Positions 1-64,000 are shown, numbered from the stretch's first letter. The stretch: 64,000 nucleotides of DNA from an uncultured bacterium (GCA_937924755.1 CALEVZ010000054.1:1-64000); one strand, 5' to 3'. The notes: a model not told the origin generated them from the letters alone. Program-made: numbers and translations.

Positions 1-19
1 TGAGCCGCTCGCCGATCAC
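1..19 (-). CDS. possible start of the gene after menD (partial)
   Basis: A GTG overlaps the menD stop codon (GTGA) and opens a frame reading M-I-G-E-R-L before the left edge. This overlap is typical of co-translated operons, and menH or another men gene often follows menD. Six residues cannot identify a product, so the identity is only guessed from context. Confidence 0.3.
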
Positions 20-1782
20 GGTCGTACCTGCCGCCAGTAAGCCTGCACCGTCTCCCGCAGCCGCTGCCGCCGCCGGCGGCGCTCGCCGCCATCGATGACG
101 ACCCGCAGTACCGTGCACCCTGGCCTTGTCAACGCCTGCGAAAGAGCCGATTCGAGTTCAGGCACGGTGGTTACCGAGGCGGCGGCCACCCCGAAGGCGC
201 GCGCCGCCAGCTCCACATCCACGCGCTGGGGGGTAAGGAACAAGGCGTGCATCTCCTCTTCGGTCACCGGGCTGGTGGCCAGGGGCAAGAGCTCGAAGAT
301 GCGCCCGCCGCCGTTGTCCAGCACGAGGATCACCAGGGGGGCGAGCACCCGGGCGGCGGTAGCGAGCCCACCAAGATCGTGCTGGAAGGCCAGGTCGCCG
401 GTGACCAGCAGCAGGGGAGCGGCGCCGGCCAGGGCCGCCCCGACAGCCCCCGAGACCCCCCCGTCAATGCCGCTCACCCCCCGCTGCGTCAAGACCTTGA
501 TCTCTACCCCCGAGAACGGGCAGGCCATGTCCACCTCGCGGATGGCCAACGAGTTGCCCAGGGCCAGATACCCGCCGGCGGGCAAACAGCGTACCGCCAC
601 CCGCACCGCCCCCGTCTCGGACAGCCGGCCGCTTCGCCGCTCCTGCTCCTCGGCGTCCTCCAGCACCCCCGCCCCGCAAGCGGCGACCTCCTCCCACAGC
701 CGACGCCAGCGCCCGTCGCGCGGCTCGCCCGCTCCCATCCGCTCCACCAGCCGCTGCACGCTATCCGCCACGTCCCCAACCACCACCCCGGCGGCGCCGT
801 TGTGGGGGTCCACCCAGCCGTGCTCGCACAGCACCCAGGGCGGGGGGGCGCCCGCCCGGGTAAGTGCCTGGGTCCACGCCGCCGAGGTGGGCCAGCTTCC
901 CACCACCAGGGCGAAATCGTGGGCGGGCATCTCCGGACCAGCCAACAGCTCCATGGGGAGGGGGGAGGGGGAGGGACGACACAACCGCAGCTGACTGCCC
1001 GCCTCGGCCACCACCGGGAAACCCAGACCGGTCGCCAGGGCGGTCAGGGGCTGCGCCGCCGCGACCAGCCCCAGAGGGCCCGGGCCGCACACCACGATCC
1101 CCCGCCCCGCGGCGGTGCCGGCCTCGGCCAAGGCATCCAGCAGCTCCGGTGACGCCCGGCGACGGGGCGGGGCAGCCTGGGCCACCGGTTTCGCCAACAG
1201 GACCTCCACCCGGCGACGCAGCTCAAAGTCTTCGGGATCTGCGGGTTGCGGCTCCAGCGGAGGGCGGAAGGGGGCGTTGAGGTGCACCGGACCCGGGCGG
1301 GGGTCCAGGGTCGCCTGCACCGCCATTGCTGCTGCGGCGCGCACCCCGGCCAGGGCCGCCGGGTGAGGGTCCGGCACCCCCAGCTCCCAAAAGCCCCGCA
1401 CGAAGGACCCGTACAGACCGGACTGCCGGGTGGTCTGCAGAGCTCCCCGGCCCTGTACCTCCGGCGGCCGGTCGGCGGTGAGCACCAGCAAGGGCAGGTT
1501 GGCCTCGCTGGCTTCCATCACCGCCGGAAAGAAATGCCCGCCCGCCGTCCCGGAGGTGCACAGCAGCAGCGACGGCCTCCCCGTCACCCGCGCCTGCCCC
1601 AGGGCCACGAAGGCGGCGCAGCGCTCGTCCACCACCACCGTGGTGGTGAGGTGGGGGTGGCGATGGGCGGCCAGGGCCAGGGGGGTCGACCGCGAACCGG
1701 GACTCACCACCACCTGGCGCACTTCTGCCCGGGCAAAGGCGTCCAGGAGCAGCTCCCCCCACCAGAGGTGCAGATTGCTCAT
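16..1782 (-). CDS. menD: MenD, 2-succinyl-5-enolpyruvyl-6-hydroxy-3-cyclohexene-1-carboxylate synthase
   Basis: This 588-residue cytoplasmic ThDP enzyme joins isochorismate and 2-oxoglutarate (with CO2 loss) in menaquinone synthesis. The N-terminal pyrimidine-binding domain carries VVSPGSRSTPLALA and the ThDP-activating acid in VDERCAAF. The C-terminal pyrophosphate domain has GDLAFQHDLGGL followed by a DNGGGRIFELLP segment, the usual GDG...N diphosphate/Mg site. The length suits the family (550-580). The ATG overlaps the menF stop by four bases (ATGA), which fixes the start and implies translational coupling. MenF followed by MenD shows that this organism makes menaquinone, the quinone expected for the anaerobic respiratory genes downstream. 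Confidence 0.95.
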   Translation of the reverse strand: MSNLHLWWGELLLDAFARAEVRQVVVSPGSRSTPLALAAHRHPHLTTTVVVDERCAAFVALGQARVTGRPSLLLCTSGTAGGHFFPAVMEASEANLPLLVLTADRPPEVQGRGALQTTRQSGLYGSFVRGFWELGVPDPHPAALAGVRAAAAMAVQATLDPRPGPVHLNAPFRPPLEPQPADPEDFELRRRVEVLLAKPVAQAAPPRRRASPELLDALAEAGTAAGRGIVVCGPGPLGLVAAAQPLTALATGLGFPVVAEAGSQLRLCRPSPSPLPMELLAGPEMPAHDFALVVGSWPTSAAWTQALTRAGAPPPWVLCEHGWVDPHNGAAGVVVGDVADSVQRLVERMGAGEPRDGRWRRLWEEVAACGAGVLEDAEEQERRSGRLSETGAVRVAVRCLPAGGYLALGNSLAIREVDMACPFSGVEIKVLTQRGVSGIDGGVSGAVGAALAGAAPLLLVTGDLAFQHDLGGLATAARVLAPLVILVLDNGGGRIFELLPLATSPVTEEEMHALFLTPQRVDVELAARAFGVAAASVTTVPELESALSQALTRPGCTVLRVVIDGGERRRRRQRLRETVQAYWRQVRP

Positions 1783-3164
1783 GGCCGCAGTCCCAGCGCC
1801 GCCAGGGCGGCGGCCGCCTTGACGGCGGTCTCCTCCACCTCCGCCTCGGGGTCGGAGTCGGCCACGATGCCGGCCCCCGCCCAGACGTGCGCTCGCTCCC
1901 CGATCACCAGGGCGCAGCGCAGCGCCACCGCCAGCTCCCCGTCCCCGTTTCCCGCCATTACCCCGAAGGGGCCGGCGAACCACCCCCGGGAGACCTCCTC
2001 GCTGGCGCCGATGAGTTCCAGCGCCGCCTCCCTGGGCACCCCACCCACCGCCGGGGTGGGATGCAGGAGCGCCGCCAGGGACAACACCGACACCGGTAGC
2101 GCAAGTGTGCCGGTGAAGGGAGTGTGCAGGTGGGCGAGGTGGCGCAGCAGGCGAATCGCGGGTCGCGGCGGAAAAACCAGCTCGCCACACACCCCCGCCA
2201 GGGCATCCCGCACCGCCTCCACCACCAGACGATGTTCCTCCTCCTGCTTGGGATCGCCGAGCAGCTCCCCGGCCGGCAACGCCTCCCCACACTCCCGCGG
2301 CGCCGACCCGGCGAGCGCCTCGCTGCGGACCTCGCGCCCCGCCCGCGCCACCAGCAGCTCCGGAGAGGCGCCCAGAAAGGCGCGCCCGCCGCGGCGGAGC
2401 CCGAAGCGGTACAGCCCCCGCTCGTGGGCCGCCAGGTTCGCGAGCAACTCCTCCGGACGCAGCGGCACCCCTGCCGTCACCACCAGCCGCCGCGCCAGCA
2501 CCACCTTGGTCAGCGACCCGGCGACGATCTCCCGCCGCGCCCGCTCCACCCCCGCCGCCCAAGCCCGGGCAGAAGGTTCCTCGCGGATCTCCAGCTCCCT
2601 ATCGACGGCCACCTGGGGTGTGTCGCAAGCCAGCACCCGGCACAGGTGGTCGTACTCCCCCGTGAGCTCCTCCCGCCGAGGCCGCTGCCCCGGCGCCAGG
2701 GCCAGGGTCAGCTGGCCTCCCGCCGCCGTGCGCCGATACCCCCACCGCGGGATCACCAGGTACGCCTCCCCCAGCGGCCGCCAAGGCTCTTCACTGGCGC
2801 CCTCGGGGGCGAAGGCCAGCCCGCCGACGAACCGGGGGGAGACCGGCGAGCACCCGGGCATGGCAACGCTCTCGGTTTTGCCTGTGGCCGCCGCCACCGC
2901 CTCCTCAAGGGTCGCAAACCGTTGGGAACCAGAGGCTTCAACAGCGACTGCCGACCCCACCCCGGCCAGCGCGTCCCCGCCAGGAGGATCCCACAGCACC
3001 GCCTCGGCGTCGGGCCAGGCCTGCCACAGGCGCTCCAGAGGGGCCTCCGGGGCCGGCAGGGAAACCAGGCGGAGCCGATCGCCCGGCAGCGTCCCCACTG
3101 TCTGCGTCAGGAACTCCTGCGCTGCAGGGTCTGTCGCTGTCGGCGCGGTGCCTGCGTTCCCCAT
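1779..3164 (-). CDS. menF: MenF-type isochorismate synthase
   Basis: This 461-residue protein converts chorismate to isochorismate, the first committed menaquinone step. The chorismate-binding domain fills the C-terminal two thirds: [10 protein letters not shown], then [12 protein letters not shown], a LAGSAPR segment, HTPFTG and finally [14 protein letters not shown], the conserved acidic Mg-binding end. The N-terminal ~170 residues are poorly conserved, as is normal. Two in-frame ATGs exist, at 3188 and 3164. The second has a GAAGG SD at workable spacing and is preferred. A TACAAT hexamer at 3192-3187 could be a -10 box, but no convincing -35 was seen. The gene is divergent from the superoxide dismutase and coupled to menD. 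Confidence 0.93.
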
Positions 3165-3278
3165 CCCTGTGCCTTCGGCCGGAGGCATTGTAGCCGCGGC
3201 GGTCCCACACCGGTGGTGCCGAGGAACCGGGAATCCGCCCCGACCGGCGCGGGTTTCGAACGTGCGATGGAGATGATT

Positions 3279-4037
3279 ATGCGCGCGTCCACCGAACCCC
3301 GCATTGCTCCCCTCACCCGCCGCCACCTGCTGAGCCTGGTGGGCGGGGTTGCCGCCGCCTCCGCCCTGGGTTCCTTTGTCCGCGGCGCCCGCGCCGCCAC
3401 CCCCACGCCGAGCCCCGCCGCCGCCCCCTTCGAGCTGGCGCCGCTGCCCTACGCGTTCGACGCCCTGGAACCGGTCATCGACGCCGAGACCATGCGCCTG
3501 CACCACGGCAAGCACCACGCCGGCTACGTGACCAACCTCAACGCCGCCCTCGACAAGGCGCCCGAGCTGAAAGGTCGCCCCCTGGAAAAGCTGCTCGCCG
3601 AGCTCTCCGCGGTGCCCGAGAGCGTGCGCACGGCGGTGCGCAACCACGGCGGCGGCCACGCCAACCACACCCTGTTCTGGCAGTGCCTCACCCCCGGCGG
3701 CGCCCCCCTCGCCGGCCCCCTGGCCGAGGCCATCAACGGCGTCTTCGGCAGCTTCGACGCCTTCAAGGAGGCGTTCACCCGGGCGGCCATGGGCGTGTTT
3801 GGCTCCGGCTGGGCCTGGCTGGTCCTCACGCAGGGCACGCTCGCCATCACCACCACGCCCAATCAGGACACGCCCCTCATGGCAGGGCAGGTGCCGCTGC
3901 TCGGCGTCGACGTGTGGGAGCATGCCTACTACCTGAAGTACCAGAACCGCCGCGCCGAGTACCTGGCCAACCTGTGGCGGGTGATCAACTGGCCCTTCGT
4001 GGCGAGACAATGGCAGGCGGCGCGGGTCGGCGCGTGA
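3279..4037 (+). CDS. sodA: Tat-exported superoxide dismutase, Mn-type signature
   Basis: This 252-residue protein disproportionates superoxide outside the cytoplasm. Residues 14-40 are a twin-arginine signal ([11 protein letters not shown], then a hydrophobic stretch ending in RGARAA). The mature enzyme has the N-terminal hairpin ([13 protein letters not shown], ligand His75, gateway Tyr83), the second ligand region [11 protein letters not shown] and the Asp/His ligands in [16 protein letters not shown] and TPNQDTPLM favour the Mn or cambialistic type over the Fe type. Of three clustered ATGs (3267, 3273, 3279) the last has GGAG six bases upstream and is used. Most cytosolic SODs lack a Tat leader, so export suggests protection of periplasmic metal centres. 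Confidence 0.92.
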
Positions 4038-4090
4038 GGATTCGCCGGGCGTCGGGCGCGGCGCGCAGCTGCGACTGATTCCAACTCGCC

Positions 4091-4118
4091 TTGACAACCG
4101 CGAAGCCGCACCTACACT
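4091..4118 (+). promoter_or_regulatory. sigma-70 promoter of the cyclase-kinase-TPR gene
   Basis: A perfect -35 TTGACA (4091-4096), 16-bp spacer and -10 TACACT (4113-4118, four of six consensus bases). Transcription would start near 4125, only about four bases before the ATG at 4129. The mRNA would therefore be essentially leaderless, and no SD precedes that ATG. Confidence 0.7.
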
Positions 4119-4128
4119 GACTTCGGAT

Positions 4129-7100
4129 ATGGGCGAAAAAGCTCCCCACAGCGAAGGGGCGGCCCGTGGCGCGCGGATCGCACGCCCGCATGCCGGCCCG
4201 GCCGCAGGCGGCGACAGTCCGCGGCCGACGGCGGAACCCGTAGCCACCCTGACGAGCCTGCTGGTCACCGATCTGGTGGATTCCACGGCGCTGGTGGACC
4301 GGTTGGGCGACGTCCGGGCGGCAGAGGTGTTCGCCCGGCACGACAGCGTGGCGCGCTTTCTTCTCGCCACCCACAGCGGGCGCGAAATCGACAAGAGCGA
4401 CGGTTTCCTGCTCCTCTTCGAGCGCCCGATCCACGCCCTCGCCTATGCCTTGGACTACCACGCCCAGTTACGCCACCTCGCCGAGGAGGAAGGCATCCCC
4501 CTGGCGGCACGGGTGGGTATCCACGTCGGCGAGGTGTTCATCCGCGAGAATCCCGCGGCGGACGTGGCCCGCGGGGCCAAACCCCTGGAGGTGGAGGGGC
4601 TCGCCAAGCTGGTGGCGTCGCGGGTGATGTCCCTGGCGCAAGGGGGACAGACCCTGCTCACCCGGGCGGCGTTCGATTTCACCCGCCGCGCCGCCGCCAC
4701 GTCGGAAACGGTGAGCGACCGACTGGTGTGGGTGGCGCACGGATTGTACCGCTTCAAAGGCGTCGAAGACGCCCTCGAGGTGTTCGAGGTGGGCGAGCCG
4801 GGGGTGGCCCCCCTGCGGCCGCCGCCGGGCAGCGACAAGGCCCGGCCGGTGGGCGGCGAAGACACGGTGTGGGGGTGGCGCCCCGCCGTCGGTCAGTCCC
4901 TTCCCGGACGGCCCCACTGGCGGCTGGAGCAGAAGCTGGGGGAGGGTGGCTTCGGGGAGGTCTGGCTCGCCCGCCACCGCAAGACCCGCGAGGGGCGGGT
5001 GTTCAAGTTTTGCTTCGGGAAAGAGCGCCTGCGCGCCCTGCAACGGGAGGTGACGCTGTGCCGTGTGCTGCGAGAGACCCTGGGTGACCGCCGGGACATC
5101 GCCCGCATCCTCGACTGGAACCTGGACGAACCACCCTACTACCTCGAGCTGGAGTACCAGGGCGGGCACACGCTTGGCGACTGGGCCGTCCGCCGGGGTG
5201 GCCTCGCCGCGGTCCCCACGCCCGTCCGCCTGGAACTGGCCGCCCAGATCGCCGACGCCGTGGCCGCCGCCCACTCCGTCGGCGTGCTGCACAAGGACAT
5301 CAAGCCCAGCAACATCCTGGTCGTAGAGGAAGCCGACGGCACGCCGCGCGTCCAGGTCACCGACTTCGGCATCGGCGCGTTGAGCGAAGCCGAGCGGGTC
5401 AACGCCTTGGGCATCACCATCCTCGGCATGACGGAATCCGAGCGGACCGGCTCCGGCACCACCACCGGCACGCGTCTCTACCTCGCCCCGGAGGTGCTGG
5501 AGGGCAAGCCCGTCACCACCCAGGCCGACGTGTACTCCCTCGGCATCGTGATCTATCAACTGTTGGTGGGCGACTTTTCGCGCGTGTTGGCGCCGGGGTG
5601 GGAGCGGGACGTCGACGATCCCATCCTGGCCGCCGACCTGAGCGCCTTTCTGGACGGGAGGCCGGAGCGACGCGTGGCCTCCGCCGCCGAGGTGGCGCAG
5701 CGCCTGCGCTCCCTCGAGACGCGGCGCGAGCTCGCCCGCGCTGCCGCTGCAGCCGCCGCCGAGGCGGAAGCCACCCGCCGGGCCCTGGAAAAGGCTCGCC
5801 GAAGGCGCCGCATCGCTGTCGCCGCGGCGGTGGTCGTCCTCGCCTTCGCGGTGGCCATGGCCGCACTCGCGCGCCGCATCGCCGCCGAGCGCGACCGGGC
5901 CAACCAGGAGGCCGCGGCCGCCCAGCGGGTCACCGATTTCCTGCTCAACCTCTTCCAGGTCTCCGACCCCTCCGAAGCGCGGGGCAACACCATCACCGCG
6001 CGGGAGCTCCTGGACAAGGGCGCAGCGCAGCTCGCAGAAGAACTGGGCGATCAACCGGTGCTGCGCGCCCGCCTGGCGGACGCCATCGGCACCGTGTACG
6101 TGCAGCTGGGCCTGCACCAGGAAGGTGAGCGCCTGTTGCACCAGGCCTGGGAGTTGCGGCGGCAACACCTGGGCGAGCTGCACGCGGACAGCGCCAACAG
6201 CCTGGGCGACCTCGGCTTCGTCGCCGAGAAGCGGGGCGATTACGCCGCGGCCGAACAGCACTACCGGCGCGCGCTGGACATCTACCGTTCCCTCGGGCGG
6301 GAGCATGAGACGGTCGTCGCCAAGGTGCACAGCTCCCTCGGCTGGGCACTGGCGGAACAAGCCCGCTGGCCGGAGGCGGAGGAGCAGGTTCGCACCGCCC
6401 TGGCGATACAGGAAAAGCTGGGAAGCGGCGCGGACGACATGGTGGCCGAATCGCTCACCACCCTCGCCTACCTCCACTTCAAACAGGGGAAGTACCGGGA
6501 CGCCGCCGAACTGTTGCGCCGCGTTTTGGCCATCCGCGAGCGCCTCCACGGGCCGGACTCGCTGCAGGCGGCGGCCGCCAAAAACAACCTGGCGGTGCAA
6601 CTGCGGGAAATCGGCGAGCTTGACCAGGCCCTCGCCTACTACCGGCAGGCCTTGGCGGTGCAGGAGCGCGCGCTGGGGCCCGACCATCCGGATCTGGGCA
6701 GCTTTTTCAACAACATCGCCCACATTCACCAGGACCGCGACGAGCTGCAACAGGCCGAACACTTCTTTCGACGGGCGCTCGCCGTCCGGCGCGCCGCGCT
6801 GGGCGAGGAACACCCCTTGACCGCGTCCTCTCTCAGCACCCTCTGTTACTGCCTGTGGCTGGGCGGGCAGCTGGACGAGGCAGAGGAGCTGTGCCGTCGC
6901 GCCCTCCAGGTCCGTGAACGGGTCCTCGGCCCGGACCACCCGGACGTCGCGTTCACGCGCTCCAACCTGGGGCTGATTTCCCTCGCCCGCGCCGACTACC
7001 CCGCGGCGCGCCGCCACTTCGAGGACGCCCTGCGGATCACCCAGACGGCCTTCGGCCAGGACCGCCCCGCGATGCTGCCCATCCTGGAGGGGTACGAGAC

Positions 7101-7230
7101 ACTCCTGCGGCACCTGCGGGAAACCGACTCCGCCGCCGCCCTGGCCGCGCGCATCGCCGCTGTGCGCCAGCACGCCGCGGCGCGGGGGGAACGCCTCCCC
7201 CCGCCGGTGCCCGTGCGCGCACCCCTCTGA
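4129..7230 (+). CDS. class III cyclase-like / Ser-Thr kinase / TPR membrane signalling protein
   Basis: This 1033-residue protein has three modules. Residues 40-200 are a class III nucleotide-cyclase homology domain with metal Asp48 (VTDLVDST) and Asp91 (KSDGF). The transition-state Asn position is Leu161, while Arg165 is kept, so cyclase activity is doubtful. Residues 265-530 are a Hanks-type kinase: GEGGFGEVWLA, Lys293, HKDIKPSN (HKD instead of HRD), Asp412 in TDFG, and LAPEV. It looks catalytically competent. An Ala/Glu/Arg-rich helix leads to one membrane segment (about 562-580). Residues 630-1000 are kinesin-light-chain-type TPRs (repeated ALGPDHPD-like ends), which would lie outside the cytoplasm. 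This order is known from Proteobacteria and Acidobacteria. No partner gene adjoins. Inferred role: transducing an envelope signal to phosphorylation. Confidence 0.88.
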   Translation: MGEKAPHSEGAARGARIARPHAGPAAGGDSPRPTAEPVATLTSLLVTDLVDSTALVDRLGDVRAAEVFARHDSVARFLLATHSGREIDKSDGFLLLFERPIHALAYALDYHAQLRHLAEEEGIPLAARVGIHVGEVFIRENPAADVARGAKPLEVEGLAKLVASRVMSLAQGGQTLLTRAAFDFTRRAAATSETVSDRLVWVAHGLYRFKGVEDALEVFEVGEPGVAPLRPPPGSDKARPVGGEDTVWGWRPAVGQSLPGRPHWRLEQKLGEGGFGEVWLARHRKTREGRVFKFCFGKERLRALQREVTLCRVLRETLGDRRDIARILDWNLDEPPYYLELEYQGGHTLGDWAVRRGGLAAVPTPVRLELAAQIADAVAAAHSVGVLHKDIKPSNILVVEEADGTPRVQVTDFGIGALSEAERVNALGITILGMTESERTGSGTTTGTRLYLAPEVLEGKPVTTQADVYSLGIVIYQLLVGDFSRVLAPGWERDVDDPILAADLSAFLDGRPERRVASAAEVAQRLRSLETRRELARAAAAAAAEAEATRRALEKARRRRRIAVAAAVVVLAFAVAMAALARRIAAERDRANQEAAAAQRVTDFLLNLFQVSDPSEARGNTITARELLDKGAAQLAEELGDQPVLRARLADAIGTVYVQLGLHQEGERLLHQAWELRRQHLGELHADSANSLGDLGFVAEKRGDYAAAEQHYRRALDIYRSLGREHETVVAKVHSSLGWALAEQARWPEAEEQVRTALAIQEKLGSGADDMVAESLTTLAYLHFKQGKYRDAAELLRRVLAIRERLHGPDSLQAAAAKNNLAVQLREIGELDQALAYYRQALAVQERALGPDHPDLGSFFNNIAHIHQDRDELQQAEHFFRRALAVRRAALGEEHPLTASSLSTLCYCLWLGGQLDEAEELCRRALQVRERVLGPDHPDVAFTRSNLGLISLARADYPAARRHFEDALRITQTAFGQDRPAMLPILEGYETLLRHLRETDSAAALAARIAAVRQHAAARGERLPPPVPVRAPL

Positions 7231-7531
7231 CGGCGCCTGGCAAGGCAAGGAGCGGGCGCTCATCCGCGGCTCCGGGTACGTGGTGAAAGACCTCAAAGCG
7301 GCGGTGTGCTGCTTCGCCACCAACGCCGATTTCGCCGGCGCCGTCCTCGCCGCCAATTTGGGTGACGACGCTGACACCACCGCGGCGGTGTACGGGCAGC
7401 AGGCCGGCGCCCACTACGGCGGCGCCGTCATCCCCCGTCACTGGCGGGAGACACCGGCGGTGGGGGATCTCATCGCCGACCTGGCCGACCGTCCGCTGGC
7501 CGGAGGAGCGGCCTGCTGCACGCCGGCATGA
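7229..7531 (+). pseudogene. C-terminal remnant of an ADP-ribosylglycohydrolase
   Basis: The frame encodes GSGYVVKDLKAA, a CFAT segment and then NLGDDADTTAAVYGQ with a following AGAHYGG. This matches the C-terminal metal-binding part of the ADP-ribosylglycohydrolase (DraG) family. About 200 N-terminal residues, including the first metal site, are absent, and the frame runs straight into the 3' end of the TPR gene with no start of its own. It is a truncated relic, so no enzyme is expected. Confidence 0.75.
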
Positions 7532-7579
7532 CCGGCGGGCAAAGAGAGCGGTGGACGCCGGCCAGCGGGGAATCCGCCT

Positions 7580-8268
7580 TTAAGGCAGGCGGCGCCGCTT
7601 GAGATGCACGGTGCCTGCCGTCTCCCCTCCGCGCTCCACCTCCAGGTAGCGCACCCAGCCGTCCTTCACCCGCACCACCCGGCGCCACGGTTGCTCCGAC
7701 CCTCCCTCTCCCAGGATCCACCACTTGAGAGCCCGCTGCGTGTCCACCCCGGGCTCGGGGATCGTCAAAAGGACTCCCCGTCCAGCACCACCGCCTTCCC
7801 CACCAGCCGGAAGCCCACATCGGCCGCGGCGGAGATCTCCCACCGGTACCGCAGCCCGTCGGGCGAGCCCACTACCCAGCTGCGACCCTGCTGCTCCCAC
7901 ACCGCCGTTCCGTCCACCGTGTCGACGAGACCCACCACCCGCGGCGGGGAGCCCAGCTCCACCTCCCGTAGGATCTCTCCGCTGTCAGGATCGAGCAGTG
8001 CGTCGCAGGTCGCGCCCGTCTTCCACGTTGCGCCCCCGCGGCTCCCCGCCGCACCGGCGCTTCGGCACCCATAGCCGAAACCCACCAGGCACGCGCGCTC
8101 GCTGCACACCGTCACCCCGGCCGAGAAGCCGCACTCGCCCCCCTTCCTTCTCGCCGCGGGCGGCGGCCTTCACGCGCTCCTGGCAGGGCAGGCGCACCCC
8201 CTGGGCGAACACCGCCGGGCCCGCCAGCAACGCCACGAGCACCACCGGAACGCCTGCCGCCGTTTCAC
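7580..8268 (-). pseudogene. frameshifted gene for a secreted protein of unknown function
   Basis: Three frames carry consecutive pieces of one protein. The GTG at 8268 begins M-K-R-R-Q-A. After a -1 shift near 8250 comes a signal-peptide core (VPVVLVALLAGPAVFAQ), then RLPCQERVKAAARGE. After an extra base in a run of six G (minus strand, near 8128) come CGFSAGVTVCSERACLVGF and a ~110-residue part with Trp and beta-type spacing. After one base lost in a T run near 7768 the protein continues TIPEPGVDTQRALKWWIL to the stop at 7580. The GTG overlaps the upstream stop (GTGA). All three shifts sit at or near short runs, so either true decay or assembly error is possible. I do not recognise the family. 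Confidence 0.6.
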
Positions 8269-8444
8269 CTGCCCTCGGCCGACCGCGGTACGCCCGCCGG
8301 GGCTTCCACCGGCTCGCCACCCCACCGCCGCGCGCCGGCCACGAGCCTTTGCACCGCCTCGTCGAGTGCCTCCCCCGGCACCGGCAGGCACGTGGGTTCT
8401 CCCTTTCCAGCCGGTGCGAACACGATAAGACAAGGCGCGCAGCC
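8265..8444 (-). other. coding-like segment in frame beyond a TGA; continuation of the Cys-rich protein
   Basis: Directly after the TGA at 8447-8445 the same frame stays open for 59 codons. It reads GCAPCLIVFAPAGKGEP, then CLPVPGEALDEAVQRLVAG, and ends SAEGR-stop with a GTGA overlap onto the next gene. Codon-like composition and the operonic overlap suggest that it was translated. It has no convincing start of its own. Either the upstream gene acquired a nonsense mutation, or the TGA is read through. Confidence 0.45.
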
Positions 8445-8645
8445 TCACCCCTCGCGCCCGCCGGAACCGGCGCGCATGCCCGAACAGCAGGACCCCCACC
8501 CGTCGCAGTACGGGGTGCCTTGCGGGGTGAAGGCACGCTCGCACTCGCACCAGCACGTACACCAGCCGCCCTCGGCCTCCCCCGCCGGGCCGAGGACCAG
8601 CGCGGCCACCAGCGCCGCAGACACCATCATCAGTTTTATGGCCAC
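8445..8645 (-). CDS. small secreted Cys-rich protein
   Basis: A 66-codon frame from a GTG (8645), or from the ATG at 8630 (61 residues), has a hydrophobic leader (MMVSAALVAALVLG, then PAGEAEGG). A short Cys-rich mature part follows: WCTCWCECERAF, then PYCDGWGSCCSG. The spacing C-x-C-x-C-x-C and the CC pair could bind a metal or form disulfides. GGAGG lies against the GTG and 14 bases before the ATG, so neither start is ideal. The frame continues past its stop in a coding-like way (see 8265-8444), and the next gene is frameshifted, so this may be the intact 5' part of a broken gene. Confidence 0.45.
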   Translation of the reverse strand: MAIKLMMVSAALVAALVLGPAGEAEGGWCTCWCECERAFTPQGTPYCDGWGSCCSGMRAGSGGREG

Positions 8646-8770
8646 CTCCGTGCCCGCTAACCTGAAAAAAAAGACAAGATGTCAAGGGGAGCGGCGGCCG
8701 CGGCTTTCGGGGACGAGCGGGCCGCTCGTGCAGACGATGGTGTCGGGGCGAGGCGAGCCGGCGAAGTGAC

Positions 8771-8809
8771 AAAAGCGGCGAGACCGCCGTGCAGCGCCGG
8801 TCTCGCCGC
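8771..8809 (-). terminator. rho-independent terminator of the porin-cytochrome-molybdoenzyme operon
   Basis: On the minus strand, a perfect 11-bp stem (GCGGCGAGACC pairing with GGTCTCGCCGC, arms 8809-8799 and 8785-8775) has a 13-base loop and is followed at once by TTTT (8774-8771). It lies about 65 bases past the stop of the porin gene. Confidence 0.8.
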
Positions 8810-8823
8810 GTGTCGGCCGGCCG

Positions 8824-8847
8824 GCGGCCCGGCTCACGCCGGGCCGC
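8824..8847. repeat. 10-bp inverted repeat just past the porin gene
   Basis: GCGGCCCGGC, loop TCAC, GCCGGGCCGC: a perfect GC-only hairpin between the porin stop (8875) and the terminator. It has no U tract and may protect the 3' end of the mRNA or assist termination. Confidence 0.5.
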
Positions 8848-8874
8848 AGCGGCCAGCGGGTGCGAGCGGGCGGA

Positions 8875-10956
8875 TCAGAAACTCCGGGAGTACCCTCCCG
8901 CCACGGCGTGGTAGCGGCCGTCCTTGGAAGCGTCAACCGAATCCTCGAAGCGATGGTAGCCGTACTGCAGGAAGGCGCGGCTGCGTCGGTCGATGCGGTA
9001 CTCGCCCAGCACCGCCGCCTGCCAGTACTGATTGTCGTGGGCCGAGAACTCCCGCACCGGCACCTTGGCCGAGACGATCCCCGCCTCCGCCTGAGTTAGG
9101 GCCAGGGAGGGGATCACCGTCACCCGACCGTTGATGGTGATGGTGGAGCCGACGGTGAGGTAGGTCGCCTCGCTCTCGTACCCGAAGGCCGGGTCGAACA
9201 CCTCGCCCGCCCAGCTCTCGCGCCAGCGGCGCACGTTGGCTAGCACCAGGTGGGAGTCCTGATCGCGACGGGTGTGCTGGAGGCCGCCGAAGAGCTGCCA
9301 GGTGGGCGCCAGGCCGTGCCAGCCGAACAGGGAGGCGGTGAGAGACTGGCTGTCCCACCGCTGGGCGGCATTCGAGGTGCGCCCGGAGAAGACGAACTGG
9401 CGGTTTTCCGAGTCCTCCCAGAGGACCGCCAGGGACAGGCCGGAGATCCCGTCCTTGCTGGTCACCCCGGCGGAGGCCCGCAGCCGCTGCAGGCGGGCAG
9501 GGTCGGCGGGGGACCAAGTGTGGTCGTTGGCCCGGTGCTCCCAGCGGGCGTTCCAGCGCACCTGGGAGGCGCCGCGCGAAGCTGCCGAAACCCACACGGT
9601 GCGCGGATCGGAGCGCTCCCCCCATCCCAACAGACCCACCGGGATGGCGTTGCTGCCGCGGCCGTAGATGAACTCCCGCTCGCTGTCCTCCCAGCGGGCG
9701 CCGCCCCGCAGCACGGCGTAGCGAGACAGGTAGCGGGCCGAGCCGCCGAACACCTGCGTTTCGGTCCTCTTCAAGAACGGGAACGAGAGGTTGCGATCGG
9801 CCAGCAGGAAGTGCCGGGGAGTGACGGCGGCGGAGGCCACCGGAGTGTCGTTGCGGCGGGTGCCCCAGCGGGAGAAGACCTCCACCGATACCGTGTCCTT
9901 GGCCTCCAGGTAAAGTGCCGCCCCGAGGGTGGAGAAGCGCAGCTTCCCCTCGTACACCTCGGCGGCCTGGAAGGGGGTGAGAGAGCGCTGCTCCAGCTGT
10001 GAGACGCCGCCGTCCAGCACCAGCGCCAGCCGCTCGTGCAGGCGCTGCTCCAGCACCGCCTCCAGGCCCTTGCCCTGGGAGTCGGCGATGAAGTTGATGG
10101 TGTTAGGGGAGGTATTGACGGAGGGTTCGAGACGGGCCACATCGGCGTTGGTGAACAGCGGCGCGCGGTTGTCGAAGCGGTCGCTCCACAGCCGCACCCA
10201 GGTGGTGTTGGGCTCCCCCAGAGAGAGCGTCGCCGCCGCCGAGAGGCGATCCACCCGCTGGTCGATCTCCTCGGCGCGCCCCCGCCAACGGGCCGGGTTG
10301 TTGCCGGCGGGTACCACCAAGTCTTCTACCACCCCGAAAATCCACATGAACTGCCGCTGCCCCGAGCGCCGGTGCAGGCCGGTTTCCACCTCCAGGGAGC
10401 GCAACCCCTCCCAGTGGGCAGAGACGGCGGCGGGCATGACCTTGAAGCCGACGGAAAGGTCTCGGCGACGGCGCCGGAGGTCGTCGCCGGGGAGGAAGTC
10501 GTCGTTGTAGCGCTGGGCGTAACTGATGGTGCCGGGTGCGGCCGCGGGCACGTACTTTTCGAAGGGCCGCTGGTAGTCACGCCAGCCAAAGTCAACACGC
10601 ACCCCGGCGCTGGGGCTCCAGCGCCCCTGCCAACGGTCGTTCAGGAGGAACTGGTTGTCGTGGTACAGCTCCAGGACGGGTGCCCCAGGTTGGCGGGCGT
10701 GAATGGCCAGGCCAAACTGGTCGAAGATTTCCAGGGCCCGGTCAAGGGCGCCCTCGTTGGCGGGGTCGAGGGAGCGGTAGCGCTCAACATACCCCTGATC
10801 GCCGCTGAAGGAGTACCCCTTGGGAGCCACCTGGAGGTAGCCTTCCACCTCGCCGGCGGCGGGAGCCGGATCGCTTTCCTCGGCGTACCCCCAGCCCACC
10901 GCCAGCGTCAGGGCGCAGGCAAGGACGCAAAGTCGGGTTCTCGTAATCGTGGTCAT
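8875..10956 (-). CDS. MtrB/PioB-like outer-membrane beta-barrel (porin of a porin-cytochrome conduit)
   Basis: This 693-residue protein has a Sec signal peptide (residues 1-25, ending GWGYAEE). A long run of alternating amphipathic strands follows, with charged turns and aromatic girdles (for example VRVDFGWRDYQRP and ARWEDSEREF). The last residues, GGYSRSF, end in Phe, the usual barrel-insertion signal. Size and neighbour fit MtrB/PioB, which sheaths a decahaem cytochrome across the outer membrane. The Shewanella N-terminal CxxC is not present. The gene starts 18 bases after the decahaem gene, with GGAGGGAG as SD. It is the last gene of the operon and is followed by a strong terminator. The family call rests on context plus barrel character, not on a diagnostic motif. 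Confidence 0.72.
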   Translation of the reverse strand: MTTITRTRLCVLACALTLAVGWGYAEESDPAPAAGEVEGYLQVAPKGYSFSGDQGYVERYRSLDPANEGALDRALEIFDQFGLAIHARQPGAPVLELYHDNQFLLNDRWQGRWSPSAGVRVDFGWRDYQRPFEKYVPAAAPGTISYAQRYNDDFLPGDDLRRRRRDLSVGFKVMPAAVSAHWEGLRSLEVETGLHRRSGQRQFMWIFGVVEDLVVPAGNNPARWRGRAEEIDQRVDRLSAAATLSLGEPNTTWVRLWSDRFDNRAPLFTNADVARLEPSVNTSPNTINFIADSQGKGLEAVLEQRLHERLALVLDGGVSQLEQRSLTPFQAAEVYEGKLRFSTLGAALYLEAKDTVSVEVFSRWGTRRNDTPVASAAVTPRHFLLADRNLSFPFLKRTETQVFGGSARYLSRYAVLRGGARWEDSEREFIYGRGSNAIPVGLLGWGERSDPRTVWVSAASRGASQVRWNARWEHRANDHTWSPADPARLQRLRASAGVTSKDGISGLSLAVLWEDSENRQFVFSGRTSNAAQRWDSQSLTASLFGWHGLAPTWQLFGGLQHTRRDQDSHLVLANVRRWRESWAGEVFDPAFGYESEATYLTVGSTITINGRVTVIPSLALTQAEAGIVSAKVPVREFSAHDNQYWQAAVLGEYRIDRRSRAFLQYGYHRFEDSVDASKDGRYHAVAGGYSRSF

Positions 10957-10974
10957 GGCCGCTTCTCCCTCCCC

Positions 10975-11895
10975 TCACTTCTTCAGGTGGCGATCGCCGT
11001 GGGAGCCGTGCACGGCGCCGTGACAGGTGGTGCAACGCTGGTAGATGGCGCGGGAAAAGCGCGTGCCGCCAATCTCCTGGCCGTGCCGGTCATCGGGCAG
11101 GACGTGGCAGGACAGGCACAAGAACGGCTCGGCGGTGCGCAGCAGGGAAGGCGCCACGGAGCCGTGGGGCTCGTGGCAGGAAGTGCAGTCCTCCGCCACC
11201 GGGGCGTGCTCGAAGGCCCAGGGACCACGCTTGTCCTCGTGGCAGGAGAGGCACTGATTCCTGGTGGACGCGTACGTGGCCCCGTTGAGGTGGGGGTTGT
11301 GGCAGGAGGAACAGGAGATGGCACCTTCGGCAACCGGGTGGCGGAACGGCATGGCCAGGCTGCCGCGCAGCTGGGGGTGGCAGGATAGGCACAGCTCGTC
11401 CCGGTCCCCCTTGAGGTGCCGCCCTACCACCGGCGCCCCCTCGCGCTGGGAGTTCACGCGAGCGCGCACCAGCTGCACCGGCGCGGGGGCGTGGGGACTT
11501 GCGTGACAGGCGGTGCAGGCCAGCCCCGAGCGACCGTGGGTGGCGCGCAGGAACGGCGAAACCGTTTGATTGTCGCGGTGGCACGTGAGGCAGGCGCGCG
11601 CGCCTTCGCCCTCCTTCCCCGCGGCAAAAGTGATGAGCCCGCCCAGCTGCGAGGGATCCTCGGCATGAGCGGCGGCGGGGCCGTGGCACGACTCGCAGCC
11701 AGCCACCCCGGCGCGGGTGCGCACCAGCGACCCGGCGTGGACGTTGCGTTCGAAGTGCGGGAAAAGGTCGGCGTGACAGTCACGGCACGCCTCACTGCCG
11801 GCGTACCCCGCGGCACGATCAGCGCCGTCCCCGGCGGCGGCCGTCCCGGCCACCACCAGGGCTGTGGTCATGAGGGGAATTATCAAGGTTCGCAT
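10975..11895 (-). CDS. DmsE/MtrA-type decahaem c cytochrome
   Basis: This 306-residue periplasmic cytochrome has a signal peptide (MRTLIIPLMTTALVV, then AGTAAAG) and exactly ten CxxCH motifs: CRDCH, CESCH, CLTCH, CTACH, CLSCH, CSSCH, CLSCH, CTSCH, CLSCH and CTTCH. Length, haem number and the tail segment CTSCHEPHGSVAPSLL match the DmsE/MtrA family, which sits inside an MtrB-type barrel and moves electrons across the outer membrane. SD GAGGAGGG precedes the ATG at 11895. It lies 38 bases after the molybdoenzyme gene and 18 before the porin gene, so one transcript is likely. Haem attachment needs a Ccm system, which is not in this window. Confidence 0.93.
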   Translation of the reverse strand: MRTLIIPLMTTALVVAGTAAAGDGADRAAGYAGSEACRDCHADLFPHFERNVHAGSLVRTRAGVAGCESCHGPAAAHAEDPSQLGGLITFAAGKEGEGARACLTCHRDNQTVSPFLRATHGRSGLACTACHASPHAPAPVQLVRARVNSQREGAPVVGRHLKGDRDELCLSCHPQLRGSLAMPFRHPVAEGAISCSSCHNPHLNGATYASTRNQCLSCHEDKRGPWAFEHAPVAEDCTSCHEPHGSVAPSLLRTAEPFLCLSCHVLPDDRHGQEIGGTRFSRAIYQRCTTCHGAVHGSHGDRHLKK

Positions 11896-11933
11896 GGCCT
11901 TCAGCCCTCCTCGCGTGTTGCCTCGCCGCCCCC

Positions 11934-14900
11934 TCATACCGGGACGAGCCTCACCTTGGTGTCGTAAAAGACGGCACTGCCACCGATGACATCCGACAGG
12001 GTGGTGTTGCCCAGGTGGTCGTCGAGGCGCATGGCGGCGTTGGCATGGACACCGGCTGAGCGGCGCCGGTCGCCCTTGACCACCACACCGTCGACGATCT
12101 GGTCGTTGGCACCGTACGCCCAATGGCCGTACCCCAGCACGAAGTTGACCACCCCGGGGCGGATCTTCTCGGTCACCTTGAGAGCCCCGACGATGGGGAT
12201 CTTGGTGCCGTTGGCGAGATCCCATTCGCCGGCCGGGTTGGTCGCGCAGGTGATCTTGACCTTCTGGCCGTTGCGTAACCCCAGGCGCGTCGCGTCCTGC
12301 GGGTGAATCTCGATCTCGTTGAACGGTTTGCGGTCCAAGAGCCAATAGTTGGAAACCGTGCGGCTTTTGGTCATCAGCATGGTGCGGGAGGTGATGAGGT
12401 ACAGGTCGAACCCGGTGTCGGCGATCGGGCGCCCCAACGCGTCGGCGATCGGCACATATCCGGGCAATGGGCGCATTCCCTTGCCGGTCATTGAGTTCTT
12501 GAGGGTCGCCGGCTTTTCCTGGTAGAGGTTGACGAGCTTGCCGTACTTGGCCTTGGTCTGGCCCGTCGAGGTCCAGGCCTCGTCGTAGCTCCACCAGCGG
12601 CCGCCGCGGTTGAGGACGTAGACGACCTTGCGCCACCAGGCGTCCCCCACCGCCGCCCGCCACTTGTCGGCGTCGAACACCGAGGGCGGCAAGTGCCGCC
12701 GCGCCGCCAGGAAGATCCGCAACTCCTCGTCGTCGGCGTCGGGGCACACGTCGGTCCCCGCCGAAGAATCCCCGAAGGCCACGTTGGCCACCATCTTGAG
12801 GTAGAAATCCTCGGGGCGCTTGAGCTGCCGGCCGGGGCCGAAGCCATCGCTGCCCCACCCCGGCATGCCCATGTATTCCGCCAGGGCCATGAACACCGAC
12901 TCCATGGAGATGGGCATGGGCTCGCCGAAAACCTCGACGGTCTCGGGGATGGGCGGGATGGCCGGCTGCCGCACCGGCGAGACGCGGTGCACGATGGAGG
13001 GGTGGGTGCGGTGGAACTCCCAGCGCTCGAGATACGTCAGGTCTGGGAAGATGTAGTCGGCGTACAGGGAGTGCTCGGAAATGACGATGTCCGAGCTGAT
13101 GAACAGGGGAATTTTGGCGGGATTCGCGAGGATGGGGATGAGGGCATGGCCGGCCGGCAAGGCGTACACCGGCGCTCCCATGTACAAAATCAGCGCCTTG
13201 ATCGGGTAGGGGTAGGCGTCGCCGCAGGAGGGGATGACCTCCTGGTACACGTCGCTGGCCAGGGGGTACCAGGGGCGCTTGGCGGGATAGCCGGAGAAAA
13301 TAGTGCTCTCCTCGTACACCGCGCCGCCGCGGATGATGTCAAGACCGAACCCGGTGAGCTTCTTGGGGTGGGCGCTGAGAGAAAACGGCCGACCAGTGCC
13401 GCCGGTCTCGCCGTACGAGCCCGCCCCGTAGACCAGGCCCCCTTTCCAGTCCAGGTTGCCGATCAGCAGGTTCAGCGTGTACACCGCCAGGACGCTGTAG
13501 AAGCCGTTGGTGTGCTGGGACACGCCGCGGTGTAGCTCGGCCACCGCCCTCTTGCCGTGGGAGGTGAACTCCCGTGCGAGTTCCACGACGTCCGTGGTCA
13601 TCACCTCGGCCAGTGCCGCCCACTGGTCCAGGCTGCGCGCCATCGCCTCCTCGCGCACCAGTTGCATGGCCGACTTGACGCGCACGCCGCCCACCGTGGT
13701 GTCCACGAACAGGTCCCCCTCGGCGGGGTTGGCCGCGTCGTCGGACTTAAACGCCACCGGCTCGCCGTTTCGCAAGCAGACAAAGGTATCGGCGTCACCC
13801 CCTAAGCCAATCTCCGAAGCCCGCAGAAACTTGCCCGGGGTGCCGTCGGAGGAGATCTTCACGAGCCACGCTCCATTCGACCAGGTGGGCTCGTTGTCGG
13901 CGGCGGCCGCGGCTTTGTTGGCGTTTTCCAGGTAGCGGCGGTCGAAACGGTTGTTCTCGAGGATCCAGCGGATCATCCCCATGGCCAGAGCGGCGTCGGT
14001 CCCCGGCTTGATGGGGATCCACTTCCACGCCTTGGCGGCGGCGGGGTTGAAGCGCGGGTCCACGACGGCGATCTTCAGTCGGCCGGAGGTGAGCCCGCGG
14101 GTGATCTTGGGCACCTTCAACGGCGGCCCGTAGTTCCCCTCCAAGACGTTGGCTCCCCAGAAGATGACGAACTCGGCGTGCGACAGGTCACCCATCCAGT
14201 AGGCCTTGGCGCCGCCGCTCCACTTGCCCCCCGACGGCTGGTCCGACATCGACTTGCCGGCGAAGTAGATCGAACCCTGACAGACGGTAGTGTGACCGTG
14301 GCCGTTGACCGAGCCGAAGGTGTCCCGCCAGAAACGGGCGAAAAAGTCGCTGCGCCCGGCCTTGAGGCGGCCCCAGTTGAACACCAGCTGGTTGTTCTTG
14401 GGGCCGAAGTCGGGGTGATCGGGGTCGATGAGAACGTCGAGATGATCCGCCCACTTGGTCTTGAACTCGTCCACCGTCATGGTCTTCTTGCGGATCAAGG
14501 CGACGTCGGCGGCCATCGCCGTGGCGAGGGCAGGGTCACGAAGGGCCCAGATGTCCTTCAAGCCCTCCACCCAACGGTTCTCCTCGCCCGGGACGTGGGA
14601 GAAGAGGTAACCGCCGTCGGCGATCTCCTTGATGGCCTGATGGAAGGGAATGGTCGTCCACTTCCCCTCGCCGCGCTTTCCCGCCCGCTTCAACACCTTG
14701 GCGAGGCGGTAGGGGTCGTACGCGCTTTGCAGCCCCGACTGACCTTTCGGGCAGGTGTAGCCCTGCACGGGCGCCGCAGCCGCCGCCGGGGTAGTCCACG
14801 GGATGTGGGGATCCATCGTGCGGGGGGCGTAGGGGTTGCCCTCGATCTTCACCACCACCCCCTCCTGGACGCGGACCTTGATTTCGCAGCCGGTGTTGCA

Positions 14901-15092
14901 CTGCAGGCAGGTGGTGTAGATGTAGTTCTCCGGCCGCGCGGTATCCGACTCCCGCAAGGTCGCCGCGGCCTCGAGATCTCCTCCGCCGCCGAGCATTCCC
15001 GCCGCCGCGCCGCCCAGAAAGGCGCCGCTTGCCAGCAGCTCCCGTCGGCTCAAGCCTTCATGCTCTCGCCTCGTGCTCTCACATTCGCTCAT
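11934..15092 (-). CDS. molybdopterin oxidoreductase catalytic subunit (TtrA/ArrA/SrdA-like clade), substrate unknown
   Basis: This 1052-residue protein belongs to the DMSO-reductase superfamily. It has a Tat signal (SRRELLASGAFLGG, residues 15-28) and an N-terminal [4Fe-4S] site at Cys62, Cys65, Cys69 and Cys114 (CLQCNTGC, then CPKG). Cys271 in HTTVCQGS is the likely Mo ligand. The C-terminal dinucleotide-binding part has FNEIEIHPQDATRLGLRNG and VLGYGHWAYGANDQ. The length is near tetrathionate reductase TtrA and longer than most arsenate reductases (~850). I favour a TtrA/ArrA/SrdA-like reductase for an oxyanion or sulfur compound, without choosing a substrate. ATG 15092 is preferred over GTG 15098 because GGAGGGAG is then correctly spaced. 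It follows the Fe-S subunit by 18 bases and precedes the decahaem gene, unlike classical operons with a NrfD-type anchor. Confidence 0.88.
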   Translation of the reverse strand: MSECESTRREHEGLSRRELLASGAFLGGAAAGMLGGGGDLEAAATLRESDTARPENYIYTTCLQCNTGCEIKVRVQEGVVVKIEGNPYAPRTMDPHIPWTTPAAAAAPVQGYTCPKGQSGLQSAYDPYRLAKVLKRAGKRGEGKWTTIPFHQAIKEIADGGYLFSHVPGEENRWVEGLKDIWALRDPALATAMAADVALIRKKTMTVDEFKTKWADHLDVLIDPDHPDFGPKNNQLVFNWGRLKAGRSDFFARFWRDTFGSVNGHGHTTVCQGSIYFAGKSMSDQPSGGKWSGGAKAYWMGDLSHAEFVIFWGANVLEGNYGPPLKVPKITRGLTSGRLKIAVVDPRFNPAAAKAWKWIPIKPGTDAALAMGMIRWILENNRFDRRYLENANKAAAAADNEPTWSNGAWLVKISSDGTPGKFLRASEIGLGGDADTFVCLRNGEPVAFKSDDAANPAEGDLFVDTTVGGVRVKSAMQLVREEAMARSLDQWAALAEVMTTDVVELAREFTSHGKRAVAELHRGVSQHTNGFYSVLAVYTLNLLIGNLDWKGGLVYGAGSYGETGGTGRPFSLSAHPKKLTGFGLDIIRGGAVYEESTIFSGYPAKRPWYPLASDVYQEVIPSCGDAYPYPIKALILYMGAPVYALPAGHALIPILANPAKIPLFISSDIVISEHSLYADYIFPDLTYLERWEFHRTHPSIVHRVSPVRQPAIPPIPETVEVFGEPMPISMESVFMALAEYMGMPGWGSDGFGPGRQLKRPEDFYLKMVANVAFGDSSAGTDVCPDADDEELRIFLAARRHLPPSVFDADKWRAAVGDAWWRKVVYVLNRGGRWWSYDEAWTSTGQTKAKYGKLVNLYQEKPATLKNSMTGKGMRPLPGYVPIADALGRPIADTGFDLYLITSRTMLMTKSRTVSNYWLLDRKPFNEIEIHPQDATRLGLRNGQKVKITCATNPAGEWDLANGTKIPIVGALKVTEKIRPGVVNFVLGYGHWAYGANDQIVDGVVVKGDRRRSAGVHANAAMRLDDHLGNTTLSDVIGGSAVFYDTKVRLVPV

Positions 15093-15110
15093 GGCCACTC
15101 CCTCCTCAGC

Positions 15111-16037
15111 TCAGTGGCACGTGGCGCAGGCGTACCCTGGCACGCCCTGCAACCCGTCTTCGACGTAGTACACCCGTGGTTCGATGCCCGCCTCCTCGTG
15201 GATGCGGATGCTGCGCTGGGTGCGCAGCAGCTCGCTCACCGTGCTCGCCGGGTCGGCCAAATCGCCGAAGTACATGGCGTTGCTGATGCAGGAGGTGACG
15301 CAGGCGGGCAGCACTCCACCCTCCACGCGGTGCAGGCAGAAGTGGCACTTGCGCGCCGCTCCCACCGGCGTGCCGCCGGCGTTGCGATTCATGACATTTT
15401 GATACTCGACGAAGGAGCGCCGCTCGTAGGCCTGCACGGCGGGCGTTCCATCGGTGAAGAACTTGCCGTCGTCGATGTGCACCGCCCGGTACGGGCAGGC
15501 CTTGGCCGCCGCCTCGGCGTACCGTCCCTTGAGCTGGGTGTAGTCGAACTCCACGATGCCGTCCGGGCGCTTGGTGATCATGCCCGCCGGCACCGCCCGC
15601 TGGCAGGGCGGATCGTCGCACTGGACGCAGTTGGTGGGCATGAAGACGTTGGTGAGATTGGGAAAACGTCCCGCCGGCGCCTCCGGCACCCGCCGGTACG
15701 AGCCGGCCGGCCCGGTGACGTTCTCGGCCCGGCAGGCGATTACGCACGCCTGGCAGCCGATGCACGCGCGGGTGTCGACCACCATCACCCATCTTCGTTT
15801 CGACAGCGGCTTGGCGAGCGCCTGATGCAGCTCCTGCTGCATCGCCACCAGCCGGTTGCCGGGCACCACCGGCAGGGCCGTTCCCGCGGCGCCGCCGCGG
15901 GAGGTGGGAACGCGGCGGGCCACCGTACCGCCAAACACCCACCCCGCCACCGAGGCCGCCCCGGCCGCCAGCAGGCCCACCACCCCGCGCCGCGACGGTT
16001 TGTCCTGGACGGACTGCATCACCTCTTCGTCGTGCAT
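15111..16037 (-). CDS. Fe-S electron-transfer subunit with a C-terminal CxxCH haem motif
   Basis: This 308-residue DmsB/TtrB/NrfC-like partner of the molybdoenzyme has a Tat-like leader (SRRGVVGLLAAG, residues 15-26) and then ferredoxin repeats. Repeat I is CIGCQACVIAC (92, 95, 98, 102). Repeat II is Cys137, 140 and 145, with Val149 at the fourth position. Repeat III keeps only Cys181 (CPYRA). Repeat IV is Cys231, 234, 246 and 250. By the family pairing rule this leaves three complete [4Fe-4S] sites and removes the fourth as a unit. The last five residues are CATCH, a haem c motif at the very C-terminus. ATG 16037 is chosen because a strong promoter lies upstream and the leader then starts correctly. 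It is the first gene of the operon. Confidence 0.88.
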   Translation of the reverse strand: MHDEEVMQSVQDKPSRRGVVGLLAAGAASVAGWVFGGTVARRVPTSRGGAAGTALPVVPGNRLVAMQQELHQALAKPLSKRRWVMVVDTRACIGCQACVIACRAENVTGPAGSYRRVPEAPAGRFPNLTNVFMPTNCVQCDDPPCQRAVPAGMITKRPDGIVEFDYTQLKGRYAEAAAKACPYRAVHIDDGKFFTDGTPAVQAYERRSFVEYQNVMNRNAGGTPVGAARKCHFCLHRVEGGVLPACVTSCISNAMYFGDLADPASTVSELLRTQRSIRIHEEAGIEPRVYYVEDGLQGVPGYACATCH

Positions 16038-16121
16038 CTCTGTGCCCCCCTTCGTGATCCCTTCTGCGGTGGCCGCCGGCCCAACCACTGTCGGTGACCT
16101 ATGCTCCCCAACACTCCGCAC

Positions 16122-16149
16122 ATTATAATTCACTTACCATGGATTTCAA
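16122..16149 (-). promoter_or_regulatory. sigma-70 promoter of the Fe-S/molybdoenzyme/decahaem/porin operon
   Basis: On the minus strand, -35 TTGAAA (16149-16144, five of six), 16-bp spacer and -10 TATAAT (16127-16122, six of six). The predicted start is near 16115, giving a leader of about 78 bases before the ATG at 16037. It is the most AT-rich spot in this part of the window. Confidence 0.72.
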
Positions 16150-16152
16150 GGG

Positions 16153-16168
16153 GTCACGTTTTCGTGAC
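16153..16168. promoter_or_regulatory. 16-bp dyad operator just upstream of the -35 box
   Basis: GTCACG-TTTT-CGTGAC is a perfect inverted repeat, with six-base arms and a four-base centre. It is centred about 45 bases before the predicted transcription start and abuts the -35 box, which is where class II activators bind. The N4 spacing and the GTGAC half-site resemble CRP/FNR-superfamily sites. The regulator itself is not in the window. Confidence 0.55.
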
Positions 16169-16378
16169 GACTTCGAGCGCGATTCCTCCGTACTCGCCGC
16201 CGAGGCCCCGGAGCCGCCGGTGGGAACGCCGAGCACCATGTGATTCCGGGGAGTGGGCGACGGCTCGGACTGGTCGGCCGGACACCCCGCCACCGTCGGC
16301 ACCGCCCCGAATCTCGGCCCGTTGAGCGGCCCCGAAGGCGACCGAGGCCATGGCCGCCTCCGCCACGGCACACGACCG

Positions 16379-17557
16379 TCAGCCGGCCAGCGCTCCGAAG
16401 GCGAGCCCGGAGACGGTCGCCATCACCACCACCAGGGCGCAGTAGGCGACGGTTTTCTTCGCTCCCAGGTAGGAGTTGATCACCAACATGTTGGGCAGCG
16501 ACAACGCCGGGCCGGCGAGCAGCAGGGCCAACGCCGGACCCTTGCCCATGCCGGCGCCGATCAGAGTCTGCAGGATCGGCACTTCGGTCAAGGTGGCGAA
16601 GTACATGAACGCCCCCACCACCGAGGCGAGCAGGTTGGCGGTAAAGGAATTGCCACCCACCACCGCCGCCACCCAACTGGCCGGGATGAGCCCGGCATCC
16701 TGCCCCGGCCGTCCCAACAGCCAGCCGGACACCAGCACGCCGGCGAACAGCAGCGGGAAGATCTGCTTGGCAAAACCCCAGCTGGACTCAACCCAGCTCC
16801 CGAGCTCCGCCTTGTCGTACCAACGCCACATCATCCCCGCCAGAGCGACGCCGAAAACCGCGACCAGCGGCCAGTGGAGGCGCCAGATCAGAGCAAACAG
16901 CCCCACCTCGCGGTTGGGCGTGCCCCAGTTGGCGAACACCAGGATGGCGATCATCGTCGCCACAAACGCCCCATCCTGCCACCCGGCGCGGCCGCCGGCG
17001 ACGGCCTGGTACGCGAAGGGGTCGGGCCCGGCGGCCTGGCGCTCCGCCTCGTCGCGACGGAAAAGCACCGCCATGGCGAGGCCGATGACCACTGCGAAGA
17101 GCACCGCCCCCACCGCCCGTGCCACCCCCAGCTCCAGCCCCAGGACCCGGGCGGTGAGGATGATGGCCAGCACGTTGATCGCCGGGCCCGAGTACAGGAA
17201 GGCCGTCGCCGGACCGAGGCCCGCTCCGCGCTTGTAAATCCCTGCAAACAAAGGCAACACGGTGCACGAACACACCGCCAGGATCGACCCCGACAGCGAG
17301 GCCACGCCGTAGGCCACGGCACGCGGTGCGCTCGCACCCAGATAACGCAGCACCGCCCCCTGGCTGACGAACACGCCGATCGCCCCGGCGATGAAAAACG
17401 CCGGCACCAGGCACAGCAGCACGTGCTGGCGGGCGTAGTCTTTGAGCAGGAACAACCCTTCCAAAAAAGCCTGCTGCACCCGCCCGTGCTCGATGGGCAG
17501 AAAATAGGCGACGGCAAAAACCCCGGCGATGAGTGCAAGCTTCGTTTTCTCGTTCAC
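16379..17557 (-). CDS. ArsP/DUF318-type permease
   Basis: This 392-residue inner-membrane protein has about ten hydrophobic segments. The signature CSCTVLPLFAGIYKRGAGLG is followed by FLYSGPAINVLAI, and it recurs in inverted form near the end as FTANLLASVVGAFMYFATLTE and LAGPALSLPNMLVI. This is the DUF318/ArsP permease family, whose characterised members export organoarsenicals and which are often paired with a small CxxC thioredoxin, as here (41 bases upstream). The GTG at 17557 has a G-rich SD. It is the last gene of the trx-ccdA-trx-permease operon. The arsenic substrate is inferred from family and from arsC nearby. Confidence 0.82.
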   Translation of the reverse strand: MNEKTKLALIAGVFAVAYFLPIEHGRVQQAFLEGLFLLKDYARQHVLLCLVPAFFIAGAIGVFVSQGAVLRYLGASAPRAVAYGVASLSGSILAVCSCTVLPLFAGIYKRGAGLGPATAFLYSGPAINVLAIILTARVLGLELGVARAVGAVLFAVVIGLAMAVLFRRDEAERQAAGPDPFAYQAVAGGRAGWQDGAFVATMIAILVFANWGTPNREVGLFALIWRLHWPLVAVFGVALAGMMWRWYDKAELGSWVESSWGFAKQIFPLLFAGVLVSGWLLGRPGQDAGLIPASWVAAVVGGNSFTANLLASVVGAFMYFATLTEVPILQTLIGAGMGKGPALALLLAGPALSLPNMLVINSYLGAKKTVAYCALVVVMATVSGLAFGALAG

Positions 17558-17598
17558 GAGTCCCCCCCGAGTCTTAGCGGCGGGAACGGCGCCCGCCG

Positions 17599-17847
17599 CT
17601 ACCTGAGGCCGAGAACGGCCCGCACCTCGTCAGGCTTGGGAATCCGCCCGAACAGCGCCACCTTGCCGTCGACGGCCACCCCGGGCGTCGCCATCAGGCC
17701 CAGCTCGACCATCCGGTCGATGGATTCGTTCTTGATCACCTGGCAGGAGAGGCCGGCTTCCGCCACCACCTTGCTCACCACCTCGAAGGTCGCCTTGCAG
17801 CGGGGACACCCGGGGCCCAGCACCTCGATCACCTTCACCTCGCTCAT
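17599..17847 (-). CDS. small thioredoxin-fold protein (MTH895/TM0996 type)
   Basis: This 82-residue cytoplasmic protein has the redox centre GPGCPRCKATFE near the N-terminus and a cis-Pro segment (ATPGVAVDGKVA), followed by FGRIPKPDEV. It belongs to the small redox-active-disulfide family seen beside DUF318 permeases, where it probably reduces the permease or its substrate. SD AGGAGG stands seven bases before the ATG. It lies 28 bases after the CcdA-like gene. Confidence 0.87.
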   Translation of the reverse strand: MSEVKVIEVLGPGCPRCKATFEVVSKVVAEAGLSCQVIKNESIDRMVELGLMATPGVAVDGKVALFGRIPKPDEVRAVLGLR

Positions 17848-17875
17848 GACCGCCTCCTTGTCGTCGACCCCACGC

Positions 17876-18583
17876 TCACTGCATCCCGAAGGCGCCGCGC
17901 AGCACCGGAACCAACACCCACACTCCGGCCACCACCAGCACGACGCCGAAAGCGCGGTGCAGTCGCTCGCCCCAGCGCCCCGCCCGGCCGCTGACGAACG
18001 CCGCCGCGAACCCGCTCACCGCGCCGGCCGCAAACAGCAGCACCACGTGACCCAACGAGTACGCGGCGAGCAACGTGGTGCCCCACAACACCTGCTTCTC
18101 GAACGCCACAAGAGAAAGCACCACCACCAGAATGGGGGTGGCGCACGGCGACGAAAGGGTGCCGGTCATGGCGCCGAGGGCGAAGGCCCCCGCCACCCCT
18201 GCACCCTTAAGCCGTGCGCCGCTCACGCTGGGCAAAGGCAGCCGGAGCAGGCCGGCGAGATGCGCTCCCATCACCAGCAACACCACCCCTAACGCCACCG
18301 TCCAGGCCGGGCCCACATCGCCGATCAGCCGCCCGGTCACCGCCGCCAGGGCCCCGAGCGCGGTGAAGCACACCGCCAGACCCAGCACGAAGGCGGTGGT
18401 CAGAACCACGGCGCGGCGGCGGCTGCTGCTGGCGCCGCCCACCGTGGCCACGATCAGTGGCACCGCAGCCAGCACGCACGGACTCGCCGACGAGATGACC
18501 CCGCCCACAAACACCAAACCCAACGTGACGAGCGGCGGCGCGGCGCTCACCCGCTCGGCCAGAGAGATCAAGAGCTCCTGCAC
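17876..18583 (-). CDS. CcdA/DsbD-like transmembrane thiol-reductant transporter
   Basis: This 235-residue, about six-helix inner-membrane protein has two Pro-Cys motifs in equivalent helices (SSASPCVLAAVP and LSSPCATPILVV), the redox pair of CcdA. It passes electrons from cytoplasmic thioredoxin to periplasmic thiol proteins. The GTG start overlaps the upstream thioredoxin stop by one base (TAGTG), so the two are coupled. The exported thioredoxin just upstream is the obvious partner. Such pairs serve cytochrome c maturation or reductive resistance pathways. Confidence 0.87.
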   Translation of the reverse strand: MQELLISLAERVSAAPPLVTLGLVFVGGVISSASPCVLAAVPLIVATVGGASSSRRRAVVLTTAFVLGLAVCFTALGALAAVTGRLIGDVGPAWTVALGVVLLVMGAHLAGLLRLPLPSVSGARLKGAGVAGAFALGAMTGTLSSPCATPILVVVLSLVAFEKQVLWGTTLLAAYSLGHVVLLFAAGAVSGFAAAFVSGRAGRWGERLHRAFGVVLVVAGVWVLVPVLRGAFGMQ

Positions 18584-18999
18584 TATTTAAGGCCCTTTTG
18601 AGCCAGCGCCGCCGCGAACTCCTCCAAAGGGTAAAAGCCCATGTGGCGCAACACTTCCTGGCCGCGAGGGTCAAACACCACCTGGGTGGGCATCACCATG
18701 ATCCTGTGCGCCCGTGCCACCGCAGGGTACTTCTGAATCCAGAAGTTACGGATCACCACCTTGTCCCCGAGCTTGGCCTGCAGGGCCTGCAAGGTCGGCT
18801 GCATCGCCTTGCACGGGATGCAGTGCTCGCCGCCGAACTCGATGATAGTCCACTTGCCGTCGGTCAGCAGCTGCGCCAGCTCCTCCGGGGTCGCCGCGGG
18901 GATGGCTTCGACCTCCCTCGCCCCCACCTCCTGCCGGCCGACCAGCATCAACCCCAGCATGAGAACCAGCACCACCCCCGCCGTCTTCATCCCTGCCAT
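18583..18999 (-). CDS. exported thioredoxin-fold protein
   Basis: This 138-residue protein has an N-terminal signal or anchor (VVLVLMLGLMLVG, then RQEVGA) and a thioredoxin domain with active site GGEHCIPCKAMQP and cis-Pro in IMVMPTQVVFD. It is expected to face the periplasm and to be recycled by the CcdA-like protein encoded immediately downstream. The ATG at 18999 has GGGGG five bases upstream, and an alternative ATG lies three codons later. It is the first gene behind a strong promoter. Confidence 0.88.
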   Translation of the reverse strand: MAGMKTAGVVLVLMLGLMLVGRQEVGAREVEAIPAATPEELAQLLTDGKWTIIEFGGEHCIPCKAMQPTLQALQAKLGDKVVIRNFWIQKYPAVARAHRIMVMPTQVVFDPRGQEVLRHMGFYPLEEFAAALAQKGLK

Positions 19000-19058
19000 C
19001 GTCGCCCCCGTGATCCCGGCCGCCGCCAGCCCGGCGGCGACCGTTCGTGATCTCGCGA

Positions 19059-19087
19059 AATATAGGATAACCTTTCTTCTCTGTCAA
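19059..19087 (-). promoter_or_regulatory. sigma-70 promoter of the thioredoxin-CcdA-permease operon
   Basis: On the minus strand, consensus -35 TTGACA (19087-19082), 17-bp spacer and -10 TATATT (19064-19059, five of six). The start would be near 19052, leaving about 53 bases of leader before the ATG at 18999. Confidence 0.75.
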
Positions 19088-19099
19088 ACTACGGTGGGC

Positions 19100-19606
19100 T
19101 CACGGTCCCGCCGGCTGCGCGTGCGGCTGGGACAACGCTTGCAGCAGGCAGGCGCGCGCCCGCTGGCCGGCCGCCAGCGCCCGCGACGGGGAAAACACCG
19201 CCTGATCGAAGCCCGCCGCCGCCGCCTCACAGCAGGCGCAGGAGGGAAACCCGTGCCCTTGAAAGACCGGCGCCCCCCGCCCGAAGTCGGCCAAATGACG
19301 GGTTGCAACCTCGACCTCGCTGCCCCCCGGGCTCTCCGCCACAGTCACCACCAGCACCGCACTTTCCGGCTGCGGGGTGCGCCACTCGTCCAGCAGCACC
19401 AGCACCGCCCTCCTCCCGGCGCCCTCCATATCGGCCTTTGCCAGCTGAAAGTCGCACGACTCGGCGGCGGTGAGCACCGCCACCAGCGCCTCGCCCAACG
19501 GAGCCGGCAGCACGACGGCGTCGCCTGCCGCCCGCGGCGCGGACACGACGCACCCAGCCACCAGCAGCACCCCGACCAGCGCCCAAGCGTTTTGCAGCCG
19601 CAGCAC
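19100..19606 (-). CDS. predicted lipoprotein with a C-terminal CxCC motif, function unknown
   Basis: The 168-residue product starts at a GTG with SD GGAGG eight bases upstream. The leader ends in the lipobox LLVAGC, so the mature Cys20 should be lipidated. The body has two alternating beta/alpha stretches (ALVAVLTAAESCDFQLAKAD and RRAVLVLLDEW). Near the C-terminus is GHGFPSCACCEAAAAGFDQ, whose C-x-C-C cluster could bind metal or arsenic, or cycle as a disulfide. I do not recognise the family. It sits 11 bases after the CoA-binding gene and upstream of the thioredoxin-CcdA operon, so a thiol-linked periplasmic role is plausible but unproven. Confidence 0.6.
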   Translation of the reverse strand: MLRLQNAWALVGVLLVAGCVVSAPRAAGDAVVLPAPLGEALVAVLTAAESCDFQLAKADMEGAGRRAVLVLLDEWRTPQPESAVLVVTVAESPGGSEVEVATRHLADFGRGAPVFQGHGFPSCACCEAAAAGFDQAVFSPSRALAAGQRARACLLQALSQPHAQPAGP

Positions 19607-19617
19607 GGCCGCCCTCC

Positions 19618-20034
19618 TCACCGCTGCGCCGCCAGCAGGCGGGTGACGTACACCGGACACACCCCCGCCAGCACCTCCGTGCCGCGGGCCGCAAGGGCGG
19701 CGGCGGTCGACTCCTCGAAGCACCCCGGCGGCAGCCACACCACCGCACCACGGCCGGCGCACCCCGGCGCCACCTTGGCGGTCACCGCCGGAGCGAGGGC
19801 CAGCACGATCACCTCGGGGGCGCCCGGCAGGGCATCGAGATCCGGATAACACGGCACCCCCGCCAGGTCGGTCACCTTGGGGTTGACCGGCCACACCGTG
19901 TGGCCGGCGGCGCGCAGCACCTCGAACACCTCGTGGCCGTACTTTTCCGGCTCGCGCGACGCCCCCAGCACCGCCACCCGTCGCGGCACCGCCAGCGTCG
20001 TTTTCGCCTGCCCGAGTATTTCCGCCCCACTCAT
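19618..20034 (-). CDS. CoA-binding-domain protein (YccU-like)
   Basis: This 138-residue cytoplasmic protein has a Rossmann fold of the CoA_binding_2 type. VAVLGASREPEKYGHEVFE is the nucleotide-binding turn, followed by VWPVNPKVTDLAGVPCYPDL, VIVLALAP and VVWLPPGCFEE. The length equals that of stand-alone family members, whose function is poorly known (CoA or NAD binding). SD GAGGAG precedes the ATG. It is divergent from arsC and shares a 159-bp intergenic region with it. That region contains overlapping weak -10-like boxes in both directions (TATACT and TATAGA near 20150). Confidence 0.85.
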   Translation of the reverse strand: MSGAEILGQAKTTLAVPRRVAVLGASREPEKYGHEVFEVLRAAGHTVWPVNPKVTDLAGVPCYPDLDALPGAPEVIVLALAPAVTAKVAPGCAGRGAVVWLPPGCFEESTAAALAARGTEVLAGVCPVYVTRLLAAQR

Positions 20035-20193
20035 GGCAATCTCCTCGGAAGCCACCTCGGCGCGGCGCATGCGCGTGGTCACTCGCCGGCGGGATGTGCA
20101 CCTGCGCCCGTCAAGGGCCGGCAAACACCTCGTCGCCCCGGGAGAAATTCTATACTCGCCACGCGCTGCGGCGCAAGCAAAGGGGGGAGCGTG

Positions 20194-20622
20194 ATGCGCA
20201 AGCGAGTCCTGATCCTGTGCACCGGCAACTCGTGCCGGTCGCAGATGGCCGAAGGGTGGGTCAACTACCTCTTGCACGACTCCTGGGAAGCGCACTCGGC
20301 GGGGACGCGGCCGGCGGCGGCGGTGCATCCCCTCGCCGTCCGGGTCATGGCGGAGGTCGGCGTGGATATCTCCAACGGTGTCCCCAAGGTGGTGGAAGGC
20401 TTCCTGGGAGAGGAGTGGGACCTGGTGGTCACCGTGTGCGACGCGGCCAAGGAGTCGTGCCCGATCTTCCCCCGGCCGGTGGAAGCGGTGCACATTTCGT
20501 TCCCGGACCCGGCCGCTGCTGAGGGCGGCGAGGAGCAGCGTCTCGCCGTTTTCCGCGCCGTGCGGGACGATATCCGCGCGCGGCTGGTGCCCTTCCTCGC
20601 CGGGCGCTCCAGCGGCGCGTGA
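20194..20622 (+). CDS. arsC: ArsC arsenate reductase, low-MW phosphatase (thioredoxin) type
   Basis: This 142-residue cytoplasmic enzyme reduces arsenate to arsenite. The P-loop LCTGNSCRSQMAEG contains the catalytic CX5R. The second redox Cys is in VVTVCDAAKESCP, and a FPDPAA segment supplies the general acid Asp. The Cys pair marks the thioredoxin-coupled subfamily rather than a plain phosphatase. A G-rich SD (AGGGGGGAGC) precedes the ATG. Thioredoxin-fold proteins and a DUF318 permease are encoded nearby, and no arsR was found in the window. Confidence 0.9.
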   Translation: MRKRVLILCTGNSCRSQMAEGWVNYLLHDSWEAHSAGTRPAAAVHPLAVRVMAEVGVDISNGVPKVVEGFLGEEWDLVVTVCDAAKESCPIFPRPVEAVHISFPDPAAAEGGEEQRLAVFRAVRDDIRARLVPFLAGRSSGA

Positions 20623-20626
20623 CCGG

Positions 20627-20641
20627 CCGGCGGAACGCCGG
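20627..20641. repeat. short hairpin between convergent arsC and CDF genes
   Basis: CCGGCG-GAA-CGCCGG forms a six-pair stem with a three-base loop in the 46-bp gap. It has no T run on either side. It could still act as a bidirectional transcription block. Confidence 0.3.
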
Positions 20642-20668
20642 GGCGGGGCGGCGCGCCACACGGCGGAC

Positions 20669-21568
20669 CTATACGCGCAGCCGCAGCGGTATCGGCACCG
20701 CCGTTTCCACCTGAACGGTCGTGTGGCGGATGCCGAAGCGCTCGGCGAGCAGCGCCCGCACCCGCGCCAGCACCGCGCTCTGCTCTCCCTCCCGCGCCTC
20801 CACGTGGGCGGAGAGGGCGACGAACCTCGTGGAAATCGACCACACGTGCACGTCGTGCACGCCGCGCACCCCTTCGACAGCGAGTATCGCCTCTCGCACC
20901 TCGTCGACATCCAGGCCGCCGGGGGCGGACTCCATAAGCACCGACACCGCCTCTTTAAGCAAACCCCACGCCGAGTACAACACCAGGACGGCGATCGCCA
21001 AAGACGCGGCGGGATCGGCCCAGCGCCATCCCAGCGCGGCGATCAGCACCCCCGCCACGATGGCCTGCAGGCTTCCAAGGGTGTCGGTGACCACGTGCAG
21101 CCAGGCGCCACGCAGGTTCAAGTTGGCGTTGCGACTACCCCTCAGCACCGCCAGCATGGCCAGGTTGACCACCAACCCCAGCACCGCCACGGGAATCATC
21201 ACCGCCGGACGGACCTCCAGCGGGGCGGCGAGGCGGCGCACCGCCTCCACCACGATGAACACGGCGATGGCCACCAGGGCGGCGCCGTTGGCGAGGGCGG
21301 CGAGGATTTCCGCCCGGTAGTAGCCGTAGGTGCGCCGCGGCGACGGCGGGCGGCGGGCGATCCAGGCGGCGAACAGCGCCAGTCCCAGCGCCGCCGCGTC
21401 GGCCAACATGTGCGCCGCGTCGGCCAGCAGCGCCAGGGAGTTGGCCCACAGCCCCCCGACCACCTCGGCGACCATGAACGAGACGGCCAGGGCCAGCGCC
21501 ACCTGCAGGCGCCGCACCGCTACCCCCGGAGCGACCGGTCCCGTGTGTGTTTCAAGCCCTGCGCTCAT
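20669..21568 (-). CDS. cation diffusion facilitator (CzcD/ZitB type)
   Basis: This 299-residue, six-helix inner-membrane exporter has the paired metal site: His/Asp in LADAAHMLADAAAL (TM2) and His/Asp in HVVTDTLGS (TM5), a pattern seen in Zn/Cd transporters. The C-terminal cytoplasmic ferredoxin-like domain contains VHDVHVWSIS and HTTVQVE. It is convergent with arsC and 88 bases downstream of the TauE gene. It fits a metal and arsenic tolerance block. Zn or Cd is inferred from the HD-HD ligands. Confidence 0.92.
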   Translation of the reverse strand: MSAGLETHTGPVAPGVAVRRLQVALALAVSFMVAEVVGGLWANSLALLADAAHMLADAAALGLALFAAWIARRPPSPRRTYGYYRAEILAALANGAALVAIAVFIVVEAVRRLAAPLEVRPAVMIPVAVLGLVVNLAMLAVLRGSRNANLNLRGAWLHVVTDTLGSLQAIVAGVLIAALGWRWADPAASLAIAVLVLYSAWGLLKEAVSVLMESAPGGLDVDEVREAILAVEGVRGVHDVHVWSISTRFVALSAHVEAREGEQSAVLARVRALLAERFGIRHTTVQVETAVPIPLRLRV

Positions 21569-21656
21569 CGCCCGGGAGTTTCTATCACCTTCGGCGGCCC
21601 TGGCAAGGGCGAGAAGACGCTCCCGGGACGGCCGGCGACGACCGAGTTCGTCCCAG

Positions 21657-22544
21657 TCACTGAGCGAAGATGGCCGACACGTAGCGCAGGCCGAGGATCA
21701 CCAGAACGATCGCCAGCATCCATTTGATGGCCCCTTCCGGCACCCGCTTCTGCAGGCGGGCGCCGCAGTAGGTGCCGGCCATCCCCCCGAGGCCGAACAG
21801 CACCCCCAGCGGCCAATCCGGCGCCACCGCCTGGGTCGGGTAAAGGGGGGCAATGACCTGGAAAAACGCCACCCCGGCCAGCGAGGTCACGAAGGTGCCC
21901 AGCAGCGACGCCCCGGCCACCGTGTGCACCGGCAGACCGAAGAAGGTGACCACGAACGGCGCGATGATGGCTCCTCCGCCGATCCCGTAGGCGCCGCCGA
22001 TGAGACCCACCGCGAGGGCCAGGCAAAAAAGCGGCAGGGTGCGAAAGGTGTGCTCGCCGCCGCGAAACTCGTAGGCCACCTCCCGGAGGGAGCGCCGCAG
22101 GATGCGCACCGGGCCCACTGCCGCTGCCCCCTTCCCCCCCGCGGCGGGGGGGCGGAGGAGTTCGCGCATCATCCGCGCCCCGATATACAACAGCACCGCG
22201 CCGGCAAACACCTTGAAATGCCTGGGGTCGGGCAGCAGACGCACGCGCATGATGGCGCCGATCAGCACCCCGGGCAGCGTGCCCGCCACCACCGTCCAGG
22301 CGAGCGGCCACACCATCCGCTTCTCGCGCACAAAGCGCAGTACCCCTGAAGGGATGGCAACGACGTTGTAGAGGTGATTGGTCGCCGACACCGCCGGAGA
22401 GGTGAAGCCCAGCACCGACATCTGAAAGGGTAGCAGCAGGAAGGCGCCGGAAAGGCCGCCGGTGGCGGTCACCAAGGAGATGGCAAACGCCACCAGCGGC
22501 GGGAGGAGCGGAAACACCGTCACGCCGGAGACAGCGAAGTGCAC
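21657..22544 (-). CDS. TauE/SafE-type anion permease
   Basis: This 295-residue inner-membrane protein has eight or so helices in two repeats. The first repeat has ATGGLSGAFLLLP and SPAVSATNHLYN. The second has GAYGIGGGAIIAPF and AGASLLGTFVTS. The family exports sulfite, sulfoacetate or related organosulfur anions. The GTG at 22544 has AGGA eight bases upstream and gives a normal length. Upstream in-frame sequence lacks a better start. It is divergent from the phosphatase-TPR gene. A link with a sulfur oxyanion used by the molybdoenzyme is conceivable but is only proximity. Confidence 0.85.
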   Translation of the reverse strand: MHFAVSGVTVFPLLPPLVAFAISLVTATGGLSGAFLLLPFQMSVLGFTSPAVSATNHLYNVVAIPSGVLRFVREKRMVWPLAWTVVAGTLPGVLIGAIMRVRLLPDPRHFKVFAGAVLLYIGARMMRELLRPPAAGGKGAAAVGPVRILRRSLREVAYEFRGGEHTFRTLPLFCLALAVGLIGGAYGIGGGAIIAPFVVTFFGLPVHTVAGASLLGTFVTSLAGVAFFQVIAPLYPTQAVAPDWPLGVLFGLGGMAGTYCGARLQKRVPEGAIKWMLAIVLVILGLRYVSAIFAQ

Positions 22545-22653
22545 AATGCATCCTAGCCCGCCACCTCCGCCAACGGCAAACAACCGGCAAATCAGGGAAG
22601 GATACGACCCACTTCCCTCGTGGTCTTGCCGCCCCCATGTTCGGACGCGCCAG

Positions 22654-22659
22654 TAGAAT
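22654..22659 (+). promoter_or_regulatory. possible -10 box seven bases before the phosphatase-TPR start codon
   Basis: TAGAAT at 22654-22659 is followed by the ATG at 22666, and there is no SD before that ATG. This would give a leaderless mRNA, as at the cyclase gene. No good -35 lies at 16-18 bp, so the call is weak. Confidence 0.3.
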
Positions 22660-22665
22660 GTTCCC

Positions 22666-25137
22666 ATGAGCGCTTCCTCCCGCCGCCGCCTGCTGCTCAT
22701 GGTCATCCTCGGGCTCGGTGTGCTTGCCGGTGCGCTGTCCATTGTCCCTCCCCGCGCGGACCGCGCCGTGGTGACGGTCAGCCGCCTCGGCAGCACCGTT
22801 CGCCTGCTCCCCGATCGCCTCGCCTTCTCGCCATTGCCGCTGGCACGGCGGGTCCTACTGGAGCGACAAGAGGCCGCCGCCCTGGTCACCACCCGGGTGG
22901 AGGTGCCCCTGCCCGAGGGGGCCAGCGTGACGGTTCGCTACCGGCTCGCCATCGCAGCAGCCGGGGTCTTGCCCATCCCCGCCGAGCTGGTGCGCCGGCG
23001 CGGCTGGGAAGAGGCGTGGGCGTCCTGGCTCCAACAACACGCCCCCCTCGACTCGACGGAGGTTCGCCTGCTGCTGCGCGGCAGCCCACTCTGGCGAGAC
23101 ATGTTCCCCGATGCCCCGCCCCCGGCGGCATTCGACCTGCCGGCGCGTCTGAACCCGCTGCTGCCGGGCCTGCGCGTGGTCGAAGCCGAACTGACCGTGG
23201 CCAACGCCGAGGACATCATCCGGGCGACGGGGCGACGCGAGCTGACCGCCCTCGCCAGGCCTCGGGGCCGGCTGGTGGTCCTGGGTCTCGATGCCCTGGA
23301 CTGGACCCTGGTTGACGAACTCATCGCCCGCGGGGTGATGCCCCACACCGCCGCATTGATGCGCCGGGGCGTGCACGCCGTGCTGGAGGTCCCCCGACCT
23401 CTCATCTCACCGGTGGTGTGGACCACCATTGGCACCGGGGTGCCGCCGGACGTCCACGGGGTGCTGGACTTCCTGGAGCCCGACCCGGCGGGGGGCCCCC
23501 CCCGCCCGGTCACCGCTGCATCCCGTAAGGCCACCGCCCTGTGGGAGATGATCGCCGCCGCCGGGCGTTCCACGGCGGTGATCGGCTGGTGGGCCACCTT
23601 CCCCGCCCAGGCGCCGCCCGGGGGCACGGTGTATTCCGACCGCCTCACCGAGCAGCTGCTGGGGCTGTCCGCCGAGGTCCCGGGCATGGCGGACCCCCCC
23701 CAGGCGGCGGAGCGCGCCCGGGAGTTGCTCCTCCGCGCCTCCGATGTGACTCCAGCCATGCTGGCACCGTTTCTCCCCGTCTCCGCCGAGGAGCTGGCAG
23801 CGGCGCTGGCCCACGCCGACGCCTGGGACGACCCCGTGGGCGGGCTAGCCAAGCTGGTGGCGGCGAGCCTCACCGTAGAGCGCCTCACCGCCCTGGAGCT
23901 GGCGCGCGGCACCGAGGTGATCTTCGCGTACCTGGAGGGCACAGACACCGTGGGGCACCTGTACGGGCCCTACCGGCCCCCGGTGCTGCCGGGCTTCGAC
24001 GGCCCCCTGGCCCGCCGCTTCGGCCCGGTCATCGACCGGTACTACGCCTGGGCCGACCGCTGGGTGGGCTCGGTGGTCGCCGCCCTCGGCGCGGAAGACA
24101 CCGTCGTGCTGGTATCGGACCACGGTTTTACGTGGGGCGACGATCGCCCCCGGGTGCCCTCCGGGGCCCACACCGCCACCGCGGAAATGTGGCACCGCCC
24201 CCAGGGCGCCTTCGTGGCGGCCGGGCCGCTTATCCCCCCCTCGCGCCAGCGCCACACCCTGGGGCTGCTCGACGTGGGGCCGATCCTGCTCGCCCTCGCG
24301 GGCCTGCCGCGCGCCGCGGAAATGCCGGGTCAGGTGCCGCCCTGGCTGCTCGCCGAGGGGGCTCGCCCACCCGGGCTGGTTCGTTACGCCACCCTGGTTC
24401 CGCGCACCCCACCAGCGCCAGTGGAGCTCCCACCCCAGGCGCGCCAGGAAGAGCTAGCCAAACTGCGGGCCCTGGGGTACCTGGCCGGCCCGTCCGCCGA
24501 CGACCACAGGGGGGGATGGAATTCTTCCTCCCCCTTGCCCCCCCCTGCCACCCCGAGCGTGGACCGGGCCGAGGCCCGGCGACTGAACAACTTGGCCATC
24601 AGCCAGGCGTCGGCAGGGGACGCGGCCAGGGCGGAGCAGACCTTCCGCCAGGCGATCGCCGCCGACCCCAGCTATGCTTCGCCCCATTACTCCCTGTCGA
24701 TCCTGTTGCGCAAGCAGGGCCGGCTCGAGGAGGCGGACGCCGCCTTCTGGATGGCGGTGCGGCTGGGGGTGCGAGACCGCGAAATGGCTGTCGTGCGCCT
24801 GGCCCTCGACTACCAGCAGCGGGGTATGCTGGACAAAGCCGAGGAGGCCTTCGCCGAGGGACGTCGCACTTTGCCCGACAGTGCCTTGGTGTGGCTCAAC
24901 TCCGGCGTTTTCCTGGGCGAGCAGGGGCGCTACGAGGAGGCCGCCCGCTGCCTGGAGCGCGCCGCCCAGCTCGACCCCGGCAAGCCCACCGCCTACAAGA
25001 ACCTGGCCGTGGCGCTGCTCAACCTGGGGAACCGTGAGGGAGCGCGCGTCGCCCTCACCCGCGCCAGCCAGCTCGACCCCGCCGACCAGACTGTACGGGA
25101 GCAGCTGGCCCAGTTGGGCGGCCCATTGCCTCGCTAG
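22666..25137 (+). CDS. membrane-anchored alkaline-phosphatase-superfamily phosphodiesterase with C-terminal TPRs (copy 1)
   Basis: This 823-residue protein has an N-terminal anchor (LLLMVILGLGVLAGALSIV). A ~170-residue beta-rich domain follows, possibly SPFH/band-7-like (VVTVSRLGSTVRLLP). Next comes a type I phosphodiesterase/AP core: VVLGLDALDW, nucleophile Thr in PVVWTTIGTG, EGTDTVGHLYG, VLVSDHGFTWG and SGAHTATAEMWH. From residue ~635, five or so TPRs. All metal and nucleophile positions appear present, so catalysis on a phosphodiester or phospho-glycan outside the membrane is likely. The substrate is unknown. It is a close paralogue of the convergent gene at 25421-27883, with the same domain order throughout. 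Confidence 0.82.
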   Translation: MSASSRRRLLLMVILGLGVLAGALSIVPPRADRAVVTVSRLGSTVRLLPDRLAFSPLPLARRVLLERQEAAALVTTRVEVPLPEGASVTVRYRLAIAAAGVLPIPAELVRRRGWEEAWASWLQQHAPLDSTEVRLLLRGSPLWRDMFPDAPPPAAFDLPARLNPLLPGLRVVEAELTVANAEDIIRATGRRELTALARPRGRLVVLGLDALDWTLVDELIARGVMPHTAALMRRGVHAVLEVPRPLISPVVWTTIGTGVPPDVHGVLDFLEPDPAGGPPRPVTAASRKATALWEMIAAAGRSTAVIGWWATFPAQAPPGGTVYSDRLTEQLLGLSAEVPGMADPPQAAERARELLLRASDVTPAMLAPFLPVSAEELAAALAHADAWDDPVGGLAKLVAASLTVERLTALELARGTEVIFAYLEGTDTVGHLYGPYRPPVLPGFDGPLARRFGPVIDRYYAWADRWVGSVVAALGAEDTVVLVSDHGFTWGDDRPRVPSGAHTATAEMWHRPQGAFVAAGPLIPPSRQRHTLGLLDVGPILLALAGLPRAAEMPGQVPPWLLAEGARPPGLVRYATLVPRTPPAPVELPPQARQEELAKLRALGYLAGPSADDHRGGWNSSSPLPPPATPSVDRAEARRLNNLAISQASAGDAARAEQTFRQAIAADPSYASPHYSLSILLRKQGRLEEADAAFWMAVRLGVRDREMAVVRLALDYQQRGMLDKAEEAFAEGRRTLPDSALVWLNSGVFLGEQGRYEEAARCLERAAQLDPGKPTAYKNLAVALLNLGNREGARVALTRASQLDPADQTVREQLAQLGGPLPR

Positions 25138-25150
25138 AGCCTCGCGGGGA

Positions 25151-25271
25151 GCGGGCCTGACGTGGCCCGCCGCCGCCGGCACGAAAAACAGTCCCAGGCA
25201 CACCTCCGCCCGGCGCCAATACCCGTCACCGCGCCCGTTTCCGCGCCTGGGTGCGCGGGCCTCTGGCCCGC
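25151..25271. repeat. two copies of a GCGGGCC...GGCCCGC hairpin
   Basis: Between the two convergent paralogues, GCGGGCC pairs with GGCCCGC twice: 25151-25170 (loop TGACGT) and 25255-25271 (loop TCT). Neither has a T run. The repeated arms and their place between convergent genes suggest bidirectional termination or mRNA 3'-end protection. Confidence 0.45.
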
Positions 25272-25306
25272 ACCGGCCGATGATGCGACGCACGGCAGCC
25301 AGCGCG

Positions 25307-25372
25307 GTGACCGTACCCGTGTCGCTGTCGGTGTCCGTGACCGCGACGGTGCCCGTGTCTATGACCGTGTCT
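25307..25372. repeat. degenerate hexamer tandem repeat (about 11 units)
   Basis: Eleven successive six-base units follow GTGWCC/GTGTCN (GTGACC GTACCC GTGTCG, and so on). Read on the minus strand they give a His-Gly-His-Arg-like string, but no gene signals are seen. It lies in the 283-bp gap between the convergent paralogues and could vary in length between strains. Confidence 0.5.
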
Positions 25373-25420
25373 GCGCTTCCGGGCCGACTCCGGAACGCGC
25401 CTCAGCACCGGCGCCGATCG

Positions 25421-27883
25421 TCACCGCTGGGGGGGACCCCCCAGGGTGGCCAGCTGGCGCTTGAGCTCGGGATCGTTGGGAGCCAGCTCCACCGCCCGGG
25501 TGAGGGAGCGGCGGGCGGCAGCCACATCGCCCATGCTTGCCTGGGCGGCCGCCAGGTTTCGCCACCCCAGGACGTTGCCGGGTGCCAGCTGCACCGCCCG
25601 CTCGAGGCACTGGCGCGCCAGTGCCAGATCGCCCTGCTCCCCGGCCAGCACCCCTAGGTCGAGCCAGATGGGCGCGGCGTCGGGGAAGCGCTCGGCGGCC
25701 TGCGCCAGCAGTTGTCCCGCCCGCCGCGGTTGCCCCAGGGCGCGGTACTCCGCCGCCACCCGCGCCAGGGAGCCCGCCGGATCGCCAAGCCCCAGATCCA
25801 CGGCGCGCCACAACGCCCGGTCCGCCTCCTCCCAGTGGCCCTTGAGCCGCAGAACACGAGCCAGCGTATAGTGGGGCGGCGGGTAGTCGGGTTCGGCGGC
25901 GATGGCGGCGCGGAACGCCCGCTCGGCCCCCTCCAGGTCCCCCTGGTCGGCCAGGGTCAACCCCAGGTTGTGCTGCCGCCGGCTCTCCAGCCGTCCCAGA
26001 TTGGCGGTGGGTTCGGGGGTCGGCGCCGGGGATCGACCGTCCCCTGGACCGGAGCCTCCCTCCCCGCCCCCCGCCAGGTACCCCAGGGCGCGCAGCTTGG
26101 CCAGCTCCTCTTCTCGCTCCAGGGGAGAGAGGGCCATGGTGGAGCGCTCCTGCCGCGGCACCAGCAACTCGTACGCCACGCTGAAACCCGGTCCGCCGGC
26201 CCACGCCGGCGCCCGCCCGGGCAGCCCCTCCCCCGCCGGCAACCCCGCCAGCGCCAAAAGCATGGGCAGGACATCTAGGGGTTCAACCCGAGCTCGCGAG
26301 GGATCCGGCCGCAGGCCCGGCCCGGCCACGACGAGCACGGCGTCGGGGCGGTGCCAGAACACCGCGGTGGGAGTGTGCGCTCCGGACGGCACGTGGGGTC
26401 GATCCTCCCCCCAGGTGAAGCCATGGTCAGAGATGATCACCACGGTGTCCTGGGGGCCCAGTTGCGCCAGCACCCGGGCGAGGAAGCGATCCACGTGGGC
26501 GTGATAGCGGTCCACCACCCCACCCCAGCGGCGCGCCAGCGCCGGGTCCACCCCCGGCAGCGGCGGCGGGCGATAGGCCCCGAACAGGTGCCCCACCGTG
26601 TCGGTCCCCTCCAGGTAGGACATCACCAGGTTGGTGCCCCGCCCCAGCTCCGCCTCGGTCAGCCGCTCCACCGTCAGGGTGGCCGCCACCAGCCGCGCCA
26701 GCCCACCCACCGGGGAATCCCAGGCGGCAGGCCCAGCCGGCACCGCCGCCAGCTCCTCCGCCGTCACCGCGGCGAAGGGGGCCAGCATGGCGGGGGTGAT
26801 CTGACTCCCCCGCACAACCAGGGAGCGGGCCCGCGCCGCGGCCTCGGGGGGATCGGCGAGACCTGGACGATCTTCCTCGATCCCCAGGAGTTGCTCCGCC
26901 AGGCGGTCGGAGTACACGGTGCACCCCGCCGGGGCGTGGGCCGGAAAGGTGGCCCACCAGGCGATCACCGCCGCGGTGCGCCCGGCCGCTGCGGCCATCT
27001 CCCACAGCGCCGGCACCCTGCGGGAGAAACTGGTGACCGGGCGGGGCTGGCCCCCCTCGGGGTCGGGCTCCACGAAGTCCAGCACCCCGTGCACGTCGGC
27101 CGGCTGCCCGGTGGCGATGGTGGTCCAGATGATGGGCGAAAGCAGGGGCGGCCGCATGCGGACGGTGGCCTGCACCGAGCGCTGGAGGAGCCCTCCCAGG
27201 GCGGGCATGAGACCCCGTGCCACCAGCTCGTCCACCAGCTCCCAGTCGAGGCCATCCAGGCCCAGCACCACCAGGCGCCCACGCGCCGGTGCGCGTGACG
27301 CCAGGGCGGTGCGCGCCGCCGCCCGCACCAGCTCTGCGGTGGGCCGACCCTCCAGCTCCAGGCGAGCTACCCTCGCGTCACCAAAGGAAGAGCCCAGGTC
27401 GGCAGCTACGGTCCTTCCCCCCTCGGCAGCGCCGGCAAACACGCCTTGCCACTCCCGGCTCGCCTCGACGAGCCCCTGGGCCTCCACCTCCCCCCGTTGC
27501 AGCTGCGCCGCCAGCGTCGCGCCCAAGGCGGCGGCCAGCCCATCCCGGCGCACCGCCGCGGCGTCGAGGGGCAGACGCCCCTCACCCTCCAGGTACAGCC
27601 GAGCCCGCACCGGCAGCGACGCTCCGCCGGCCAGGGGAAGGGTGAGATCCCCCTCCAGGAGGGCCGCGCCCCCTGCTCTCGGCACCGTCAAACGCTGGTT
27701 CAGCAGGCGCGGCACCAACCCCCACCCGGCGGGCAGAAGCCGCACCGTGTCGCCGCGGCGGGAGACCGCCAGCGTCGCTCGCTCGCCGTCGGGCAGCTTC
27801 ACCGACGCCGCCAGCAGAGTCGCCCCGAGCACGACCAGCACCCCGCCGACGACCCGCCATGACACCCTCGAGGAACCACTCAT
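25421..27883 (-). CDS. membrane-anchored alkaline-phosphatase-superfamily phosphodiesterase with C-terminal TPRs (copy 2)
   Basis: This 820-residue paralogue of the 22666-25137 product is encoded convergently. It has an anchor (GGVLVVLGATLLAASV), a beta-rich domain (ATLAVSRRGDTVRLLP) and the AP core: VVLGLDGLDW, PIIWTTIATG, EGTDTVGHLFG, VIISDHGFTWG and SGAHTPTAVFWH. The repeated LAKLRALGYLAG leads into the TPRs. It differs mainly in the linker before the TPRs and in short indels, so both copies seem to be under purifying selection. Predicted to act on the outer face of the inner membrane. The substrate is unknown. Confidence 0.82.
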   Translation of the reverse strand: MSGSSRVSWRVVGGVLVVLGATLLAASVKLPDGERATLAVSRRGDTVRLLPAGWGLVPRLLNQRLTVPRAGGAALLEGDLTLPLAGGASLPVRARLYLEGEGRLPLDAAAVRRDGLAAALGATLAAQLQRGEVEAQGLVEASREWQGVFAGAAEGGRTVAADLGSSFGDARVARLELEGRPTAELVRAAARTALASRAPARGRLVVLGLDGLDWELVDELVARGLMPALGGLLQRSVQATVRMRPPLLSPIIWTTIATGQPADVHGVLDFVEPDPEGGQPRPVTSFSRRVPALWEMAAAAGRTAAVIAWWATFPAHAPAGCTVYSDRLAEQLLGIEEDRPGLADPPEAAARARSLVVRGSQITPAMLAPFAAVTAEELAAVPAGPAAWDSPVGGLARLVAATLTVERLTEAELGRGTNLVMSYLEGTDTVGHLFGAYRPPPLPGVDPALARRWGGVVDRYHAHVDRFLARVLAQLGPQDTVVIISDHGFTWGEDRPHVPSGAHTPTAVFWHRPDAVLVVAGPGLRPDPSRARVEPLDVLPMLLALAGLPAGEGLPGRAPAWAGGPGFSVAYELLVPRQERSTMALSPLEREEELAKLRALGYLAGGGEGGSGPGDGRSPAPTPEPTANLGRLESRRQHNLGLTLADQGDLEGAERAFRAAIAAEPDYPPPHYTLARVLRLKGHWEEADRALWRAVDLGLGDPAGSLARVAAEYRALGQPRRAGQLLAQAAERFPDAAPIWLDLGVLAGEQGDLALARQCLERAVQLAPGNVLGWRNLAAAQASMGDVAAARRSLTRAVELAPNDPELKRQLATLGGPPQR

Positions 27884-27944
27884 GGCGGGATTCTAGCGCC
27901 CCTGCCACCGGCGATTGGCGAAAACAGGGGCTGGCGGTGCGGGA

Positions 27945-29345
27945 TCAGGCTGCACGAGCGGGCAGGCGAAGGGTAACCTCGAGTCCACCGCCGGGGTAGT
28001 TGGCGGCGGCGATGCTGCCGCCGTGCAGGCGCACCGCCTGGGCGGCGATGGCCAGGCCCAGTCCGGCGCCGCCGCCGCGCCGTTCCCGCGCCGACTCGAC
28101 CCGCAGGAACGGTTCGAAGATGGCCCCCAGCATGGGTTCCGGCACCCCCTCGCCGGCGTCCCGCACCCGCACCACCACCTCCCCATCCTCTGCCGTCAGC
28201 CGCACATCCACCCGGGTGCCGGAGGGCGTGAAGGCGATGGCATTGCGCACCACGTTGTCAACCGCGCGCCGCAGTAGCTCGGCATCGCCCATCACCACCT
28301 CCGGGGCGCCCTCCACCGCCACCTGGACACCCCGGGAGGCGGCTTCAAAGGCCGCGTCCTCGGCCACCTGGCGCAACAGCTGGTCCATCGCCACTGGCTC
28401 CCGAGACGGTGGGGCCTCGGTGGCCTCCAGGCGGGAGAGGGTGAGCAGCTGGGCGATCAGCTCCTCCAGGCGGGCCGCCTCCCGCTCGATGCGCTCCAGC
28501 GCCTCCGCCACCGGGGCACCTCCTTTTTTCCGTGCCAGCTCCAGCGCCACCGCCAGACGAGCCAGGGGCGAGCGCAGCTCGTGGGAGACATCGCGCACCA
28601 ACCTCCGATGGGCGGCAACGAGGGCTTCGAGACGCCCCGCCATGGCGTCGAACTCCCGCGCCAGCTCTCCCACCTCATCCCGCCGCCGGGTCAGCGAGGG
28701 GCTGGCGCGCGCCGTGAGGTCCCCACCCGCCAACCGCCGCACCACCCCGCGCAGCGCCCCCAGGGGCGCCGCCAGCCCGTGGGCTAGCCACAGGCATAGG
28801 GCCCCCACCAGCAGAGCCATCAGCCCCAGCCGCCACCACAGCGCCCCCGGCTCCAGGAGGTCCACCGGCCGGGGAGGCATACGCGCCGCCACCACCAGGA
28901 TGAGCCGACCGCCGTCCGGGGCGCTCACCGGCTGCCCTGCCATGACCAGCACACCGTCACGCCCGGACACCTGCTCACCGGCGGAGGCCACGCGGCGGGC
29001 AAAGACCACCACCTCCCGGGGCGCCTCCGGGCCGGCCACCTGTTGACCGTCGGGGGAAAGGAGAAATCTGGACACAAACGGCCATGTGCGTCCCCCACTT
29101 GCCGCCGGCCCGCCCCACCCCCCCTCGCCCCGCCTTCCCTCCCCCCGACGCGGCCAACCGCGTCGCTGCAGGTGTTCAACTCCGGCCGCCAGTCGTTCCT
29201 GCAGCACCTGCTCGGCCCCCCTCTGCCAACGGTCTAGCCCCGGGTGGGAGCGGGTAAAGTACGGCGAGGACACCACTAGGACCACAGCCACCACCGCCAT
29301 GGCCGCCCAGAAGGCGAGGAAGATACGGAGAAACAACCTCCTCAC
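27945..29345 (-). CDS. CpxA-like sensor histidine kinase
   Basis: This 466-residue kinase has TM1 (LFLRIFLAFWAAMAVVAVVL), a ~130-residue periplasmic sensor rich in Gly and Arg, TM2 (LGLMALLVGALCLWLAHGL) and HAMP. The HisKA H-box is VRDVSHELRSPLARL. The ATPase has N-box DNVVRNAIAFT, G1 VRDAGEGVP and G2 GGGAGLGLAIA. The GTG at 29345 overlaps the regulator stop, so the pair is co-translated. Divergent genes downstream of the shared promoter region encode a Spy/CpxP-like protein and a MacAB-type exporter, typical targets of Cpx-like envelope-stress systems. Confidence 0.92.
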   Translation of the reverse strand: MRRLFLRIFLAFWAAMAVVAVVLVVSSPYFTRSHPGLDRWQRGAEQVLQERLAAGVEHLQRRGWPRRGEGRRGEGGWGGPAASGGRTWPFVSRFLLSPDGQQVAGPEAPREVVVFARRVASAGEQVSGRDGVLVMAGQPVSAPDGGRLILVVAARMPPRPVDLLEPGALWWRLGLMALLVGALCLWLAHGLAAPLGALRGVVRRLAGGDLTARASPSLTRRRDEVGELAREFDAMAGRLEALVAAHRRLVRDVSHELRSPLARLAVALELARKKGGAPVAEALERIEREAARLEELIAQLLTLSRLEATEAPPSREPVAMDQLLRQVAEDAAFEAASRGVQVAVEGAPEVVMGDAELLRRAVDNVVRNAIAFTPSGTRVDVRLTAEDGEVVVRVRDAGEGVPEPMLGAIFEPFLRVESARERRGGGAGLGLAIAAQAVRLHGGSIAAANYPGGGLEVTLRLPARAA

Positions 29346-30034
29346 TTCACCCCCCCGGGCCGGATGGCCTGATACCCCACGCCCCGTATTGTGGCGATGC
29401 GCTCGCGACCGTCGGGAAGCGGCCCCAGCTTCTTGCGCAGATTGGAGATGTGCACGTCGAGGCTGCGATCGAAGGCGGTCGGACGCCGGCCGAGCACCTG
29501 GCGAAACAGCGTCTCCCGCCGCACTACTGTGCCGGCCTGGCGCAACAGCGCCTCCAGCAGTGCGAACTCGGTGCCGGTGAGATCCACGGGAACCCCACCC
29601 CGCAGGGCCACCCGCGCACCGGGGTCGAGCACCAGATCCCCCACTTCGAGCCGGCCCTCGCCATCGTTCCCCTTGCCGCGGCGCAGGACGGCCCGGATGC
29701 GCGCCGCCAGCTCGCGGGGGTTGAACGGCTTGGCCAGGTAGTCGTCGGCCCCCAGCTCCAGTCCGATGATGCGGTCCACCGGCTCGCCGCGGGCGCTGAG
29801 CATGAGGACCGGCACGGCCGAGGTTTCGCGCAGACGGCGCAGCACCTCGAACCCCGCCAGGCGCGGCAGCATGACGTCCAGGACCACCAGATCCGGCGCC
29901 CACTCCCGCGCCAGCCTGAGGCCCTCCTCGCCATCGCCGGCCTTACCCACCTCGAACCCCTCGCCGCCCAAGAACTCCTCCAGCAGGGTCAGCAGCTCGG
30001 CGTCGTCATCGATCAGCAACACCCTGGTCACCAT
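29342..30034 (-). CDS. OmpR/CpxR-family response regulator
   Basis: This 230-residue protein has a receiver domain with the acidic pair IDDD (residues 8-11), phospho-acceptor Asp in VVLDVMLP, Ser in LMLSARG and Lys in AKPFNPREL. The C-terminal winged helix has LTGTEFALLEALL and FDRSLDVHISNLRKKLG, then IRGVGY. ATG 30034 gives the standard length, and upstream in-frame codons are not needed. It lies 161 bp from the divergent Spy-like gene and overlaps the kinase gene. It probably binds the tandem half-sites at 30073-30094. Confidence 0.94.
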   Translation of the reverse strand: MVTRVLLIDDDAELLTLLEEFLGGEGFEVGKAGDGEEGLRLAREWAPDLVVLDVMLPRLAGFEVLRRLRETSAVPVLMLSARGEPVDRIIGLELGADDYLAKPFNPRELAARIRAVLRRGKGNDGEGRLEVGDLVLDPGARVALRGGVPVDLTGTEFALLEALLRQAGTVVRRETLFRQVLGRRPTAFDRSLDVHISNLRKKLGPLPDGRERIATIRGVGYQAIRPGGVK

Positions 30035-30072
30035 CCGGAACTCTAGCAGCCCAGCGGAGAACTGGGCCGCGC

Positions 30073-30094
30073 TTAACATTTCCTTACACAACCC
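30073..30094. promoter_or_regulatory. tandem 11-bp half-sites, candidate response-regulator box
   Basis: TTAACA (30073-30078) and TTACAC (30084-30089) begin exactly 11 bp apart, one helical turn, in the gap between the regulator gene and the Spy-like gene. On the other strand this reads TGTAAG-GAAA-TGTTAA, close in style to CpxR boxes (GTAAA-N5-GTAAA). Confidence 0.45.
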
Positions 30095-30195
30095 GCACGT
30101 TACCTTGCACGTTCTGCGACAACACTTGACGTCACCGTTCGTCATGGAGGGATGAGCGGCGAAGAAAACCACGTTCGCCGCCGGGAGGGACGACG

Positions 30196-30714
30196 ATGAC
30201 GAAACGACACCTTATCTTTCTGGCCGTGGCGGCCATGCTGGTGGCGGGCGGCACCCACGCCGTCGCCGGAGCCGGCAAGGAACGCGCCGGGGTGGGCGCA
30301 GGGAGGGAGTGCCCCGGCGTGGGTCCGGGCCCGGCGGGCGGTTTCGGACTTCTGGGCCAGGCGCTGCGCCACCTCGATCTGTCTCAGCAGCAGCGGGATG
30401 CCATCCGCGCCATCCTCGAGGCGGAGCAGCCCAAGATCCTCGAGCTGCGGCAGCAGCTGTGGGACAACCGCGACAGGTTCCGCGCCGAAAACCCGCCCAC
30501 CCAGTTCAACGAGGCGGCGGTGCGCGCCCACGCCGAGGCCCAGGCCAAGATTCGCACCGAGCTGGCGGTGGTGATGGCTCGCACCCGCGCCCAGGCGCTG
30601 GCGGTACTCACGCCGGAGCAGCAGGCGAAACTGGGGGAGCTGCGGTCGCGCCGGGCACAGCGCTGGGGCGGCAGGGGGTGTGGCAAAGGAATGGGCGGCG
30701 GCTGGGGTCTGTAG
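30196..30714 (+). CDS. Spy/CpxP-like periplasmic protein
   Basis: This 172-residue protein has a signal peptide (LIFLAVAAMLVAGG, then THAVAG) and a Gly-rich linker. The helical body carries the two LTxxQ-type repeats of the family (LDLSQQQRDAIRAIL and LTPEQQAKLGELR). It ends in a Gly/Cys/Met-rich tail (GRGCGKGMGGGW) that could bind metal. Family members chaperone periplasmic proteins or damp the Cpx sensor. SD GGGAGGG stands before the ATG at 30196. The divergent CpxRA-like pair next door supports that role. Confidence 0.85.
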   Translation: MTKRHLIFLAVAAMLVAGGTHAVAGAGKERAGVGAGRECPGVGPGPAGGFGLLGQALRHLDLSQQQRDAIRAILEAEQPKILELRQQLWDNRDRFRAENPPTQFNEAAVRAHAEAQAKIRTELAVVMARTRAQALAVLTPEQQAKLGELRSRRAQRWGGRGCGKGMGGGWGL

Positions 30715-30799
30715 ATCATTTGGGAGGTCGCGAACCCGGCGGCGCCGCCAGCCCGGCGCCGCCGCTTGCCGTGCCCGACCCACAGGCCTAGGAGCAGGC

Positions 30800-32116
30800 A
30801 TGAAGAGAGCCAAGATTATTGTTATCGCAGCAGTGGTCGTTGCGGCGGGTGCCACGGCCTCCTTCCTCGCCACCCGCGGCAGCGCGGAAGCCCCCTCCTA
30901 CCGCTTCGTGCCTGTAGAGCGAGGCACCATCGATCAGGTGGTATCGGCCACCGGTACCCTGTCCGCGGTCACCACCGTGCAGGTGGGCACCCAGGTGTCG
31001 GGGCTGATCGCCGAGCTGTACGCCGACTTCAACGACCGCGTGGAGAAGGGGCAGGTGATCGCCCGCCTCGACACCACCCTGCTGGAGTCCAATCTGCGGG
31101 ACGTGCAGGCGGCGCTGGAGCGCAGCCAGGCGGAGTTGCGCCAGACGGAGCGCGACCTGGAGCGTCTCTCCTCCCTGTACGAGCAGGGCGTTGCGCCGGT
31201 GGCTGACTACCACCGCGCCCAGTACCTCCACGACGTCGCCCGCGCCCAGGTGAAGTCCGCCGAGGCCTCCCTGGCCCGCGCCCGGCAGAATCTGGCCTAC
31301 GCCACCATCGTGGCTCCGGTGTCGGGGATCGTGGTGGAGCGGGCGGTGGACGTCGGGCAAACGGTGGCGGCGAGCCTGCAGGCTCCGCGCCTGTTCACCA
31401 TCGCCAACGACCTCTCCGAGATGCAGATCCTCGCCGCGGTGGACGAGAGCGATATCGGCGCCATCAAGGAGGGGCAGACCGCGCGCTTCACCGTCAAGGC
31501 CTACCCGGAGCGTTCCTTCTCTGGCACCGTCAAGCAGGTGCGCCTGCAGTCCACGGTGGAGCAGAACATCGTCAACTACACCGTGGTGGTGGCGGTGGCC
31601 AACCCCGACGGGGTGTTGCTGCCCGGCATGACCGCGACTTTGGAGTTCGTCGTGGCCCACGCCGAGGACGTGCTGAAAGTGCCCAACGCCGCCCTGCGCT
31701 TCCGCCCCCCCGACGACCTCTTGGCCGAGGCGCGGGAGCGCTTCCAGAAGGAGATGGAAGCCCGGCGCGCCGCCCGCGAGGGCAATGGCGCTGACGGCGG
31801 CGGACGTGGGGAAGGCGGCGAGCGGGGCGGTTTCCCCGGCCGGTTTGCCGCCGGCGGCAACGGTGGCCGTCCGGGCGGCGGCGGGGCGGGGGGCCGGTCG
31901 CAGCCGTCCATGCTGTTCTACCTCAAGGACGGCAAGCTGGCGATGATGCCGGTGCGCCCGGGCATCAGCGACGGCCAGTTCACCGAGGTGCGCGGACCCT
32001 TTCTGACCGATGGGATGCAGGTGATCGCCGGCATGACGCGCGCGGTCCAGCCGCGCTCCACCAACCCATTCCAGCCAAACCAGCCCAGCGGACCGCGTTT
32101 CCCCGGCGGGTTCTGA
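30800..32116 (+). CDS. macA: MacA-type periplasmic adaptor of an ABC exporter
   Basis: This 438-residue inner-membrane-anchored adaptor has an N-terminal helix (KIIVIAAVVVAAGATASFL) and a biotinyl-lipoyl half (VGTQVSGLIAELYADFNDRV). A coiled-coil hairpin spans ~100-190, followed by the second lipoyl half (ATIVAPVSGIVVERAVDVG) and beta-barrel parts. An unusual ~45-residue Gly/Arg-rich insertion (about 325-370) interrupts the membrane-proximal region. SD AGGAGCAGG fixes the start at 30800. The ABC genes follow after 8 bases. Expected to link MacB to a TolC-like channel, which is not in the window. Confidence 0.9.
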   Translation: MKRAKIIVIAAVVVAAGATASFLATRGSAEAPSYRFVPVERGTIDQVVSATGTLSAVTTVQVGTQVSGLIAELYADFNDRVEKGQVIARLDTTLLESNLRDVQAALERSQAELRQTERDLERLSSLYEQGVAPVADYHRAQYLHDVARAQVKSAEASLARARQNLAYATIVAPVSGIVVERAVDVGQTVAASLQAPRLFTIANDLSEMQILAAVDESDIGAIKEGQTARFTVKAYPERSFSGTVKQVRLQSTVEQNIVNYTVVVAVANPDGVLLPGMTATLEFVVAHAEDVLKVPNAALRFRPPDDLLAEARERFQKEMEARRAAREGNGADGGGRGEGGERGGFPGRFAAGGNGGRPGGGGAGGRSQPSMLFYLKDGKLAMMPVRPGISDGQFTEVRGPFLTDGMQVIAGMTRAVQPRSTNPFQPNQPSGPRFPGGF

Positions 32117-32124
32117 CCGGCGCC

Positions 32125-32877
32125 ATGAACACAACGCCAGTCATCCGCACCCGCGCCCTGACCAAGACCTACCTGATGGGGTCCACCCAGGTGCACGCCC
32201 TGCGCGGCATCGACCTCACCGTCTCGCCGGGGGAGTTCGTCGCCATCATGGGGGCGTCGGGTTCGGGCAAGTCCACCTTCATGAACATCCTGGGGTGCCT
32301 CGATCAGCCCACCAGCGGCAGTTACGAGCTGGACGGCGAGTCCACCGCGGGGCTGGACCGTGACGCCCTGGCGGATATCCGCAACCGCAAGCTCGGTTTC
32401 GTCTTCCAGGGTTTCAACCTGCTCGCCCGCACCTCCGCTCTGGACAACGTGGAGCTGCCGCTGCTGTACGCCCGCTCCGGCCGCCGGCGGGCAGCCAGGG
32501 AGCTGGCTCTGGCCGCCCTCGCCCGGGTGGGTCTGGCCGACCGCGCCCACCACCACCCCAACGAGCTGTCCGGCGGGCAACAGCAGCGCGTCGCCATCGC
32601 CCGGGCGCTGGTCACCGAGCCCACGCTGCTGCTGGCCGACGAGCCCACCGGCAACCTGGACAGCCGCACCGGCATGGAGGTGCTGGCCCTCTTTCAGGAG
32701 CTCAACCGGCAGGGGATCACCATCGTCCTGGTCACCCACGAGCACGACATTGCCCGCTATACCCGGCGGGTGGTGGAGCTGCGCGATGGCCGCATCATTG
32801 GCGACGATCCAGTCTCCCAGCCGGGGGACGCCGCCGCCGATCTCGCCTCCCCGGCCTTTCTCCCCCAGGCGGTGTGA
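32125..32877 (+). CDS. MacB/LolD-type ABC transporter ATPase
   Basis: This 250-residue ATPase has Walker [11 protein letters not shown]-loop VFQGFNLL, signature [15 protein letters not shown], Walker [13 protein letters not shown] and H-loop VTHEHD. It belongs to the type VII (MacB/LolD/FtsE) group. In this operon the ATPase and permease are separate genes, unlike E. coli MacB, where they are fused. The permease gene starts four bases after the stop. Confidence 0.95.
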
Positions 32878-32881
32878 GGCC

Positions 32882-34099
32882 ATGCGCACCCTCGTCCTCG
32901 TCAAGGTGGCCCTGCAGAGCATTCGCAAGAACACCCTGCGCACCGCCCTCACCATGCTGGGGATCATCATCGGAGTCGGGGCGGTCATCGTCATGGTGGC
33001 GGTGGGGCTGGGCGCCAAGCAGCGCATCAACGAAAAGATCCAGAACCTGGGGACGAACATGATCGTGCTCACCCCCGGCGCCACCGCCCCGGGGGGGGTG
33101 AGCCAGGGAGCTGGTTCCTTCAACCGCCTCACCGTCGCCGACGCCGAGGTGCTGCGACGCGAGGCCACCCTGCTGACCGCCGTCTCCCCGGTGATCTTCG
33201 CCGGCGCCAACATTCAGGGGGGCACGGGCAACTGGCGCACCGCCGTCAACGGCGTCTCCCTGGACTTCCCCGTCATTCGCGACTGGCGAGTCGCGTCGGG
33301 GGCTTTTTTCGACGCCGGCGATCTGCGGGCGGCGCGCAAGGTGGCGGTGCTGGGGGCCACGGTGGCGCGTTCGCTCTTCGGCGACCAGGACCCGGTGGGG
33401 CAAGAGGTGCAGATCCGCAACGTCCCCTTCCGGATCATCGGCGTGCTGGCGGAAAAGGGGCAGACCGCCACCGGCGCCGACCAGGACGACGTGGTGCTCG
33501 CCCCCTACACCACCGTGCAGACCCGCCTGGCGGGGCGCCAATTCATCCCGCAGATCCTCGCCGCCACCGCCAGTCCCGCCGACATCCCCGCCGCCATGGA
33601 GGAAATCCGCGCCATCATGCGCCAGCAGCACCGCCTCGCCTCCTGGGAGGACGACGACTTCACGGTGCGCAACCAGGCCGACCTGGCGGCGGCGGCCGAG
33701 GGCACCACCGAGGTGATGACCATGCTGCTCGCCGCCATTGCGTCCATTTCGCTGCTGGTGGGTGGCATCGGCATCATGAACATCATGCTGGTGTCGGTCA
33801 CCGAACGCACCCGTGAGATCGGCATCCGCCTGGCGGTGGGGGCCCACGGTTCGGACATCATGGTGCAATTTCTGGTGGAAAGCACGGTCATGGCCGCACT
33901 GGGGGGGCTGGTGGGGGTGGGGGTGGGGTATGCGGGGGCCGCCCTCCTGGGCCACGCCACCGGGTGGGACACCGTGGTCTCCCCGCCCACCGTGGCCCTG
34001 GCCCTGGCCTTTTCCGCCGGGGTGGGGATCTTTTTCGGCTTTTATCCGGCGCGTAAGGCGGCCAACCTTAACCCCATCGAAGCCCTGCGGTACGAGTGA
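32882..34099 (+). CDS. macB: MacB-type ABC transporter permease
   Basis: This 405-residue permease has TM1 (TALTMLGIIIGVGAVIVMV), a ~210-residue periplasmic MacB core and three C-terminal helices (MLLAAIASISLLVGGIGIMN, then VTERTREIGIRLAVGA, LGGLVGVGVGYAG and GIFFGFYPARKAANLNPIEAL). The ERTREIG coupling helix and the PARKAA...PIEALR end are diagnostic of FtsX/MacB permeases. With the adaptor and ATPase it forms a mechanotransmission exporter for lipids, toxins or peptides. Confidence 0.94.
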   Translation: MRTLVLVKVALQSIRKNTLRTALTMLGIIIGVGAVIVMVAVGLGAKQRINEKIQNLGTNMIVLTPGATAPGGVSQGAGSFNRLTVADAEVLRREATLLTAVSPVIFAGANIQGGTGNWRTAVNGVSLDFPVIRDWRVASGAFFDAGDLRAARKVAVLGATVARSLFGDQDPVGQEVQIRNVPFRIIGVLAEKGQTATGADQDDVVLAPYTTVQTRLAGRQFIPQILAATASPADIPAAMEEIRAIMRQQHRLASWEDDDFTVRNQADLAAAAEGTTEVMTMLLAAIASISLLVGGIGIMNIMLVSVTERTREIGIRLAVGAHGSDIMVQFLVESTVMAALGGLVGVGVGYAGAALLGHATGWDTVVSPPTVALALAFSAGVGIFFGFYPARKAANLNPIEALRYE

Positions 34100-34137
34100 G
34101 ACTTCCGCCTGGCCGCGGCCTGCGCTAGCCTTGGGGC

Positions 34138-34710
34138 ATGAGCTTTGATCGTGAGGCAGCGTGGCGGCTGCTCTGCCAGTGGACCGAGAATGAAAACCTG
34201 CGCAAACACGCGCTGGCCGTGGAGGCGGCCATGCGCGCCCACGCTCGCCGTCTCGGGGAAGACGAGGAAGCGTGGGGAATCGTCGGCCTCCTCCACGACT
34301 TCGACTACGAGCGCAACCCCACCCAGGAGACGCACGTGTGGGTGGGGGCGCGGGTCCTGCGAGAACAGGGGTGGCCCGAGGCATGGGTGCGGGCCATCGA
34401 GGGACACGCCGACTACACCGGCGTGCCGCGGGATAGCGAGCTGGCGCGCTGCCTGTTCGCCGTGGACGAGCTGACTGGATTCTTGACCGCCTGCGCCCTG
34501 GTGCGCCCCGATCGGGCGATTGCCGGGGTGGAGGTGCGCTCGGTCATGAAGAGAATGAAGGAAAAGGCGTTTGCCCGCTCGGTCAACCGCGATGACATTT
34601 GCCGCGGCGCCGAGGAAATCGGTATGCCCCTGGAGGAGCACATCGCCTTCGTGCGCGACGCCATGGCGGCTGTCGCCCCTACCCTGGGACTGGCCGGTGC
34701 GGGTGGCTAG
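34138..34710 (+). CDS. HD-domain phosphohydrolase
   Basis: This 190-residue cytoplasmic protein has the HD metal site: His in LRKHALAVEAA, the HD pair in GIVGLLHDFDYE, and later His in AIEGHADYTG with an Asp in AVDELTGFL. It is the small stand-alone HDIG type often annotated only as hydrolase. The substrate is unknown (nucleotides in relatives). It lies 38 bases after the permease gene and overlaps the next gene by 14 bases. Confidence 0.85.
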   Translation: MSFDREAAWRLLCQWTENENLRKHALAVEAAMRAHARRLGEDEEAWGIVGLLHDFDYERNPTQETHVWVGARVLREQGWPEAWVRAIEGHADYTGVPRDSELARCLFAVDELTGFLTACALVRPDRAIAGVEVRSVMKRMKEKAFARSVNRDDICRGAEEIGMPLEEHIAFVRDAMAAVAPTLGLAGAGG

Positions 34711-35170
34711 CTTGCTTGTCCCTCTGGCGCTGGCGGCACTGCTGGTGGGGTGCGGCCAGACACCCCTGCCCCCGCGCCTGGCGGATCTACCCCGCACCCG
34801 GGCGCTGGCCGGTGAGGCAGCCCGCCGGCACCTCGCCCAGCTGCACGGGCGGGACGTGGCCCCGGCGGACAGCCTGGTGGCCGAGTACGGCCAGGGGCAA
34901 CTGCGCGTCTACCTGTCCCGCTACCGCGACGCCGTGACCGCCCAGGCCGAGTTGGAGCGCATGCTCGCCGGCCTGCGCCGCGGTCGCTCCCCCTTCACCG
35001 TGCCCCTCCCCGACCCCACCGCCCGGGGCCGCTGGACCACCGTGGGGCTGGACGCCCACCACCTGCTGTGGGCCTCGGGGAGGAATGTCTACTGGCTGGA
35101 GGGCGACCCGAGGCGGGTGTTTGGCGCCGCCGACCAACTCCCCCCACCCACCGGCGGCACCGTCCTTTGA
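34697..35170 (+). CDS. predicted lipoprotein, function unknown
   Basis: This 157-residue product starts at a GTG inside the 3' end of the HD gene. The leader LLVPLALAALLVGCG contains a lipobox (LVGC). The body has a DUF-like alpha/beta pattern (QGQLRVYLSRYRDAVTAQAE, then LERMLAG) and ends WTTVGLDAHHLLWASGRNVYWLEGD. The family was not recognised. The start is placed by the lipoprotein signal and overlap, and a GTG two codons later is equally possible. It is convergent with the hydrogenase protease gene. Confidence 0.65.
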   Translation: MRVASLLVPLALAALLVGCGQTPLPPRLADLPRTRALAGEAARRHLAQLHGRDVAPADSLVAEYGQGQLRVYLSRYRDAVTAQAELERMLAGLRRGRSPFTVPLPDPTARGRWTTVGLDAHHLLWASGRNVYWLEGDPRRVFGAADQLPPPTGGTVL

Positions 35171-35186
35171 CGCCTCGCTGGACGCT

Positions 35187-35705
35187 TCAGGATACCTCTC
35201 CTGGGTGCTGCCCCTCGATCTTGAGAAGCCGTGCCAGCTCCTGCGCCAATTCCGCCACCGCCCGCGCCACCGGTGGCGACAGCTCCTCCACGAGCTCATG
35301 GGGGGGAGAAATGGTGATCCCCCAGACCTCCCAGCCGGGAAAGGGGGCCACCACCTCCAGGGCCGCCAGCGCCGTCATCACCGCGCCGATGTCAGCCTGA
35401 TGCAGGGACGGGGCGAGGAGGGCGGGGCCGGTCGCCCGGTGAATCACCTCCCCCGGCGGTGAACCGATCACCGCGTCCACAAAGATGAAGCGTCGCGCCC
35501 GGGGAAGCAGCTCGACCACCGCGAAGAGATCCCCATCCAGGCACTCCAGCAGCACCCCCGGCGGCTTGCCAAACCGCGCCCGCAGTGCCTCCACCACCGC
35601 CGGCCCGGCGCCGTCGTCCCCTGCCAAGGGGTTGCCGATCCCGACGATGGCCAGACGACCGGTCGTACGGGGACTGCCGTCCAGGAAGGAATCCTGTCCC
35701 CTCAC
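35187..35705 (-). CDS. [NiFe]-hydrogenase maturation protease (HybD/HyaD family)
   Basis: This 172-residue endopeptidase trims the C-terminal tail of the hydrogenase large subunit after Ni insertion. It has the start motif VGIGNPLAGDDGAG, Asp in FIFVDAVIG and His in LHQADIGA, the expected Ni-sensing ligands. The GTG at 35705 lies 12 bases after the upstream stop. The gene seems intact, although the large subunit it should process survives here only as a 3' fragment, so it is either a relic or serves a hydrogenase elsewhere in the genome. Confidence 0.85.
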   Translation of the reverse strand: MRGQDSFLDGSPRTTGRLAIVGIGNPLAGDDGAGPAVVEALRARFGKPPGVLLECLDGDLFAVVELLPRARRFIFVDAVIGSPPGEVIHRATGPALLAPSLHQADIGAVMTALAALEVVAPFPGWEVWGITISPPHELVEELSPPVARAVAELAQELARLLKIEGQHPGEVS

Positions 35706-35717
35706 TTCGGCGCCAGT

Positions 35718-36125
35718 TCAGTCATGGATCGAAACATGATAGATACATCGCTCCTGCCCTGGTTCGGCGCTCGCCAAGCGTAACCTCTTGCCGCCCAGCT
35801 TGCCCACATACCCGGCTAGGTGGTTGAAAAACAGCATACACGATGCGCCGCCCAGCTGCAGCTTATCCCGGAAGCAGACCTCGCGCATGAAACACTCCTC
35901 TACCCCCAAGGTGAGCTTGCCGTTGCCGTGGTGCCGGGCCTGGATGTCCCACGCCGGGGCGAGCTGGGCGCGGGCCATGGCCAGCGCCTCCTCCCACGTC
36001 CGAGCTGCGCGGTAACGGGTCAGGTGCCGGGCCAGGGTCCTTCCCGCCAGCGCTCCCGCCGCCGGCAGCCTGGCCCCCACCGTCGCTTCAAAAACCGAGG
36101 CCACCGATACAAGACGGGCCCCCAT
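35718..36125 (-). CDS. hydrogenase-operon protein of unknown function
   Basis: From ATG 36125 the product is 135 residues. The same frame is open and coding-like for about 15 more codons upstream ([16 protein letters not shown]), so the true start may be a non-ATG codon overlapping the ferredoxin stop. Notable segments are [19 protein letters not shown] and [17 protein letters not shown], with three Cys, and a final YHVSIHD. I do not recognise the family. Its place between the ferredoxin and the maturation protease suggests a hydrogenase-linked role. Confidence 0.6.
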
Positions 36126-36169
36126 ATCCTCCAGGGCACGGGCCCACGCCCTCGGGTCGGTGGGGATGT

Positions 36170-36426
36170 TCAGGGAATGGACGGGCGCTCGCTCCAGCGC
36201 ACCGCATAGGGGTCGTAGTAGAAGGTCTGCTGCATGGCGACGCCATCGTGGGCGATGGCGTCGGCGGGGCAAAGCTCGGCACATGCCAGGCAGCCGAAGC
36301 ATTCCCCCACTTGGCCACTACCGGCGCAGACCGGCCTCCAGGGAGCGCCACTACCCCCGTGGGGCACTCGTCGCTCAAGAGGGTGCAGGCGACGCAGGCT
36401 CTCCCGTCAATGGTAATCCGGATCAC
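36170..36426 (-). pseudogene. frameshifted two-[4Fe-4S] ferredoxin, hydrogenase-associated
   Basis: GTG 36426 overlaps the hydrogenase stop (ATGTGA) and reads [20 protein letters not shown], then PTGVVAL. The third Cys of the first cluster is Leu. A shift near 36335 moves to the frame [20 protein letters not shown], then [10 protein letters not shown], which has an intact second cluster. It ends in [10 protein letters not shown] at 36170. Both the lost Cys and the shift suggest decay. A sequencing error at the GGAGGCCGG run is the alternative. Confidence 0.65.
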
Positions 36427-36560
36427 ATGTCGGTCCCCCCCGACATAATCGTGCGCACCCTCTCGCCGTGCTGCCCCATGACTACCTGCAATGGCATACC
36501 CCCCGCAACATGAGTGGCGCAGGCGAGGCAGGGGTCGAAGCAGCGCAGATTGACGAGGTA
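36423..36560 (-). pseudogene. 3' fragment of a [NiFe]-hydrogenase large subunit
   Basis: The 45-codon frame [21 protein letters not shown], then MPLQVVMGQ and MSGGTDM-stop, is the C-terminus of a hydrogenase large subunit. It includes the Ni-binding DPCLAC-x2-H motif and the tail removed by the maturation protease. Upstream sequence switches abruptly to mglA-like coding, so about 350 N-terminal residues are gone. Confidence 0.8.
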
Positions 36561-36790
36561 CTGTGTAGAGACTCAGGCGCACCGGGGATCCTTCGATTAC
36601 ACCCAGGTCCAAGGGGAAGAAGTCAAAAAACAGGGCACGTTCCTGTTCCGTATCGAGCCTCACCATCTCGCCCCGGCGATGCGCGGCAAGCGAGCGGTGA
36701 ATGAAGGTCAAGTTCGTTGTCTTGCCGCTGCACCCCGGACCGAACGATCTTCACAGCGATCTCGCGGTTTTGGTAGTTGATGTGCGGCAT
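36561..36790 (-). pseudogene. mglA: 5' fragment of mglA (Ras-like GTPase), frameshifted and truncated
   Basis: ATG 36790 begins [15 protein letters not shown]. After a shift in the P-loop region the frame reads [20 protein letters not shown]-like sequence, then [22 protein letters not shown] and LYTVP. This is MglA, the gliding and polarity GTPase, up to its switch region. It stops at the hydrogenase junction, so the GTPase would lack more than half its fold, including NKxD. Confidence 0.75.
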
Positions 36791-36914
36791 CGGTGGAACT
36801 ACTATCACTCCTTGAAGATGCGGTCAATAGGGCGCAACCTTCCGGTTTTGGAAGGAGTCCATTGCCAGTCTTTTCGTGCTCTCTGGACCTCGTCGCCGAT
36901 GACCAGATAGGGGG

Positions 36915-37260
36915 TCAACTCTTCTCTTCGCTGGCCTTGCGAACCGCAGAGCGCACCCTCCCGATGCGCGTATAAACCTCGGAAATCACCACCATCATCA
37001 CCACGTCGGTGACCAGCGCGACGGGCAGGTGGCGCGTTTTTCATTGCTGGAGCAGGATGGAGAACTGCTTCTCCCCCACCATTCGTCCACCTCTCGGGTC
37101 GCCGAGTACATCGCGGCGATCAGCGCGGCCATCGCCGCGCTGTTCAGCAAAGACGTGTTTGCAGCCGTCGCCATCGCCACCCCTTCCTTGGTGACACAAG
37201 CATGGCGGTCATCCCGCCGGAAGAATTCACTACCTCCGCCAGGGCACTCGTGAACGACAT
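36915..37260 (-). pseudogene. mglB: decayed mglB (roadblock/LC7 GAP of MglA)
   Basis: From ATG 37260: [21 protein letters not shown] shift then gives KEGVAMATAANTSLLN, AAMAALIAAMYSATREV. Another gives VGEKQFSILLQQ, with a TGA, then LPVALVTDVVMMVVISEVYT, RIGRVRSAVRKASEE. The order and content match roadblock/LC7 MglB proteins, which are encoded directly before mglA. At least two shifts and a stop make it non-functional. Confidence 0.7.
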
Positions 37261-37460
37261 CTTCGGCGACACCGGCCATTCTGCCCCCTGTCTCGCCGGC
37301 AGCAAGCCTACCTTTCTTGACCACCTCTGGCCATGCTAACTTGCCAATCGAAAGCAATAAGGGTGAGCCGGGCAAGCCCCACCAGCGGCCGAAGCGCCCC
37401 CTGCCTCCACACAGGCGCGGGCCGAGCGTCTTCGATACAATCAAGATGGGAAGGATCGCC

Positions 37461-40400
37461 ATGACCGAGAGGATCGAAACGGCTCCCAAGGTCCGCTTCG
37501 TCACCGCCGCCTCGCTGTTCGACGGACATGACGCCGCCATCAATATCATTCGCCGGCTGCTGCAGGCCCACGGTGCCGAGGTCATCCACCTGGGGCACGA
37601 CCGCGGGGTACAGGAAATCGTCGAAGCCGCCATTCAAGAGGACGCCCACGGTATCGCTGTGTCCTCCTACCAGGGCGGCCACATGGAGTTCTTCACCTAC
37701 ATGATCGACCTCTTGCGCCAGCGCGGGGCCGAGCACATCAAGGTGTTCGGCGGCGGCGGCGGCGTCATCGTGCCCGACGAGATCGCCCATCTGGAGACCT
37801 ACGGGGTGGCCAAAATCTTCTCCCCCGACGACGGGCGGCGTCTGGGGCTGGACGGCATGATCCAGCACATGATCGAGGCCTGCCGCAACGGGCGGCCCTC
37901 CCTTCCGCCACCCCCCGACCCCGGAGGCCCCGCCCGCAACGCCTGGGTGGCCCGCGCCATCACCTTGGCCGAGGCGGGGGAGCTGGCCGTCGGCGCCCTC
38001 CCGGCGCCGGCCCGGCGGCCCCCGGTGGTGGGGATCACCGGCACCGGGGGGGCCGGCAAGTCTTCCCTCACCGACGAGCTGGTCCGCCGTTTCCTCCTGG
38101 ACTTCCCCCAGGTTACGGTGGCGGTGCTGGCGGTGGATCCCTCCCGGCGGCGCACCGGGGGAGCCCTCCTTGGCGACCGCATCCGCATGAACTCCCTGAG
38201 CTCCCCGCGGGTGTACATGCGCTCCCTGGCCACCCGGCAGGCCCACCGCACCCTCTCCCAGGCCACTCGCGCCGCCATCGAGGTTTGCGCAGCCGCGGGC
38301 TTCGATCTCATCGTCGTGGAGTCCGCCGGGGCCGGTCAGGGGGACAGCGAGATCGCCGACCTGGCCGACCTCTCCCTCTACGTCATGACCCCCGAGTACG
38401 GCGCCGCCATGCAGTTGGAAAAGATAGACATGCTGGATCTGGCCGAGCTGGTGGCCATCAACAAGTTCGACCGACCCGGCGCCCTCGACGCCCTACGCGA
38501 CGTCCGCAAGCAGTGGCGGCGCAATCGCAACGACTTCACCACCGCCGACGAGGCGCTCCCGGTCTTCGGCACCTGCGCCCACCAGTTCCACGACCGGGGG
38601 GTCAACGCCCTTTACCGGGCAGTGGTGGCGGAGCTGGAGCGCCGCTTCGGGGAGCGTTGGCACCTTGAATCCACCCACGCTGAACCCGCCGGGATGCCCG
38701 AGCGGCACCCGCTGATCCCGCCGGACCGGGTTGGCTACCTGCGGGCCATCGCCGGCACCTGTCGGGCCGCTCGCAGCCGCGCCAAGGAGCAGGCGGGCGT
38801 GGCTCGCCGACTCTACCAGCTGGTGGGCGCCCGGGCCATCCTGTCGGCCCACAGCGGCGCCGGCGACCACGCCGACCTGTGGCGGCTCTTCGAGGCGATC
38901 ACCGCCGGCGCCCTGCCGCCCCAGGCGGGGCTGGCCGACCTGGATGCGGAGATTCGCCGTCTAGCCCACGCGCTCACCCACGACTCCCGGCAGCTGCTAG
39001 CCTCCTGGCCCCGCCTGAAGGCTGACTACGCCCGCCGCGAGTTCACCTACCAGGTGCGCGGCAAGGAGATCACCGTGCCCCTGGCCAGCGTCTCTCTAGC
39101 CGGCACCCACGTGCCCAAGGTGGTGCTGCCAGAGGCCGAGGACTGGGGCGATATACTCCTCTTCCTGGCCCTGGAAAACGTGCCCGGCGCCTACCCGTAC
39201 ACCGCCGGGGTGTTTCCCTTCAAGCGCATCGAGGAGCTGCCCACCCGCATGTTCGCCGGCGAAGGGGGCCCGGAGCGCACCAACCGACGCTTCCACTACC
39301 TGGCCCAGGGTCAGCCGGCGGTGCGGCTGTCTACCGCTTTCGACTCGGTGACCTTGTACGGCCAGGACCCCGCGCCGCGCCCGGACGTGTATGGCAAGGT
39401 GGGGGAATCCGGGGTGTCCATCTGTACCGTGGAGGACATGGAGCGGCTCTACGCCGGCTTCGACCTCCTCAACCCCCACACCTCGGTGTCCATGACCATC
39501 AACGGCCCAGCCCCCATGATCCTGGCCATGTTCTTCAACGTGGCGGGGCGGCAGGAGGCCAAGCGCCGCCTCATCGCCTCGGGGCGCCTGGTGGGCCGGC
39601 CCGAGGACGCCCTGCAGCCGATGGTGAACGGCCAGCGCTGGGACGACCTCGCCGCCCTGCTGGCTCCCGGCGAGTGGGAAGAAGCCCTGGGCTGTGCCGT
39701 GCAGGTGGTGCGCGGCACCGTACAGGCGGACATCTTGAAGGAGGACCAGGCGCAGAACACCTGCATCTTCTCCACTGAATTCGCCCTGCGCATGATGGGG
39801 GACATCCAGCAGTACTTCGTCCAGCGCGGGGTACGCAACTTTTACTCGGTATCCATCTCCGGCTACCACATCGCCGAGGCGGGGGCCAACCCCATCACCC
39901 AGCTCGCTTTCACCCTGGCCAACGGGTTCACCTACGTGGAAAGTTACCTGGCCCGCGGCATGGCCGTGGACGACTTCGCCCCCAACCTATCGTTCTTCTT
40001 CTCCAATGGCATGGACCCCGAGTACACGGTGATCGGCCGGGTGGCGCGGCGCATCTGGGCCACCGCCCTGCGCGAGCGCTACCGGGGCAACGAGCGCTCC
40101 CAGAAGCTCAAGTACCACATCCAGACCTCCGGCCGCTCCCTGCACGCCCAGGAGATCGCCTTCAACGACATCCGCACCACCTTGCAGGCCCTCCTGGCCC
40201 TGGCAGACAACTGTAACTCATTGCACACCAATGCCTACGACGAGGCGATCACGACTCCCACGGAGGAGTCGGTGCGCCGCGCCGTGGCCATACAGCTCAT
40301 CTCCTCCTGGGAGTTCGGCCTGCTCAAGAACGAGAACCCCTGGCAGGGCTCGTATTTCATCGAATGGCTCACGGACGTGGTGGAGGAGGCCGTGCTCCGG

Positions 40401-40901
40401 GAGTTCGAGCGCCTGGCCGAGCGGGGAGACGTACTGGGGGCCATGGAAACCGGCTACCAGCGCTCCAAGATCCAGGAGGAGTCGCTCCACTACGAGCGCC
40501 TCAAGCACTCGGGGGAGTATCCCATCGTGGGAGTCAACACCTTCCTGGATCCCCGCCGGGGGGACAACGTCCTGGAGACCTCCGCCCTTACCCGCGCCAG
40601 CAAAGAGGAAAAGGACGCGCGCCTCGCCCATCTGGCCGACTTCCACGCCCGCCACGGTGGCGCCGCCGCGGCAGGTGGTGGCGACCAACCCTTCCCCCTC
40701 GGCCCGTTGCCCGACCCCGAGCTGGACGCTCTGCCCCCCTGGCAACGTCCCGCCCCTTACGCCCTGGCCCGCCTGCAGCGGGTGGCCCGGGATGGGGGCA
40801 ACATCTTCGCCGAGCTGTTGGATACCGTCTGCTCCTGCTCCCTGGGCCAGATCTCCCACGCCCTCTTCGAGGTGGGGGGCCAGTACCGGCGCAGCATGTA
40901 G
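37461..40901 (+). CDS. icmF: IcmF, isobutyryl-CoA mutase fused to its G-protein chaperone
   Basis: This 1146-residue adenosylcobalamin enzyme interconverts isobutyryl-CoA and n-butyryl-CoA (some homologues act on pivalyl-CoA). It has three parts: an N-terminal B12 domain ([35 protein letters not shown]), a MeaB-like GTPase (P-loop [10 protein letters not shown]), and the mutase TIM barrel from ~560 ([31 protein letters not shown]-like, [11 protein letters not shown]). This B12-G-mutase order is diagnostic of IcmF rather than methylmalonyl-CoA mutase. ATG 37461 has AAGGA seven bases upstream, and an ATG five codons earlier lacks an SD. The upstream 200 bp hold no clear promoter. Confidence 0.95.
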
Positions 40902-40942
40902 GCGTGGAGGGTGGGTTGGGACCTTGGGAGAGTGTGGCAGCC

Positions 40943-41213
40943 ATGGCTCCCGACCTTGCGCCGCTGCTCGATTACCTGAATAGAAGGTTCAACGCGATCA
41001 ACCAAGACATGGCGGACCTAAAAGAATCCGCGTCCTCCCTTCAGCGTAGCGTCGATGGGTTTTCCACAGCGCTGACACGTACTGTATAAGAAAATGGTCG
41101 TGCGTATCCACCGGGTCGAACGCCACGAGCGCTGGCTTTCAGAGATCGCCCGGCACCTGGGTTTGCGCCCCGAACTCTGTTGTGTGCAACAGCGGGTCAG
41201 TTTCGCCAGCTAA
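40943..41213 (+). pseudogene. broken small coiled-coil protein gene
   Basis: ATG 40943 reads LAPLLDYLNRRFNAINQDMA and DLKESASSLQRSVDGF, then a premature TAA. Other frames continue with ADTY and then KKMVVRIHRVERHERWLSEI ARHLG. Together these resemble a widespread ~80-residue coiled-coil protein of unknown role (ADTYxxEMVVLxxKVDRHERW type). Two shifts interrupt it. The following 41214-41331 holds nothing recognisable. Confidence 0.55.
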
Positions 41214-41331
41214 GCCTCGCTTCCACCCGCGCATGCTGGCCATCGGGCTCAATTGCCACCTGGGCAAACCACTGCAAAAGTCCTATGTTTGCGTTACAAC
41301 GTGCATCGCCAAGGCGAGTGCGCTCGTCGGC

Positions 41332-43503
<2,172 letters not shown>

Positions 43504-43573
43504 GGGATGCTCCTCCCCCGACCCGGCGTGCCAGCCGTTTCCTCCAAGCGAGCCTAGAATAGCAAGGGGAGCC

Positions 43574-45166
43574 ATGCCCGCAAAGGACTCCACCCCCGCC
43601 ACCCAGCCCTCCATGTGCGCTTCGCGCACCTTCGAGATCGTTCGCAGGTGCTCCCTCGCCGGTCTCGCCCGAGCCTTGCCCAGCGGCCTCACCCTGGACT
43701 GGCGGCCTTGCCGCCCCGTGGAGCGGACACACCTGGACAGCCACGACTGGCGTCTGTGGGCGGCGGGGGCGAGCCTGGTCGTGGAGGCCGTCGAGGGGAA
43801 ACAGATGGTGATCTGGCGCCCGGCCAGGGGCGGGGCAGTCATGGTCGACAGCGCGCCCACGCCCCGCTGCGCAGCGGATCTCCCCGAAGGAACCGTGCGC
43901 CGGGAGGTGCAGTCCTTGCTGGGCGAGCGCGCTCTCCTCCCGCTGGCGGCCTTGCGGGTCCAGCAGCGCCCCGGGTCCGTGCGGGACGAACGCGCCAAGA
44001 TCGTTACCCGCGTCTGGTGGGAACGGAGCACCCCCCTTGACCGCACGGACGAACCGGCCGGGTCCACCCGCACCACCCTGCGGATTGAAGGGGTGCGGGG
44101 GTACGAGGGCGGCTGGCGGGCCGTTCAGGCCGCCTGGGAGCGCCTGCCGTTCCTGAAGGAAGCCGAGCAGGAGGAGCTGGCCCTGGCGGCGGCGGCCCGA
44201 GGACGGACGCCGGGGGATTACAGTTCCCGCATCCACGTACCGTTGGCGGACGACACCTCCGCCGCCGAGGCGACTCGTCTCATCCTCCGCCATCTGCTGG
44301 AGACCACCTCCGCCAACCTCCCTGGTGCCATCGACGACGTGGATCCGGAGTTCCTGCACGACCTGCGGGTGGCGGTGCGCCGGGCCCGCTCCGCCCTTGG
44401 GCAACTGGCCGGCTCCTTGGATCCCGCCCGTTTCGCCCGCCTGCGCGAGGAGCTGCGCTGGCTGGGCGGGGTGACCGGGCCGTGCCGGGACCTGGACGTC
44501 TTCGTCATGGATCTGGAAAAGTACGGCAAGGAACTGGGCGAGCCCGCGCGCACCCAGCTCACCCCTCTGCTCGACCACCTTCGCCGCCAGCGGCAGCGGC
44601 AGCACGGCGAGCTCAAAGCAGCGTTGACCTCCCCCCGCCTGCGCCGCCTGCTGGCCACCTGGCGCCGGGTCACCGAGCCGCCGCGGCGCCCACCCGCCGC
44701 CCCCGAGGCGCAGCGACCCGCGCGGGAGTACGGCGCAGCGCGGGTGCAGCGAGCCTACCGGCGACTGCGTCGCCACGCCCGGCGCCTCGGCCCCCAGGCC
44801 CCGCCCGAGGGGCTTCACCAGTTGCGCATCGATGCCAAGAAGTTACGCTACCTGCTGGAGTTCTTCGCGCCGCTGCTGGGCCGCCCGGCGGCCGCCCTGA
44901 TTCGCCAGTTGAAGGAGCTCCAGGACGCTCTGGGCATCTTCAACGATCTGGCGGTGCAGCAGCGGCGGCTGGCGGAGGCGCTGGGCGAGGTACTGGCCAG
45001 TGGGGCGGCAGACGGCGCCGCGGCGCTGGCGGCGGGGCGACTGGTGGCGGTGCTGGAGGCGCGCCAGGGGGCCCAGCGGGCGGTGGTCTCGAAGCGGCTG
45101 GAGGCCTTTTTCACGCCGGAGGTGCGCGCCGAGGTGGCCTCCTTGACGGCGGGCGAGGGAGAGTGA
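43574..45166 (+). CDS. CHAD-domain polyphosphate-binding protein
   Basis: This 530-residue protein has an N-terminal ~200 residues that look CYTH-like (FEIVRRCSLAGLARALPSG, then LDSHDWRLWAAGASLVVEAV). The CHAD domain (about 235-525) has two helical repeats with conserved basic His/Arg sites: FLHDLRVAVRRARSALGQL in the first half and LHQLRIDAKKLRYLLEFFAP in the second. CHAD proteins bind polyphosphate granules. SD AGGGGAG precedes the ATG. The next gene, an orphan parA, starts one base after its stop, so the two are probably co-translated. Confidence 0.9.
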   Translation: MPAKDSTPATQPSMCASRTFEIVRRCSLAGLARALPSGLTLDWRPCRPVERTHLDSHDWRLWAAGASLVVEAVEGKQMVIWRPARGGAVMVDSAPTPRCAADLPEGTVRREVQSLLGERALLPLAALRVQQRPGSVRDERAKIVTRVWWERSTPLDRTDEPAGSTRTTLRIEGVRGYEGGWRAVQAAWERLPFLKEAEQEELALAAAARGRTPGDYSSRIHVPLADDTSAAEATRLILRHLLETTSANLPGAIDDVDPEFLHDLRVAVRRARSALGQLAGSLDPARFARLREELRWLGGVTGPCRDLDVFVMDLEKYGKELGEPARTQLTPLLDHLRRQRQRQHGELKAALTSPRLRRLLATWRRVTEPPRRPPAAPEAQRPAREYGAARVQRAYRRLRRHARRLGPQAPPEGLHQLRIDAKKLRYLLEFFAPLLGRPAAALIRQLKELQDALGIFNDLAVQQRRLAEALGEVLASGAADGAAALAAGRLVAVLEARQGAQRAVVSKRLEAFFTPEVRAEVASLTAGEGE

Positions 45167-45167
45167 G

Positions 45168-45929
45168 ATGCATGTTGTCGCGGTGTGGTCCATCAAGGGC
45201 GGGGTGGGCAAGACCACCACCACCGTTGCCCTGGCCACCCTGGCGGCACTGCAGGGCCTGCGCACCTTGGTGTGGGATCTGGACCCCCAGGGGGCCCTCA
45301 GCCACTGGTTCCGGGTCACACCGCGAGGTCGGCGGGCGCCGCGTAAACTGGTCAGCAAAGGCACACCCCTCGCCGAACTGGTACGCGGCAGCGACCTGCC
45401 CAACCTGGACATCCTCCCCGCCGACCTCTCCCACCGCGCCCTGGATACCGCGTTGGCCCGCCGGCGCCGCCCGGCGGCTCGCCTGGCCCTCAAGCTGGCG
45501 CCGCTCAGGGAGGTGTACGACTGGGTGTTCCTGGACTGCGCCCCCAGCGTCACCCTGGTGTCCGAGGCGGTGCTGGCCGCCGCCACCGCCGTCCTGGTGC
45601 CGGTGGTGCCCTCGTCCCTTTCCCTGCGCACCCTCGAGCAAATGCGCCAGTTCGCCGGCGAGGCGGGCACCGCCGGAGTGCCCCTGTTCCCCTTTCTGTC
45701 CATGGTGGACCGGCGGCGCCGCCTGCACCGGGACAACGCCCAGGCACTGGTGGGCGCCGGCACATTTTTCAACGCCGCCATCCCCCTGAGCTCGGCGGTG
45801 GAGCAGGCGGCGGAAACCCTCACCCCCCTGCCCCTGGCTGCCCCGACCAGCGCCGCCGCCCAGGCCTTTGCGGCCCTCTGGCAAGAGCTTCAGCAGCGCC
45901 TGGCCACCCTCACGCACCGTCCCGCTTGA
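45168..45929 (+). CDS. orphan ParA/McdA-like ATPase
   Basis: This 253-residue P-loop ATPase has a deviant Walker A with signature lysine (KGGVGKTTTT, Lys10 and Lys15), Walker A' WDLDPQGALSHW and Walker B VFLDCAPS. No parB, parS-like repeat or replication gene is nearby. It sits one base after the CHAD gene and in a block of polyphosphate genes. Orphan ParA proteins commonly position cargo such as carboxysomes, PHB granules or chemoreceptor clusters on the nucleoid. It ends 20 bases inside the convergent phosphoesterase gene. Confidence 0.9.
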   Translation: MHVVAVWSIKGGVGKTTTTVALATLAALQGLRTLVWDLDPQGALSHWFRVTPRGRRAPRKLVSKGTPLAELVRGSDLPNLDILPADLSHRALDTALARRRRPAARLALKLAPLREVYDWVFLDCAPSVTLVSEAVLAAATAVLVPVVPSSLSLRTLEQMRQFAGEAGTAGVPLFPFLSMVDRRRRLHRDNAQALVGAGTFFNAAIPLSSAVEQAAETLTPLPLAAPTSAAAQAFAALWQELQQRLATLTHRPA

Positions 45930-46647
45930 CGCCGCGCAGGTACTCTTGGGGCAGCGCGCCGGGCACCTGGCGTGTCGCCACATCGGCAGCGACGCGCCCC
46001 ACCTCGTAAGCCACCCGCTCGATCCGCGCCCGCACCCGCCCGCCGCCGTGCACCTCCAGGAGGGCGAAGGAGGCGCGGGGATCGCCATCCACCGGCCGCC
46101 CCACCGAACCGCAGTTCACCACCAGCGTGCTGCCGATGCGGCGGGCGAAGGGGATGTGGGAGTGCCCGCACACCAGCACCCCCGGCGCTGGCTCGCCGCG
46201 CAGGCGCTCGGCGAGGCTTGGGGAAGTGAGGGAGGGGTACAGGTAGTCGGTGTCATCCACCGGCGAGCCGTGCACCACCAGTACCTCGACACCCTCCACC
46301 TGCCAGCTCCGGCGCGCTGGCAGCGCCGCCAGCCACTGCCGCTGCGCCCGCTCCAGCTGCATGGCCGTCCAGGCGTAGTTGGACTTACGCTTGCCCTCGG
46401 CGACGATATCTGGCAGGCGCTTGGGGTGCTCGGCGAGGGCCAGCACCTTGCGATCCACGTTGCCCCGCACCCCCCTCACCCCGTGCTCGGCCAGCACCTC
46501 GATGACCTCGGCGGGGTGGGGGCCCGAGCCCACCACGTCGCCCGCCACCAGGATCCCGTCCAGCCTTCGCCGGCGCGCGACTGCCAGCACCGCTTCCAGC
46601 GCCGGCAAATTGGCGTGGACGTCCGAGATCAGCGCCAGGCGCATCAT
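45910..46647 (-). CDS. metallophosphoesterase (YfcE/MJ0936 type)
   Basis: This 245-residue calcineurin-like phosphoesterase has the five metal motifs: ISDVHANLPALE, AGDVVGSGPHP, RGNVDRKV, VVHGSP and CGHSHIPF, then NCGSVGRP. The family cleaves phosphodiesters, with cyclic nucleotides in some relatives. Start ATG 46647 (an ATG directly follows it). It follows the small helical gene by 16 bases and overlaps the 3' end of parA on the other strand by 20 bases. Confidence 0.9.
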   Translation of the reverse strand: MMRLALISDVHANLPALEAVLAVARRRRLDGILVAGDVVGSGPHPAEVIEVLAEHGVRGVRGNVDRKVLALAEHPKRLPDIVAEGKRKSNYAWTAMQLERAQRQWLAALPARRSWQVEGVEVLVVHGSPVDDTDYLYPSLTSPSLAERLRGEPAPGVLVCGHSHIPFARRIGSTLVVNCGSVGRPVDGDPRASFALLEVHGGGRVRARIERVAYEVGRVAADVATRQVPGALPQEYLRGVKRDGA

Positions 46648-46663
46648 CGCACCCGGCGGGGCA

Positions 46664-47068
46664 TCACCCGTGCAGGGAGGGTGGCAGCAGGTCGCCCAAA
46701 TCCTCGGCGAGATCCTCCAGGCGGGCGAAGTCCTTCACCCTGCCCTTCTGGGGCTTCAGCCGCACCTCGTCCAGGCGCGCCAGGATGCGCTCCAGCACCT
46801 TAGGTGGCGGCGGCGAGTCGGAGGCCACCTGGGCGCGCACGCGCTCCAGCTCGCCCCCAACCCGCTCGGAGAACCGCATCATGGCCGCTTCCAGCCCCAC
46901 CCGCATCTTCTCCAGAGACCTCGCGACCTCTTCGGCCAGGGTCGGGGCGGGCGCTGCCGGCGCCGCCTCTTCGGTTGCCCGCCGCCCTCGTGGCGGGCGG
47001 GACGCCGGGGTCGCTTCCCCTGCCGCCGTATCCGCCTTGCTCACCCCACCTCGAGCTTGCCCTGCCAT
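46664..47068 (-). CDS. small helical protein of unknown function in the polyphosphate cluster
   Basis: This 134-residue protein has residues 1-45 Ala/Pro/Arg-rich and probably disordered (SRPPRGRRATEEAAPAAPAP). The rest is amphipathic helix (LAEEVARSLEKMRVGLEAAM, MRFSERVGGELERVRAQV and KVLERILARLDEV). No known domain was recognised. It lies between ppx (25 bases downstream of its stop) and the phosphoesterase gene on the same strand. The basic disordered N-terminus plus coiled-coil resembles the general design of ParA partners, which is only a structural analogy. Confidence 0.65.
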   Translation of the reverse strand: MAGQARGGVSKADTAAGEATPASRPPRGRRATEEAAPAAPAPTLAEEVARSLEKMRVGLEAAMMRFSERVGGELERVRAQVASDSPPPPKVLERILARLDEVRLKPQKGRVKDFARLEDLAEDLGDLLPPSLHG

Positions 47069-47093
47069 GGTTTCCTCCCAGCGGCCCGCACGC

Positions 47094-48626
47094 TTACCAG
47101 GCGGTGCCGTTGTGGACCTTGATCGCCAGTTTAAAGGCCCGCTTGAACAGCTGTGATTTGCGCTCCAGCGCCCACTTCTCCAGGTAAAGGTCGCCTTCCC
47201 CCACCAGCCGCAGCTGGAGCGCTCCAGCCTCCAGGTGGGCGTGAACGGCCTTGACCTTTTCCCGATGCTCCCGGTCCAGGGCGTCGGCCACGCGCAGGAG
47301 CGCCGCCAACCGGGTCACGGCCTCCTGATCCCGCGCCGGCAAGCTGGCGTACTCCGGGTGGCGATCCGCCGGCTCGCTGCGCCGATGGTAGCGCGCCACC
47401 ACCGCCGCCAAATTCAAATTCCGCGCCGATAATCCGGGAAGCTCACTGTGGGCGATCAGATACATGGAGTGCTTGTGGTGCTTTTTGTACGAGATGTACG
47501 CACCGATATCGTGGAGCAAAGCCGCTACTGCCAGAACCTTGCGCTCCTCATCGCCGAGCCCGTGCAACTCCGCCAGCTGATCGTACAGTGACAGGGCGTG
47601 GGCGCACACCTGGCGCGCGTGACTCTCGTCAAACATGAAGCGCCGCCCCAGCGCCACCGCCGCGGCCAGCAGCTCCTGCTGTTGACGATCGGCGTGTGCC
47701 GGCCGGGTGGTGAGCGCTTCCACGGCGTCGAACAGCACGCCCTCGCGAATGCCCACGAAGGGGACGTGGATCTCCGCCGCCCCGGTCAACTTTGCCAATC
47801 GCAGGTAGACCATGGCCGCCGGCAGGACCACGTCGGCGCGGTCCTCCCGCAACCCCAGCTCGGCCACCCGCTGGGCGTAGGACATCCGCGACAGTGTGTC
47901 GATCACCCCCTTTAGGCGCTCCACCGGCAGCAGCCCGAAACTGCGGGGCAGCGCCTCGACGCCCGCCAGGCGGGCCAGCGACTCGATGTTGCCGCCGGTG
48001 GCCACGAAACCCACCCCCGACCTGTACCCCGCCACCGACGGCAGGCGCAACGTCGCCGTGTACTCCTCCAGCAGGCGGCGGAAGCGCCCGGGCTCCTGGC
48101 CCACCTCCGACAACTCCTCCAGCAGCCGCACCGACCCCATGGTGTGGGACTCCGACCACAGGATCCCGGAGTCGTCCACCAGGGACACTTCCACGCTACC
48201 GCCGCCCAGGTCCACCAGGATCCACTCCCGCCCCGCCAAAGGCACCACCCGGCGCACCGCTAGATAGACCAGCCGCGCCTCATCGGAACCGCCGATGACC
48301 TCCAGCTCCAGGCCAGCTTCGGTCCGCACCCGCTCGAGGAACCCCTCGCCGTTGCGCGCCTCGCGCACCGCGCTGGTGGCCACCGCCCGGTAGTACTCCA
48401 CCCCCAGCGCCCGCATGCGCGCCGCAAACGACGCCACGGCGGCGATGGCGCCGTCCATCGCCGAGGGCGCCAACCGCCCGGAGAGGAAAACCCCGTGGCC
48501 GAGGCGAACCGCAGCCCGCTCCTCGTCCAGCACGGTGTAGGCGCGCGGCGAGGTGAACTCCGCCACCATGTAGCGGATGGCGTTGGACCCCATGTCGATG
48601 GCGCCGACGCGCAGCGGCCAGCTCAC
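47094..48626 (-). CDS. ppx: Ppx/GppA exopolyphosphatase
   Basis: This 510-residue enzyme releases phosphate from polyphosphate ends, or hydrolyses pppGpp in the GppA subgroup. It has an ASKHA fold with GAIDMGSNAIRYMV, catalytic Glu in TSAVREARNGEGF, DLGGGSVEVSLV and GFVATGGNIESLA. The C-terminal HD-like helical domain has LLHDIGAYISYKKHHKHSMY. GTG 48626 gives the family's ~510 residues. An ATG at 48716 would add 30 residues without an SD and remains possible. With ppk1 5.2 kb away it completes synthesis and turnover of polyphosphate. Confidence 0.9.
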   Translation of the reverse strand: MSWPLRVGAIDMGSNAIRYMVAEFTSPRAYTVLDEERAAVRLGHGVFLSGRLAPSAMDGAIAAVASFAARMRALGVEYYRAVATSAVREARNGEGFLERVRTEAGLELEVIGGSDEARLVYLAVRRVVPLAGREWILVDLGGGSVEVSLVDDSGILWSESHTMGSVRLLEELSEVGQEPGRFRRLLEEYTATLRLPSVAGYRSGVGFVATGGNIESLARLAGVEALPRSFGLLPVERLKGVIDTLSRMSYAQRVAELGLREDRADVVLPAAMVYLRLAKLTGAAEIHVPFVGIREGVLFDAVEALTTRPAHADRQQQELLAAAVALGRRFMFDESHARQVCAHALSLYDQLAELHGLGDEERKVLAVAALLHDIGAYISYKKHHKHSMYLIAHSELPGLSARNLNLAAVVARYHRRSEPADRHPEYASLPARDQEAVTRLAALLRVADALDREHREKVKAVHAHLEAGALQLRLVGEGDLYLEKWALERKSQLFKRAFKLAIKVHNGTAW

Positions 48627-48832
48627 CTCGCCGCGAGCCTCGTCGACGCGCCGAACGTCTGCCAACTCCAGACCCTCCCCGCGCTTTGCGAGATGAAAGC
48701 GAGAGCTCCTCCTCATTTTACCATCGCTGGCCCGCACCGAACTGTTCGTCGACGACATCCTGGTGGACAAACCGCGCACACCCCCACACGATCATGCACG
48801 CAGCCTATGAAGAACCTGTGAAGCGGGGGTAG

Positions 48833-49909
<1,077 letters not shown>

Positions 49910-49948
49910 GCGGGCTGCTCAGCACCGAGGCCAGCCGCCCTGCCCGCG

Positions 49949-51049
49949 CTACCAATCGGCGAGCAGGGTGGCAATGCGCTCGCCGGCGCGGCCGTCGCCG
50001 AACGGGTTGGGGCCGGCGGTCATGGCGGCCAGAGCGGCGTCGTCATCCAGCAGACGACGCGCCTCGGCGAGCAGTAGCTCGGGGTCGGTACCCACGAGCC
50101 TGGCCCACCCGGCCTCCACCACCTCGGGGCGCTCGGTGACCTCCCGCGCCACCAGCACCGGCACCCCCACCGAGGGGGCCTCCTCCTGGATGCCGCCGGA
50201 ATCGCTGATGACCAGGCGTGAACTGGCAAAGGTTTGCAGGAGCTCGGGGTAATCCATCGGCTCCCGGAGCGCCACGCCGCTCGCTCCTCCGAGAATGCGG
50301 TGCGCCGCAGCCCTCACGTTGGGGTTGGGGTGGACCGGAAAGACGATGCGCAGCGCCCCGGCGCGTTCCTCGGCCAGCTGGCGGAGGGCCAGGAGGACGC
50401 GCTCCAAGGGCTCGCCAAACGACTCCCGGCGATGCAGGGTGACGAGGATCTGTCGGCGCGCCGCCGCTGCCTCCCCCCGCGCCTGTCCCTCGCCGAGGAT
50501 CATCTGCACGGCGTCGACGACGGTGTTGCCGGTGACAACGATGGCCTGCTCCGGCACGCCCTCACGGCGCAGGTTGGCGGCGGCCTGCTGGGTGGGCGCG
50601 CAGTGCAGCGTCGCCGCCACCGCCACCCCACGCCGGTTGAACTCTTCGGGGAACGGAGCATCCAAGCGTCCCGACCGCAGGCCGGCCTCCACATGGGCCA
50701 CGGGGACGCCGGCGTAGAAGGAGGCGACGGCGGCGCCGAAGGCGCTGGCGGTGTCCCCCTGCACCACCGTCCAGGCGGGAGCGAATCTGACGAGGAGCGG
50801 CTCCAGGCGTTCGATGACCGCGGCGGCCACCCGTGCCGGCGTCTGCCCCTCGGTCATCACGGCCAGGTCCTCGTCAGCGGTGATGCCAAAGGGGGCCAGC
50901 GCCTGTTGCAGCAGCTCCCGGTGCTGGGAGGTGGTCACCACCACGGGGTGCAGGCGGCCTTGCCGCCGCAGCGCCGCCACTACCGGGGCGAGCTTGATGG
51001 CCTCGGGGCGGGTGCCCATGACCACGAGAACCGATCTGGCGGGGTGCAT
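49949..51049 (-). CDS. wecB: UDP-N-acetylglucosamine 2-epimerase
   Basis: This 366-residue non-hydrolysing epimerase makes UDP-ManNAc for surface polysaccharide. It has MGTRPEAIKLAPVV, TGQH-equivalent TTSQHRELL, VQGDTASAFGAAVASFY, HVEAGLRSG, FPEEFNRR, TGNTVVDAVQ, TLHRRESFG and ISDSGGIQEEAPSVGVPV. ATG 51049 has GGAG seven bases upstream and gives the normal length. It follows the glycosyltransferase gene by 49 bases on the same strand. Confidence 0.95.
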   Translation of the reverse strand: MHPARSVLVVMGTRPEAIKLAPVVAALRRQGRLHPVVVTTSQHRELLQQALAPFGITADEDLAVMTEGQTPARVAAAVIERLEPLLVRFAPAWTVVQGDTASAFGAAVASFYAGVPVAHVEAGLRSGRLDAPFPEEFNRRGVAVAATLHCAPTQQAAANLRREGVPEQAIVVTGNTVVDAVQMILGEGQARGEAAAARRQILVTLHRRESFGEPLERVLLALRQLAEERAGALRIVFPVHPNPNVRAAAHRILGGASGVALREPMDYPELLQTFASSRLVISDSGGIQEEAPSVGVPVLVAREVTERPEVVEAGWARLVGTDPELLLAEARRLLDDDAALAAMTAGPNPFGDGRAGERIATLLADW

Positions 51050-51098
51050 GACGGCGCTCCAGTCGAGCATTGTAGCCACCACGTCCGCCAACCCGGGT

Positions 51099-52235
51099 TC
51101 AGCGGCGTGGGCGCGCCCGCATCCAGCCGAAGAGGGTGCACGGCAACATGAGCAGCGCCGCCACCCAGGCCAACCCCAGCTTGGCCGCGGCCCTCCAGGA
51201 GGCGCGGCGCATGCCGGCCATCACCCAGGCCACGTCCAGGGCCGCGCTGGCCAGCAGGACCGGCCCGATGGCGATGGCCAGGGGACCGGCAGCCCACACC
51301 AGGGCCGCCACCGCCGCCAGCCGCGCCGGAACGGTGAGGCTCAGGGGACGGCTGAACAGCTCCACCACGAACGCCACCCCTTCCAGCGGCGAGCGCCGGA
51401 TGAGGCGCAGCCAGGCGCCGGGCTGCAAATGGAGGAGCGAAAAGCGACCGGCGAACCAACGGGTGCGCTGGCGCGCCGCCGCGCCCACCGTCTCCGGCTT
51501 GTCGTCCATCACCACCGGCGATGGCGGCCCCAGCTGCAGGCGCCAGCCCTCCGCCGCCAGCAGGAGCGACATCTCGAAGTCCTCCACCGCGGAGCGCAGC
51601 CGGACGAGCACGGCCAGAGCCACCTCGGGCCGCATGGCCGTGCCGGTGCCGCGCAGTCGCACCGCCCACCCCAGGCGCTCCCGCCCGCGGTCCTCCCAGT
51701 GTTGGGCGAGCAGCTCCGAGTGCCCCGCCGCCTCGCCGACGCTGCGGCCCTTTCCGCACAGGAACGCCTGCACCGCGTCGGCACCGGCGGGCCAGGCGAA
51801 GCGGGCGAAGAACCCCTCCTCCACCCGGGACCCCACATCCAGCAACAGCACCGCATCCGCTTGGAGGATCTTCTCCTCCAGATTTTTCGCCGCCCATGCC
51901 AGCGCCACTGCCTTGCTGGGACCGCCCGCCGGCTTGACCACCACCTCGATCCCCAGCCGCCGGGCGCACGCCTCGGCGGCGGGATCCGGGCCGTCCAAGA
52001 GTAGCATCGCGCTGACAGAGTCGCCTTGCGCGGAGGCGACCACGGAGCGCAGGGTGGCCTCGACGTTCTCCCCCTCGGCGCGCGCCGGCACGATCACCAG
52101 CCAGCGCCGCGGCACGAGCGAGCCGTGCCTGCCGAACAGCCATGCCCGCGCCTTGAGGGTCAGCAGCAGACGGATGAAGGCATCGATGGTGGCCGGCAGG
52201 ACCGCCGGCACGAGCAGCCACGCCAAGACGCTCAC
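51099..52235 (-). CDS. membrane-associated family 2 glycosyltransferase
   Basis: This 378-residue protein has an N-terminal helix (LAWLLVPAVLPATIDAFI) and a GT-A domain with WLVIVPARAEGENVEATL, MLLLDGPDPAAE, VLLLDVGSRVEEGF as the DxD region (DVGSR, with Asp kept), and a QRTRWFAGRFSL motif typical of processive or cellulose-synthase-like GT2 enzymes. Three or four C-terminal helices follow. It probably builds a surface glycan with the wecB product downstream. GTG 52235 has GAGG as SD. Confidence 0.85.
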   Translation of the reverse strand: MSVLAWLLVPAVLPATIDAFIRLLLTLKARAWLFGRHGSLVPRRWLVIVPARAEGENVEATLRSVVASAQGDSVSAMLLLDGPDPAAEACARRLGIEVVVKPAGGPSKAVALAWAAKNLEEKILQADAVLLLDVGSRVEEGFFARFAWPAGADAVQAFLCGKGRSVGEAAGHSELLAQHWEDRGRERLGWAVRLRGTGTAMRPEVALAVLVRLRSAVEDFEMSLLLAAEGWRLQLGPPSPVVMDDKPETVGAAARQRTRWFAGRFSLLHLQPGAWLRLIRRSPLEGVAFVVELFSRPLSLTVPARLAAVAALVWAAGPLAIAIGPVLLASAALDVAWVMAGMRRASWRAAAKLGLAWVAALLMLPCTLFGWMRARPRR

Positions 52236-52420
52236 GGCACCTCACTCCGCGCGTGGTCGCGCGACGATCCTCCCGTCTCTAACATCCCGTCCAGTTCCGG
52301 CCAGGGCCGCCAGGCTCTCGCCGAGTGCCGTGGCTGCGCCCGCTCTCCCTGCTGTCGGGAGGCGGAGTATACTCGAACCGCGTCGCCCGTTGCCGCGGTG
52401 AGCGTGGCACCATGTGATCC

Positions 52421-53647
52421 GTGCAACATTCTCCCCACCTCTGGCCAGCCCTCCTCAAGGGGTGCCCGGAGGACTTCCGGGTGGTGGAAGAGATCTCTCT
52501 CCAACCTCTGGGGACGGGGACTCATCGCCTTTACCGGCTCACCAAGCGCGGCTGGGGAACCGAGGAGCTGGTGTGCCACATTGCCCACCGCCTGGGGTTG
52601 CCGCGGGCGGCGCTGGCCTACGGCGGCCGCAAAGACCGGGCGGCGGTGACCGTCCAGCACGTCACCATCCGCGGACGCCGCGACCGCTCCCTGGAGGGCG
52701 ACGGATTCGAACTACGCTCCCTGGGGTTTGTCGGCCGCCCCATGGGACCCGACGCCATCATCGCCAACCGTTTCGACATCACTCTGCGCCGCCTCGACTT
52801 CACAGCCGGCGACGATGTCGCCGAAAACCTCCGCCAGCTGGCCCGCCAAGGAGTACCCAACTACTTCGACGACCAGCGTTTTCGCTCTTTCAGCCAGTAC
52901 CGGTGCTTCCCCGCCGCCCTGCTAATCCGCGGGGAATGGAAGCAAGCGCTCCGCCTCCTGCTCACCACCCCTGAGCCGGGCGCACCCCGGCGGGAGAGGG
53001 AGCGGCTGGCGCAGCTGGGGGAGGCGTGGGGAAGGTGGGAGGAGTGCCTGCCCCTGGTTCGAAACCCTCACCAGCGACGGGCCCTGGAAACGCTGGCCCG
53101 CCCTGGCGGCGCAGCCGCCCCGGCCCTGGCCAGATTTCCCCGAAAGTCGCTCTCCATGCTGCTGGCGTCCTACCAGTCGCACCTATGGAACCGCGCCCTG
53201 GCGGCGGCGGTGCGGCGGCACTCCCCGGCCTGGATCGCCCTCCCCGGAATGGCTGGTGAGTACCTCTTCCCCGCCCCCGGCACCGAAGAACTGCCGCACG
53301 CTTTAAAAACGCTCGTCATTCCCACCCCTGGCCCGCGCCTTTCCCCGGTGGAAGGGGCGGGAAAGGAGGCGATGCTACGCGTTCTGGCCGAGGAAGGCAT
53401 CAACCCGGCCGCGTTGAGATTACGCTCCCTCCCAACTACGTTTTTCAAGTCGTTTCCACGCAACGCCTTCGTCGTTCCCAACGAGATCACCCTGGAATGG
53501 CTCCCCCCGGCCACCGACAGCGCCCCTGCAGCATCGGCACGGCTGACCTTTTCCCTGCCCCCCGGCGCCTACGCCACCATGGTGGTGCGCGGCGCGTTGC
53601 TGCGCCGACGGTGGCCGGCGAAGGATGAGGGCTTTTACCAGCGGTGA
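52421..53647 (+). CDS. truD: TruD, tRNA pseudouridine-13 synthase
   Basis: This 408-residue RNA-modifying enzyme has the N-terminal PEDFRVVEE start motif, catalytic Asp in YGGRKDRAAVTVQ (GLKDR equivalent), GNRF-like ANRFDITLR, PNYFDDQRFRSF and a TRUD insertion, then the closing segment NAFVVPNE, LPPGAYATMVVR. A GTG is used at 52421 because the ATG nine bases earlier meets an immediate stop. A TATACT box lies at 52368-52373 without a clear -35. It ends 13 bases inside the convergent alkyltransferase-like gene. Confidence 0.95.
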   Translation: MQHSPHLWPALLKGCPEDFRVVEEISLQPLGTGTHRLYRLTKRGWGTEELVCHIAHRLGLPRAALAYGGRKDRAAVTVQHVTIRGRRDRSLEGDGFELRSLGFVGRPMGPDAIIANRFDITLRRLDFTAGDDVAENLRQLARQGVPNYFDDQRFRSFSQYRCFPAALLIRGEWKQALRLLLTTPEPGAPRRERERLAQLGEAWGRWEECLPLVRNPHQRRALETLARPGGAAAPALARFPRKSLSMLLASYQSHLWNRALAAAVRRHSPAWIALPGMAGEYLFPAPGTEELPHALKTLVIPTPGPRLSPVEGAGKEAMLRVLAEEGINPAALRLRSLPTTFFKSFPRNAFVVPNEITLEWLPPATDSAPAASARLTFSLPPGAYATMVVRGALLRRRWPAKDEGFYQR

Positions 53648-54510
53648 TAGGCCGGGTGGCCCTCCCCCACCGCCACGAACACCCCCCGCGCCGTGGCGGT
53701 GACCTTGCCTCCCGCTTCCAGGGTCGCCTCCACCGTCGCCCTGTCCTCGGTGGACTCCACCACCCGCGCCCGCACCTCCACCGGCCCGCTGGACGGGGTG
53801 GGCTGGCGCAGGGTCACCCTGTACTCCGCCGTGACCGTGCAGGGGGGATGGTCCAGCCGGCGCCGCTGCATGAGGTGATAGGCGGCGGCCCAGTTGCAGT
53901 GGCAGTCGAAGAGGGTGCCGATGATGCCACCGTTAAGCACACCGGTAAACGCCTCGTGGTAAGGGGCGGGGTGAAAGGTGCACACCACCTCTTCGCCATG
54001 GACGAAGCTCTTGATCCGCAGACCCTTGTCGTTGGCTGGGCCGCACCCGAAGCAGCGATTGTGGGGGGCGTAGCGGTCCTGCAGACTCATCTCGACGGGA
54101 TGAGTAAGATCCTTGATGGGCAAGATCACCTCCTGGAAAACTTTCGGCTGGTGGCGGTAGCGCCCCATGGGCAGGCGGCCGTCAGCTCCGAACTGTACTC
54201 CCTCGTGCTCCAGCAGCGCCCGCTGCAAGCCGGGGGGGAAGTCGCTGCGGCGCTCGGTGGAACACCCGCCCGACGCGTTCACCACTCGATGCCAGGGAAC
54301 ATCGGGGGGACAGACGGACATGGCCCACCCCACCGCCCGGGGGGACACCGCAAACCCCAGGCAAGCGGCAATCTGGCCGTAGGACATCACCCGCCCCGGC
54401 GGGATCGCCCGCGCCAGGTCGTAGATGGTCGCCCATACCGGCCCTTTGCCGCCGTCCACCTCGCCGCGCACCCGCCCCTGGGGGGAGCGCCGTCGCACCG
54501 CCCGCGCCAT
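53635..54510 (-). CDS. fusion of alkyltransferase-like (ATL) protein and hot-dog thioesterase
   Basis: This 291-residue frame has two domains. Residues ~24-120 are an O6-alkylguanine-DNA alkyltransferase-like domain (VWATIYDLARAIPPGRVMSY, SPRAVGWAM with Arg58, VPWHRVV). Trp73 replaces the alkyl-accepting Cys of PCHRV, so it should bind and flag alkylated DNA without repairing it. Residues ~145-291 are a PaaI-type hot-dog domain (CFGCGPANDKGLRI, GVLNGGIIGTLFDCHCNWA, with Asn for the usual His). No stop separates them. However, codon 130 is a TTG preceded by an 11-base perfect SD (see 54121-54134), so the thioesterase may also be made alone. Confidence 0.88.
   Translation of the reverse strand: MARAVRRRSPQGRVRGEVDGGKGPVWATIYDLARAIPPGRVMSYGQIAACLGFAVSPRAVGWAMSVCPPDVPWHRVVNASGGCSTERRSDFPPGLQRALLEHEGVQFGADGRLPMGRYRHQPKVFQEVILPIKDLTHPVEMSLQDRYAPHNRCFGCGPANDKGLRIKSFVHGEEVVCTFHPAPYHEAFTGVLNGGIIGTLFDCHCNWAAAYHLMQRRRLDHPPCTVTAEYRVTLRQPTPSSGPVEVRARVVESTEDRATVEATLEAGGKVTATARGVFVAVGEGHPAYHRW
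54121..54134 (-). promoter_or_regulatory. internal ribosome-binding site with in-frame TTG start
   Basis: On the minus strand, AGGAGGTGATC (54134-54124) is complementary to eleven consecutive bases of the usual 16S 3' end. It stands directly before TTG (54123-54121), codon 130 of the fusion gene, with five bases between AGGAGG and TTG. Initiation here would give a 162-residue thioesterase. Confidence 0.6.
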
Positions 54511-54609
54511 GCCCAGTTAGTGTACCCCAACGCAGGGGTGCCAACGGGACTACAATGGGGGGGGTGGGGGGTTGCAAGGCCGCCGTCCCGGCCGGAGGGT
54601 CGACCTGCG

Positions 54610-55572
54610 ATGACGTGGAACTACAGCGAAAAGACCACTAAGCTGTTCATGGATGCGGTGCAAGGGCGCCCCGGGACCCACATGGGGGAGATCGCCAACC
54701 CCGATGGCATCGGCGAGCACGGCTCCCTCGCCTGCGGGGACGCCCTGCGCTTCACCTTTAGGGTGGAGCGCCACCCCTCCGACCCCACCCAGGACATTAT
54801 CGTCGAGGCACGCTACCTGACCTTCGGATGCACCTCGGCCATCGCCGCCTCGGAGGCGCTGTGCGCCATCATCGAGGAGCGACGTCTGACCCCTATCCAG
54901 GCGCTGTCCATTACCAATAAGGATATCGTCGAGTACCTGGAGGGGCTGCCGGAGCAGAAGATCCACTGTTCGGTGATGGGCGCCGAGGCGCTGCAGGCGG
55001 CGGTATTCAACTGGGCGCAGCGACGTGGGGTGGACCTTCGCGCCCTGGGGGTGGACATCACCCCGGAGGAACGGGAAGAAGGGCGAGTGGTGTGCACCTG
55101 CTTCGGTCTCACCGAGCCCTACCTCAGGCGCAAGATCATGGAACTGAACCTCCGCTCCATCGCCGACATCACCAACGCCCTGAAGGCGGGGGGGGCGTGC
55201 ATGTCCTGCCACCACAAGCCCGGCGGGTTGCAGGACCTGCTCGACGATATCTGGGGGCGACAGCCCACCGAGTTCAAGACCGAGGTGGAGCTCCCGGTCG
55301 CCCGGCTCATCTCCCGGGCCCGGAGTGAGGATGGTCTCTCGCCTTACCAGTTCGCCAAGAAGGTGGAGCGGGTTCTGGACGAGTACGTGCGCCCCATGCT
55401 GGCCCAGGACGGCGGCGACCTGGAGGTGGTGGACATCAAGGACACCCTGGTCTACTGCCGCCTGAAAGGGGCCTGCGCCGGCTGCGTGGGCGCCAACCAG
55501 ACCATCAAGTTCATGGTAGAGCAGGTCCTCAAGGATCGGGTGGATCAGCGCTGCCGGGTCATTGCCGTCTAG
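54610..55572 (+). CDS. nifU: NifU, three-domain Fe-S scaffold
   Basis: This 320-residue protein has an N-terminal IscU-like domain (Cys in LACGDAL, TFGCTSAIAAS and KIHCSVMG), a central Bfd-like [2Fe-2S] domain (VCTCFGLTEPYLRR and GGACMSCHHKPGG) and a C-terminal Nfu domain (RPMLAQDGGDLEVV, GACAGCVGANQTI). Full-length NifU is typical of nitrogen fixers but also serves as the general scaffold in anaerobes that lack Isc. No nitrogenase gene is present here, so a housekeeping role is favoured. nifS follows after 9 bases. Confidence 0.96.
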   Translation: MTWNYSEKTTKLFMDAVQGRPGTHMGEIANPDGIGEHGSLACGDALRFTFRVERHPSDPTQDIIVEARYLTFGCTSAIAASEALCAIIEERRLTPIQALSITNKDIVEYLEGLPEQKIHCSVMGAEALQAAVFNWAQRRGVDLRALGVDITPEEREEGRVVCTCFGLTEPYLRRKIMELNLRSIADITNALKAGGACMSCHHKPGGLQDLLDDIWGRQPTEFKTEVELPVARLISRARSEDGLSPYQFAKKVERVLDEYVRPMLAQDGGDLEVVDIKDTLVYCRLKGACAGCVGANQTIKFMVEQVLKDRVDQRCRVIAV

Positions 55573-55581
55573 GAGTCCCCC

Positions 55582-56838
55582 ATGGCCATCATCTATTTGG
55601 ACAACAACGCCACCACCGCCGTCGCCCCGGAGGTGGTGGAGGCGATGCTCCCCTACCTGCGCGACCAGTACTTCAACCCCTCTTCCATGTACGATGCCGC
55701 CCGCGGACCGGCCAGGGCCGTTGCCGAGGCCCGGGCTGGCATCGCGAACCACCTGCGCTGTCGCCCGGAGGAGATCCTCTTTACCTCCTGCGCCACCGAG
55801 TCCAACAACACGGCCATCATCGGTGCCATCCGCGCCCGCCCCGAGCGTCGCCACATCGTCACCACCCGGGTCGAGCACCCGGCCGTGCTAGAGGTCTGCA
55901 AGTTTTTGGTGCGAGATGGTTTCGAGGTGGATTTCCTGCCCGTGGACGGGAGCGGCCAGCTGGAGGTGGAGGCGTTCGTGCGCGCCTTGAGGCCGGGGCA
56001 GACGCTGCTGGTCTCGGTGATGCACGCCAACAACGAGACCGGCGTGCTGTTCCCCATCGGCGAGTTGGCCCGCATAGCCAAGGAAACCGACCCGGGAATC
56101 CTCGTCCACACCGACGCCACGCAAACCGCCGGCAAGCTTCCCCTCGACCTCAAGGGCGAGTTGCGGCACGTCGACCTACTTTCCCTGTCGGGGCACAAGC
56201 TCCACTCCCCCAAGGGGGTGGGAGCGCTCTTCCTGCGCCGGGGGGCACCGGTACGCCCGTTCCTGCTGGGTGGCCATCAGGAGGGCGGCCGCCGCGGCGG
56301 CACCGAAAACGTCCCCTACATCGTGGGTCTGGCCCGCGCCCTGGAGCTGGCCGAGGCCACCCACGCCGAGGACCACGAGCGCATAGCCGCCCTGCGAGAC
56401 CGGCTGGAGGACGAGCTCACCCGCCGCATCCCCTACCTCGAGGTGAACGGCGCGGGAGCCCCTCGCCTGGACAACACCTTGAACGTGGCGGTGCACTTCG
56501 TGGAGGGGGAGGGGATGCTCTACCAGTTGTCGGCGCGGGGGATCTGCGCGTCGTCCGGGTCGGCCTGCACCTCCGGCTCCCTGGAGCCCTCTCACGTGCT
56601 GCGCGCCATGGCGGTGCCATTCACCGCCGTGCACGGGTCGCTGCGCTTCTCCCTGTCCCGCTACACCACGGCGGCGGAGATCGAGGCAGTGATCGAGACT
56701 TTGCCCGAGATCGTCGCTAGCCTGCGGCGGCTGTCCCCCTACTGGGACGAGGGCGCCCGGGCCCCCCGTCCCGAGGGCGAGGCACTGCTCCGCCAGGCCG
56801 TGGAAGAGCGCCGGCAGCGTCTGGCGCAGCAGGGGTGA
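55582..56838 (+). CDS. nifS: NifS-type cysteine desulfurase
   Basis: This 418-residue PLP enzyme supplies sulfur to NifU. It has YLDNNATTAVAPEV, TSCATESNN, VEHPAV, HANNETGVLFP, HTDATQTAGKLP, PLP Lys in LSLSGHKLHSPKG and catalytic Cys in SSGSACTSGSLEPSHVL. The short Cys loop marks group I (NifS/IscS). It is co-transcribed with nifU and convergent with ribBA. Confidence 0.96.
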   Translation: MAIIYLDNNATTAVAPEVVEAMLPYLRDQYFNPSSMYDAARGPARAVAEARAGIANHLRCRPEEILFTSCATESNNTAIIGAIRARPERRHIVTTRVEHPAVLEVCKFLVRDGFEVDFLPVDGSGQLEVEAFVRALRPGQTLLVSVMHANNETGVLFPIGELARIAKETDPGILVHTDATQTAGKLPLDLKGELRHVDLLSLSGHKLHSPKGVGALFLRRGAPVRPFLLGGHQEGGRRGGTENVPYIVGLARALELAEATHAEDHERIAALRDRLEDELTRRIPYLEVNGAGAPRLDNTLNVAVHFVEGEGMLYQLSARGICASSGSACTSGSLEPSHVLRAMAVPFTAVHGSLRFSLSRYTTAAEIEAVIETLPEIVASLRRLSPYWDEGARAPRPEGEALLRQAVEERRQRLAQQG

Positions 56839-56842
56839 GGGC

Positions 56843-56870
56843 GGGGGCAACCCGTCCCCGGTTGCGCCCC
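56843..56870. repeat. hairpin between convergent nifS and ribBA
   Basis: GCAACC pairs with GGTTGC and GGGG with CCCC across one bulged G, inside the 40-bp gap between the two stops. It has no T run. Possibly a bidirectional terminator. Confidence 0.35.
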
Positions 56871-56878
56871 GGTCGCGC

Positions 56879-58105
56879 TCACACCATGCGCAGCAGGTGG
56901 CCCATCTTGTGCTTCTTGGCCTCCAGGTAGCGGCGGGTGTGTTCGGTGGGCGGAACCTCCAGCGGCACCCGCTCGACGATTTCCAGCCCGTACCCTTCCA
57001 GCCCCACGTACTTCTTGGGGTTGTTGGTCATCAGCCGCATCCGCCGCACCCCCAGCTCGCGCAGGATCTGCGCCCCAACCCCGTAGTCGCGCATGTCAGC
57101 GGGAAAGCCCAGCCGCTCGTTGGCCTCCACGGTGTCGGCGCCGCAGTCCTGTAGCTCGTAGGCGCGCAGTTTGTTAATAAGGCCGATGCCGCGCCCCTCC
57201 TGCAGGAGGTAGAGCAGCACCCCGCTGCCCTCGGCGCGGATGCGCTCCAGCGCCGTCTCCAGCTGGGCGCCGCAGTCGCAGCGCGAGGACCCGAACACGT
57301 CGCCGGTCAGGCACTGGGAGTGCACCCGCACCAGCACCGGCCGCTCGGAGTCGACCTCGCCCATCACCAGCGCCAGGTGCTCCTCGGCGGTCACCTGGGA
57401 GCGAAAGGCGAAGACCTTGAAGTGGCCGTAGCGGGTCGGCAGCTCCGGCGCTGCCACCTTCTCCACCAGCCGCTCGTGGCGCATGCGGTAGGCGATGAGG
57501 TCGCGCACTGTGATCAGGCAAAGGCCGTGCTCGCGGGCCACCTCCTGGAGGCGCGGCAGGCGCGCCATGGAGCCGTCGGCGTCCATGATTTCGCAGATCA
57601 CCGCCGCCGGGTAGAGGCCGGCGATACGCGCCAGGTCCACCGACGCCTCGGTGTGCCCGGCGCGCTTGAGCACGCCGCCGTTGCGGGCGCGCAGGGGGAA
57701 CATGTGGCCGGGGCGGATGAGGTCGGCGGGGCGGGTAGCCGGGTCGAGAACGGCAAGCACCGTGGCCGCCCGGTCGGCCGCCGAAATGCCGGTGGTGGTG
57801 CCGCGGCGCGCCTCGATGGAGACGCAAAAGGCCGTCTGGTGGGGAGAGGTGTTGTGCTCCACCATGGGCTTGAGGTCCAGCTCGTCGCAGCGCGCCTCGG
57901 TCAGGGCCAGGCAAATGAGGCCGCGGGCGTGTACCGCCATGAAGTTGATCGCCTCGGGGGTGATCTTCTCGGCGGCGAACGCCACGTCCCCCTCGTTTTC
58001 GCGGTCCTCGTCGTCGACGATGATGACCGCCCGACCGCGGCGCATCTCCGCCGCGGCCTCCTCCACACTGACAAACCGCCCGGCGCTGGCCTCCCCCTCG
58101 CTCAT
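56879..58105 (-). CDS. ribBA: RibBA, DHBP synthase / GTP cyclohydrolase II
   Basis: This 408-residue bifunctional riboflavin enzyme has an N-terminal RibB (DDEDRENEGDVAFAAE, RRGTTTGISAADRA, GHTEASVDLA) that makes the four-carbon unit. The C-terminal RibA (HSQCLTGDVFGSSRCDCG for Zn, RGIGLINKLRAYELQD, TNNPKK) opens GTP. All zinc Cys and catalytic residues are present. The ATG at 58105 follows the GWxTD gene by 11 bases on the same strand. No FMN riboswitch is seen before it, in keeping with its operonic position. Confidence 0.97.
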   Translation of the reverse strand: MSEGEASAGRFVSVEEAAAEMRRGRAVIIVDDEDRENEGDVAFAAEKITPEAINFMAVHARGLICLALTEARCDELDLKPMVEHNTSPHQTAFCVSIEARRGTTTGISAADRAATVLAVLDPATRPADLIRPGHMFPLRARNGGVLKRAGHTEASVDLARIAGLYPAAVICEIMDADGSMARLPRLQEVAREHGLCLITVRDLIAYRMRHERLVEKVAAPELPTRYGHFKVFAFRSQVTAEEHLALVMGEVDSERPVLVRVHSQCLTGDVFGSSRCDCGAQLETALERIRAEGSGVLLYLLQEGRGIGLINKLRAYELQDCGADTVEANERLGFPADMRDYGVGAQILRELGVRRMRLMTNNPKKYVGLEGYGLEIVERVPLEVPPTEHTRRYLEAKKHKMGHLLRMV

Positions 58106-58116
58106 CCCTCGCCCGC

Positions 58117-59583
58117 CTAGCTTTCCGAGGCCTGCGCCGAGGTGACCGTCATGGGTACCGTGACGGTCTTGCTCACCCCGCTTCCCAGCTCCTTCAAGGT
58201 GATCTCCAGGCGGTACTCACCGGGGCGACGGAACCCTTTGAGCGGCAGGCTTGATCCCATCATCCACAGGTCTTCGGTGATGGGCGAGAAGGTGACGTTC
58301 TGGGTGGGTAGCTCAGCCACCTTGCGGTCGCCGAAGAAGAGGTTCAAGGTCAGCTCGCCGTTTACCTGGCCCTCCGCCGTCACCGGCGGGCGGACGATGA
58401 AGCAAAAGTACGCCAACGATTCGTCGGTGGTGTAGGTGTCCCCCAGGCGAGGCAGAATCCGCCACCCCCCGACGTTGAAGGGGTCCCCCAGGTGCGCCTG
58501 TGCCTCCTGCCGCACATCCACTCCCCAGTAGAAGGGGGAAATGTACGTTCCTTCTTCGGGCACCTTGTCGGTGGTGGCCGCCACGGTGGTGACGGCTAGC
58601 GGCGCGCCTTGCTTCAGCAGCGCCAGATCCACCTCCCAGGCGCCGGCGTCGAGGGGGATGGAGAACTCGTAGGCGCGGCCGCCCGGTACGCTCAACGGCG
58701 CCGCCGCCACCACGAAGGTACCGCCGACCCCCCCGGCCCCCCGCGCCCGGCCCACCGCCTCATCCGCCGCCGGCACCGTATCGGGCAGGAAGAGGTGCAC
58801 CCACAACGGGTGCATGAGCGCCGACATCAACCCCTCGCGCACCAGCACTTGGGCACCCTCGGGCCACGGCCGAGCCTCCGCCTCGAAGATCGCCAGCTGC
58901 TGGGCGGTGGCGCTCTTGGAGCCGGCCACCAGCCCCAGCCGCGGCACCTCGGTGAGCTTGGGGTGCAGCAGGGTGCGCTCCGGCGCTTCGGCCAGCAGCT
59001 TCAGCGCGTTGGTATTGCGCCGCTCGGTGCGGTTGAGCACGAAATCACCCAGGTTGGGACGGCTCTCCACGAAGAAAAACAGCACTTGTTGCGCCTTGAT
59101 AGACGGGGGAATCTGCTCACCGCGGTACTCCCACACCTCCGCCTCGCCCTGGCGATCCGCCGAGTCGCTCATCCACCCGGAGGCTTCTCCCAGTTGCCGC
59201 TGGGTGCGATCCCCCGAACCGAACTTGTCTACCGCCCGCGGCCGGCCCAGGACGATGAAGGTTCGCCCTCGGTCGGTGAGCGCCCCGCGCTGCTTCTCCC
59301 AGCCGAACGCCTGGTCTGCCGCCGCCACCCGTCGATCGAACTCCACCTTAAATTCGTTGATGGCGGTGTTGAGATCGGGATCGCGCCGCGCCCAAAACAG
59401 CTCCACCCACGCCTTGGCCGCCGCCTCGCTGGTCAGCTTGGCGAACTCCTTCCTTTCCTCCTTGGTGGCAATCCACTGCGCCGGCCCCTCCATGAACTTC
59501 AGGTACTCCTCCGCCAGCGCCGTCCCCGCCATCGCCCCTGCCAACCACACCGCCAGAGCCAGCTTCGCCAGTCCGCATTTCAT
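58117..59583 (-). CDS. exported GWxTD-domain protein
   Basis: This 488-residue protein has a signal peptide (LAKLALAVWLAGAMAG, then TALAEE). Residues ~25-170 hold the GWxTD domain (FWARRDPDLNTAINEFKVEF, LTDRGRTFIVLGRP and VWEYRG, then a beta-rich stretch). The C-terminal part has repeated Ig-like strands. GWxTD proteins are common in Acidobacteria and Bacteroidetes and their function is not established. SD GAGGGG lies eight bases before the ATG at 59583. The 229 bp upstream, to the ALDH gene, show no gene or clear promoter. Confidence 0.85.
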   Translation of the reverse strand: MKCGLAKLALAVWLAGAMAGTALAEEYLKFMEGPAQWIATKEERKEFAKLTSEAAAKAWVELFWARRDPDLNTAINEFKVEFDRRVAAADQAFGWEKQRGALTDRGRTFIVLGRPRAVDKFGSGDRTQRQLGEASGWMSDSADRQGEAEVWEYRGEQIPPSIKAQQVLFFFVESRPNLGDFVLNRTERRNTNALKLLAEAPERTLLHPKLTEVPRLGLVAGSKSATAQQLAIFEAEARPWPEGAQVLVREGLMSALMHPLWVHLFLPDTVPAADEAVGRARGAGGVGGTFVVAAAPLSVPGGRAYEFSIPLDAGAWEVDLALLKQGAPLAVTTVAATTDKVPEEGTYISPFYWGVDVRQEAQAHLGDPFNVGGWRILPRLGDTYTTDESLAYFCFIVRPPVTAEGQVNGELTLNLFFGDRKVAELPTQNVTFSPITEDLWMMGSSLPLKGFRRPGEYRLEITLKELGSGVSKTVTVPMTVTSAQASES

Positions 59584-59812
59584 CGTGTCACCCCTCGCTT
59601 CCGCCCCGCCGAGGGGAGGCCGGGGCGACGGCATGATACAACCACATCGCCTCTTGGGGGGGCCACCGCCGCCATGACAGCGAGCAGCTCCACGGCGAGG
59701 GCGATTCGGGTGTGGTGCCCGCCGACGAACACCGCACCGGCCCGGCCGGCAGCGGCAAAGCCTTGCGTGGCGGCAGCCGGGAGTGCTAGGAAGCTGTCTG
59801 CGGGAGGGCGCC

Positions 59813-61174
59813 ATGCAAGCCATCAACCCGGCCACCGGCGAGCTGCTGCAGGAGTACCCCGAAGCCACCACGGAAGTGGTTGATCAGGCGTTGACGGCGG
59901 CGGTGGAGGCGCAGAACCGGTGGCGGCGCGCCTCCTTCGCCCAGCGCGCCGCGGTACTGGAGCGAGCCGCCAGCAAGCTGCGGCAGCGGCGGGAGGAGTT
60001 CGCGCGCCTGGCCGCCCTGGAGATGGGCAAACCCATCCGCGAGGGGCGCGCCGAGGTGGACAAGTGCGCCTGGGTATGCGAGCACTACGCTAAGCACGCC
60101 GCCGCCATGCTGACCCCCGAGGAGGTGGCCAGCGACGCCCGGCGCAGCTTCGTCACCTTCAACCCGCTGGGCGTCGTGCTTGCGGTCATGCCGTGGAACT
60201 TCCCCTTCTGGCAGGTGTTCCGCTTTGCCGCGCCGGCCCTGATGGCGGGCAATGCTGGCCTCTTGAAGCACGCCTCCAACGTGCCCGGCTGCGCCCTGGC
60301 CATCGAGGAGGTGCTCGGCGACGCCGGTCTGCCGAAAGGGTTGTTCCGGACACTGCTGGTCGGATCGCGCGCCGTCGAGGCGATCATTGCCGATCCCCGG
60401 GTGGCGGCGGTGACGCTGACCGGCTCCGAGGCCGCCGGACGCGCCGTGGCAGCGTGCGCCGGGGCGCACCTCAAGAAGACCGTGCTGGAACTGGGTGGCA
60501 GCGACCCCTACGTGGTCCTGGCCGACGCTGACATCGAGCGCGCCGCGGCGGTGTGTGCCGCGGCGCGGCTGATCAACTCGGGGCAGAGCTGCATCGCCGC
60601 CAAGCGCTTCGTGGTGGAACGTGCCGTCTTGGAGCCCTTCACCGCCCTGTTCGTGGAGCACATGCGGGCGGCCCGGGTGGGGGACCCCCTTGCCGAGGAG
60701 ACGCAGGTGGGGCCGCTGGCCCGGGTCGATCTGCGCGACGAGCTGCACGCCCAGGTGCAGGCCAGCATTGCCCGGGGCGCGCGCTGCCTGCTGGGCGGCG
60801 AGATCCCCCCCGGGCCCGGGGTGTTCTATCCGCCCACCGTGCTGACGGATGTGGCCCCCGGGATGCCCGCCTGGGAGGAGGAACTCTTCGGCCCGGTAGC
60901 TGCCATCATCGCCGCGGCGGACGCCGAGGACGCCGTGCGCATCGCCAACGACTGCCGCTTCGGGCTGGGGGCGGCGGTGTTCACCGAGGATGCGGCGCGG
61001 GGGGAGAGGCTGGCGGCGGAGGAGCTGGAGGCCGGGTGCTGCTTCGTTAACGCCGCGGTGCGCTCCGACCCCCGCCTGCCTTTCGGCGGCGTCAAGGCCT
61101 CGGGCTACGGGAGGGAACTCTCCCACTACGGCCTCAAGGAGTTCGTCAACATCAAGACGGTGTGGGTAGGGTAG
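59813..61174 (+). CDS. aldehyde dehydrogenase (succinate-semialdehyde type)
   Basis: This 453-residue ALDH has the NAD(P)-binding segment VMPWNFPFWQVFRF, TLTGSEAAGRAV, Glu in VLELGGSDPYVVL, catalytic Cys in NSGQSCIAAKRF and the closing LPFGGVKASGYGRE. The short N-terminus (AINPATGELLQEYPE) and overall length match the YneI/GabD1-like succinate-semialdehyde dehydrogenases. SD GGGAGGG fixes the ATG at 59813. The MBL-hydrolase gene starts six bases after its stop. Confidence 0.92.
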   Translation: MQAINPATGELLQEYPEATTEVVDQALTAAVEAQNRWRRASFAQRAAVLERAASKLRQRREEFARLAALEMGKPIREGRAEVDKCAWVCEHYAKHAAAMLTPEEVASDARRSFVTFNPLGVVLAVMPWNFPFWQVFRFAAPALMAGNAGLLKHASNVPGCALAIEEVLGDAGLPKGLFRTLLVGSRAVEAIIADPRVAAVTLTGSEAAGRAVAACAGAHLKKTVLELGGSDPYVVLADADIERAAAVCAAARLINSGQSCIAAKRFVVERAVLEPFTALFVEHMRAARVGDPLAEETQVGPLARVDLRDELHAQVQASIARGARCLLGGEIPPGPGVFYPPTVLTDVAPGMPAWEEELFGPVAAIIAAADAEDAVRIANDCRFGLGAAVFTEDAARGERLAAEELEAGCCFVNAAVRSDPRLPFGGVKASGYGRELSHYGLKEFVNIKTVWVG

Positions 61175-61180
61175 CGGGCC

Positions 61181-62002
61181 GTGTTGCGGGAACACGACCA
61201 CGGCGCCATCGTGCGGGTGGAACTGGCGCGCACCTTTTTGGGTCACGTCATTTACCACGTCTACTGTTACCTCATCGACGGGCTGCTCATCGACACCGGT
61301 CCCCCCGCCACCGCCGCCGCCATGGCCCGCTGGGCGGCCGCCCGTCGGATCCGGCGGGTGGTCCTCACCCACCACCATGAGGACCACTCCGGAGGGGCTC
61401 CCCTGCTCGCCCGCAGCCTGGGCGTTCCGGTCGAGGCGCCGGCGGCCACGGTGCGGGTGCTGGCGAACTTCCCCCGCATCCCCGCCTACCGTCGCCTTGT
61501 GTGGGGGCAGCCGGGCAGTGCCGAGCTGAAACCACTCGGTGACGTCACTGAAACGGAAAGGTATCGCTTCCGCGTCGTCCCCACCCCGGGCCACGCCGCC
61601 GACCACGTGGCGCTGTTCGAGGAGCGCGAGGGGTGGCTGGTATCGGGGGACCTCTACATTTCCCCCCGCGCCGTCTACCTGCGCCCGGTGGAGGACGCCT
61701 GGACCATCCTCGCCTCCCTGGAGCGCCTGCGCGACCTCCACCCCAAGCTGCTGCTGTGCTCCCACGCCGGCCTGGTCGCCGACGCCACCCGTGCCCTGGA
61801 GCGCAAGATCGCCTACTGGCGCGGCCTCGCCGAGAGGGCCCGGCAGCTCGCCGCCGCCGGGGGATCGGTAGCGAGCGTCGCGCGGCGACTTCTGGGGCGG
61901 GAGGGAGCGATGGCGCTGATTTCCCTGGGCGATTTCTCCAAACGCAATCTCATCAGATGTTTGTTGGAGGACCCCGGCGGCCCGCGTCGGCTGGGCGACT
62001 GA
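61181..62002 (+). CDS. metallo-beta-lactamase-fold hydrolase
   Basis: This 273-residue protein has the metal motif THHHEDHSGG, metal His in TPGHAADHVALF, Asp in VSGDLYIS and His in LCSHAGLV. The C-terminal ~70 residues are a helical cap like that of LACTB2/glyoxalase-II-like members. The substrate is unknown, with a thioester or RNA possible. GTG 61181 follows the ALDH stop closely, so the two are likely co-transcribed. Confidence 0.88.
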   Translation: MLREHDHGAIVRVELARTFLGHVIYHVYCYLIDGLLIDTGPPATAAAMARWAAARRIRRVVLTHHHEDHSGGAPLLARSLGVPVEAPAATVRVLANFPRIPAYRRLVWGQPGSAELKPLGDVTETERYRFRVVPTPGHAADHVALFEEREGWLVSGDLYISPRAVYLRPVEDAWTILASLERLRDLHPKLLLCSHAGLVADATRALERKIAYWRGLAERARQLAAAGGSVASVARRLLGREGAMALISLGDFSKRNLIRCLLEDPGGPRRLGD

Positions 62003-62097
62003 TCTTTTCTTCATTTCGAGGCGAAAGACTTTTGTGGCGATTGGGTGATTTACTGCCGGCTTCATCCCATGCTATTGTCACCAGGGGGGAGGGCACC

Positions 62098-62283
62098 ATG
62101 CGAATACCAGTGACGGCGTTACTGCAGCTGGCCGCCACCGAGTCGTCCATCCCGCCCGCCGGCGGCACGGTGCGCACCGTGGTACGCATCGTCCTGGGCG
62201 TCTTCATCGCCATGCTGGCCAGTTACGTCCTAATCGAACAGATTGGCTCCTGGCGCCGCAGGAGGGCTGACCGTGACCACTGA
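62098..62283 (+). CDS. small single-helix membrane protein of the cytochrome b/c operon
   Basis: This 61-residue protein has a polar N-terminus, one membrane helix (VRIVLGVFIAMLASYVLIEQ) and an Arg-rich cytoplasmic end (SWRRRRADRDH). A strong SD (GGGGGGAGGG) and an 11-base overlap with the cytochrome b gene show that it is expressed. It probably stabilises the cytochrome complex. No family was recognised. The 95 bp upstream have only a weak TTTACT-18-TATTGT promoter match. Confidence 0.75.
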   Translation: MRIPVTALLQLAATESSIPPAGGTVRTVVRIVLGVFIAMLASYVLIEQIGSWRRRRADRDH

Positions 62284-63007
62284 GCACCGTCGGAACCCCG
62301 AAGAGATCCAGCGCTTTACCGCCAACGAGCTGGCCCAGCACTGGGTGCTGATGATCACCCTGACGGTGCTGGCCTTGACCGGCTTGGCGCTGTTCGCCTA
62401 CGGCACCTGGATCGGCAAGGTGTTGATGGCCATCGAGGGGGGAATGGAGGCCCGCGGCGCCATCCATCGATTCTTCGCCGTGGTCCTGATGCTCCTCACC
62501 GCCTGGCATTTCTTCTACGTGGTGTTCACCGAACGAGGGCACCGGCAACTGATGGAGATGCTCCCCCACGCCAGCGACTTCCGGGGCTTCGTCGCCCTTC
62601 TAGGCTACTACCTGGGCCGCACCGCCGAGCCACCCCCCTTCGGGCGGTTCACCCCCATGCAGAAGCTGCAGTACTGGGGGGCGGGGCTGGGGTCCCTGAT
62701 GATGATCGGGACGGGGTTGATCCTGTGGTTCCACACCCAGGCCATGGCGGTGCTGCCTAAGTGGCTCTTCGACGTCACCACCATCGTGCACGGCTACGAG
62801 GGGTTGATCCTCTTTATCCTGCTGTTCGGGTGGCACCTCTACATCGTCCACTTCTCCCCCGGCAACTTTCCCATGCAGCGCACCTTCCTCTCCGGCCGCA
62901 TCTCGCGGCAGCGGCTGTGGCAGGAGCACCGCCTGGAGTACCTAGAGCTGTTCGGCGATCGTCGCCCCACTCCCCTCCCTGGGCAGCGGGAGGAGGAATC
63001 GCCATGA
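62273..63007 (+). CDS. FdnI/b561-type di-haem cytochrome b
   Basis: This 244-residue inner-membrane protein has four helices. Haem-ligand His residues lie in AQHWVLMITL (TM1), the paired helix RFFAVVLMLLTAWHFFYVVF (TM2), VHGYEGLILFILL and GWHLYIVHFSP (TM4). The ending HFSPGNFPMQRTF resembles formate dehydrogenase gamma and thiosulfate reductase cytochrome b subunits, which oxidise or reduce quinol. GTG 62273 has GGAGG seven bases upstream. Its stop overlaps the start of the multihaem cytochrome (ATGA), so they form one quinol-to-periplasm unit. Confidence 0.9.
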   Translation: MTTEHRRNPEEIQRFTANELAQHWVLMITLTVLALTGLALFAYGTWIGKVLMAIEGGMEARGAIHRFFAVVLMLLTAWHFFYVVFTERGHRQLMEMLPHASDFRGFVALLGYYLGRTAEPPPFGRFTPMQKLQYWGAGLGSLMMIGTGLILWFHTQAMAVLPKWLFDVTTIVHGYEGLILFILLFGWHLYIVHFSPGNFPMQRTFLSGRISRQRLWQEHRLEYLELFGDRRPTPLPGQREEESP

Positions 63008-64000
63008 GGACCCTGGCACCCCTGGCCAGCGCAGCACTGGCCGCGGCTGCCGCCGCTCAGCCGGTGCCGGCACCGACCCCCGCTCCACCCCCGGCGGCGG
63101 AGGTGCGGCAGTGCGGCATCTGCCACGGCCGGCGGGAGTTCAAGCAGGTAGACGCCGACGGCACGGCGCGTACCCTGTGGGTGGACGAGAGAGAGCTCAG
63201 ACGTTCCGTGCACAGCAAGTGGCACTGCATCGACTGCCACGCCGACGTGGACCGCATCCCCCACCCCGCCCGCCTGGCCAAGGTCAACTGCCAACGCTGC
63301 CACTTCCCCGGCAACCCGGTGGGCGCCCCCGAAGACGTCAACTACGAGGGCTATGTCAAGTCGGTGCACGGCCGCCTGCGCCTGGCCGGCAACCTCAAGG
63401 CCCCCGCTTGCCAGGACTGCCACGGCGCCCACGGGGTGGTCAAACACACCGATCCCGCCTCGCAGGTGCACCCGACCCGCGTGCCCGCCACCTGCGGCCG
63501 CTGCCACGTGCAGATCTTCGCCGAGTACACCACCTCCGCCCACGGCATCTCGCTCTTGGAGAAGGGCAACACCGAGGCGCCATCCTGCTCCGCCTGCCAC
63601 GGCGAGCACGGCATCTTGCCCGCCAAGGAGAACGCCTCGGCGGTCTCCGCCACCCACATCCCGGAAACCTGCTCCACCTGCCACGGCATGACCGAGTTCA
63701 ACCTGCGCTACGGCATCCCCATCAACCCGGTGCGCACCTTCCGGCATACCTTCCACGGCATCGCCAACGAGCTGGGCTCCGCCCGGGTGGCCAACTGCGC
63801 CTCCTGCCACACCGCCCACAACGTGCTATCCGCCAGCGACCCCCGCTCCACCGTCAACCCCGCTAACATCCCCACCACCTGCGGGAGGGCGGGGTGCCAC
63901 CCGGGGGCCAACGCCAACTACGCCCGCGGCCGCTTTCACATCGACCCGTCCAGTCGCGATGCCGGCATCATTTACTGGGTCGCGCTGTTCTTTAAGATCC
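63004..64000 (+). CDS. multihaem c cytochrome, membrane-anchored (partial, runs off the right edge)
   Basis: In 332 visible residues there is an N-terminal signal (LAPLASAALAAAAAAQP) and a Pro/Ala linker. Eight CxxCH motifs follow (CGICH, CIDCH, CQRCH, CQDCH, CGRCH, CSACH, CSTCH, CASCH) and then one CX4CH (CGRAGCH). Many extra His residues could be distal ligands (SVHGRL, SAHGIS, TFHGIA). The last residues, GIIYWVALFFK, start a membrane helix at the edge, so the protein probably ends in an anchor or a further membrane domain. It is coupled to the cytochrome b gene. The likely role is menaquinol-linked transfer to periplasmic or outer-membrane acceptors. Confidence 0.92.
   Translation, partial: MRTLAPLASAALAAAAAAQPVPAPTPAPPPAAEVRQCGICHGRREFKQVDADGTARTLWVDERELRRSVHSKWHCIDCHADVDRIPHPARLAKVNCQRCHFPGNPVGAPEDVNYEGYVKSVHGRLRLAGNLKAPACQDCHGAHGVVKHTDPASQVHPTRVPATCGRCHVQIFAEYTTSAHGISLLEKGNTEAPSCSACHGEHGILPAKENASAVSATHIPETCSTCHGMTEFNLRYGIPINPVRTFRHTFHGIANELGSARVANCASCHTAHNVLSASDPRSTVNPANIPTTCGRAGCHPGANANYARGRFHIDPSSRDAGIIYWVALFFKI

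Follow-up and report, generated by a model that had tools for sequence, protein, structure and literature searches.

A molybdoenzyme operon from an Acidobacteriota bacterium with a haem c motif in place of an Fe-S cluster and a decahaem/barrel gene pair

The iron-sulphur (Fe-S) subunit of a molybdoenzyme encoded by a bacterium of the phylum Acidobacteriota ends in a haem c motif. One cluster ligand set and the quinone-binding NrfD anchor are gone, and a putative c-haem site is present instead. The stretch of DNA analysed here (hereafter the window, 64,000 nucleotides; GCA_937924755.1 CALEVZ010000054.1:1-64000) carries the corresponding genes in a minus-strand operon at 8875-16037 that encodes, in this order, the Fe-S subunit, a molybdopterin subunit, a decahaem cytochrome and a barrel protein (Table 1). 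The initial annotation of the window overlooked that the Fe-S subunit has lost a cluster and bears a haem motif at its C terminus; with this haem-for-cluster exchange, the finding is stronger than described there. We favour, at a probability of roughly 45%, a model in which the operon would encode a haem-tailed terminal reductase of an arsenic oxyanion, placed at or just outside the outer membrane on a decahaem/barrel wire, like DmsEFAB of Shewanella.

Table 1 Features of the operon and of the genes beside it in the window
Feature	Position	Strand	Remark
Outer-membrane barrel, MtrB/PioB-like (candidate), 693 aa, C-terminal Phe	8875..10956	-	ortholog profile
Decahaem c-type cytochrome, DmsE/MtrA family	10975..11895	-	10 CxxCH; TIGR03508 198.1 bits, cut-off 192.2
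Molybdopterin catalytic subunit, 1052 aa, Tat signal (RR), N-terminal [4Fe-4S] cysteines, Cys Mo ligand	11934..15092	-	TtrA/SrdA clade (predicted)
Fe-S subunit, RR (Tat-like) N-terminus, 12 cluster cysteines versus the usual 16	15111..16037	-	308 aa
Haem c motif CATCH, immediately 5' of the stop codon of the Fe-S gene	15114..15128	-	C-terminal
Promoter-like site TTGAAA-16-TATAAT, 5' side of the operon	16122..16149	-	11/12 match
ArsP_1 permease	16379..17557	-	PF03773, 248.5 bits
MTH895/ArsE-family thioredoxin-like protein	17599..17847	-	68% identical to one in the G050 cluster
DsbD-type membrane protein	17876..18583	-	beside the operon
Exported thioredoxin	18583..18999	-	beside the operon
arsC, thioredoxin-coupled arsenate reductase family	20194..20622	+	TIGR02691 137.5 bits, below cut-off 174.3

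The haem tail of the Fe-S subunit

The 12 cluster cysteines of the window Fe-S subunit correspond to three [4Fe-4S] clusters. Four positions (181, 201, 206 and 209 of the window ORF), namely the final cysteine of motif II and the three leading ones of motif III, lack cysteine in the window protein and in 21/21 other aligned tail-type subunits. Following the pairing that is usual for ferredoxin motifs, the four cysteines bind one [4Fe-4S] cluster. The best solved relatives, ArrB (6cz7_B) and PsrB (2vpw_B), keep them, and 16 cysteines are found in 41/41 relatives with an NrfD-type Fe-S subunit. A C-terminal CxxCH is present in 21/21 other tail-type subunits versus 0/41 NrfD-type relatives, and its residues C304, C307 and H308 (numbering of the 308-residue window protein) are invariant across 23 sequences.

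The comparison covered 72 loci with an assignable Fe-S gene, namely the window and those obtained in a single scan of 84,980 species genomes. NrfD without a tail was observed at 41 loci, a tail without NrfD within 4 kb at 22, neither at nine and both at none. Hence, NrfD lies within 4 kb at 0/22 tail-type loci versus 41/50 tail-less ones (Fisher 1e-11, uncorrected for kinship); the identity of the NrfD neighbour was confirmed in Thermus with Pfam PF03916. The window subunit fits the haem-tailed group, with its C-terminal CxxCH, the loss of four cluster cysteines and no NrfD nearby. A TtrC-like, NrfD-type anchor was looked for on the window's contig and not found, and the four NrfD genes of the host genome are all on other contigs, in agreement with the absence noted in the initial annotation.

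The predicted model of the Fe-S subunit has a fold that matches those of ArrB and PsrB. The pLDDT of the haem tail is below 50, hence no haem-to-cluster distance can be derived. Judging from the sequence, we infer that the tail haem would actually be bound and carry electrons. A literature search, conducted largely outside subscription papers, returned no paper on a haem-tailed Fe-S subunit, no arsenate reductase with an MtrAB-type conduit and no biochemistry for any haem-tailed member; this missing biochemistry counts against the favoured model.

The haem-tailed swap is seen in about seven phyla, tail-type enzymes being also found in NC10, Kryptonia/Ignavibacteria/Bacteroidetes and WOR-3. In the catalytic-subunit tree, the window and two other genomes, G050 and G009, form a clade with 100% support. 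Its sister group is Bryobacteraceae, HR10 and a planctomycete lie close by, and all of these are of tail type. At least four tail switches are required by this tree. The Fe-S tree, computed with the trait columns left out, places all tail types, together with one Bipolaricaulota locus (L028), on one side of a branch supported at 100/98. Repeated invention of the tail is not claimed, given that the Fe-S tree groups the tail types and that the four independent pairs are too few for a test. A single origin of the tail with exchange of partners, or a tree error, is possible.

Two loci show other arrangements. The Fe-S subunit of L028 (1-807) is devoid of the same four cysteines, ends in CKSQHP instead of CxxCH and has no NrfD nearby; it may be a transitional form, a decayed haem site or a sequence error. 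In Carboxydocella thermautotrophica (L038, 13134-14896), a four-cluster Fe-S subunit without NrfD is followed by a small four-haem cytochrome and by a NapC/NirT-type cytochrome with 16 CxxCH, which is a third way of replacing the anchor.

The operon, its catalytic subunit and the decahaem/barrel pair

The four open reading frames are present as initially annotated and, because their spacers measure 18, 38 and 18 nt, are read as one operon. Of the promoter and terminator that had been assigned to it, the former is backed by a promoter-like site whose 11/12 match is the sole one in 10 kb (0.6 expected), and the latter is not retained, with six terminator-like sites seen versus 5.5 expected from shuffles. 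A search for the identical four-gene order elsewhere yielded two further genomes, G050 and G009 (split over two contig ends in the latter). The order is thus common to three genera and two families. The compared sequences belong to draft genomes, most of them metagenome-assembled, and the catalytic gene of G050 carries an in-frame TAG at a conserved tyrosine (L137, 8272-8274), reflecting either a sequencing error or a broken gene; both points count against the favoured model.

The catalytic subunit had been described as TtrA/ArrA/SrdA-like. TtrA is by far its best model (466.5 bits), followed by PhsA (184), DmsA (147.3) and ArrA (101.9), and the subunit scores far below every curated equivalog cut-off (TtrA 1750, DmsA 777.7 and ArrA 1600 bits). 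The Mo-ligand column contains Cys in 89/89 aligned relatives; this ligand is found in the TtrA/SrdA, ArxA/ArrA and PsrA/PhsA group, with Ser in DmsA (PMC10100899). By profile scores, the subunit is nearest to TtrA among known families, and with its Cys ligand it is predicted to belong to the TtrA/SrdA/alternative arsenate reductase clade.

The decahaem cytochrome is, as first proposed, of the DmsE/MtrA type, with its ten CxxCH and a score above the DmsE-family cut-off. For the outer-membrane barrel, the length and the C-terminal Phe agree with the earlier description, and the family evidence is at the edge. The window protein itself gave no family match, its G050 ortholog barely exceeds the cut-off of Pfam MtrB_PioB (PF11854; 23.3 bits versus 23), and a profile of the three orthologs aligns with Acidobacteriota MtrB/PioB proteins over 565 columns (hhalign, E 1.2e-4, probability 55.6). 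A PDB search with the barrel profile gave no match, and AlphaFold, run on the single sequence without alignment, gave a pLDDT of 30, uninformative either way. Overall, a diverged MtrB/PioB-type barrel is supported but not proved, and the weak assignment in the window protein itself counts against the favoured model. A strand-periodicity score was set aside for its poor separation (z 1.6 for the barrel, 1.1 to 6.0 for known MtrB, 0.6 and 1.4 for molybdoenzyme controls).

Among the genomes found, decahaem and barrel follow the enzyme genes only in the window, G050 and G009. A search for the barrel across 149 genomes of the class and 396 genomes of the phylum gave no convincing match beyond these three. 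In the nearest tail-type relatives (Bryobacteraceae and others), the enzyme is the same but neither decahaem nor barrel accompanies it. Because of this restricted linkage, the conduit looks like a late addition to an already cytochrome-coupled enzyme.

The operon resembles Shewanella DmsEFAB (DMSO/iodate reductase), an extracellular molybdoenzyme with a decahaem/barrel conduit in its operon (PMC11302344), in that one operon combines a DmsE-family decahaem, a putative MtrB-like barrel, Fe-S and molybdopterin subunits and no NrfD-type anchor. Unlike DmsEFAB, it has a TtrA-type catalytic subunit (DmsA model 147 of 777.7 bits) with Cys rather than Ser as Mo ligand, an Fe-S subunit with three clusters and a haem c site, and the gene order Fe-S, Mo, decahaem, barrel. 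The catalytic clade, the Cys Mo ligand and the arsenic gene context are shared with TtrABC, SrdBCA and the alternative arsenate reductase of Pyrobaculum and Melioribacter, whereas the haem tail, three clusters, decahaem and barrel contrast with the NrfD-type quinone subunit and four-cluster Fe-S subunit usual in the TtrABC-type family. ArrAB is a two-subunit enzyme fed electrons by the cytochrome CymA. The present enzyme likewise has two subunits and would take electrons from a cytochrome, and its Fe-S subunit has ArrB as best solved relative; however, the ArrA score is 102 of 1600 bits, the ArrB equivalog score is 124.3 versus 450 bits required, and ArrB, which is tail-less, retains all 16 cysteines. 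A decahaem paired with a barrel, here a putative one, is shared with MtrAB, PioAB and MtoAB, but here the conduit would be coupled to a molybdoenzyme and the barrel stands at the edge of PF11854. Overall, the operon would work like DmsEFAB, yet by the tests run it is a member of neither DmsEFAB, TtrABC nor ArrAB.

Several other loci are worth recording. A second arrangement within the same class (L112 of G006, 4163-10909, and L113 of G024, 547-7598) consists of a decahaem, a 630-680 aa protein that ends in Phe in both genomes and has no Pfam match, a trihaem cytochrome, a TtrA-type molybdoenzyme (about 40% identical) and a tail-less Fe-S subunit; it is probably another conduit-linked molybdoenzyme. 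In another Acidobacteriota bacterium, a seven-haem cytochrome gene lies directly downstream of a tail-type enzyme (L090, 13156-14109). The host genome also encodes NapC/NirT-type cytochromes, and just past the window end (contig C54, 66550-66693, L146) a paired CXXCH match lies within an open frame of 963 aa, a further multihaem candidate. Elsewhere in the window, positions 37317-40901 encode a B12-binding domain, a MeaB GTPase and a methylmalonyl-CoA mutase fused in one protein (IcmF-like), and positions 4129-7230 a protein kinase domain followed by many TPR repeats, whose N-terminal region looks, by eye only, like nucleotide cyclase domains.

Electron route and location of the enzyme

In the favoured model, electrons would be exchanged between the Mo site and a c-type cytochrome through the [4Fe-4S] clusters and the tail haem. 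In the host and the two relatives, this partner would be the decahaem, seated in the outer-membrane barrel as DmsE is in DmsF, so that the outer membrane would separate the enzyme from its electron source or sink. On the model of DmsEFAB, the enzyme would lie at or just outside this membrane and would reduce the arsenic oxyanion with electrons coming from the inner membrane via the decahaem. The wiring to a decahaem/barrel pair, which the initial annotation had drawn from DmsEFAB, is sustained by the single operon and by its conservation in three genomes. The step from the missing NrfD to an extracellular enzyme is not. Coupling to cytochrome c through the haem tail is the first explanation of the absence, which by itself does not imply an extracellular enzyme; moreover, tail-type relatives exist without a conduit.

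That the nearest tail-type relatives work without a conduit counts against the favoured model, as does the absence from the catalytic subunit of a lipobox or any secretion sign beyond Tat, together with a search for GspD in its own genome that gave nothing above cut-off. In view of the conduit-free relatives and the missing lipobox, a periplasmic enzyme that exchanges electrons with an external partner is a serious rival. The conduit would then work as in PioAB or MtoAB, bringing electrons from external donors such as Fe(II), partner cells or minerals to an arsenate or oxyanion reductase in the periplasm. This is consistent with the Fe-S subunits of the conduit-free relatives, which mostly have Tat signals with AxA-like sites and no lipobox, with the outer-membrane porin gene adjoining the Kryptonia and Bacteroidetes members (Porin_O_P 26.3 bits; 18 bits, sub-threshold), and with an operon in which no MtrC-like surface cytochrome was found. 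However, nothing in the operon suggests an external donor, and the studied case of a molybdoenzyme sharing an operon with such a conduit, DmsEFAB, is located outside the cell (PMC11302344); we regard a periplasmic reductase as unlikely.

The outer-membrane porin-like genes beside tail-type enzymes are L032 4368-5369 (Porin_O_P, 26.3 bits), L039 945-1997 (18 bits, sub-threshold) and L042 7616-8800 (no match). A phosphate-type porin beside a tail-type enzyme would suit arsenate.

Arsenic genes and the substrate

The arsC gene and the ArsP-like permease that had been reported next to the operon were both found (Table 1). In G050, ArsP, TrxE, a DsbD-like gene, ACR3 and ArsC lie directly upstream on the same strand. 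Within 238 kb of flank, arsC occurs at four other Acidobacteriota tail-type loci; the background density, 45 genes in 230 Mb, would give 0.047. Relatives on plasmids of Citrobacter and Pseudomonas adjoin ars genes or an ArsR-family regulator gene, and 9/44 NrfD-type relatives have ars neighbours. In Melioribacter roseus, the TtrA-type gene adjoins an arsPCB operon and its transcript is up with arsenate, less clearly than in Pyrobaculum aerophilum, whose TtrA is induced by As(V) (PMC5492636). Because of this gene context and the published arsenate induction of TtrA-type genes, an arsenic oxyanion (arsenate or arsenite) would be the leading candidate substrate. Hence, the initial range of arsenate, selenate, tetrathionate or another compound is narrowed towards arsenic.

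The M. roseus authors favour their Psr/Phs-type enzyme, not TtrA, as main arsenate reductase (PMC5492636), which counts against the favoured model. No core ars gene is present in the examined flank of 18/23 tail-type loci, and an arsenic substrate is therefore tentative. In addition, ars genes are common passengers of genomic islands, a further point against the model. A cell-surface arsenate reductase on the decahaem wire, respiring arsenate, possibly mineral-bound, outside the cell, is somewhat unlikely.

With the same layout, the enzyme could also act on a substrate such as tetrathionate, selenate or a different oxyanion, with the ars genes as mere neighbours, as suggested by a clade that contains TtrA and SrdA (PMC10100899) and by the majority of tail-type loci, which show no core ars gene in the examined flank. 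The arsC enrichment and the gene order in G050 argue against such a substrate, which we hold to be rather unlikely.

The enzyme could instead be an oxidase, in which periplasmic oxidation of arsenite or another donor would feed the tail haem, c-type cytochromes and then either the decahaem outward or a terminal oxidase. A quinone anchor lost and a haem gained is a layout also known from cytochrome-c-coupled dehydrogenases; the host genome has two haem-copper oxidase family genes, and the arsenic gene context gives no direction. However, those clade members that have been characterised are reductases (PMC10100899) and TtrA-type genes are induced by arsenate (PMC5492636), which renders an oxidase quite improbable. 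Finally, that decahaem and barrel form an independent metal-reduction conduit merely downstream of the enzyme genes, as the linkage in three genomes only and a catalytic clade older than this linkage could suggest, is highly improbable, since 18-38 nt separate the genes, three genera from two families share the order, and the barrels are still linked after diverging to 43-45% identity.

Overall, the exchange described here is a clean modular swap in respiratory molybdoenzymes, of a [4Fe-4S] cluster and a quinone anchor for a c-haem site expected to couple with cytochromes. The CxxCH tail together with the missing cluster provides a marker for cytochrome-coupled enzymes now labelled tetrathionate reductase or DsrO. 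One lineage joined the haem-tailed enzyme to an outer-membrane electron conduit beside arsenic genes, and its operon is a testable candidate for extracellular arsenic respiration.
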